NCBI GenBank assembly: GCA_002338715.1
Contig: DDIR01000093.1
Span: 1-35,947, forward strand
Direction of reading: 5' to 3'
DNA from: Phycisphaerales bacterium UBA1845
Lineage (GTDB): Bacteria > Planctomycetota > Phycisphaerae > UBA1845
Length of the DNA: 35,947 bases
Positions 1-35,947 of the stretch are shown piece after piece. The notes beneath the pieces were generated by a model that was not told where the DNA came from, made no database searches, and was given only the letters and a program-made list of their open reading frames with translations. How positions within the stretch are numbered: position 1 is the first letter of the stretch; every line of letters begins with the position of its first letter. Made by a program: the position numbers and the translations under genes.

Positions 1-380
1 TCTCGGCAGGCGAGGCTCCGCTGTCCGTCATTCTCAACGCGGAAGTTTCTGGATTCGGTTCGACATCGCTCGAAAACCTGCAAGTGTTCTGGGACTTGGG
101 CGACGGTAACACGGGAACCAGCCAGACCGTTTTCCACACGTATCAAATTCCCGGAACCTTCCCGGTCACGGTGACAGTTACCGACACACTCAATGGCGGC
201 AGCACGCAGGACACCGCGTTCATCACCGTAACGCCCAACCCCGACGATTCAAACGTATCGCCAACACCGACCTCGACACCTTCAGGAGGAAACGGCACGA
301 CGTTGTGCGGTACAGGCGGCGTGATGGCCATGATCGCCATGCTGATGATGTTTGCGATGCGTCGCCTTCGGTTGTTGTAG
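1..380 (+). CDS. PKD-domain surface protein, C-terminal end (5' partial)
   Basis: The reading frame is already open at base 3, so only the C-terminus of a longer protein is here. It shows a PKD (polycystic kidney disease) Ig-like fold: the WDLGDGNTG motif, then a FHTY turn and a PVTVTVTD strand. Such domains are extracellular spacers or adhesion modules. A Thr/Pro/Ser-rich linker follows. The protein ends with TLCGTGG, a Met-rich hydrophobic stretch of about 14 residues, and Arg-rich MRRLRLL. That tripartite tail (short Cys/Gly motif, membrane helix, basic end) is the layout of protein-sorting signals such as PEP-CTERM and MYXO-CTERM. The Cys-Gly version here is not one I can name. Function beyond 'exported, surface-sorted' is unknown. 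Confidence 0.8.
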   Translation, partial: SAGEAPLSVILNAEVSGFGSTSLENLQVFWDLGDGNTGTSQTVFHTYQIPGTFPVTVTVTDTLNGGSTQDTAFITVTPNPDDSNVSPTPTSTPSGGNGTTLCGTGGVMAMIAMLMMFAMRRLRLL

Positions 381-471
381 CGAGGGCTGACGCTGCAACC
401 TGGATCGGCAGAGGTCGGTTTACACTCCGTATCGACATGGCGTTTTCACGGCGCGGGCATGCGCGTTTGTC

Positions 472-500
472 TTGTCGCCCACCCACCCAACCGATATGAT
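472..500 (+). promoter_or_regulatory. Sigma70-type promoter for the Clp N-domain gene
   Basis: TTGTCG at 472-477 and TATGAT at 495-500 are separated by 17 bases. Initiation near 507 would give a leader of about 110 bases before the ATG at 618. Nothing else was recognised in the 381-617 gap; it has no convincing tRNA or ORF. Confidence 0.45.
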
Positions 501-617
501 GATTCCCGTGTGGCGGGTCCAATCGACGAAGTGGATTCAGATCGAACCGACTTCGCGCGGTAACTGCGACCACCCCGAGAACGAAAGATCCCGAGACGAA
601 AGTGAGCACCCAGTCAC

Positions 618-1055
618 ATGAACCCTCACCTGACCGAACGCGTTGAGAAGATACTCAAGCTGGCCGACGAGATCGCGCGCGAATACGAAATCGACTACAT
701 CGGTACCGAGCATATCCTTCTGGCGATCAGGAAAGAGGGAACTGGGGTCGCAAGCGCCGTGCTGAAAGACCGTGGCATCTCATTTGAAGGGGTCAAAAAA
801 GTTGTCGACGGACTCATCAAGAAAAGTCTCGAAGACACCTGGGTCTTCGGTCGCCTGCCTGGCTCGCCGCATTTCCGCAACGTCATCGCCCAAGCCGTCG
901 AACAAGCCAAAGCCATGAATTCAAAAGAAGTCTGCGCCGAACACCTGCTCCTCGCATTGATGAGCGAGCGGGACAGCGTCGCCCACCAGACGTTGAAGGA
1001 ACTTGGCTTTTCGCTCGACGAACTTCGCGACGAAATCGTCAAACAATCGGCGTAA
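618..1055 (+). CDS. Stand-alone Clp N-domain (ClpC/ClpA N-terminal repeat) protein
   Basis: The 145 residues consist almost entirely of two Clp_N repeats. The first has GTEHILLAIRKEG (about 35-47), the second CAEHLLLALMSER (about 102-114). This is the substrate/adaptor-binding head of ClpC-type AAA+ unfoldases. No Walker motifs follow: the gene stops after the second repeat, so it is a free N-domain and not a truncated chaperone. By analogy with ClpS or other free Clp_N proteins it could compete for or deliver substrates to a ClpCP machine elsewhere in the cell (inference). The ATG start fits the domain boundary. A sigma70-like promoter lies upstream and a weak hairpin downstream. Confidence 0.88.
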   Translation: MNPHLTERVEKILKLADEIAREYEIDYIGTEHILLAIRKEGTGVASAVLKDRGISFEGVKKVVDGLIKKSLEDTWVFGRLPGSPHFRNVIAQAVEQAKAMNSKEVCAEHLLLALMSERDSVAHQTLKELGFSLDELRDEIVKQSA

Positions 1056-1090
1056 GAACCACCCCATTCGCAAACCCAACCATAAGAAAT

Positions 1091-1120
1091 CCCCGCCGAT
1101 ATCGAATGACACGGGCGGGG
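1091..1120 (+). terminator. Possible terminator of the Clp N-domain gene
   Basis: CCCCGCC (1091-1097) pairs with GGCGGGG (1114-1120) across a 16-base loop, followed by AAAATTGTTT. It lies 35 bases after the stop codon. The stem is strong but the loop is long and the T-run short. Confidence 0.35.
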
Positions 1121-1142
1121 AAAATTGTTTCTGGAACACCTT

Positions 1143-1302
1143 TAGAACACCTTGAGTCCAAACGTAGCGACGCGCCAGCGCCGTCATTCCCGCGCAGGCG
1201 GGAATCCAGGGGCAAAACGAAGTCAATCCACGTGGGAACGGGCGCCCGGGCCGTGATGATTGGACGAACAGAGCGCGGCGATTGGATCAAGATCGCCATA
1301 GA
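1143..1302 (-). repeat. 160-bp dispersed repeat, copy 1 (inverted)
   Basis: The reverse complement of this stretch aligns without gaps over 160 bases to 2254-2413 and 6184-6343. Shared blocks include the start (GGCGATCTTGATCCAA-like), TGCTCGTCCA-like, CCCTGGATTCCCGC, GGGAATGACG and CTACGTTTG. The central hairpin ATTCCCGC/GCGGGAAT is at 1186-1205, 97 bases from the element start, the same offset as in the other copies. It has the ATTCCC-N8-GGGAAT form known from Neisseria dRS3 repeats. It lies between convergent genes. Confidence 0.9.
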
Positions 1303-1359
1303 ATGTCACAGCCGCATGTGTGACACGAAATTTCGCCGGAATCCCGTGTCATTTTCGCG

Positions 1360-1545
1360 TGTCTGACGAGATGGCAGTCACTGACGCATGGCTTCGTGGC
1401 GGGCGAGGGTGTCTGACATTGACGTGTTCTAGTGCAAGTATCGCGAATTCGGTGTCGGACAAGCGTGACATGTGTTCAGGCGCGCTCGATTTGTAGGCAC
1501 TCATTCGGGAGTCGCTTCGATGTCGCGATGATCCAGTGTCGGACA
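1360..1545. promoter_or_regulatory. Cluster of TGTCNGACA palindromes in a gene-free stretch
   Basis: The 1303-1626 gap has no convincing gene but is rich in TGTC/GACA. Three exact copies of the 9-base palindrome TGTCNGACA sit at 1410-1418, 1453-1461 and 1537-1545, with an 8/9 match at 1360-1368. Related half-sites (GTGTGACAC, GTGACATG, TGTCGGTCA) lie around them. The pattern is that of an operator cluster or a decayed repeat array. No regulator is identified, and the nearest genes are convergent, so the role is open. Confidence 0.45.
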
Positions 1546-1626
1546 ATCGGTGGCATTGTGATATTTTGGTTGCTGTCGGTCAGGCGATGGCTTGAAACGG
1601 GGGCAGGTCGCTGCAAATCTGGCTGA

Positions 1627-2199
1627 TCAGTTCGGCTTGAAGAGAGTCAGGTATTCGACGTTGCCTTTCCTGCCCACGATGGGGCTTGCGATGGTCCCTT
1701 TGGCGCCAAATCCGGCTAATTCCAAGTTTCGAAGTGTATCTTCCAGTACTTGAGCGGCTGCTGCTGGCGTGAGTACGCCCTTGGTCAAGAGTGTGGGGTC
1801 GGCTTCATAATGCGGCTTGATGAGGCTGATAATAGGGGCGTTGGGCTTCAGGAGTTTTCGGGCGGCTGGCAGGATGCGCTGCTGGCGGGTCCAAGCCACG
1901 TCGATGACGACGAGGTCAACCGGTTCTGGAAGCTCCAGGTGCAGGGCGTTGGTGCGTTCGAGGACGACGACACGATCGTCTTTCCGCAGTTTCCAAGCCA
2001 GCACGCCATAACCGGTGTCCACCGCGTAGACTTTTGACGCGCCGGATTGGAGCAAGCAATCGGTGAATCCGCCGGTGTTGCAGCCGAGGTCGGCACACGT
2101 CCAGCCCGAAGGGTCGATGGCGAACTGGTCAAGGGCGGCTTGGAGCTTTGCGCCGGCGCGAGAAACGAATTCGGCGGGGTTGGGATGGTGTTCGCTCAT
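1627..2199 (-). CDS. TlyA/FtsJ-type rRNA 2'-O-methyltransferase lacking the S4 domain
   Basis: This Rossmann methyltransferase of the TlyA (hemolysin A) family would transfer a methyl from SAM to rRNA ribose. Visible are the SAM loop DLGCNTGGFTDCLLQ (about 37-51), AVDTGYGVLAWKLR, ERTN at 81-84, and the FtsJ-type catalytic tetrad as K18 (SRAGAKL), D100 (VIDVAW), K128 (LIKPHYEA) and E182 (KGNVEYL). Typical TlyA is about 240-270 residues with an N-terminal S4 RNA-binding domain. Here only about 10 residues precede the SRAGAKL motif, so S4 is absent. The family's usual VSFISL after the catalytic Asp is replaced by VAWTRQQ. I chose the internal ATG at 2199; a longer frame reaching 2274 has no family similarity at its N-terminus. 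Confidence 0.85.
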   Translation of the reverse strand: MSEHHPNPAEFVSRAGAKLQAALDQFAIDPSGWTCADLGCNTGGFTDCLLQSGASKVYAVDTGYGVLAWKLRKDDRVVVLERTNALHLELPEPVDLVVIDVAWTRQQRILPAARKLLKPNAPIISLIKPHYEADPTLLTKGVLTPAAAAQVLEDTLRNLELAGFGAKGTIASPIVGRKGNVEYLTLFKPN

Positions 2200-2253
2200 G
2201 GATAGCGCGGTCCGGGTGCGGGATGGTGCTCCTGGTGAACAGATCGGTTGGAG

Positions 2254-2413
2254 TCTATAGCGATCTTCATCCAAGCGTAGCGTTCTGCTCGTCCAGTCTC
2301 TACCGCACGGGCGCCGTTGCCTACGTGGATTGGTTTCGTTTCGTCCCTGGATTCCCGCTTTCGCGGGAATGACGACGCTGTCGCGCCGATACGTTTGAAC
2401 TCAAAGTGTTCTA
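2254..2413 (+). repeat. 160-bp dispersed repeat, copy 2
   Basis: This copy aligns without gaps to 6184-6343 and to the reverse complement of 1143-1302. The core hairpin ATTCCCGC-TTTC-GCGGGAAT is at 2351-2370. The element ends in GTGTTCTA immediately before the A-tract of the rpsT terminator, so it sits between the tlyA-like start and the rpsT terminator on a co-oriented minus strand. Confidence 0.92.
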
Positions 2414-2415
2414 AC

Positions 2416-2441
2416 AAAAAACGCACCCACGTGGGGTGCGT
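2416..2441 (-). terminator. Rho-independent terminator of rpsT
   Basis: Read on the minus strand, ACGCACCC pairs with GGGTGCGT (8 bp, loop CACGT), followed directly by TTTTT. It lies about 40 bases downstream of the rpsT stop codon. This is a textbook intrinsic terminator and insulates rpsT from the tlyA-like gene. Confidence 0.88.
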
Positions 2442-2482
2442 TGGGGTGAAGCATAGATTGATTGGCCGCAAGTGAATCGAGC

Positions 2483-2755
2483 TTAAGACGCTGTCTTGGC
2501 GGCATTTAGCTTGTGGGCAAGGCGTGACTTCTTGCGTGCGGCAGTGTTCTTGTGCATCGTGCTGGTGGATGATGCCTGATCCAGAATCTTGGTGACTTTG
2601 CGGTATTCGGTTTCGGCCGTCGCGACGTCGTGGGCGCGAAGGGCGTCTTCGAACTTGCGGATCTGGGTCTTGATCGCCGATTTGCGTGCAACGTTCTGAG
2701 CGCGACGAACGGTGTTCTGGCGAATTCTCTTCTTAGCAGATGCTGAGTTGGCCAC
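2483..2755 (-). CDS. rpsT: 30S ribosomal protein S20
   Basis: The 90-residue, Lys/Arg-rich protein begins (M)ANSASAKKRIRQN, the canonical S20 N-terminus, and continues with the helical 16S rRNA-binding body, including the conserved MHKNTAARKKSRL segment near the C-terminus. S20 is a primary binder of the 5' domain of 16S rRNA. The start is GTG at 2753-2755. TGGAGA lies 8-9 bases upstream, and a longer ATG frame from 2794 would add 13 unrelated residues. It is a single-gene unit with its own terminator. Confidence 0.97.
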   Translation of the reverse strand: MANSASAKKRIRQNTVRRAQNVARKSAIKTQIRKFEDALRAHDVATAETEYRKVTKILDQASSTSTMHKNTAARKKSRLAHKLNAAKTAS

Positions 2756-2886
2756 GTCGGTATTCTCCAAACAAAAAAACGAAGCGGGTTTCAATCACCC
2801 GCCGCTACATCGAAATCCACAGGTTCGCATCGCCTGAAAAGCCATTCACAGGCCAAAAAACCTGTGATTTGCAGGCCTCTGGGCGC

Positions 2887-4341
2887 TTATAGCCCTTCTA
2901 TGCGGCTGCGAACGTCGCGGTAATTATAATCGACCTGCAATAACTTTCCATAGGTCTGCTTGGCATCTGCCGTATCTTTGTTGGCTTCTTGGGAGCGGCC
3001 CAGCCAATAGTTCAATTCCTTGGCCATATCGTCGTCTGTGAGCTCATAATCGCCGATTGCGTCCGTCAGAATGCTGGCAGCTTGGGCAAACAGGTCCTTC
3101 TGATAGAAGCATCGGCCCAGATAAAGGGCGCACGAATGGCGGACCTTGGGTTCGGAGCGGGATTGCTGGAGCAGGGGGATGGCCTCATCGAATTTGCTCA
3201 CCTGGAAAAGGCGGCGGGCATATTCGTATTTGAGGCGCAAATCTGTGGGATACTTGGTTACCCGCTCCTTGTATGCCCCGACTTCGAAGGCCAGGCGGCG
3301 TTTCATGAGCGATTTGTACGCCTCATCGTCGCCAGATTTCTTGGCTTTTCGGGCGTTGCGGCCCATCTGGCGAATGGCAATGTCGTCGGCTCGCAGCTTG
3401 AAGCGATAGTTGTCGGTGGCTTTGTACTTCTCGATGAGGAGCTTGATGGCTTCGGCTTCACGGTTGTCGTTTTCGTCCTTGATGAGCAGGTTGACGTAGG
3501 AGATGACCTTGGCTTCGACGTCCGGGTTGGCTTCCATCTCTTCTTTGGCGTGTTGGACGAGTTCGGCTTGTCGCTCTTCGGACTGGACGATGCGGTCCTG
3601 GTCGTGGAGCCGAGCCTGGCTGCCCGAGTCCTGCACGCTTTCGCGAAAGGAGTCTGCGGTCTGGTAATTCCCGCGAAGGATGGCCAACTTGGTCGAGAGG
3701 TTGCGGACCACATTGCCCAGATCGCGATTCTTGGGCTCGACGGATTGCTGCGTCGACAGTGCTTCGAGCCCGATTTGATAAGCCGCCAGTGCTTCGGTCA
3801 TTTCGCGGCGGGCTTGGCAGCGATCACCGACTTCCTCGCAGTAATCCTTAAGCGTGGTGTATTTCTTGGGCTTCTGCTTTTTGTCGTTCTTGAGATTTTC
3901 AAGAACGATGGGCGCGACCCACAGGGCGGCTTGATCGCAGTGGGCTTTGTTGGCGTTTTTCAGTAAGCCTTCGGCGTAATCAGAATTCTGCGGATCGTGG
4001 GCGAGTAGCCATGCCGCGTTGACCATGCCCTTGATCGGATCTTTCGCCGACATCGAATACTTCATCGTTTCGCGCATGCCCGGCTTTTTACCGCCGGTTT
4101 GCCATCGCGCGACACCGCAACCGCGGAGTGGTTTGAAGCCCTCCTCGACCGCTTCCGGATTGATCGCCAACCCTTCGACAAATGACTTGATGGCGTAATC
4201 GTAGTTGCGTTGATCGACGAGTTTCCTGGCTTGTTCAAACCAGCGGGCAGCCGACTTGCGTTTGACGTCGGTCACTTCATAGCGCGCGATCGCGGGATCG
4301 ATTGGCTCATTCGAGGTGTTATCGGGGGCGTCAGCCGTCAT
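2887..4341 (-). CDS. TPR-rich cytoplasmic protein
   Basis: This 484-residue, charged, mostly helical protein has no signal peptide or membrane segment. TPR-like repeats are visible near the N-terminus (ARWFEQARKLVDQRNYDYAIKSFVEGLAINP, about 33-63) and at the C-terminus (YEYARRLFQVSKFDEAIPLLQQ; ALYLGRCFYQKDLFAQAASIL; ELNYWLGRSQEANKDTADAKQTYGKLLQVD). The middle is Lys/Glu-rich. It ends VDYNYRDVRSRIEGL, a tail I associate with planctomycete TPR proteins of unknown function. The likely role is a protein-interaction scaffold; no enzyme motif is present. A TATAAT box 7 bases before the ATG suggests a leaderless mRNA. Confidence 0.85.
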   Translation of the reverse strand: MTADAPDNTSNEPIDPAIARYEVTDVKRKSAARWFEQARKLVDQRNYDYAIKSFVEGLAINPEAVEEGFKPLRGCGVARWQTGGKKPGMRETMKYSMSAKDPIKGMVNAAWLLAHDPQNSDYAEGLLKNANKAHCDQAALWVAPIVLENLKNDKKQKPKKYTTLKDYCEEVGDRCQARREMTEALAAYQIGLEALSTQQSVEPKNRDLGNVVRNLSTKLAILRGNYQTADSFRESVQDSGSQARLHDQDRIVQSEERQAELVQHAKEEMEANPDVEAKVISYVNLLIKDENDNREAEAIKLLIEKYKATDNYRFKLRADDIAIRQMGRNARKAKKSGDDEAYKSLMKRRLAFEVGAYKERVTKYPTDLRLKYEYARRLFQVSKFDEAIPLLQQSRSEPKVRHSCALYLGRCFYQKDLFAQAASILTDAIGDYELTDDDMAKELNYWLGRSQEANKDTADAKQTYGKLLQVDYNYRDVRSRIEGL

Positions 4342-4348
4342 GTTCTTA

Positions 4349-4354
4349 ATTATA
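4349..4354 (-). promoter_or_regulatory. -10 box placing the transcript start at the ATG of the TPR gene
   Basis: On the minus strand a perfect TATAAT is followed by TAAGAAC and then ATG (4339-4341). Initiation 7-8 bases after the box would start the mRNA at the start codon. There is no Shine-Dalgarno sequence in the gap and no clear -35 match. The rest of 4342-4589, about 250 bases, shows only the def leader. Confidence 0.45.
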
Positions 4355-4589
4355 CTCTTAGTAGGTGGCGACTCTCCACCATTCGATGCGGTGAATATTG
4401 ACGCATCGGGAACAGGCGAGTAGAGTCGAAATTGCTATTAAGTCTTGTAAGAACGGTTGTTACGAAACGCAACCGATGGATGCTAGCGAGTTGCGCGACC
4501 GTGTCAACCTGCGCCGTTGCGGGAGGCGGACGTCAAGCGGGCGGGGCTGTTCTCGCGAGAACGGGTCCGTGCTCTGGAAGGTGTGAACC

Positions 4590-5159
4590 GTGTTGGATCA
4601 GATCGACATCGAATCGCTTGAGATCGTGAAGTATCCGAGCCCGATCCTGCGAAAGAACTGCGAGCCGATCAAGGCGTTTGATGAGACGCTCGTGCGGCTG
4701 GTGCGGCGGATGTGCGAATTGATGCACAATCAGAATGGAGTCGGGTTGGCCGGCCCGCAGGTGGGATTGCCGCTGCGCATCTTTGTGTGGAACGCGACGG
4801 GCGCCCCCGGTGATGACCGCGTTTCGGTCAATCCGGTTCTTGAAGACCTGCAAGGGCAAGTTGAAGCCGAAGAAGGCTGCCTGTCGATTCCCGAGGTTCA
4901 TGTTCGGGTGAAGCGGGCATCCACCGCGAAGCTGGTCGCGTTTGATGCATCGGGCGCGGAGTATGAAATCGTGGGTCAGGATTTGATGGCCCGCATCTGG
5001 CAGCATGAAAACGATCACCTCAATGGTCGGTTGATCCTCGACTACCAGTCGCCCGGTGAAGAGATCGCCCACCGCAGAACCCTCAAGGAATTGACGGCTG
5101 AGTACAAGAAAGCCCACCCTTCCAAGAAAGCTACCTCGGCACGCGGGCGGAGACGATAA
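4590..5159 (+). CDS. def: Peptide deformylase
   Basis: It removes the N-formyl group from nascent proteins using a Fe/Zn centre. All three family motifs are present: GVGLAGPQ (50-57, usual GxGLAAxQ), EEGCLSIP (94-101, Cys97 metal ligand) and QHENDH (138-143, His139 and His143 metal ligands with Glu140 catalytic). The length of 189 residues is normal. The start is GTG at 4590, preceded by GGAAGGTG. The gene is followed after three bases by fmt, the usual def-fmt operon, coupling formyl removal with formylation of initiator tRNA. The last 20 residues are basic (ARGRRR) and variable in the family. Confidence 0.97.
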   Translation: MLDQIDIESLEIVKYPSPILRKNCEPIKAFDETLVRLVRRMCELMHNQNGVGLAGPQVGLPLRIFVWNATGAPGDDRVSVNPVLEDLQGQVEAEEGCLSIPEVHVRVKRASTAKLVAFDASGAEYEIVGQDLMARIWQHENDHLNGRLILDYQSPGEEIAHRRTLKELTAEYKKAHPSKKATSARGRRR

Positions 5160-5162
5160 CCG

Positions 5163-6113
5163 TTGCGCATTGTCTTGATGGCATCCGGGGACTTTGCAAT
5201 TCCCACCCTGCGTTCATTGCTTGATCGCGGGCATGAACTGCCTTTGGTTGTCACCCAGCCGGACCGGGGAAGTGGTCGCGGGCGTAAGGTGCAGTGCACA
5301 GCCACCAAAGCCAAGGCGCTCGAATTGGGGCTTGAGGTCCTGGCGACACCGAATATCAATGACCCGGAAATTGTGAAGCGACTGCGCAGCCTGAAGGCTG
5401 ACGTGGGGCTTGCGATTGCGTTTGGGCAGAAGATCGGCGCGGAGGTACGCGGTGTTTTTGCCCATGACTGTATCAACCTGCACGCCTCGCTGTTGCCGAA
5501 ATACCGTGGAGCCGCACCGTTCCAGTGGTGCGTGATCAATGGCGACGAAGAGACCGGCGTGACGACGTTTCGGTTGGTGGATCGGATGGACGCGGGGCCC
5601 ATCTATGTGCAGCGGCGGACGATGCTTCGGGCGCAGGAACGGGCGTGCGAGTTACACGACCGGTTGGCCGCGATCGGAGTGGATGCGGTGCATGCCACGC
5701 TTGAGATTTTTGAGTCGAATCCTGAATTTCAGCCAGTGCCACAGGATGACACTTTGGCGACACGGGCGCCGAAGATTGCCAAGGAAGATGGCCACGTGCG
5801 ATTCGATCAGCCGGCGGCGGTGCTGGTCAACAAGATCAACGGGTTGTGGGATTGGCCCGGGGCGCGGTGCGAGTTTGTCTCGAAGGTCACCGGGAAATCT
5901 GAGACGGTGATGCTGGCGATGGCGCGTTTGGGGGCCAGCGACAAGCCGGCAGAGAAGCCGGGAACCGTTGACTTTCGTCGCCAGGTCGCGACGGCTGACC
6001 AGTATTTGGAGATCCTGGAGGTCAAACCGTCGGGCGGCAGACTCATGCCATTTGAAGACTACGTCAACGGTCGCCGGATTCAGCCGGGGGACTTGTTTGC
6101 GCCCATCGATTGA
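5163..6113 (+). CDS. fmt: Methionyl-tRNA formyltransferase
   Basis: It formylates initiator Met-tRNA with 10-formyl-THF. The N-terminal catalytic domain shows QPDRGSGRGRK (32-42), the NLHASLLPKYRGAAPFQ signature (105-121, with catalytic Asn105 and His107) and MDAGPI with catalytic Asp143. The C-terminal tRNA-binding OB-like domain follows (about 205-316), including INGLWDWPGA and the final NGRRIQPGDLF. The length of 316 residues is normal. The start codon is TTG at 5163, three bases after the def stop, so expression is probably coupled to def. The ASGDFAIPTLR N-terminus right after this codon supports it. Confidence 0.97.
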   Translation: MRIVLMASGDFAIPTLRSLLDRGHELPLVVTQPDRGSGRGRKVQCTATKAKALELGLEVLATPNINDPEIVKRLRSLKADVGLAIAFGQKIGAEVRGVFAHDCINLHASLLPKYRGAAPFQWCVINGDEETGVTTFRLVDRMDAGPIYVQRRTMLRAQERACELHDRLAAIGVDAVHATLEIFESNPEFQPVPQDDTLATRAPKIAKEDGHVRFDQPAAVLVNKINGLWDWPGARCEFVSKVTGKSETVMLAMARLGASDKPAEKPGTVDFRRQVATADQYLEILEVKPSGGRLMPFEDYVNGRRIQPGDLFAPID

Positions 6114-6183
6114 TGCGATGCGGTCGTGTCAGGCACTGGGTGACAATCGCCCCGTGGCACACCCGATTCTTTGGTGCGCGTCG

Positions 6184-6343
6184 CCCATGGCGAACTTGAT
6201 CCAAGTGTAGCGTCTTGCTCGTCCACACTTTGGAGCGCGGGCGACGGTACTCGCCTGGACTGACTTTGTTTTTCCCCTGGATTCCCGCTTTCGCGGGAAT
6301 GACGGCGCTGCCCCGGGGCCTACGTTTGAATTAGCGCTCGCTA
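6184..6343 (+). repeat. 160-bp dispersed repeat, copy 3
   Basis: Ungapped match to copies 1 and 2, with more substitutions at both ends and in the first half. The hairpin ATTCCCGC-TTTC-GCGGGAAT is at 6281-6300, again 97 bases from the element start. The element lies between convergent genes. Its last three bases coincide with the TAG stop codon (6341-6343) of the 138-residue minus-strand gene. Confidence 0.85.
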
Positions 6344-6757
6344 ACGATCGAGAAGGTCATTCATGGTCGGCGGCTTGGAGATGCCCTCTACGTCGCCAGC
6401 TGCATCAAACTTGACCAGGAATTGCTCCTCGGTCGTGAACTTGTAGTAAAACTCAAAACCTTCCGGCAGTGAATCGTCAGCCAATCGATCTTCGAGATTC
6501 TTGGCATCGAACGGCATGAACGGACCCGGCTTGGGGAACTCGATCTCGTTGCCGCCGATGTTCTGTTTTTGGAGGACATAGAAGCGGCACTCGCCGGGTT
6601 CGGAGACGGCTACAACTTTCTGCCAGGACATGCCGGGTTTGATGGCGGCTTTTGCGTCGCGACCCTGCTGAGCCGGGTCGAAAGACAGCAACCCACCGTA
6701 GTGCATTGCGCCGTAACCGATACCGACAACCAGTACCAATCCAATCAGGAATTTCAT
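6341..6757 (-). CDS. Small membrane-anchored protein of unknown function
   Basis: The 138 residues start with a hydrophobic N-terminal segment (KFLIGLVLVVGIGYGAM, about 2-18) that could be an uncleaved anchor or signal peptide. A periplasmic-type domain follows, with AAIKPGMSWQKVVAVSEPGECRFYVL and a final FTTEEQFLVKFDAAGDVEGI. The 'PGMSWQKV...GEP' and 'V.FD..G.V' elements resemble small SmpA/OmlA (BamE)-like folds, but this is a pattern impression, not an assignment. The reading frame is convincing and the start carries a hydrophobic signal. Its stop codon falls at the edge of repeat copy 3. Confidence 0.75.
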   Translation of the reverse strand: MKFLIGLVLVVGIGYGAMHYGGLLSFDPAQQGRDAKAAIKPGMSWQKVVAVSEPGECRFYVLQKQNIGGNEIEFPKPGPFMPFDAKNLEDRLADDSLPEGFEFYYKFTTEEQFLVKFDAAGDVEGISKPPTMNDLLDR

Positions 6758-6882
6758 GGTTCGATCCTTAAGCTAAAGAGTAGTCATCTACCGGCCTATC
6801 GAAACGCCACTCTGATGCGGGATGTGATTCCTACCCGTTACTTGTAACAAACGGTACGGGGGCGATCAAATTTATTGCGAAA

Positions 6883-7572
6883 CTACCAGGTTAATTTTGA
6901 GAGTATTTTCGGCAATTCGGTAAGGGTGGTGATCTCGTAGGCGGGGATTCCGTTGGCTGGCGCGGGGTTGGCGCGGTGAATGCCTTCGGGGCGGTCGATA
7001 TAGACGGAGGCCCATCCGAGTGCGTTTGGTGCGACGAAATCCTTGGCGCGGTTGTCGGCGACATAGACGCAGGATTCGTGGGAAACGCCGAGTTTCTGGA
7101 CGATGTGTTCGAATGCTTTGGGGTGTGGCTTCCAAAACTCCCGGCCCAACTCGTCGGTCAGGATGACTTCATCAACTTTGGATTCGATCTGAAGGGCTGC
7201 GACTTTGTTGCGCTGGGCGACGAGAAAGCCATCGGAAATAACGCCGAGTTTGTAATCGGGGCGGAGGGATTGCAGGACTTCGACGGCATCGCGGTACAGT
7301 TCGATGGTGGGCATGTGGTTGCGAAAGGTATCAACCATTTGCGTGATGGCGTCCGGCGAATCGTTTTGGCCGGCTTCTTTCAGCAAAACGTTGAAAACAC
7401 GGGCGCGGTCGGGGGAGTCGAAAAGTTCACACATGCGTCGGAAGGTCGCATCGGGTTCGCCCAGAATGTCGTGGTGGGCTTTCGCGACGGCGCGGTATCC
7501 GCTGAAGGTGTAGGATTTTTCCGCGTAGAGCGTGTCGTCGAGGTCGAAGATGACGGCTTGGGTGGATCGCAT
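6883..7572 (-). CDS. HAD-superfamily hydrolase
   Basis: Haloacid dehalogenase-fold phosphatase of 229 residues. Motif I is FDLDDTLY (nucleophile Asp10, general acid Asp12), with a helical C1 cap at about 20-90. Motif II is VISDG, motif III the Lys in FWKPHPKAF, and motif IV YVADNRAKDF. The likely substrate is a small phosphorylated metabolite; which one cannot be read. It starts 38 bases after the ATP-grasp gene with AAAGG six bases before the ATG, so the two are probably co-transcribed and may act in one modification pathway. Confidence 0.9.
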   Translation of the reverse strand: MRSTQAVIFDLDDTLYAEKSYTFSGYRAVAKAHHDILGEPDATFRRMCELFDSPDRARVFNVLLKEAGQNDSPDAITQMVDTFRNHMPTIELYRDAVEVLQSLRPDYKLGVISDGFLVAQRNKVAALQIESKVDEVILTDELGREFWKPHPKAFEHIVQKLGVSHESCVYVADNRAKDFVAPNALGWASVYIDRPEGIHRANPAPANGIPAYEITTLTELPKILSKLTW

Positions 7573-7610
7573 CGATTGCCTTTGATGTCGGCGCCAACGC
7601 GCAGGGCGCG

Positions 7611-8705
7611 TTATGTTTTGTGTTCGGTCGAATCTGTGTTTTTTGGCGAGACTTCGGCCAACAGCGATTTCATGTTGCCTTCAACGAAGAGCGATTCATC
7701 GTAGCGGAGCATTGCGATGTTGTCGGTGTATTGATCGGGGTTGATTTTCACCGGTTTTCCCAGAAGGTCGGCCATCATCCAACGGGGAAAGTCGGCGCCG
7801 GCATGGATGGAAAGTGGTGCGCCGCCACCGAAACGCGGATTGATTTCGATCACGCTGATTCGGCCCGCGCGGGTGACCATGCATTGGACGGTGACCACGC
7901 CTCGGAAGCCTTTGATCGATTCTGCAACCGAGCGGCCGACGTCGATGATCTTCGGGTCCTTGACGATGAGTCCTTTGCTGACTTCACCGGTGCGGACTTC
8001 AAGTCGTCGCCGGGGGACGACGCAGCGCGGGATGCCATCGAAACCGGTGTAAACGTCCATGGTGTGTTCGACGCCCGCGACGTATTCCTGCACCACGCAA
8101 TCGGGTTGGCGCTTGATGAACACGCGCAGTTCGTCGGCATTGTTGATCTTGAACAGTCCCTGCCCCGCGCTTCCGGAACGCGGTTTTAGAAAGTAGGGGA
8201 ACCGGTGTCGTTTGCGCGCGAGGATTTGTTTGGGACTCCATGTTTCGGGCGTTTCGATGTTGGCATCGCGGAGGGCTTCGTAGGTCAGCAGCTTGTCGGC
8301 GCAGGTCTTGATCGCCGATTGCTTTGAGATGACCACCTTGCATCCGATCCTGGCGAAGCGCGATGCCGCTTGACTCAATGCGAGCAGGTCCGAGTCGATG
8401 AGCGGGATGATGGCGTCGATCTTGTGCTTTTCGACGAGGGCGATGAGCGCGGCAATATGGTTGCGTTGGCCGATGCGCGGGATGAGGTGGGCGACGTCGG
8501 CTTGGTGGATCGCGGGGGCTGATCGGTTGATGTCCGCGCCGTGAATCTCAAGTTTGATGCGAAGTTTGCGGGCGGCCCGGCGAAACGCTTCGAGCAATTC
8601 GATGCGTCGCCCCACGCACGTAAAGAGAATCCGCAAGTCGGGCGATGTGGCGTTCGCCTTGCGTTTGGCGCCGGATCTGGGCATGGGATTCTGTTTACGT
8701 GTCAT
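7611..8705 (-). CDS. ATP-grasp ligase (carbamoyl-phosphate-synthase-like)
   Basis: The N-terminal pre-ATP-grasp fold begins LRILFTCVGRRIELLEAFRRA (about 24-44). The ATP-grasp core follows, with PYFLKPRSGSAGQGLF (ATP-binding Lys and Gly loop), VVQEYVAGVEHTMDV and the Mg/ATP site ISVIEINPRFGGGAPLS. Such enzymes join a carboxylate to an amine or thiol through an acylphosphate. Relatives lie in cell-surface or amino-acid-like metabolite clusters, but the substrate here is unknown. The first 20 residues are basic and variable, so the true start may lie further in. It is transcribed ahead of the HAD gene. Confidence 0.88.
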   Translation of the reverse strand: MTRKQNPMPRSGAKRKANATSPDLRILFTCVGRRIELLEAFRRAARKLRIKLEIHGADINRSAPAIHQADVAHLIPRIGQRNHIAALIALVEKHKIDAIIPLIDSDLLALSQAASRFARIGCKVVISKQSAIKTCADKLLTYEALRDANIETPETWSPKQILARKRHRFPYFLKPRSGSAGQGLFKINNADELRVFIKRQPDCVVQEYVAGVEHTMDVYTGFDGIPRCVVPRRRLEVRTGEVSKGLIVKDPKIIDVGRSVAESIKGFRGVVTVQCMVTRAGRISVIEINPRFGGGAPLSIHAGADFPRWMMADLLGKPVKINPDQYTDNIAMLRYDESLFVEGNMKSLLAEVSPKNTDSTEHKT

Positions 8706-8880
8706 TGAAAGCCTATAGGAATTTACGGCGATTACCGTTGTGTCGTTGAGGCATTTGGCATGGCACTATACCTTGTTGTGCCTGTCGACTCCACTTCAGC
8801 CGAATGGGTTGTGGGGGATGGCTTGGTTATGGGATGTTGCGTCCTATGAAAGCGATTGGGCAACCGAGGTGAACGAATCA

Positions 8881-10131
8881 ATGGGCCTGACGGCTGACAT
8901 TATCGCCATGGGCACCGAACTGACGACCGGTGCAAGCGTCGACACCAACAGCGCCTGGTTGTCGGCTCGGCTGGTGGAACTGGGCGTACCGACTCGGCGG
9001 CACGTGACGATCGCCGATGACCTTTCGACGATCGTGCGCGAGGTTCGCGAATCGGCGCAGTCTGCGCGGGTTGTGGTGATGACGGGCGGGTTGGGGCCGA
9101 CGGCTGACGACATGACCCGCGAGGCGCTGGCGATGGCGGCTGACGAGTCGTTGGTGTTCGACGAGGAATCGTTCAAGGCGATCGCGGCGTTTTATGCGTC
9201 GCTGGGCCGCCAGATGCCCGAGACGAATCGGCGGCAGGCGATGCGGCCCGCGAGTGCTGAGGTGCTGGTGAATGAGTGGGGGACGGCTCCGGGTGTGCGG
9301 ATTCGCATCGGGGGGGCGGACATGTTTTCGCTGCCGGGTGTGCCGCGTGAGATGAAGGCGATGTTTGCGGCGTATGTTGGGCCGGCGGTTGAAGCGATGG
9401 ACGGGCGGGGGCATGTGTCGGTTCGGGTGTTGCGGACGTTTGGGACGGGTGAGTCGAACCTGGCTGAGCAGATCAGCGACCTGATGGAAGTCGGGCGAAA
9501 CCCAGCCGTGGGGACGACCGCCAGCGAAGGCGTGATCAGTGTGCGGGTGGTCGCCAGCGGTGATTCCGAAGATGTCGCCCGGCGTCTTGCTCAGAACGAT
9601 ATCGACGAGGTGCGCAAGCGATTGGGTGTGCTTGTCTATGGTGAGGACGACGACTCGCTGGCGTCTGTTGTGGGCAAACGGCTGACGGAGTTGGGTAGGA
9701 CGGTGTCGACGGCTGAGTCTTGCACCGGTGGGTTGCTGGGCACGATGCTGACGGATGTGCCGGGCAGCAGTGCGTATTATGTTGGCGGGTTTATTCCATA
9801 CAGCTATGAGCAGAAGAATGAATCGCTCGGCATTCCGATGGCGTTGATCAAAGAGCACGGTGCCGTCAGCGAACCTTGCGCCGAAGCGATGGCCGAACGA
9901 TGCAGGGCCCTGACGAAATCGGATTACGCCCTCGCGATCACCGGAATCGCCGGACCGGGTGGCGGTACCGAAGACAAGCCGGTGGGCCTGGTCTACATCG
10001 CATTGGCCAGCCGCGACGGTGTGCAGGTCAAAGAGTGCCGGTTCAGTGAGCGAATGAACCGCGAAGTCATCCGCGACAGATCGGCCCGCACGGCGCTGAA
10101 CATGCTTCGGCGGAAATTGTGCGAGGCATAG
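8881..10131 (+). CDS. cinA: CinA family protein (NMN deamidase / competence-damage protein)
   Basis: Two-domain CinA. The N-terminal MoCF-biosynthesis-like (COG1058) domain has DIIAMGTELTTGASVDTNS and MTGGLGPTADDMTREAL. The C-terminal amidohydrolase domain (COG1546) has AESCTGGLLGTMLTDVPG, YVGGFIPYSYEQK and ITGIAGPGGGTEDKPVGLVY. CinA proteins deamidate nicotinamide mononucleotide for pyridine-nucleotide salvage, and some cleave ADP-ribose. With the ATG at 8881 the product is 416 residues, the family norm, and GAGGTG sits 9 bases upstream. An earlier ATG at 8740 would add 47 unrelated residues. Convergent with the methyltransferase gene. Confidence 0.95.
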   Translation: MGLTADIIAMGTELTTGASVDTNSAWLSARLVELGVPTRRHVTIADDLSTIVREVRESAQSARVVVMTGGLGPTADDMTREALAMAADESLVFDEESFKAIAAFYASLGRQMPETNRRQAMRPASAEVLVNEWGTAPGVRIRIGGADMFSLPGVPREMKAMFAAYVGPAVEAMDGRGHVSVRVLRTFGTGESNLAEQISDLMEVGRNPAVGTTASEGVISVRVVASGDSEDVARRLAQNDIDEVRKRLGVLVYGEDDDSLASVVGKRLTELGRTVSTAESCTGGLLGTMLTDVPGSSAYYVGGFIPYSYEQKNESLGIPMALIKEHGAVSEPCAEAMAERCRALTKSDYALAITGIAGPGGGTEDKPVGLVYIALASRDGVQVKECRFSERMNREVIRDRSARTALNMLRRKLCEA

Positions 10132-10188
10132 TCGCCGATTATTTCCGCGAGTAGTGCCATAATGTGGCACGTATTGGGCATCGTTTCG

Positions 10189-11130
10189 TTAGGCGTCAAA
10201 GAGCGAAGGTGAGGCTTCTTGCTTTTCCGTTTGCTTCTTGGATTTCAGCCTTTCGTCCAAACGCCGACCATTGGCGGTGCTGGGGGCGCTGGACAGGGGG
10301 TCGGCGGGGCCGGTTAGCGGGTCGCCTTCATTTGTATTGTCCAGGCGTTTGCGGGCTTCTTTGGCGTAGTCTTTGGATAGTTCGAAGCCCATCCATTCCC
10401 TTTTGAGTTTTTTGGCTACCATTAGCGTGCTGCCGCTTCCGGTGAAGGGGTCGAGGACTGTTTCGCCTTCGTTGGATGAGACGCGGATGATGCGGCCCAG
10501 GAGTTGCTCGGGCATCTGGCAGCCGTGGAATCCGGCGCGCTCTTTGAACGTGCCTGCGACCCTTGGGAAGTACCACGTGTCGTCGGACGGTTGAAAGCCT
10601 TCGGGCAAATCCTGCGGGCGAAGGACCCAGGTGTCGTCGGGCAGGCGGCCCTTTGAGTTGGCCCGCTTGTCGCCGTAAACGAGTTGCCGGGCCGATGGCA
10701 CGCGGATGTCTTCGGAATTGAACGTGAATTCCTGCGGGTCCATCGTGAAGTGAAACAGGTGTGTGTGCGAGCGCGAAAATTTGCGCGTGCAATTCACGCC
10801 GAACGTGTAGTACCAAATCACCCAACTGCGACAGTGGAAACCGACTTCACGCGTCGCGATGGTCTTAAGCTCAGCCGCATAGTCGTCGCCGATCGCCAGC
10901 CAGAATGTGCCGTTTGGTTTCAACGCGCGGTGGACGCCCGCGATCCATTCCTTGCTCCAGTCGAGGTAGGCTTGGTCGTCCTGCTTGTCGTTGTATTTGT
11001 CGTATTCATAGCCGATGTTGAAGGGTGGATCGGCGAAGACGAGGTCGATGCTGTCTTGCGGGAGGGCGGCGAGTCCTTTGACGCAGTCGCCGCAGGTGAT
11101 GGCGCTTAAGTATTTGGTGATGGACGACAT
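10189..11130 (-). CDS. Orphan beta-class DNA methyltransferase (probably N6-adenine)
   Basis: The order of motifs is catalytic DPPF (34-37, ADPPFNIGY) near the N-terminus, a central target-recognition region, then the SAM-binding DPFTGSGST (about residues 225-233). This is the beta-class layout shared by CcrM/YhdJ-type enzymes. DPPF favours adenine-N6 over cytosine-N4 (SPPY) methylation. No restriction endonuclease, specificity subunit or Vsr gene is adjacent, so it looks like a solitary methyltransferase with a regulatory or protective role (inference). The tail after about 265 is low-complexity and charged. I chose ATG 11130, with AAAGG 7 bases upstream; a frame to 11253 runs through a palindromic repeat and is unlikely to be translated. 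Confidence 0.9.
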
Positions 11131-11166
11131 GTTCGACCTTTGGTTGCTCTTGGTTGAATCGATTCC

Positions 11167-11187
11167 CCCACCTTTTGAAAAGGTGGG
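11167..11187. repeat. REP-like palindrome A
   Basis: CCCACCTTTT-G-AAAAGGTGGG is a perfect 10-bp inverted repeat around one central base. It lies 37 bases upstream of the methyltransferase ATG and is preceded by TCC, as is palindrome B about 100 bases away. There is no T-tract on either side, so it is not a standard terminator. Confidence 0.6.
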
Positions 11188-11279
11188 CCACCCTTTGGGT
11201 GAGGATGCCCTGGCGATTTTTTGGATTGTAACAGGTTGGACTGGCTGGCGCAAATTTTGGTTTTGTTTGCTTGTCAGTC

Positions 11280-11300
11280 CCCCACCCTGGAAGGGCGGGG
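11280..11300. repeat. REP-like palindrome B
   Basis: CCCCACCCT-GGA-AGGGCGGGG forms a 9-bp stem with one A.C mismatch. It begins with the same TCCCCCACC block as palindrome A. The two hairpins fill the gap between the end of the GspE gene and the methyltransferase start. A read-through RNA from GspE would contain both. Confidence 0.5.
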
Positions 11301-11340
11301 CGCCCGGCGACCCATGCTCGGCTGGTGCTGTGAGTTTTTC

Positions 11341-13023
11341 TTAGCGGCTTATGTCAAAGGTGGTTACGCGGACGGCTTCTTCGAGCGTGGTCAAGCCGCG
11401 GCGGACCTTGGCTAGTGCGTCGTCGCGGAGCATGACGGCACCGTGTTTGACGGCATAGCTGTACATTTCTTCGGTTGACGCTTTATTCATCACCATTTCG
11501 GATAAGCCGGGATCGAACGGGACGTATTCGTAGACGCCGAGGCGGTCGTAATAGCCGCTTCGCCCGCAACGTGCGCAACCGGTTCCGCGGAAGAGTTTGA
11601 CGTTTTCGCGTTCGACGGGGATGCCCATCATCTGTCGTTCGGCACGGTTGGCGTCGAAAGAACTATGGCAATGTTCGCAGATGCGTCGGACGAGGCGCTG
11701 GGCCATCACGCCGATGATGGCGCTGGACACGAGGTACGGTTCGCAGTCCATGTCGAGCAATCGCGTGAGCGCGCCGACAGCCGAGTTGGTGTGCAGTGTG
11801 GCGAAGACGAGGTGGCCGGTGAGCGACGCTTCGAGCGCGAGGTGGGCGGTTTCTTCGTCGCGAATTTCGCCGACCATGATGACGTCGGGGTCGTGTCGAA
11901 CGATGCTGCGCAGGGCGGCTGCGAAGGTGACGCCGTAAGCCGAATCGACCTGCACCTGGTTGACGCCGGGAATGTGGTATTCGACCGGGTCTTCGATGGT
12001 GATGATGTGGCGATCGACGGCATTGATCTGAGCCAGCGCGGCATAGAGTGTCGTGCTTTTTCCGCTGCCGGTGGGTCCGGTGATCAGGATGATGCCGTGC
12101 GGGCGGCGGATGAGGCGCTCGAATGCCTGTCGCGTTTCGAGCTCCATGCCGAGGTGTTCGAGTGTGACGGCCGCTCGGTCCATGGCGAGGAGGCGCAGCG
12201 TCACGCGCTCACCGTTAACCGTTGGAATGACAGCTGTCCTGATGTCGATGGTCTGTTCGAAGCTCAGGTGGGCGAAGCGTCCGTCGAGCGGTTTGCGGTG
12301 TTCGGTGATGTCGAGGTTGGCGAGCACCTTGATGCGTGAGACGAGGGCAGCTGTCGCTTCGAGCGGATACGCCCGCGCTTCGATCATGCGGCCATCGATG
12401 CGGTAGCGCACGCGAAGGCGATCGTCTTCCGGTTCGATGTGGATGTCGCTCGCACGGCGGTCGACGGCTTCATCGATCATGCTGTCGAGTTGCTCGGCCA
12501 TGTTAAGACCAGCCGCAGAGACGGGCGATGCGGATTGTTTCGTCGGGACCGAGTGGGCGATGCGTGCGCCCTTCTTGCGGGCATTGCCGTAGGCTTCGTC
12601 CTGCACTTGAACGATTTGGTACGCCGGGCTGACGACGAGCTGCGTTGGCCGATCAAAGCGGGCTGCGAGCATGTGGTGAATACTCGAGTCGCCCGGATCT
12701 GCAACGGCAGCAACGAGTCCGCCGGCGACTTCGCCAAAGATCACGCAACGATGCAAACGCGAATCATTTTCGGGCAATGCGAGAAGCCAACCGGTCGAAG
12801 GTTTGCGGCGGCTTAGATCGAGAAAGCGGATGCCGTAATGCTCTGCGAAGATCTGCGCAACTTCCGAATCGCTGATGATGTCGCGTTGCACGAGGATGTT
12901 GACAACAGGTTGGCCGGTGAGCTCGGACTCGATCTTGATGCTCCGCAGCTGCGCCGGGTTCATCTCGTTGCGTTCAAACAAGCGGTTGAGAATCTTGCCT
13001 TGTGCGGCGATGGGAGCGCTCAT
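11341..13023 (-). CDS. GspE/PilB-type secretion or pilus assembly ATPase
   Basis: The 560-residue hexameric motor ATPase of type II secretion or type IV pilus systems. The N-terminal T2SSE_N-like domain is at about 20-140. The core shows Walker A GPTGSGKS (316-323), the Asp box ITIEDPVEY (341-349), Walker B DVIMVGEIRD (380-389) and the His box LTGHLVFATLHTN (401-413). The zinc tetracysteine has C449/C452 (RRICEHC) and C483/C486 (CARCGRSGYYDR). All catalytic residues are intact. It follows the FHA-GAF-phosphatase gene after 51 bases, probably in one operon. Inner-membrane partners (PilM, PilO-like) are encoded at 29-35 kb, so the machine is split between loci. Confidence 0.95.
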   Translation of the reverse strand: MSAPIAAQGKILNRLFERNEMNPAQLRSIKIESELTGQPVVNILVQRDIISDSEVAQIFAEHYGIRFLDLSRRKPSTGWLLALPENDSRLHRCVIFGEVAGGLVAAVADPGDSSIHHMLAARFDRPTQLVVSPAYQIVQVQDEAYGNARKKGARIAHSVPTKQSASPVSAAGLNMAEQLDSMIDEAVDRRASDIHIEPEDDRLRVRYRIDGRMIEARAYPLEATAALVSRIKVLANLDITEHRKPLDGRFAHLSFEQTIDIRTAVIPTVNGERVTLRLLAMDRAAVTLEHLGMELETRQAFERLIRRPHGIILITGPTGSGKSTTLYAALAQINAVDRHIITIEDPVEYHIPGVNQVQVDSAYGVTFAAALRSIVRHDPDVIMVGEIRDEETAHLALEASLTGHLVFATLHTNSAVGALTRLLDMDCEPYLVSSAIIGVMAQRLVRRICEHCHSSFDANRAERQMMGIPVERENVKLFRGTGCARCGRSGYYDRLGVYEYVPFDPGLSEMVMNKASTEEMYSYAVKHGAVMLRDDALAKVRRGLTTLEEAVRVTTFDISR

Positions 13024-13074
13024 CGATGTCGTTTAGATCCTTGGGAGTACTTTGGTCTTTGTCTTTGACAAGTT

Positions 13075-14685
13075 CTATCCGTGTCCGACCACGTTGATGG
13101 TCGTGTCATCTTCGGGAGATTGTCCGCCCAGATGCGTTTGCATGGCGTCGGCGAGTTGCGTACCGACGTGGGAGGGCGGTCCATACGATGTGGCTTCCAG
13201 TAGCAACTCGTGGATGCGGCGCTCACCGAATGGCTCACCGGCATTGTTGGTGGCATCGGTGGTTCCGTCGGTAAATGACACCAGCCGAAACTGCCCGGGC
13301 AATTCGATCGACGTTGTCTCGTATAGGTAGGTCGCGTCGATGCCCAAAAGCAATGACGGCTGATCCAACGTGACGAGGCGTCCGGGACCGACCATCAAGA
13401 CGGGCGGCGGCATGCCGGCATTGACATAGCTGAGTTTGCCGGCAGAGAGATCGCAGACGACTGCGAGACTGGCGACAAGCTGGCGACCTGTGGTTCGCGC
13501 GATTCGCTCATTGAGCATGTTGAAGACGGGGGCGAGTTCCAGGTGCTCCGGGTAAACACGGGCGGCGGCTTCGAGGGCTGTCCGGATGCTGATGGCTTGG
13601 GCAAGACCGCACGCACCTTGTCCGCCGGCATCGACGAGGACGAGCAGGCACGAATGATCGTCGATGCGGACCACTTCGCAGAAATCGCCACATCGCGAAA
13701 GTCCGCCTTGTGTCTTGTGGAAGACATCGAAAGTTTCGTTGACGGCTGGCTCGCATTGAAGGGCTTCGTGGGCGCGCTTGATGGATGATACCCACGCGAG
13801 TTCCTGCTGGCCGATGGTGTCGTTGAGTCGCTTGGAGGTAGCCGCCATCGCGGATCCGACAATCGCACCAGCCGCCAACAGATACTGGACCGCCGTCGGT
13901 TTGAATACCTGGCTTCCGATGGGTCGATCCGCATAGATCACGCCGATGGGCGTACCGCGAAAGGTCAGCGGGGCGATGATCGCGGTGGTGGCGTAACCTG
14001 CTTTCGGGTCGATGCGTTTGGCCGATTGTGGATAGCAGCCGGCTACCTTTTGCAAGACGGGCGCAAGGGCGAAGGTCTGGCTGACGGGCATGCGCGACCC
14101 GGCGACTTCGCGTTCGAGACCGCGATGGGCGATGGGGCGCAGGGCTTGTTTCTCTTCGCCGCGCACCGCGATGAATCCGCGCTCGGCTTGCAGTTCGACG
14201 ATGATTTTCGAGAGGCACGACTCGGCGATATCTTCGGCGCGCGAGGTGAGCCCGAAATCGTTCGACAGGCTCGCGAGTTTCTCGATCTGTTCGAGGCTGA
14301 GCGTCATCGGCGATTTGATTTTGATCCAGTCGCAATCGGCAGGGTCGCGCGTGTCGGGCGTCAGGAAATCGGTGTTGAGCGGTTGGCGGTGGAGGCCCGG
14401 TTCGAGGTATTCGAGCACGTGGTCGCCGACGCGGATGACGTCGCCGGGAATCAAGAGCGACTCGGTGATCTGTTGGCCGTTGACGTAGGTCTTGTTGCGG
14501 CTGCCGAGATCGCGAACGCGGTAGCGTCCTTCGGCTTCTCGTTCGAAGCGGGTGTGTTCGCGCGAGATCATGTCATCGACGAAGGTGATGTCGCACGAGT
14601 TGACGCGGCCTATGATCGTCGGCTGGGCTCCGAGCAGATAGGTCTTTAGTGAGCCGGAGTCGTCCAGGTAGCGAAGTTCGGGCAT
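13075..14685 (-). CDS. FHA-GAF-PP2C (SpoIIE-type) serine/threonine phosphatase
   Basis: There are three modules. The FHA domain (about 1-100) has IIGRVNSCDI, ISREHTRF and LGSRNKTYVNG, which bind phosphothreonine. A GAF-like sensor follows (about 150-280, with FRGTPIGVIYADRPIG). The C-terminal SpoIIE/RsbU phosphatase (about 310-536) shows CGDFCEVV, LVDAGGQGACGLA, SYVNAGMPPP, VSFTDGTTDA and EDDTTINVV, whose Asp residues bind the two metals. It probably dephosphorylates a partner such as an anti-sigma antagonist. Its place before the GspE gene suggests phospho-control of secretion or motility (inference). I used the ATG at 14685, adjoining the FHA fold; another in-frame ATG at 14754 has no ribosome binding site. 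Confidence 0.9.
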   Translation of the reverse strand: MPELRYLDDSGSLKTYLLGAQPTIIGRVNSCDITFVDDMISREHTRFEREAEGRYRVRDLGSRNKTYVNGQQITESLLIPGDVIRVGDHVLEYLEPGLHRQPLNTDFLTPDTRDPADCDWIKIKSPMTLSLEQIEKLASLSNDFGLTSRAEDIAESCLSKIIVELQAERGFIAVRGEEKQALRPIAHRGLEREVAGSRMPVSQTFALAPVLQKVAGCYPQSAKRIDPKAGYATTAIIAPLTFRGTPIGVIYADRPIGSQVFKPTAVQYLLAAGAIVGSAMAATSKRLNDTIGQQELAWVSSIKRAHEALQCEPAVNETFDVFHKTQGGLSRCGDFCEVVRIDDHSCLLVLVDAGGQGACGLAQAISIRTALEAAARVYPEHLELAPVFNMLNERIARTTGRQLVASLAVVCDLSAGKLSYVNAGMPPPVLMVGPGRLVTLDQPSLLLGIDATYLYETTSIELPGQFRLVSFTDGTTDATNNAGEPFGERRIHELLLEATSYGPPSHVGTQLADAMQTHLGGQSPEDDTTINVVGHG

Positions 14686-14804
14686 GGCGAAGAAGCCTCG
14701 TTGGTTGGATGCGAACTGGGTACGTAGTTTGAGTATGGGTGCAGTGATACTCATACTTCAAATTGGCCAACCAAACAAGCGATGGGCGGATTGGGGGTAG
14801 TGAA

Positions 14805-16175
14805 TCAGCGCTGGACGGCTTTGCCTTTTCGCCCGACTTCAAATCGGACGGGAAAAAGCCGCTGGAACTCCCAGTCATCTTTGGCGATGTCGAGCATGGT
14901 GCGGAGCTTGCGCTTGGCCGTGCCTTCAAACCGGACCGTGCCGTCGACGACGATCGTGATGGGTTTGTCCAGATCGACCAGGTCGTCGTTGAGCAGCACT
15001 TCGATTTGACCGCAGAGGTGCGTTTCGATGTGGATGGTTTGGCCGTCGATCTTTCCGCCGAGATACCCTAGTTTTTCTTTCAGCATCGCGGTCATCGCCT
15101 CGCCGACGGTTTCGTTGTTCGCGGGTGATACGATGAGTTGTTGCGAGGTCCATGGATCGCCGGAGAACTGCGTTTGGCGAAGCCAGCCGTCACGCGCCTG
15201 GGTGGTGTAGCGGAAGCGGTGCGAGACTGTTTTGGAAAGTGGCGGGCGCTTCTTGGTGAGAATCTCTGCGAATGCGTCTTTCGGTGGGATGACGCCGCCA
15301 TGTCCGACGCCGGGCAGTTCGATCATGGTGATGGGAAGATTGAGTTTTTCGGCTTGTTGTTTGATGTAGCGATTCCACACGGCGATGCCGATGGGGGCTT
15401 CGGTGGCCTCGTCCTTGGATTGATCGTCGGCGCCGTAGACGGCTAAGACTGGCGTGGTGTGGATGTTTGGAAGCAGGACGTCGAGGCATTCTGCGCCCAT
15501 TTGAATCGCGCAAGTGCCAGCCAGTGACACTGCGGCGGCTAACTGGTCTTTGTAGAAGGTGGCCAGCAGAAACGAAGCGTGCCCGCCTTGCGAATAGCCG
15601 AGGACGTAGATGCGGTCGGTGTCGATGTGGAAGAGGTGTTTGAGTCCGCCGATGAGGGCGAGCGGTTCCGCAGATTCGGCGGCTGACGATCCGAGCCACA
15701 TGCCGTTGTAATCGGTGGGCGCGGCGACGATGAAGTCCTTGGCGTGTTCGCCGAGCAGGGCGACAGATGCGCGAATAAACTGCTGGCCGTTTCCACCCTG
15801 GCCATGAAACGCGATCAGCAGCGGGTAGGCGGTTTTGGCGTCGTAGCCTTCGGGGAGGTGGACCTCCACGTCGAGGGTTTTGCCTCCGCGTTTTCCTTCC
15901 GTCGACACCGCGATCTTGCGCGAAGAGTAGCCGGCTTCCTTGTCTTCCCAGAGATTGACCTTGCCGATTGCTTCGACGACGTCGGCGAGTGTGTCGCTGC
16001 CGAGTTCGCGAAGTGCTTGACCTTGTTCGGCTTTGCTGTCTGACGTCAGGTAGGTGCTGACGTGGTTGATCCGCTGCTCCATTTTGTCAGGCACGTTGGG
16101 TGTCGCGGATTCGGGCGGATCGAGTCCGATGGTCAAAAGGGCGGCGGATGCGATCGCGAATAGGGCGTGAAGCAT
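14805..16175 (-). CDS. Secreted alpha/beta-hydrolase (esterase/phospholipase-like)
   Basis: A Sec signal peptide (MLHALFAIASAALLTIG) is followed by an alpha/beta-hydrolase domain. YPLLIAFHGQGGNGQQF provides the oxyanion region, VLGYSQGGHASF the GxSxG nucleophile elbow, LAVYGADDQ the acidic residue, and PGVGHGG the catalytic His. A further ~150 residues form an unrecognised second domain ending near RLFPVRFEVG. The substrate is probably an ester outside the cytoplasm. ATG at 16175 was chosen because GAGGAG lies 7 bases upstream and the signal peptide starts there; the longer frame to 16292 is not plausible. It precedes the FHA-phosphatase gene on the same strand. Confidence 0.87.
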   Translation of the reverse strand: MLHALFAIASAALLTIGLDPPESATPNVPDKMEQRINHVSTYLTSDSKAEQGQALRELGSDTLADVVEAIGKVNLWEDKEAGYSSRKIAVSTEGKRGGKTLDVEVHLPEGYDAKTAYPLLIAFHGQGGNGQQFIRASVALLGEHAKDFIVAAPTDYNGMWLGSSAAESAEPLALIGGLKHLFHIDTDRIYVLGYSQGGHASFLLATFYKDQLAAAVSLAGTCAIQMGAECLDVLLPNIHTTPVLAVYGADDQSKDEATEAPIGIAVWNRYIKQQAEKLNLPITMIELPGVGHGGVIPPKDAFAEILTKKRPPLSKTVSHRFRYTTQARDGWLRQTQFSGDPWTSQQLIVSPANNETVGEAMTAMLKEKLGYLGGKIDGQTIHIETHLCGQIEVLLNDDLVDLDKPITIVVDGTVRFEGTAKRKLRTMLDIAKDDWEFQRLFPVRFEVGRKGKAVQR

Positions 16176-16260
16176 GTAGGGCTCCTCGATGCCGAAATGG
16201 GCTGGCGGTGTTGCGGGGCCGTGTGGCGTGGTTGGCCCATCGCTCATTACCCCGGTGGTC

Positions 16261-16266
16261 ATTATA
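16261..16266 (-). promoter_or_regulatory. -10 box upstream of the secreted hydrolase gene
   Basis: Perfect TATAAT on the minus strand, about 85 bases before the ATG at 16175, in the divergent gap shared with the DtxR-type gene. No good -35 box is seen. Confidence 0.35.
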
Positions 16267-16330
16267 CGCCGGATTGCGGTTGGGCGATGCACCCGGTTGG
16301 GCGGGGTATTTCGGGGCGATTTCTCTCGAA

Positions 16331-16360
16331 TTCGACGGTGCGGTGCAAAATTTCTATAAT
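16331..16360 (+). promoter_or_regulatory. Promoter of the DtxR-type regulator gene
   Basis: TTCGAC (16331-16336), an 18-base spacer and a perfect TATAAT (16355-16360) give a leader of about 78 bases before ATG 16445. No clear dyad resembling a DtxR or MntR operator overlaps it. Confidence 0.45.
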
Positions 16361-16444
16361 CGAAAGATCGATTGGGTTGCTCCCGTTTGCGCGGGGGCGG
16401 ACTCGATCGTTTGATTCAATTCTTAGGCTTTGGGATGGACGGTC

Positions 16445-16939
16445 ATGCACAAGAGCGGCGGGTTGTCAGCCACACATGAGATGTACTTGAAGATTATCTA
16501 TCAACTCCGTGCGTCGGGTGATCCTGCGCGGGTTGGGCAGATGGCCAAGGGCTTGGGCGTGCATCCGTCGACGGTGTCGGCTGTCGTGCGCACGCTGGAT
16601 CGGATGGAGTTGGTGACGCACGATCGCTACGGTGTGGTGAAGCTGACCGATGTCGGGGCGAAGTTGGCCGAGTGCGTGGTGCGGCGCTTTGAGGTGCTGC
16701 GCGAGTTCTTCATCAATGTACTGGGTCTCGACGAGGAGACGGCAGAGGTTGAGGCGTGCGAAACCGAACACGTGCTGAGCCCGGACACCATAGGCCGCCT
16801 TGAGCACATCACCAAGCAACTGAGCGATGCCGGTTTCACCCCGCCAGCCAACTTCACACCACCGCTCAGCGCACTGTGCCACGATTGCATGGAAGCCGGC
16901 ACCTGCCAAGCCGCTGACGTTGTGCCGCTGAATAAGTAG
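16445..16939 (+). CDS. DtxR/MntR-family metal-dependent transcriptional regulator
   Basis: The winged-helix DNA-binding domain covers about 1-70, with the HTH in VGQMAKGLGVHPSTVSAVVRTLDRMELV. The dimerisation/metal domain follows and contains ACETEHVLS, matching the C-x2-E-H metal-ligand set (Cys105, Glu108, His109) of DtxR/IdeR. The ligand Cys rather than Glu leans towards an iron sensor over a manganese sensor, but the N-terminal ligand position (His11) is not typical of either. There is no SH3-like third domain. Instead it ends in a Cys-bearing tail, LCHDCMEAGTC (Cys145, 148, 154). It probably represses metal-uptake genes not present here. ATG 16445 is used rather than 16430. Confidence 0.9.
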   Translation: MHKSGGLSATHEMYLKIIYQLRASGDPARVGQMAKGLGVHPSTVSAVVRTLDRMELVTHDRYGVVKLTDVGAKLAECVVRRFEVLREFFINVLGLDEETAEVEACETEHVLSPDTIGRLEHITKQLSDAGFTPPANFTPPLSALCHDCMEAGTCQAADVVPLNK

Positions 16940-16994
16940 AACAATTCAACAGTCGCAGGCTTCAATTGATTTGCGAGTTTGCGTGGCGAGATGA

Positions 16995-17282
16995 ATGAGT
17001 CCAGCGATGCCGAAGCGCACTGATTTCAAGAAGTACAACAAGAAGCTTTGTGTTGACGACGGTGAAGGCGGTTGGAAGCTACGGGTCTATCAGCGAATCG
17101 AGCGTGGAGTAGAGTCAGATCGTCTTCTGGTCAAATGCGGTGACTGTCACGAGAAGATTCATATTTGCTACGACGATACTTACGGAATGCAGATCGAAGG
17201 AGTTTTTGCATCGTTTGCTGAGTGGAGGCGTGTTCTGCTGCCGCTTTTATATCCTAAAGGCGATGGGCCAGAACTTGAGTGA
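16995..17282 (+). CDS. Small hypothetical protein with a CxxC motif
   Basis: 95 residues with a basic N-terminus (PKRTDFKKYNKK) and an internal VKCGDCHEKIHICYDD segment whose CxxC-H/C pattern could bind zinc. No family recognised. ATG codons at 16991, 16995 and 17007 compete; the second and third share this frame. It follows the regulator gene on the same strand after 55 bases. The coding character is reasonable but unproven. Confidence 0.5.
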   Translation: MSPAMPKRTDFKKYNKKLCVDDGEGGWKLRVYQRIERGVESDRLLVKCGDCHEKIHICYDDTYGMQIEGVFASFAEWRRVLLPLLYPKGDGPELE

Positions 17283-17375
17283 GTCTCGAAGCTGCGCTTC
17301 TACCAGAATTGTCATTCGGTGCGCATCCCAGAAAATTCGGGCAATCTTATGCCGCCTGATCCGAATCCGAAATGC

Positions 17376-17411
17376 AAAAAAAAGCGAACCACCCGATCGG
17401 ATGGTCCGCTT
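17376..17411 (-). terminator. Strong Rho-independent terminator of the PEP-CTERM gene
   Basis: On the minus strand AAGCGGACCATCC pairs with GGGTGGTTCGCTT (13 bp including two G-U pairs, loop GATC), followed by TTTTTT. It lies about 35 bases past the stop codon. Some T-richness on the other side (TTGTTTTATT) may make it work in both directions. Confidence 0.88.
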
Positions 17412-17445
17412 GTTTTATTCTTGTATTGCTGTTTGCCGTAACGAA

Positions 17446-18153
17446 TTACGAGCGGCGGCGAAGGACGACTACTGCGCCGAGGCCCAGGAGCAGGGCTGAT
17501 GCCGGTTCCGGCGCCAGGACTGCGTTGAACACCGAGTTGATGTCGCAGGTGTAGTGGAACGGGAGCAGGATCGGATGTTCTGGGTCGAGCGTTGAGGGGT
17601 CGAGCATGATGCTGTCATCTTCCCACACCATCGACGCGGTGCCTTCGATGACATCGTCGCGAAGCGCGTTGACCGTCAGCGTTCCAAACGACGTGCTCGG
17701 CAGCAACACCGACTGACCCGGGAATCCGTACATGCTCAGGTCGTTGGTGAAGGTGATTTCGTAGGTGTCGGTGGTTTCAAAATCGAACGTGCCATCGCCA
17801 TTGTCGACGAGGCGGCCCGGTTCGGAACCGGGGATGATGCTGACGGTGATCGGTCCGGTTTCGACGTCCGCGCCGGTGCTGTTGGGCAGCGCGATGGAAC
17901 CAATCTGCTGCGAGTAGTTGGTGAACTTCGCGGTTTCGTTGTCGAAGTCGATTTCCATGCCGAAGGTGGTATTCGAGATTTCGGAATCGCGGACACCACC
18001 GTTGCCGAAGAAGTCGAGGGCAAACGTGCTGTCGGGTGCGCTTTGCGATTGATCCTGCACGGCGCTGAGGATGTACGGCGCGGCGGACGCGGTTGACGCG
18101 GCGAACATGCCGACACATGCGGCGACTGCAAAGATTGATCGTGTGCGTTTCAT
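17446..18153 (-). CDS. PEP-CTERM sorted exported protein
   Basis: The N-terminal signal peptide (MKRTRSIFAVAACVGMFAASTASAA) leads to a beta-rich, acidic 180-residue domain with no named family. The C-terminal sorting signal is PEPASALLLGLGAVVVLRRRS: PEP motif, membrane helix, Arg cluster. PEP-CTERM proteins are processed by exosortase and are usually linked to exopolysaccharide or biofilm. No exosortase lies in the window. The ribosome site GGAGAAACAGGAAAC directly precedes the ATG. A stem-loop terminator follows, so it is probably a single-gene unit. Confidence 0.9.
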   Translation of the reverse strand: MKRTRSIFAVAACVGMFAASTASAAPYILSAVQDQSQSAPDSTFALDFFGNGGVRDSEISNTTFGMEIDFDNETAKFTNYSQQIGSIALPNSTGADVETGPITVSIIPGSEPGRLVDNGDGTFDFETTDTYEITFTNDLSMYGFPGQSVLLPSTSFGTLTVNALRDDVIEGTASMVWEDDSIMLDPSTLDPEHPILLPFHYTCDINSVFNAVLAPEPASALLLGLGAVVVLRRRS

Positions 18154-18503
18154 GTTTCCTGTTTCTCCTTCAGTCCGGAAAAATTTCAGCCCGGAAAAGT
18201 TCTCTCCACCTCGCGGCGATTACGATCGTCCGCTGGACGTGGCTGTGACCGGCAACAAATGACCAAGAATTGGCGGGCTTGTCAACGTTTGCCGGTCTCC
18301 GATGGGATGAAGTATGCGCACAACGCACCCCTGATACAATCGCATTACATTTCTTGTGTACAACATTTGACAATTGGGGGGATTCCTTCGCCGAAAATGC
18401 GGGTCTGGATGGCGATGGCGTCATTGCGCGCGTTCGCATTTTGTGTGCGGATCACTACGATTGTGTGCATTCGGCCGTCACCACTGCGAGCGTTTCTATC
18501 GAC
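18154..18503. other. 350-base divergent gap, no supported gene
   Basis: It lies between the PEP-CTERM gene (minus) and the PaaK-like gene (plus). It contains the PEP-CTERM ribosome site, a 12-base direct repeat CAGYCCGGAAAA at 18171 and 18187 (period 16), and an isolated TTGACA at 18367-18372 without a good -10. An open frame from 18270 joins the PaaK-like gene, but its first 78 residues show no family features. Confidence 0.5.
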
Positions 18504-19805
18504 ATGCATGCCGACATCGCCAACGACATGAGACTTGCTCGGCGCGAACTTGTCGCCGTCCAGCGGCAAAAGTTGGCGGCATTGTTTGCGGCGATCCGAG
18601 GTGATGGCCACGCGTATGTCGGGTCGGCGTTTTATCGCAACAAATTCGACGGCATCGCATTCGATCCGTCGTGCGATGATCTTAACGCGCTTCCGCCCAC
18701 CACCCGTGCCGAGTTGCAGGCTAATCAGCAATCCCATCCGCCTTATGGAACCATACTGACTTGCGATGTCGATGCGTACGTGCGCTTTCACCAGACGTCG
18801 AGTACGTCGGGTGAACCGCTGCGTTGGCCCGACACGCGGGCGAATTGGGATTGGTGGATTCGATGCTGGCAGTTTGTGCTTGAAGGGGCGGGCGTCACGC
18901 AGAAGGATCGCGTGGTGTTTCCGTTTTCGTTTGGACCGTTCGTCGGGTTCTGGTCGGCGTTTGATGCGGCGTGTCAGCGCGGTTGTTTGTGCTTGCCGGC
19001 TGGCGGGATGTCGAGCGTCGCGCGTTTGAAGTACATCGCCGACAATTACGCGACGGTGGTATGTTGCACACCGACTTATGCGCTGCGGTTGGCGGAAGTT
19101 GCTGCCGCAGAGGGCGTTGATTTGTCAGGCCTTCCGGTGCGTGCGTTGATTGTGGCTGGCGAGCCGGGCGGGAGCATACCGGCTACCCGCGATCGGATTG
19201 AGTCGGCATGGGGCGCCCGGGTGTTCGATCATGTCGGCATGACGGAAATCGGCGCGTGGGGTTTTCAAACGGCGGACTACCGCGACGGTGTGTACGTCAT
19301 CGAGAGTGAATTCATCGCCGAGGTCATCGATCCGAAAACGCTTGAACCTGTCGATGAAGGTGAGCTTGGCGAGTTGGTGCTGACGAACCTTGGGCGGTTG
19401 GGCAGCCCGTTGATACGATACCGCACGGGTGATCTTGTTCGGCTGACCACCGAGCCCGGGCCCGATGGCGTTTGTTTTGCCCGTGTCATCGGAGGTGTGG
19501 TGGGCCGATCTGACGACATGTTGGTTGTTCGCGGCAACAATGTTTTTCCGTCGGCGATCGAAGATGTCCTGCGCCGATTCAGAGAGGTCGCCGAGTATCG
19601 CATCACCTTGCTGGATGACGGGCCACTCAATGATCTGCTGGTCGAAATTGAAATCGCGGAAGGCGAAAATTCGCCGAACGGTTTGTGTGAGCGCGTGTCT
19701 GATGCGCTGCGCCTTCGCCTGAACTTCGCACCAAAGGTCGCAACCGTGGCGGCCAACAGCTTGCCGCGCAGCGAAATGAAATCCCGTCGCGTTGCCCGTC
19801 CGTGA
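18504..19805 (+). CDS. PaaK-like adenylate-forming (acyl-CoA) ligase
   Basis: 433 residues of the phenylacetate-CoA ligase branch of the ANL superfamily, which activates a carboxylate with ATP and transfers it to CoA or another thiol. Visible are the ATP-loop RFHQTSSTSGEP (about 94-105), GMTEIGAWGF (A5-type), RYRTGD, the hinge GRSDDMLVVRGNNVFPSAIE (about 333-352) and a C-terminal SEMKSRRV with the Lys equivalent. The mobile C-terminal domain is therefore intact, unlike the ligase at 23825. The start is uncertain: ATG 18504 fits the family N-terminus (about 20 helical residues before the fold) but lacks a good ribosome site. The substrate is not readable. Confidence 0.88.
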   Translation: MHADIANDMRLARRELVAVQRQKLAALFAAIRGDGHAYVGSAFYRNKFDGIAFDPSCDDLNALPPTTRAELQANQQSHPPYGTILTCDVDAYVRFHQTSSTSGEPLRWPDTRANWDWWIRCWQFVLEGAGVTQKDRVVFPFSFGPFVGFWSAFDAACQRGCLCLPAGGMSSVARLKYIADNYATVVCCTPTYALRLAEVAAAEGVDLSGLPVRALIVAGEPGGSIPATRDRIESAWGARVFDHVGMTEIGAWGFQTADYRDGVYVIESEFIAEVIDPKTLEPVDEGELGELVLTNLGRLGSPLIRYRTGDLVRLTTEPGPDGVCFARVIGGVVGRSDDMLVVRGNNVFPSAIEDVLRRFREVAEYRITLLDDGPLNDLLVEIEIAEGENSPNGLCERVSDALRLRLNFAPKVATVAANSLPRSEMKSRRVARP

Positions 19806-19895
19806 TGTCGGGACGCTTATGTAACAGAATTGTCATGCGGGCGGCCGTGTTCGCCTGGTTCGATTATTTGTTAGAATGCTGTCCCGCATTTTGCC

Positions 19896-19936
19896 CGTAT
19901 GTCACATTTACACGTATGTCACATTTGCACGTATGG
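19896..19936. repeat. 17-bp tandem repeat in the leader of the first PQQ-like gene
   Basis: CGTATGTCACATTTRCA occurs twice (19896 and 19913) and a third copy starts at 19930 (CGTATGG). It lies 35-75 bases upstream of the GTG start. A possible -10 (TAGAAT, 19872-19877) precedes it, so the repeats would be in the 5' leader. Binding sites for a regulator or slippage-prone DNA are both possible. Confidence 0.65.
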
Positions 19937-19970
19937 ATTCGACTGTCCGCCAAGTGAAGGAAACCAACAC

Positions 19971-22215
<2,245 letters not shown>

Positions 22216-22223
<8 letters not shown>

Positions 22224-23742
22224 TCGAATGGCGCATTCGTATCGCGCGATAGCGGCAGCCGCTTTGTTTGGATGTGTGGCGACGACAGTGAACGCAGAAC
22301 CGCTGGCCAAAGCCAAGAAGGGCGACTGGCGCATGTGGGGTGGATCGGCTGACCGCAACATGGTTTCAGGCGAGACGGGCATCGCGGCAGAGTGGGATCT
22401 CAAAGCCAAGAAGAACATCAAGTGGTCGGTCGAACTGGGATCGCAGACGTATGGCAACCCGGTGGTGATCAACGGCAAGGTGCTTGCGGGCACGAACAAC
22501 AACGGTCATCTGCGCCCGGGCATCGAAGGCGACAAGGGCGTGATCGTTTGCGTTGATGAAAAGACTGGCAAATTCCTCTGGCAGATGACGCACGACAAGT
22601 TGCCGACGGGGCGTGTGAACGATTGGCCCGAACAGGGTATTTGTTCGACGCCGTACGCCGAGGGCGATCGTATCTGGTACGTCAGCAACCGCTGCGAACT
22701 GGTGTGTGCCGACCTTGAAGGTTTTCTTGATGGTGAAAACGATGGGCCCTTCAAGGATGAGAAGTATCACGACGAGCACGACGGCGACATCGTCTGGAAG
22801 TACGACATGATCGAAGAGCTGGGTGTGTTTCCGCACAACCTCGCGACGTCGTCGCCGGTTGGGTATGGCGATTTGATCTTCATCAATACGTCGAACGGTG
22901 TGGACGAAGGACACCTGGATATGCCGGTGGCGAGTGCGCCGGCATTTATTGCGGTGAACAAGAAGACGGGTGAACTGGTCTGGGAAAACAACCAACCCGG
23001 CGACAAGGTGCTGCATGGCAGTTGGTCGTCGCCGGCAGTCGGGATGGTCGCAGGCAAGCCGCAAGTGGTTTTTGCGGGCGGTGACGGTTACGCGTATTCG
23101 TTCGAGCCGGAATCCGGAAAGTTGATCTGGAAGTTCAACCTCAACCCGAAGGATTCGAAGTGGGAGTTGGGCGGTCGCGGTACGAAGAACAACATCATCG
23201 CCACGCCGGTGATTCATGAGGATCGGGTGTACCTTTGCGTCGGGCAGGATCCGGAGCACGGTGAAGGGCCGGGTCATCTCTATTCGATCGACGCGACGAA
23301 GACGGGCGACATCACCGAGAGCGGACTCGTTTGGCACGTGGGCGGTGATCGGTTCAATCGTTCGATGTCGACGGTCGCGATTGCGGATGGCTTGCTTTAC
23401 ATCTCCGACCTCAGCGGGTTCTTGTATTGCCTCGATCTTAAGACTGGTAAGGAGCATTGGAAGTACGACACCTATGCAGCGATTTGGGGTTCGCCGTATG
23501 TCGTTGATGGCAAGGTGTATCTTGGTGATGAAGACGGCGAAGTGGTTGTGCTCAAGCATGGCCCGAAGCTGGAAGAGATCGCCACGAACGACATGTTGAA
23601 CTCGGTGTACACGTCGCCGGTGGCGGCCAACGGTACGCTGTTCGTGACGAATCGCCGGATGATGGTGGCGATTGAGTTGCCGAAAGACGGCGAAAAGAAG
23701 CCAGCCGCTGACGCAGAAAGCAAACCAAAGACCGAAGGGTAG
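22216..23742 (+). CDS. Secreted PQQ-like beta-propeller protein
   Basis: 508 residues with a signal peptide ([18 protein letters not shown]) and propeller blades throughout: [49 protein letters not shown] Lys/Glu-rich tail ([14 protein letters not shown]) ends it. It shares WRMWGG and 'ATKTGDITE' elements with the preceding propeller (WPYWRG, ASKTGDITE), so the two are probably diverged paralogues. Its ATG lies inside the end of the first gene (8-base overlap), so the two are translated together and may form one extracellular assembly. The enzymatic activity, if any, is unknown. Confidence 0.9.
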
Positions 23743-23749
23743 GTCCGTT

Positions 23750-23812
23750 GTAGGGTGGGCCGTGCCCACCACGGTTTGATGTCGATGAATTGGTGGGCAC
23801 GGCCCACCCTAC
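23750..23812. repeat. REP-like element, perfect 22-bp inverted repeat
   Basis: The arms 23750-23771 (GTAGGGTGGGCCGTGC...) and 23791-23812 are exact reverse complements around a 19-base loop. It sits between the propeller pair and the LuxE-like gene, 12 bases before that ATG. The GTGGGC/GCCCAC composition is that of widespread REP/MITE-like palindromes. RNA from the upstream genes would fold into a very stable hairpin, which could separate expression of the two halves. Confidence 0.85.
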
Positions 23813-23824
23813 GGGTAGAAGTTC

Positions 23825-24931
23825 ATGAATAGTGCAGCAGGTACATCGGCGGGGGCATCGATTGACGAACGGGCGACGGCAGCGAAAGCCGCGCTCGACA
23901 AGCACACGTGCGAGATTGTTGCGTGGCATTTTGATCCGGCGACGGGTACGCCGTTTTGGCTCGACTATGCGTCGAAGCTCGACTGGGACCCGCGCAAGGA
24001 AATCAAATGCTACAACGATCTCGACAAGTTTGATTTCTTCGAAGACGAGTGGCTGCGCCAGGGCAAGGTTCGCAGTTGGGTGCCCAAAGCCTACGCCAAC
24101 GATCCGATCTATACGTTCGAGACTGGTGGCAGCACCGGTGTGCCCAAGTCGCGCATCAACATCAAAGACTTTCGCATCGATTACGAACAGTTCAGCGACA
24201 CGCTGAGCGATGAGATGTTCCCACGCGGGGGTGATTGGTTGATGCTGGGCCCGTCAGGTCCGCGCCGGTTGCGGTTGGCGGTCGAGCATCTTTGCCAGCA
24301 TCGCGGTGGGATTTGCTTCTGTGTGGACATGGACCCGCGTTGGGTGGTGAAGCTCATCAAATCGTCGCGCCTGCGGGAAATGCACGAATACAAGGACCAT
24401 GTGGTTAACCAGGGGCTGACGCTTCTACGGGCGCACAAGAACATTCAGTGTTTGTTCACGACGCCGAAGTTGCTCGAAGCGTTGTGTGAACGGGTGTCGC
24501 TGGTTGATTACGGGATTAAGGGCGTGTTCTGCGGCGGGACGCAGTTGACCGCGCAGTTTCATCGGTTCGCCCGCGAGGAATTGCTCGAAGGCAAGATCGA
24601 TTTTGTGCCGACCTATGGCAACACGCTGATGGGTTTGGCGTGTCACAAGCCATTCGACCCAGCCGACAATTACAGCGTGATCTATCACCCGCCTTCACCG
24701 CGGGCGATGATTGAGGTCGTCGATCCGGAGAGCCCGCGCAAAGTCGTCGGGTACGGTGAACTGGGTCGGGCCCGCTTGACGACGTTGACCAAAGAATTTT
24801 TCATGCCGCGCTTCCTCGAACGCGACGAAGGCATCCGCACGAAACCGTGCGATGCGTATCCGTGGGATGGCATCGCTGATGTTCGGCCTTTCAGCGGTTT
24901 CGCCACACCGATCGTCGAGGGGGTTTATTGA
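23825..24931 (+). CDS. LuxE/PaaK-like adenylate-forming ligase lacking the C-terminal domain
   Basis: 368 residues. The ATP loop TFETGGSTGVPKS (about 97-109) and PTYGNTLMGLACH (A5 region, without the usual Glu) place it in the PaaK-LuxE branch. The protein ends just after DGIADVRPFSG, the position of the family's motif before the hinge, so the mobile C-terminal domain is missing. The length matches LuxE acyl-protein synthetase (about 370), which activates fatty acid and hands the acyl group to LuxC. The next gene is a LuxC-sized reductase joined by a TGATG overlap. Acid activation for reduction is therefore the best guess. A ribosome site is weak (GGGTAGAAG). Confidence 0.85.
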   Translation: MNSAAGTSAGASIDERATAAKAALDKHTCEIVAWHFDPATGTPFWLDYASKLDWDPRKEIKCYNDLDKFDFFEDEWLRQGKVRSWVPKAYANDPIYTFETGGSTGVPKSRINIKDFRIDYEQFSDTLSDEMFPRGGDWLMLGPSGPRRLRLAVEHLCQHRGGICFCVDMDPRWVVKLIKSSRLREMHEYKDHVVNQGLTLLRAHKNIQCLFTTPKLLEALCERVSLVDYGIKGVFCGGTQLTAQFHRFAREELLEGKIDFVPTYGNTLMGLACHKPFDPADNYSVIYHPPSPRAMIEVVDPESPRKVVGYGELGRARLTTLTKEFFMPRFLERDEGIRTKPCDAYPWDGIADVRPFSGFATPIVEGVY

Positions 24932-26352
24932 TGATCGAGATACCCATCCTTCGCTTCGGCAAGGTTTACGAAAGCATCGAAACGGTGACGCTCGTGCATC
25001 ACGCCACGGGTGAGCCCTTCGCCCGCGTGCATCAAGCCAACAGCGGTATGGTGCGGCGCGACATGGTGCGGATGGCCGACGATGCGCTGGAGAAGTTTTC
25101 GACGGCTGACCTGATCGCGATGGCCAGAAAAGCCGGCGAATTGTTCATGACGGCTCCGCTCCCTTTGGGAAAGTCGCAGCAATCGTTTGAGGATTACATC
25201 GCGCAGTTGTCGTGCACGACGGGCATGCCGATCACGTATTGTCGCGACAATGCCGGCAAGATCGCGAGCGTGTTGGAGAAAATGGATCAAGTGCTGGCCG
25301 GTTTGACGCGCGGGCTTGATCTGAAAGTGCTCGACGACGGTTACAGCGATGCGTCGGGGCACATGCTGAGTTTCTATCGCGCGGGGCGCGTCTTTGGGGC
25401 GGTGCTTCCGAGCAATTCGCCCGGTGTGCATTCGCTTTGGGCGCCGGCAATGGTGCTTAAGGCGCCGATCGTATTGAAGCCGGGGCGCGAGGAACCATGG
25501 ACGCCGTATCGCATGATCGAAGCGTTTGCCGCCGCTGGCTTTCCGCGCGAGGCGATGGGTTTCTATCCGACCGATCACGGTGGGGCGGGTGAACTTCTGC
25601 GGACGGCTGACCGGGCGATGCTGTTTGGCGGCGGGGCGACGGTGCGCCCGTATGAAAATGATCCGCGCATCGAACTGCACGGTCCCGGGTATTCAAAGGT
25701 GATTCTCGGTGACGATGTTGCGGACGACTGGGCGAAGTATGTTGAGGTGATGGCCACCTCGATCGATCGCAACGGCGGACGCTCCTGTATCAATGCATCG
25801 GCGATCTGGACGCCCAGGCATGGACGGGCGATCGCGGATGCGGTGGGCAAGGAGCTTGCGAAGCACAAGGCGCTGCCGGCAGATGATCCGAACGCGACGT
25901 TGGCAGCCTTCGCGAACCCAGCCGTCGCCGATCAGATCAACAACGTGATCGAGCACGCGCTGACGGAAGATGGCGCGGAAGATGTTTGCGCGGCGCATCG
26001 TGGTACGCCGCGATTGGCGCACATCGGACGCTGTGCATACCTTCAGCCGTCAGTGGTCTGGTGCGAATCGCGCGAGCACTCGTTGGCCAACCGCGAGTTC
26101 TTATTCCCGTATGCGTCGGTTGTCGAATGTCCAGCCGCTGAGATCGCGGATGCGATTGGCCCGACGTTGGTGGCGACGGTGATCACGCGCGACGAATCAT
26201 TTGTTCATTCCCTGATGAATCATCCCAATGTCGATCGGTTGAATGTGGGGGCGATCCCGACGTGGCGGATCAGTTGGGATCAGCCGCACGAGGGTAATCT
26301 GTTTGAATTGCTCTATCGTCAGCGGTCGTTTCAGTTCGAGCCAGCCGCTTAA
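24931..26352 (+). CDS. LuxC-like acyl reductase, aldehyde dehydrogenase fold
   Basis: 473 residues with an ALDH fold. AVLPSNSPGVHSLWAP (157-172) replaces the usual PWNFP, VLKPGREEPW (181-190) matches the cofactor-binding Lys segment, FGGG is at 232-235, and the nucleophile is probably Cys286 in NGGRSCINAS. This is the profile of acyl-reducing enzymes (LuxC and CoA-acylating aldehyde dehydrogenases) that form an acyl-Cys thioester. Its ATG overlaps the LuxE-like stop (TGATG), so the two products are made together. The likely reaction is acyl-AMP or acyl-thioester plus NAD(P)H to aldehyde. The direction in vivo is unproven. Confidence 0.87.
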   Translation: MIEIPILRFGKVYESIETVTLVHHATGEPFARVHQANSGMVRRDMVRMADDALEKFSTADLIAMARKAGELFMTAPLPLGKSQQSFEDYIAQLSCTTGMPITYCRDNAGKIASVLEKMDQVLAGLTRGLDLKVLDDGYSDASGHMLSFYRAGRVFGAVLPSNSPGVHSLWAPAMVLKAPIVLKPGREEPWTPYRMIEAFAAAGFPREAMGFYPTDHGGAGELLRTADRAMLFGGGATVRPYENDPRIELHGPGYSKVILGDDVADDWAKYVEVMATSIDRNGGRSCINASAIWTPRHGRAIADAVGKELAKHKALPADDPNATLAAFANPAVADQINNVIEHALTEDGAEDVCAAHRGTPRLAHIGRCAYLQPSVVWCESREHSLANREFLFPYASVVECPAAEIADAIGPTLVATVITRDESFVHSLMNHPNVDRLNVGAIPTWRISWDQPHEGNLFELLYRQRSFQFEPAA

Positions 26353-26379
26353 TCGGCACGCTTTTTCCGGGTCGCAATC

Positions 26380-27558
26380 ATGACCGAGTCGCAGATCAAT
26401 GGGGCGCCGTTGCCGAATGCGGAATTGCTGGCGCAGTCGCCCGTGCGCGTGGTGGCTGGCGCGGGTGCGCTGTCGCAGTTGGGCGCGTTGGCGCACGAAC
26501 TCGGCGCTTCGCGTGTGCTGCTGGTGACCGACCCGGGAATTGAGAAAGCGGGACACGCCATACGCGCGGCTGAGAGTCTCAAGAGTCGCGGCATCGAGAT
26601 CGTTTTGTTCGACGGTGTGCATGAGAATCCGACGACGGAGCATGTTGCGGCTGGTCTGAAGTTGGCGAACGGTCAGTCGATCGATGTGATCATCGGCGTG
26701 GGTGGCGGCAGTACGATGGACTGCGCGAAAGGAATTAACCTACTTTTAACAAATGGTGGAGAAATCCACGATTATCACGGTGAAGGCAAAGCCAACAAGC
26801 CAATGCTTCCCATGGTTGTCGCACCGACGACGGCTGGTACTGGTAGCGAGGCGCAGTCGTTCGCGTTGATCAGCGACCCGGTGACGCACGTGAAGATGGC
26901 TTGCGGTGATCGGCGCGTTCCGCGCGAGGGTGGTTTGCGGCCCCACGTGGCGATTCTGGATCATGAGCTGACGCGAAGTCAGCCGTCGAGCGTGGCGGCT
27001 GCTTCTGCGATCGATGCGATTTCGCACGCGGTGGAGACGGCTGCGACGAATGCGAGGACGAAACTGTCGCAGCAGTTTTCATGCGAGGCGTGGCGGCTTT
27101 TGGATCGCTCGATTGAAGCGGCGCTGTCCAACCCGCAAGACGACGATATGCGTCGTGATATGCTGTGGGGAGCGCATTTTGCAGGGGCTGCGATTGAGCA
27201 ATCGATGCTGGGCGCCGCCCATGCGTGCGCGAATCCGCTGACGGCGAAGTATGGCATCGTTCACGGGATGGCCGTCGGGATCATGCTGCCCCATGTAGTG
27301 CGTTTCAATTCGCAGGCGCAAGCGGATGTGTATGGTTCGCTCGGATTGGACGCGGACTCACTCGCAAATCGAATTACCCATTTCCTCAACGTCGCGCACA
27401 TGCCGGACGGGTTAGCCGCTCTTGGTGTGGAGCGGAGTGATCTTGAAGCGCTGGCGGAGTTGGCTGCAACGCAGTGGACGGCGAAATTCAATCCGGTTCC
27501 GGTCGGAGTCGAGGAATTCAAACACATCTATCAATCGGCGCTGAATTCCGCGCACTGA
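26380..27558 (+). CDS. Iron-type (group III) alcohol dehydrogenase
   Basis: 392 residues. NAD(P)-binding GGGSTMD (108-114) and TTAGTGSE (150-157) are typical. The metal ligands are D212, H216 (IDAISHAVE), H281 and H295 (HACANPLTAKYGIVHG), with the family's D-x3-H and H-x13-H spacing. It would interconvert aldehyde and alcohol. It begins 27 bases after the LuxC-like gene on the same strand, giving the order ligase, acyl reductase, alcohol dehydrogenase, in which a carboxylic acid could be taken to the alcohol or the reverse. Confidence 0.95.
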   Translation: MTESQINGAPLPNAELLAQSPVRVVAGAGALSQLGALAHELGASRVLLVTDPGIEKAGHAIRAAESLKSRGIEIVLFDGVHENPTTEHVAAGLKLANGQSIDVIIGVGGGSTMDCAKGINLLLTNGGEIHDYHGEGKANKPMLPMVVAPTTAGTGSEAQSFALISDPVTHVKMACGDRRVPREGGLRPHVAILDHELTRSQPSSVAAASAIDAISHAVETAATNARTKLSQQFSCEAWRLLDRSIEAALSNPQDDDMRRDMLWGAHFAGAAIEQSMLGAAHACANPLTAKYGIVHGMAVGIMLPHVVRFNSQAQADVYGSLGLDADSLANRITHFLNVAHMPDGLAALGVERSDLEALAELAATQWTAKFNPVPVGVEEFKHIYQSALNSAH

Positions 27559-27659
27559 TTCTTGCGGGATATGACCTGCAAATTCAATTCAAACAGGCGT
27601 TCAAATCGCCTTCGGTGAGTTGACACTTCATCCGGCGTTGGGCGACAATAGCCCGAAGG

Positions 27660-27697
27660 TGTCATGCGGTTGGGGCGGTGTCGTGCGGTTGGGGCGA
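27660..27697. repeat. 19-bp tandem repeat upstream of the solute-binding protein
   Basis: TGTCATGCGGTTGGGGCGG (27660-27678) is followed directly by TGTCGTGCGGTTGGGGCGA (27679-27697). It lies about 85 bases before the solute-binding protein start, with a TTGGGCGACAATAGCCC motif shortly upstream. It could be a paired operator or a simple duplication. Confidence 0.6.
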
Positions 27698-27782
27698 CAA
27701 CACCGATCGACTTCCGCAGGGTCTTGGGAAATTCAGCGCAGGTTCGTGGTGTGACGTGATCTGCGCGGCAACTCTTATCGAT

Positions 27783-29183
27783 ATGGGCAAAATCATGCAC
27801 AAATTCGCGGCTGACATTGGGATCGTGCGCAGTTTTCTCGTGATGGCGATCGGTCTTGCGACGTTTGCGGGTTGCGAGCCGGCTGACGAATCAACGGGAG
27901 TCGGTGCTACGCCGAAAATTCCGTTGAAGCTGACGATCATCTCGCCGCACAGTGAGCGAATTCGAAATACGTTCGCGGATGCGTTTTCAAAATGGTACGA
28001 CCAGAACTACCAGAAGAGCGTTTCGATCGAATGGATTGTGCGGGGTACGCCTCAATGCGTGAAGTATATCGACAATCTTTTTGAAGGACATGATGCGCAA
28101 GGGGCGATGGCCGCTCCCGATTTGATGTTTGGCGGCGGCTTGGAGGATCATCGGGGGTTGGCTGCCCGCGATCGTTGCTTTGAGCTTGATCTTGGCGACT
28201 CGTTGGATGGCGTGCCGGCAGACATCCATGGCCTGCCTGTGCGCGACGAAAAGAATCGCTGGGTTGCGACGGGGTTGTCGACCTTTGGCATTCTGTACAA
28301 CGAAGCCGATTGCAAGGCCCGCGGGATCGAACCTCCGACAACCTGGACCGACCTTGCCGATCCGAGATTTGATGGATGGTTGGCGATCGCGAATCCGGCG
28401 CAGAGCGGAAGCAATCGTCAATGCATGATGTTGATCCTTCAGCAGCAGGGTTGGGAGGAAGGATGGAAGACGTTGGTGAAAATACTCGCCAACGCGCGGG
28501 TCTTGGAATCGAGCAGTACCCGCGTGCAGGATCAAGTTGCGTCGGGTGTGATGCTGGCGTGTTTCGCCGTGAATTTCGACGGGTTGCGGCGGGTCCAGGA
28601 GAATCCCGATTCGCTGCAATACATCAATCCACCGGGCGCGACCGCAGCGACGCCAGATATCACCTCGGTTCTGAAGACAGCGGCTGACTCGCGTTTGGCG
28701 CAGCAGTTCGTGAAATTCTGCCTGTCAGACGAAGGGCAGGCGATCTGGAGCATGAAAGCCAAGGGCGGTGATGGGGCGGCCCGCACGCTTTATCATTATC
28801 CGATCAAGCCCGGGTTGTATGAATCGCACAAGGATCAGCTGGCCGTCGCGGACAATCCGTTCGTGAACGACTTCGGTGTGCGGATCGATCAGGATGCGGC
28901 GGTGAAGCAGTCGACCGCGATCATTCCCATGACCGGTGCCATCTGCGGGGAAAACCACATTCGGCTTCAGCAGACGTGGGAGGCGATTCAGGACGAAGGC
29001 ATGAATGATGTGGCGCTGACGAAGCTGTGCGAACCGCTGATCGGTGAGCAGGAAGCCTACGAAGCGCTGAGCAAGGTGCAAGGGGTGGGCGACGATGAAG
29101 CGCTGGCGATTCATCAGAAATGGTCGGACGCATTCCGCGCGAAAATCGAAGAGGCTGTTCAGATCGCCAAGGGCGGCGAGTAG
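27783..29183 (+). CDS. Extracellular solute-binding lipoprotein (iron-type ABC family)
   Basis: A lipoprotein signal with lipobox LATFAGC puts the lipid-modified Cys at about 31. The mature domain, PLKLTIISPHSERIRNTFADAFSKWYDQNY, DLMFGGGLEDHRG, FGILYNEADCKARGIEPPTTWTDLADPRFDGWLAIANP and KFCLSDEGQAIW, matches periplasmic binding proteins of the AfuA/FbpA class, which bind Fe(III) or phosphorylated sugars. There is no permease or ATPase gene near it, so its transporter is elsewhere or it acts as a sensor subunit. ATG 27783 was preferred; 27795 is equally possible, as neither has a strong ribosome site. Confidence 0.85.
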   Translation: MGKIMHKFAADIGIVRSFLVMAIGLATFAGCEPADESTGVGATPKIPLKLTIISPHSERIRNTFADAFSKWYDQNYQKSVSIEWIVRGTPQCVKYIDNLFEGHDAQGAMAAPDLMFGGGLEDHRGLAARDRCFELDLGDSLDGVPADIHGLPVRDEKNRWVATGLSTFGILYNEADCKARGIEPPTTWTDLADPRFDGWLAIANPAQSGSNRQCMMLILQQQGWEEGWKTLVKILANARVLESSSTRVQDQVASGVMLACFAVNFDGLRRVQENPDSLQYINPPGATAATPDITSVLKTAADSRLAQQFVKFCLSDEGQAIWSMKAKGGDGAARTLYHYPIKPGLYESHKDQLAVADNPFVNDFGVRIDQDAAVKQSTAIIPMTGAICGENHIRLQQTWEAIQDEGMNDVALTKLCEPLIGEQEAYEALSKVQGVGDDEALAIHQKWSDAFRAKIEEAVQIAKGGE

Positions 29184-29286
29184 TTCACGTGCTTGAGCCG
29201 GTTGTGCAATTGCTCGCGGGCAATCGCGGCGCGCGATGTTGTTGCGCTCAGTGTTGTTGCATTGCTGCGTCTGAACGTTGGACGTT

Positions 29287-30129
29287 TTAGTCTGGAATCT
29301 GCAACACTTCTGAGGTGGGCAGTCGATCGCGTGAGGCGCGGGGCAGGCTGAAGTGCTTTTCCCACCAGATCGAATACGCCTGCATGCGGGCATTGAGTTC
29401 CTGGGTTTGTTCGACTGAGCTGTTGTACAGTTCGATGGGCCTTGCACCCAGAACCAGCGTGAGCTCCTTGCTGGTGAGGGTGTGATCAAATGGGTCTCGG
29501 CGAATGATCGTCAGTGCAAGTTTCCCACCCACACCCTTTTTCTTGATGTATTCTGCAAAGTCTTCGATCTCGCCAATCGGGTGTTGATCGATCGATGCAA
29601 TCACGTCGCCCTGGCGGAGCCCCGCTTTCTGCGCCGCGTGACCGGCCTCAACGCTGCCGATGAGAATGACAGGTTGGTTCGGGTCGAATGGGGTTCCGGT
29701 GTGCGGAGAGTATTGAACGCCCATGAAGCCGTTGTGCTTTAAGAGCGTATGCCAGAGGTATTGATTCTTGACGATTTGCTCAATCCGGAGGCGGACTTCG
29801 AAATCGCGATTGCTGTAGTAATGGCGGGAGAGCGCGGCGAAGGCGGCAGGTCCGATGTCTTCGAGCTGCTTGGAGGCGGCTTCTCTGGTTTCAAAGTCCG
29901 GTGAACCCAATTGTTCGATGAGCGGTTCAACCTGGTCATCGGGTGCATTGTCGAACCCGAGATTCAACTGATCGTATTGCTTTGGATCGGGGGCTGATCG
30001 CGCGGGTGCAGACTGGCCTTTCGACGTGACGGCTGGCATAAGCAGCAGCGCCGCGATCACGACCATTCGCGCGAGCGGCGCTCGTTGCGCCGCCCGAATC
30101 TGGATGGTTTGCGACCTTATTCGTCCCAT
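29287..30129 (-). CDS. Exported HEAT-PDZ protein
   Basis: 280 residues. A basic N-terminus and a hydrophobic segment (MVVIAALLLMPAVTS, about 22-36) indicate a signal peptide or anchor. HEAT-like repeats follow (LIEQLGSPDFETREAASKQLEDIGPAAFAAL, about 70-100), then a PDZ domain (about 135-230: FMGVQY, GHAAQKAGLRQGDVIASIDQHPIGEIEDF). It is the last gene of the PilM operon and overlaps the previous gene by 13 bases. A PDZ-bearing membrane protein is what GspC supplies in type II secretion, so it may be a functional stand-in. That is inference. Confidence 0.8.
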   Translation of the reverse strand: MGRIRSQTIQIRAAQRAPLARMVVIAALLLMPAVTSKGQSAPARSAPDPKQYDQLNLGFDNAPDDQVEPLIEQLGSPDFETREAASKQLEDIGPAAFAALSRHYYSNRDFEVRLRIEQIVKNQYLWHTLLKHNGFMGVQYSPHTGTPFDPNQPVILIGSVEAGHAAQKAGLRQGDVIASIDQHPIGEIEDFAEYIKKKGVGGKLALTIIRRDPFDHTLTSKELTLVLGARPIELYNSSVEQTQELNARMQAYSIWWEKHFSLPRASRDRLPTSEVLQIPD

Positions 30130-31844
30130 GCGATGGCCTTGTAGGCATCGTACAATTCGCTGTTTTCGTCAAACTCTTCGGTCTGCTCAAACAGATGTCC
30201 GGAAGCATCGACGTAGACAAGCGCCGTGGTTTTGATGGTCTGTCGGCGTCGCCCTTTCTTCCAGTATTGCTTGTCAAAAACAATATCGACCACGGTCGCG
30301 CCCGTGCTGAAGTCGACCTGGTCGTCCGGTCCGCGATGGGTCTTGATTCGTGTCACGATGTCGCCGATCGGTTCGCCAACGGTCAGCGTGAACTGCTTGG
30401 CGATCCACTGGCCAGCCACCCACTTGTACAGGTCAACCTTACACTCTTTCTTCTTCTCGTTGCCGGAGCGGACAAAGAAGATGGTGTCGCGATCGATGGT
30501 GATCGGTTCCGAGGGTTCGGACCAGTCGCCGACCAATTCAACTTTTGCGGCATCCTGGGGATTGTTGAGCAGTGGTGGCGTTCCGCAGTACTGGTTGTAG
30601 ATTCGCGGGCGAACCCGGTATTGATAAGTGCGGCCACTTTCGACGCTGCCTGGTGCGGCATCGTGAATCCAAAGGACCTGCTTTCCGATTGGAATGGCTG
30701 AGGTCTGTGCGGCTTGCAGCGCGATCTCCAGTTGCTTTTTGAACTTTTCGATTTTGCGTTGGTCGCGGGTGTCGGCTTTTTCTTCCGCTTTTTCGAGAAG
30801 TTTCTGGGCGCGGGCGAGATTGCCCTTGTCGAGTTGGGTTTCGAGTTCTTTGAGCAGATCCTTGATGTCCATGTCCTTGTCGACTTCGCCGGCTTTACAT
30901 TCGGGATAGCGGCAAGTCGAATCATCGGAAAGATACTCGGCATCCATCTCGGTGACGTCGTATTCAAATTGGCCACGCGGGTAGCGCCACTCGTCGCCGT
31001 ATTCGGTTTCGGGGAAGAGCGGCCGCATGATCGCAAGCTGGTTTTGCGGTACTGCAATCAGATCCTTGAAATGATTGATTCGATCGCGATCTTCCGGTGA
31101 GACGTTGAACCCTTTGCCATCTTCGACTTTGTAGACCTCGGGTTCAGGAAGCGGCGGCAGTTCCTGATTGATGACCGGTTTGATTGGTTCCCATTCTGAA
31201 TAGGAACCGTCGGCTTTGACGGTGCGGCGCTCGACGTCGGCTCCGGTGAACAGGGTCTTCACCCGGTCGGGGTTGTATCCGGCATCGACGGCGAGGGCTT
31301 GCTGTTTGTGGCGATCAAAGACGGCTGACACGGTCACCCAGTTCACGTCCTGCAAGGATTCGGCGTTGCGCGCCCGGGTGTTGGCGTCACCGAGTTTACC
31401 GGGCGGGTTGACATAAGTGCCGCTTCGTCCGGTCTGGGTGACGGGGCGGTCGAGCGTGACGACCTGGACGAGGTCGTGTCCTTCTGTCCTCGCAAGCACG
31501 CCGGGAATCTCGGGGACCACCGGGGGGAATTCGGCGATGCGCGGAATTTCTGCGTTCACGCCAGCCGCTGCCAATGGCTCCACCAGTTCATTGACCTTGT
31601 TCATTGGATCTTCGAAGGGCTCGGGTTCGACGTCGGCGCTCTTGAGGCGTTCGCGCAGGGAGTCGGCCATCTCGCGCGTGGCGTTGTCCACCTGGGCGGG
31701 GCCGAGCCATTCGCCATCCGACTCAACCTTGTTGGGAGAGACGACGCCGTATTGCGCAATCGCCAGCAACAGGACTGCGCCGGTGATACCGAGTATTGCT
31801 TTGTCAATGTGCCGGACGATGGGCCCGACGGATTGTTTGGCCAT
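30117..31844 (-). CDS. Large membrane-anchored protein of the PilM operon, family not recognised
   Basis: 575 residues with one N-terminal membrane helix (AILGITGAVLLLAIAQYGVV, about 16-35) and a long periplasmic part. There is a Pro/Glu-rich stretch (about 60-260), a Lys/Glu helical segment likely to be a coiled coil (about 325-385), and a beta-rich segment resembling a fibronectin-III strand set (TYQYRVRPRIYNQYCG, VGDWSEPSEPITI). The C-terminal region (about 480-575) is charged. It lies between the PilO-like and HEAT-PDZ genes, where type IV pilus operons hold PilP. No PilP similarity is visible. GGAG lies 10 bases before the ATG. Confidence 0.7.
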   Translation of the reverse strand: MAKQSVGPIVRHIDKAILGITGAVLLLAIAQYGVVSPNKVESDGEWLGPAQVDNATREMADSLRERLKSADVEPEPFEDPMNKVNELVEPLAAAGVNAEIPRIAEFPPVVPEIPGVLARTEGHDLVQVVTLDRPVTQTGRSGTYVNPPGKLGDANTRARNAESLQDVNWVTVSAVFDRHKQQALAVDAGYNPDRVKTLFTGADVERRTVKADGSYSEWEPIKPVINQELPPLPEPEVYKVEDGKGFNVSPEDRDRINHFKDLIAVPQNQLAIMRPLFPETEYGDEWRYPRGQFEYDVTEMDAEYLSDDSTCRYPECKAGEVDKDMDIKDLLKELETQLDKGNLARAQKLLEKAEEKADTRDQRKIEKFKKQLEIALQAAQTSAIPIGKQVLWIHDAAPGSVESGRTYQYRVRPRIYNQYCGTPPLLNNPQDAAKVELVGDWSEPSEPITIDRDTIFFVRSGNEKKKECKVDLYKWVAGQWIAKQFTLTVGEPIGDIVTRIKTHRGPDDQVDFSTGATVVDIVFDKQYWKKGRRRQTIKTTALVYVDASGHLFEQTEEFDENSELYDAYKAIAWDE

Positions 31845-31878
31845 TTTCTACATGCTCCGGGTTGCTTGATGCGATGCG

Positions 31879-33090
31879 TCAGGCGCCTTCGGTTTTGGGT
31901 TCTTCGGGGCGTTTCTTTTTCAGTAATTCCAGCGTTTCGTTGGGCATGATCGGCAGATAGAACTCGGAGAAGAACTCCGTTTCCATGTCCAGCGTGAGTT
32001 TCACCACCGGCTGATCTCCGTAAATCTTGCCCTGCATGGATGAATTCGGTTCAACGGATTCGTATTCGACATTGAGGATCGTCAGGAAGCGGTCGCGGGA
32101 GAGCTCTGACATGATTTTCGGCATTTTTGCCGCATCGACGATGAGTACCGTCGTCAATTGCATGACTTCGTAGAGCTCGTTCGACTTGTTTCCGGTAAAG
32201 ACGGCGTCCGCGCTGCCCGGGGGCATGGCGCGATCTTTGCTTTGCACGACCGTGTTCTTGCTTGTCGCGTCGGTCACGTAATATTGCGTGGTCTGGATTG
32301 AAACGAGTTCCTTGATCGGGAGATTGCCAACCCAGGCGCGAGAGCCTTCCTGTTCCAATTCGGCGGCTGCCGCGTTGTTGATCTCAGCCACCTTGTCGAT
32401 GATCAGGCGTTGCGTCCAGACTTCCAGTTGGGCGTGCCACATTTGTTCGGCTGACGGCGGTTTGCCGACATACATCGGGGCCATCGGATTTCGTTCGGAG
32501 ACATCGCTTTCCTGGAACGAGTTCTCCGTCGCGTAGCAGTAGATCGATTGTGCCTTGGTGATTGCGGCGCGGACTTCCGGGCGATTGATCATCGCGTTTT
32601 CGTCGGTCTTGACTTCGAGACCCAGTTCCTTCCGTTGGCTTTTGTCTTCATCAATGCGGTCGCGGGTCTGGGCGATGTCGTCCGCCGTCGGGATGTCGCC
32701 CGCTTTCATTTTGTCGAGCCAACTGTTGACCTCTTTTTGATATTCGAGCTTGAAGTCGCTTCGCTGAGCCGGCGTGGCGAGATGAAACGGAACATCGATC
32801 AGCGGTTTGTAGTAGTTGATGTCGCGAATCTTGCTCCGCAGATTCTTGTCGGCGGCCATGATCTTATCGACCCGGCTCTTGGCCTTTTCGACGGCATCCT
32901 TGTTGATGAGCTTACCGGCATTGGCCGCCGATTTGAGCTCCTGTCGTACGCTGAGTGCGGCTTGCATGTTCTCTTTGATGCTGGACATGTTGCTGGCGCC
33001 CAGATAGATCAGGACGATCCCGGCGATGGCCGCGACGCCACAGATAATCTCAAACAGAAAGCGTTTGATAATCTCAATGACAGCTTTCAC
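31879..33090 (-). CDS. PilO-like inner-membrane protein
   Basis: 403 residues. It has an N-terminal membrane helix (FEIICGVAAIAGIVLIYLGAS, about 13-33) followed by a long helical region (about 35-170) rich in Lys/Glu, then a compact alpha/beta C-terminal domain (about 230-380) with VTLDMETEFF and FYLPIMPNETLELLKKKRPEE. This layout (helix, coiled coil, ferredoxin-like domain) and its place right after the PilM gene match PilO/GspM, although it is about twice as long. The start is GTG at 33088-33090 with GGAGAAACCAA upstream. Homology is inferred from architecture and context only. Confidence 0.65.
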   Translation of the reverse strand: MKAVIEIIKRFLFEIICGVAAIAGIVLIYLGASNMSSIKENMQAALSVRQELKSAANAGKLINKDAVEKAKSRVDKIMAADKNLRSKIRDINYYKPLIDVPFHLATPAQRSDFKLEYQKEVNSWLDKMKAGDIPTADDIAQTRDRIDEDKSQRKELGLEVKTDENAMINRPEVRAAITKAQSIYCYATENSFQESDVSERNPMAPMYVGKPPSAEQMWHAQLEVWTQRLIIDKVAEINNAAAAELEQEGSRAWVGNLPIKELVSIQTTQYYVTDATSKNTVVQSKDRAMPPGSADAVFTGNKSNELYEVMQLTTVLIVDAAKMPKIMSELSRDRFLTILNVEYESVEPNSSMQGKIYGDQPVVKLTLDMETEFFSEFYLPIMPNETLELLKKKRPEEPKTEGA

Positions 33091-33185
33091 TTGGTTTCTC
33101 CAATGCCGGCTTCAGTTCCGTATGGTCTTGCAGCCAACTTCATCGGGCGATGTCGCCGCGCCCAATCGGCGAGGCGCGTTATTCG

Positions 33186-35189
33186 TTACTGGTTCTCTTT
33201 TTCTTCGGGCAGATCGGTCAACACGACTTCGATCACGATCTGAAAGTGATAGTCGTCGTCGGCAAGCTCGCCCGTGATTGGGTCCGTTGGCTTGGGGCCG
33301 CCCTGCGCTGGGGGTGGCGTGCCGCCTCCGCGTCCTCCTCTGCCTTCACGTCCTCGACCAGTGCTGCTGGCTTTTTCCTGCGCGACCGTCAGTCCGATGC
33401 GATTGATAAAAAATCCCTGTCCCGGCACGCGGCCTGTCTTGCGCAGCGTTCGGACGAACGAGTTGTTGACGAAAAGGCCTTTCTCCTGGGCATCGGGGCC
33501 GCTGCCCTTTTTGTGTGGGGCATACCCTTGCAGCGTGATGATGAATCCGGGGCGATTCTCGCCGCCCTTCTTCTCGTAAGTCTTGGTGGACTCTTCCGAG
33601 TAGTCGCCCTTGATGACGTCGACCGCATCCACATCTGCCGCGAATTTGGATTCAAATGATTCGATAAAGATTTCGTTGCGCTTGTCGCGACTCAAGCCGG
33701 CTGACTTGATCGCGTCGACGTACTCTTCGGCGTTGGTGGCCGATTTGAGTTCGTCCGCGGGGTCAGGCAGCGCCGCATGAATCGCCGACAGGATCTTGAT
33801 CCAGACGGTCCGGTTGGCCAACAGCTTCTCAATGTTCTCGGCTTTCTTGATCTCATTCGAGCCTTGCGAAGTGAGGCTGTTGTATTGCTGGTTGAGCGAC
33901 TTAGACGCGGCCGAGATCAGCTTGCCGTATGGGCGCGGCGGCAAGTCGGACGGCGGGTTCAGAATCGTGCTCCACGCGCTGTCGTCCGAGACGGGCGGCG
34001 GTGCACTCGAATTGGCTTCGAGCGTGTTGCGGTCAGCCATCCCGCGGAACCACACGACGCCTGCGGTCAGGAGCAAGCAAGCGGCAGCCGCTGCGAGGAA
34101 CGGGCGTTTCTTTTTCCATGCCGACGCCATGGCGATTTCGGGCGGAAGCAGGTTGCTGGTGACTTTGCCCAGGTCGAGACCTTGCAGTGCGAGTCCATAC
34201 GCGACGCTGTAGTTTGACGCATCACCGGCGCTGCCTTCGGCGCTGGGAATACGAATCTTGCTGAAGTTGTCGATCTTGATCAGATCGAGCTGCAGGTTCT
34301 GCTTGATGTACTTTTGCAAGCCGGGCAGTTTGAACGCGTTGCCCATGCCGTAGACCTTGCCGATGTCGACGTCGCGGTGGGTGGCGGTGTAGTAACCGAC
34401 CGAACGCTGAAGTTCCTGCACGAGGTCGGCGAACACCGGACGCATCGCCTGGAAAATCTGGCGGGCGTACTTGCTCGTTGCAGCCGTCCGCTTGAGCGTT
34501 TCCGCTTTGGAGAACGACAGCTTGAACGCTTTGACCAGTGCCTCGGTGAAGTTGTTGCCGCCGAGTTGGATCGAGCGGGTCCACAGCGATGATTCCGTTC
34601 CGATGATCAGGTCGGTGCTTTCGGTGCCGATGTCGATGATGATCGTGGCGCTCTCACCGACGAGCCCGTCAAAGTGCATGGCGTTGAACGATGCCAATGG
34701 TGCGGCTTGGACGGCGTTGGCTTCGATGCCCTGCGAGTCGAAGTGGACGAGATGGTCGCGGATGAGTTCGCGCTTGATCGCGAAGATGCCGACTTCGACA
34801 TCGGGATTGCCTTCAGCTTCAAAGACCTGGTAGTCCCAGACAACTTCATCCATATCGAAGGGGATCTGCTGATCGGCTTCGTAGCGGACGATGTCGGGGA
34901 TTTTCTTTTTGTTTTCGACGGGCGGGAGTTTGCTGAAGCGCGCGAGGGTTTGCGCTCCGGGCACGCCGATGACGATCCGGTCGTTGGTGATGTCGTTCTT
35001 CGCGAGGAATTTTTCCAGCGCAGACGACCACAGGGCGTCGGGATCGGCGTCTTGCTGCGACATGATCTTGGAATGTTCGATGTAGTCGGTGCTGACGACT
35101 TCCACGCCGTCACCCGCCGCCCGGAGGCGAACGGCTTTGAATGCTGATTTACCGACGTCGATTCCCCAAACCGTCTGCGGGCCTGCCAT
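33186..35189 (-). CDS. PilM-PilN-like fusion protein
   Basis: The first ~350 residues are an actin-like PilM/GspL cytoplasmic ATP-binding domain: WGIDVGKSAFKAVRL (8-22), VPGAQTLARFSKLPP, FDMDEVVWDYQ, IIIDIGTESTDLIIG (about 186-200). A membrane helix at about 362-382 (FLAAAAACLLLTAGVVWF) follows, then a periplasmic part (about 400-667) with a PilN-like helix, AAPHKKGSG-type loops and a Gly/Arg-rich linker RGREGRGGRGGG (about 610-625). In most bacteria PilM and PilN are separate genes; here they are joined, as in GspL. RBS AGGAG lies 9 bases before the ATG. It heads the minus-strand operon. Confidence 0.85.
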   Translation of the reverse strand: MAGPQTVWGIDVGKSAFKAVRLRAAGDGVEVVSTDYIEHSKIMSQQDADPDALWSSALEKFLAKNDITNDRIVIGVPGAQTLARFSKLPPVENKKKIPDIVRYEADQQIPFDMDEVVWDYQVFEAEGNPDVEVGIFAIKRELIRDHLVHFDSQGIEANAVQAAPLASFNAMHFDGLVGESATIIIDIGTESTDLIIGTESSLWTRSIQLGGNNFTEALVKAFKLSFSKAETLKRTAATSKYARQIFQAMRPVFADLVQELQRSVGYYTATHRDVDIGKVYGMGNAFKLPGLQKYIKQNLQLDLIKIDNFSKIRIPSAEGSAGDASNYSVAYGLALQGLDLGKVTSNLLPPEIAMASAWKKKRPFLAAAAACLLLTAGVVWFRGMADRNTLEANSSAPPPVSDDSAWSTILNPPSDLPPRPYGKLISAASKSLNQQYNSLTSQGSNEIKKAENIEKLLANRTVWIKILSAIHAALPDPADELKSATNAEEYVDAIKSAGLSRDKRNEIFIESFESKFAADVDAVDVIKGDYSEESTKTYEKKGGENRPGFIITLQGYAPHKKGSGPDAQEKGLFVNNSFVRTLRKTGRVPGQGFFINRIGLTVAQEKASSTGRGREGRGGRGGGTPPPAQGGPKPTDPITGELADDDYHFQIVIEVVLTDLPEEKENQ

Positions 35190-35274
35190 CGTTGCGACTC
35201 CTGTCGTCCGTCGTGATGTGTGCGGTTGAAGTGTGACTCAAGCCACCCGTGGTGCGCACCAGATCACGTTGCGG

Positions 35275-35304
35275 TTGCCAATCTTGCGGCGGTTCTGCTA
35301 CATT
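35275..35304 (+). promoter_or_regulatory. Sigma70-type promoter for the mtaB-like gene
   Basis: TTGCCA (35275-35280), an 18-base spacer and TACATT (35299-35304). Only 9 bases separate the -10 from ATG 35314, so the RNA would start at or just before the start codon. The preceding 35190-35274 contains the divergent PilM ribosome site. Confidence 0.45.
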
Positions 35305-35313
35305 TTCTCTGCA

Positions 35314-35947
35314 ATGGGAGCTAAGTATCGGTTAACCACGCTGGGCTGTAAAGTCAATCAATACGAGACGGAGCAAGTGCGCGAACTGCTCGAGTCGTTT
35401 GGCATGACGCAAGCCGCCAAGGGTGAAGATGCCGATCTTGCCATCGTCAACACATGTGCGGTGACATGCAGCGCGACTGCAAGAAGTCGGCAGGCACTTC
35501 GTCGATCGTCCAAAAAGGGCGCGACACCCACCATCGCCATCGGCTGCTATGCGTCTGCCGAGCCCGATGCCATCCGAAAAATCGATGGCGTGACCCACGT
35601 CCTGGGGCACGAAACAGAAACTCTCAGTGCAATCCGTCAAGCCGTGGTTGATCGATTCGGTGAACCCGAGCCCGTTTCGATCGAACGGGGGCGGGTCAGT
35701 CAGCCGCCAGAGGTTGATGACGATTTCGAGCCGTTCGCGGAACCGCTTGTACCGGTGGGGCTTCGCCTCAAATCCCGAATCGAGCAGGCTCCCCCCGGAT
35801 CGACCGAAACGAGGCGAACCCAACCGGAAACACAGTCCCAAGCGGAAACACAGTGTCCTACTAACAACTATAGTATTGTTCGCGCGTTGCCCATAGTCAA
35901 TTCAGAAGCCGATTTTTCCGGGCCAATTTCAGGGTTGCCTATGGCAG
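35314..35947 (+). CDS. mtaB: MtaB-type tRNA methylthiotransferase (3' partial)
   Basis: The reading frame runs open to the window edge (211 codons). It starts MGAKYRLTTLGCKVNQYETEQ, the MtaB/MiaB N-terminus. Cluster-binding Cys residues are in LGCKVN (12), NTCAVTC (48) and IGCYA (82). MtaB adds the methylthio group to t6A37 in tRNA using two 4Fe-4S clusters. The UPF0004 domain ends near 125. In family members the radical-SAM CxxxCxxC follows soon after, but here about 85 residues of polar low-complexity linker (for example QPETQSQAETQ) come first and the radical-SAM motif is beyond the edge. Confidence 0.85.
   Translation, partial: MGAKYRLTTLGCKVNQYETEQVRELLESFGMTQAAKGEDADLAIVNTCAVTCSATARSRQALRRSSKKGATPTIAIGCYASAEPDAIRKIDGVTHVLGHETETLSAIRQAVVDRFGEPEPVSIERGRVSQPPEVDDDFEPFAEPLVPVGLRLKSRIEQAPPGSTETRRTQPETQSQAETQCPTNNYSIVRALPIVNSEADFSGPISGLPMA

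Follow-up and report, generated by a model that had tools for sequence, protein, structure and literature searches.

A conserved bacterial gene set with a putative EhpF/GriC-type reductase pair, probably serving to convert a small aromatic acid into an aldehyde or alcohol

The window analysed here, positions 1 to 35,947 of contig DDIR01000093.1 of Phycisphaerales bacterium UBA1845, carries three tandem genes for an adenylating enzyme (LIG), an aldehyde dehydrogenase-type protein (ALDH) and an iron-type alcohol dehydrogenase (FeADH) (Table 1). The ALDH open reading frame (ORF) spans 24928-26352 on the forward strand, its ATG at 24931 overlapping the LIG stop codon as TGATG, and the FeADH ORF begins 27 bases past the ALDH stop at 26352, just as a preliminary description of this DNA had placed them in order, coordinates, overlap and gap. 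The same description had LIG lacking the C-terminal ANL domain, and that domain is indeed absent: at E <= 1e-3, AMP-binding (PF00501, 31.2 bits) was the sole Pfam match of LIG, and Aldedh (PF00171, 71.5 bits) that of ALDH. Numbered from the ATG, the cysteine of ALDH within GGRSCINA is Cys286, again as described; by motif count, GRSC is kept in 50 of 50 ALDH orthologue ORFs, and both TGG[ST]TGxPK and YGNT in 80 of 80 LIG orthologue ORFs. The assignment of FeADH to the group III alcohol dehydrogenases agrees with its match to Fe-ADH (PF00465, 163.7 bits) and with the metal-binding Asp/His motifs of its orthologue ORFs (DxxxHAxE in 33/33, HA..HG in 32/33); its nearest solved structure is an NAD-dependent methanol dehydrogenase (E 6.8e-60).

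Table 1. Features of the window in and around the tandem genes
Feature	Position	Strand	Remarks
PEP-CTERM-like secreted protein, possible accessory	17446..18153	-	235 aa; PF07589 20.4 bits, just under the 20.7 cut-off
PaaK-like adenylate-forming ligase	18270..19805	+	PF00501 and PF14535
PQQ1, beta-propeller protein with C-terminal extension	19899..22223	+	774 aa; PQQ_2 propeller
PQQ2, BamB-like propeller of eight blades, its long loops conserved	22216..23742	+	508 aa
Inverted repeat between PQQ2 and LIG, with perfect 22-nt arms and a 19-nt loop	23750..23812	not assigned	
LIG, adenylating enzyme of EhpF type that lacks the C-terminal domain	23825..24931	+	368 aa
ALDH, acyl-adenylate reductase candidate	24931..26352	+	473 aa from ATG; PF00171
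FeADH, group III iron-type alcohol dehydrogenase	26380..27558	+	392 aa; PF00465
Solute-binding protein, membership doubtful	27678..29183	+	SBP_bac_6/PhnS2-like, under the PhnS2 cut-off

The trio closes a block in the order PaaK–propeller–propeller–ligase–ALDH–FeADH that is present in several relatives, so the suggested linkage with the PaaK-like ligase and both propellers is borne out, and the view of a simple trio has given way to that of a block of six genes together with a second locus. Judged by its alignment to relatives, PaaK probably starts some 80-95 codons inside its ORF. PQQ1 lies consistently upstream of PQQ2 and LIG in the relatives' loci, and PQQ2 shares 55-78% identity with 11 orthologues of several phyla, in an alignment of 12 rows retained from an initial 17 (L142 was out of frame, and L037, L038, L047 and L145 were omitted by choice). 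The predicted structure of PQQ2 has a fold like those of BamB, YxaL and tetrathionate hydrolase, which gives no function. PQQ1 and PQQ2 do not reach the cut-offs of curated PQQ-dependent dehydrogenase models, the scores being 35-43 bits against a TIGR03075 cut-off of 480 and far below that of TIGR03074 too; a PqqC search over 60 genomes gave no match, and no control genome matched either. At the edges of the block, the PEP-CTERM-like protein is 37-43% identical to proteins adjoining a radical SAM/flavoprotein locus in five order-level relatives, and a solute-binding protein gene also lies downstream in the same-genus loci L031-L034 and in 3 of a set of 84 loci.

How widely the genes travel together was followed with seven of them, namely PaaK, LIG, ALDH, FeADH, a HemN-like radical SAM protein (c10), a chorismate-lyase-like protein (c13) and a halogenase-type flavoprotein (c14), the last three encoded on another contig of the same genome (for c13, G000:C129). 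Among 60 relatives, the genome itself included, all seven were found in 26, none in 24 and some in 10. PaaK (counted at E <= 1e-80) has an orthologue in 34 genomes, every one of them within the 36 that hold any of the seven, and FeADH (counted at E <= 1e-90) in 31. The LIG tally is likewise 34 of 60, that is, 37 genomes at E <= 1e-3 minus three (G005, G031 and G033) with paralogues of only 29-33% identity; radical SAM matches at 41-44% and flavoprotein matches at 33-35% were also excluded from the tallies. The trio is not a chance association, because 33 of the other 59 relatives hold a LIG orthologue, at 64-97% identity. P-values for the co-occurrence overstate its significance, since the genomes are related. 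The observations support one linked, conserved set that includes PaaK and both propellers.

Beyond the planctomycetes, there are close orthologues in bins of Acidobacteria, Poribacteria, KSB1, Calditrichia and Verrucomicrobia, the ligase being 61-96% identical across several phyla among the best 80 of 286 related loci. A homologous-protein search that scored the best 8000 candidates gave uninformative protein names. Among planctomycete-titled loci, 19 of 31 have ALDH no more than 3 kb downstream of LIG and 16 of 26 have FeADH within 6 kb; for the other loci the figures are 25 of 31 and 6 of 29. The expectation that the trio is kept together in relatives thus stands in that the genes co-occur, leaving the linkage idea unrefuted, and fails as strict three-gene adjacency, which is found in only part of the genomes. 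The radical SAM orthologue is missing from 7 of 23 non-planctomycete genomes (covering 23 of the 39 such loci among the best 80), and among 16 radical SAM regions from non-planctomycete phyla just 3 showed c13; a poribacterial candidate for a lyase substitute, m22, turned out to be a TAXI-type solute-binding protein. The partial adjacency, the separate contig carrying the c13, radical SAM and flavoprotein genes, the genomes missing the radical SAM orthologue, and the rarity of c13 outside planctomycetes all count against the reading preferred below. Relatives' neighbourhoods also contain genes for a Na+/solute symporter, TAXI-type and other solute-binding proteins, a TonB receptor and a 4HBT thioesterase; the uptake-type genes among them (symporter, solute-binding proteins, TonB receptor) would fit catabolism as well.

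By homology, LIG and ALDH are a two-component aryl-carboxylate reductase of the EhpF/GriC type. LIG is homologous over its full length to EhpF (structures 3l2k/3hgu, E 4.5e-41; 8e-48 by profile search), and the ALDH encoded alongside aligns along most of its sequence, at 25-28% identity, with the ALDH adjoining EhpF-type ligases in three other records. EhpF and its neighbour ALDH, presumably EhpG, serve the D-alanylgriseoluteic acid (phenazine) pathway. The likeness lies in a ligase of equal length and fold directly followed by a homologous ALDH and in an aromatic carboxyl that would become hydroxymethyl. The differences are identities of only 33-38% for the ligase (best plasmid matches) and 25% for ALDH, and the company here of FeADH, PaaK, propeller, chorismate-lyase-like, flavoprotein and radical SAM genes; phenazine synthesis itself was dropped, since a Pfam scan of 20 window ORFs showed no phz gene. 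In GriC/GriD of grixazone synthesis, compared by description (PMC10179220), AMP-binding and reductase proteins are likewise separate and the substrate is a benzoic acid derivative. Streptomyces plasmid genes that carry the annotation arylcarboxylate reductase share about 33-35% identity with LIG and are placed outside its clade in a tree of 37 orthologue rows (loci and window) in which long branches to the outgroups were flagged. The preliminary description had left the substrate as long-chain or aromatic; this kinship with characterised aryl-acid-reducing pathways favours aromatic over long-chain.

What might the partner proteins contribute? The fold of c13 is that of chorismate lyase/DUF98, which sensor UTRA domains share and match about as well as UbiC does. 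Once E. coli UbiC was added to the alignment, the UbiC active-site residues Met34, Arg76, Leu114 and Glu155 were retained in 14 of 14 rows. At the sequence level, 14 members of c13 gave no Pfam match up to E 10, the Rv2949c/DUF98 models included, a profile search of the PDB returned no lyase (only Nup50 at 0.016), and the score against UbiC, 0.7 bits, is not significant. These sequence results and the comparable match of the sensor domains count against the preferred reading. On its fold, c13 is a putative chorismate lyase that may form hydroxybenzoate from chorismate. The 41 orthologue ORFs of c14 carry GxGxxG (41), WxWxIP (40) and a lysine motif (39), presumably the marks of flavin-dependent halogenases, and c14 also matches the non-halogenating flavoproteins QhpG, the geranylgeranyl reductase family and 3nix. 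In c10, CxxxCxxC is kept in 47 of 47 orthologue ORFs, and the scores fall under every listed NCBIfam curated cut-off. A chorismate lyase partnered with a halogenase-type flavoprotein resembles, by description, Bmp6 and the flavin-dependent brominase Bmp5, whose bromination releases the carboxyl as CO2 (PMC5577590); here, by contrast, the carboxyl would stay and be reduced.

Taken together, the genes probably encode a shared bacterial pathway by which a small aromatic acid is converted reductively into an aldehyde or alcohol. With moderate confidence, we favour the trio as the carboxyl-reducing arm of an undescribed hydroxybenzoate-derived aromatic biosynthesis, running from chorismate through a modified hydroxybenzoate and an aldehyde to an alcohol; the open-access literature searched held no account of the gene set, in keeping with its earlier description as an undescribed module. 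From computed gene content, linkage, co-occurrence, fold and active-site residues we infer the catalytic steps, their order and the product. In this scheme, c13 would convert chorismate to hydroxybenzoate, most likely 4-hydroxybenzoate, and the flavoprotein and radical SAM protein would modify the ring or a side chain. LIG would adenylate the carboxylate with ATP, ALDH would take the acyl group onto its cysteine and, with NAD(P)H as reductant, yield the aldehyde, and FeADH would reduce this to the aryl alcohol. PaaK may activate another acid or an additional intermediate, and the secreted propellers and Na+/solute symporter, joined in part of the genomes by a glycosyltransferase and an ABC exporter, would handle the product extracellularly.

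It is conceivable, if doubtful, that LIG and ALDH act as proposed and that the aldehyde is itself the product or is used further, leaving FeADH an auxiliary or detoxifying role. Of the seven genes FeADH is the most loosely conserved, being missing from 5 of the 10 partial genomes, and it adjoins LIG in fewer loci than ALDH does; Acidobacteria such as L103 and L108 have the order LIG-ALDH-glycosyltransferase and no FeADH, and grixazone synthesis ends at an aldehyde (PMC10179220). Yet the 24 genomes that lack the pathway are all devoid of an FeADH orthologue at E <= 1e-90, FeADH adjoins ALDH in Phycisphaerae, Verrucomicrobia, KSB1 and some Acidobacteria, and in one of the genomes (G007) its gene is truncated by contig ends.

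Rather improbable is a catabolic or salvage role, in which an aromatic acid or alcohol would be imported and interconverted for growth and c13 would be a ligand-binding or modifying protein and no lyase. The transport and thioesterase genes near the set in relatives suit such a role, as does the order symporter-ligase-ALDH in Halalkalicoccus, but ATP-driven carboxyl reduction is costly and of a biosynthetic type, ring-cleavage genes are absent among the recurrent neighbours scanned in a partial survey, and c13 retains the UbiC active-site residues. A longer shot still is an aryl-alcohol redox cycle, in which a (perhaps halogenated) hydroxybenzyl alcohol made from chorismate would be exported, oxidised extracellularly while in contact with the propellers, retrieved as the acid by the Na+ symporter and re-reduced by LIG, ALDH and FeADH. 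Recycling is an idea familiar from white-rot fungal aryl-alcohol chemistry, which such a cycle would resemble.

Very improbable is a Lux-type reduction of fatty acid to a long-chain alcohol, the comparison with which the preliminary description had begun by calling the genes LuxE- and LuxC-like. LuxE and LuxC pair an adenylating protein without a C-terminal domain with an ALDH-fold reductase; LIG and ALDH share this architecture, and their protein lengths and gene order are comparable. The label is true for length only, because LIG does not match LuxE (PF04443) nor ALDH LuxC (PF05893) at E <= 1e-3, and the identity was rejected, both proteins falling in other Pfam families; the nearest solved and annotated relatives belong to aryl-acid pathways, and none of the 20 window ORFs put through the Pfam scan is a lux gene, luxA, luxB and luxD being absent as had been noted. 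That the genes share a region and no pathway is scarcely credible: several loci do show LIG without partner genes within the stretch examined, but the seven co-occur even across separate contigs, their losses are scattered (10 of 36 genomes of family f1 and 2 of 6 of f4 lack them), and a distant LIG paralogue in 10 of the same genomes departs from the pattern.

The strong conservation of the ligase in mostly uncultivated groups suggests that the pathway has a steady role. Its reductase pair, putative lyase and flavoprotein are assayable with simple aromatic acids, and two conserved families of secreted propellers that now have fold names only would gain a function. Were the redox cycle true, it would amount to a small-molecule mediator widely shared in uncultivated phyla.

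The preliminary description was right about the three reading frames, their TGATG overlap and the gap of 27 bases, and the ligase indeed lacks the C-terminal ANL domain, Pfam recognising only the N-terminal domain of the AMP-binding family; the second and third proteins fall into Aldedh and Fe-ADH. The LuxE- and LuxC-like identities first proposed did not hold, as neither family was matched in Pfam at E <= 1e-3. Compared by sequence with solved structures, the ligase gave significant matches to EhpF entries only (3l2k and 3hgu, E 4.5e-41) over residues 30-368 of 368, improving to 8e-48 with a profile built from 11 orthologues.

As in the window, an ALDH-family gene adjoins an EhpF-type ligase in the phenazine cluster of an Escherichia coli plasmid and on plasmids of Streptomyces and Halalkalicoccus. 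The window ALDH is 25, 26 and 28% identical to these three proteins across most of its length (single comparisons, E 1e-37 to 1e-33). A fourth record, Streptomyces Mut1, has a polyketide synthase after the ligase in place of the ALDH. Several plasmid ligase matches (among the best 20 of 28 records) are annotated as arylcarboxylate reductase or phenazine protein. EhpF-O are described as converting phenazine-1,6-dicarboxylic acid to D-alanylgriseoluteic acid, griseoluteic acid carrying a hydroxymethyl group (PMC3175449), and 3-amino-4-hydroxybenzoate is described as being adenylated by GriC and reduced to the aldehyde by GriD (PMC10179220). These precedents make two-component aryl-acid reduction a known kind of chemistry, to which the ligase and ALDH belong by homology. 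In the ligase tree, the 37 orthologous rows form a single clade (support 100/99) apart from the plasmid relatives, its branch measuring 1.86 changes per site. The outgroups have long branches, and their branching order is uncertain.

Are these genes kept together in relatives? The order PaaK (a second ligase), PQQ1, PQQ2 (beta-propellers), ligase, ALDH and FeADH recurs, but strict adjacency holds in only part of the loci. Among the best 80 of 286 relatives in a one-genome-per-species collection, counting loci with sufficient flank, the ALDH lay <=3 kb after the ligase in 19/31 planctomycete-titled and 25/31 other loci, FeADH <=6 kb after it in 16/26 and 6/29, PQQ2 <=2.5 kb before it in 22/32 and 15/36, and PaaK <=7 kb before it in 18/26 and 0/29; adjacency is thus real but partial. 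By Pfam, glycosyltransferases (24), ABC ATPases (19) and FtsX-type permeases (17) also recur near the ligase in these 80 loci. In five Acidobacteria loci (L103, L105, L108, L119, L138) the same ligase, mostly with an ALDH, is arranged differently, standing ahead of a glycosyltransferase, ABC ATPase or 1,100-residue FtsX-type permease; the radical SAM orthologue is missing from several of these genomes. Poribacteria loci L184 and L144 have a sulfatase within or beside the cluster, and some loci a TAXI-type solute-binding protein. In the window itself, a perfect 22-nt inverted repeat (23750-23812) occupies the PQQ2/ligase gap, with no second window copy at <=2 mismatches; a T2SSE ATPase lies at 11341-13023, and a minus-strand block at 29287-35189 (a PDZ protein, two proteins lacking a Pfam match and a PilM-like protein) is conserved in order in the genus.

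The genes c10, c13 (200 residues) and c14 lie downstream of FeADH in some relatives, otherwise elsewhere in the genome, together with genes for a sodium:solute symporter and a 4HBT thioesterase; in some relatives these are followed by genes for a small membrane protein and another propeller.

Second-locus genes in the genome of UBA1845
Gene	Location	Strand
c10, HemN-like radical SAM	contig C129, 35175-36461	minus
c13, chorismate-lyase-like	contig C129, 34592-35164	minus
c14, halogenase-type flavoprotein	contig C129, 33290-34510	minus

CxxxCxxC is present in 47/47 c10 orthologue frames. The nearest solved structures to c14 are halogenases (8zop, 3e1t, Bmp2-type, PltA), and its orthologues carry WxWxIP in 40/41 frames and the lysine motif in 39/41. 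In NCBIfam it falls under every cut-off, matching CmlS, QhpG and geranylgeranyl reductase models, a mixture that makes both halogenation and hydroxylation possible. A planctomycete dibrominated anisic acid has reportedly been linked to a chorismate lyase/halogenase-type cluster. In bromophenol synthesis, as described, chorismate lyase Bmp6 is paired with flavin brominase Bmp5 (PMC5577590).

Over 60 genomes, own genome included, PaaK, the ligase and ALDH each occur in 34, FeADH in 31, c10 in 36, c13 and c14 in 35 each, and PQQ2 in 39, five of which lack the rest. PQQ2 aside, any of the seven genes occurs in 36 genomes, all in 26, some in 10 (G002, G005, G007, G008, G016, G018, G020, G025, G031, G042) and none in 24. 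For ligase, ALDH, c10, c13 and c14 only, 31 genomes have all, 24 none and 5 a part; in the 43 genomes >=90% complete and <=5% contaminated, the counts are 27, 14 and 2. Set-less genomes stand beside carriers in families f1 (10/36) and f4 (2/6). Fisher values for this co-occurrence are too strong because the genomes are related. Nor does every ligase of the family follow the pattern, as a distant paralogue (10/60 genomes) occurs in set-less G033. In UBA1845 a distant EhpF-like paralogue sits in another recurrent cluster (contig C114, L063:472-9220; also in other genomes, L054-L062), with a DUF3641 radical SAM, a thioester-reductase-type SDR, a hydrolase, a 515-aa protein lacking assignment and an HpnB-like glycosyltransferase.

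Outside Planctomycetota, 23 genomes, from 39 such loci, were tested for c10; 16 have an orthologue (50-57% identity), and the other seven are all titled Acidobacteria or classes of that phylum. The stretches examined around the 16 genes hold c14 in 12, PaaK in 8 and c13 in 3, so the chorismate-lyase-like step cannot be called general there.

No paper describing the cluster was found among the open-access papers searched, and to that extent the module remains undescribed, as proposed. Taken as a whole, we lean slightly towards biosynthetic aryl-acid reduction, and hold the alcohol as end product with less confidence than that. Chorismate would yield a hydroxybenzoate, and c14 and c10 may modify its ring; the ligase would, by homology, adenylate the acid and the ALDH reduce it, and FeADH, judging by homology and linkage, would take the aldehyde to the alcohol. 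More speculatively, the product may be used outside the cell with the secreted propellers.
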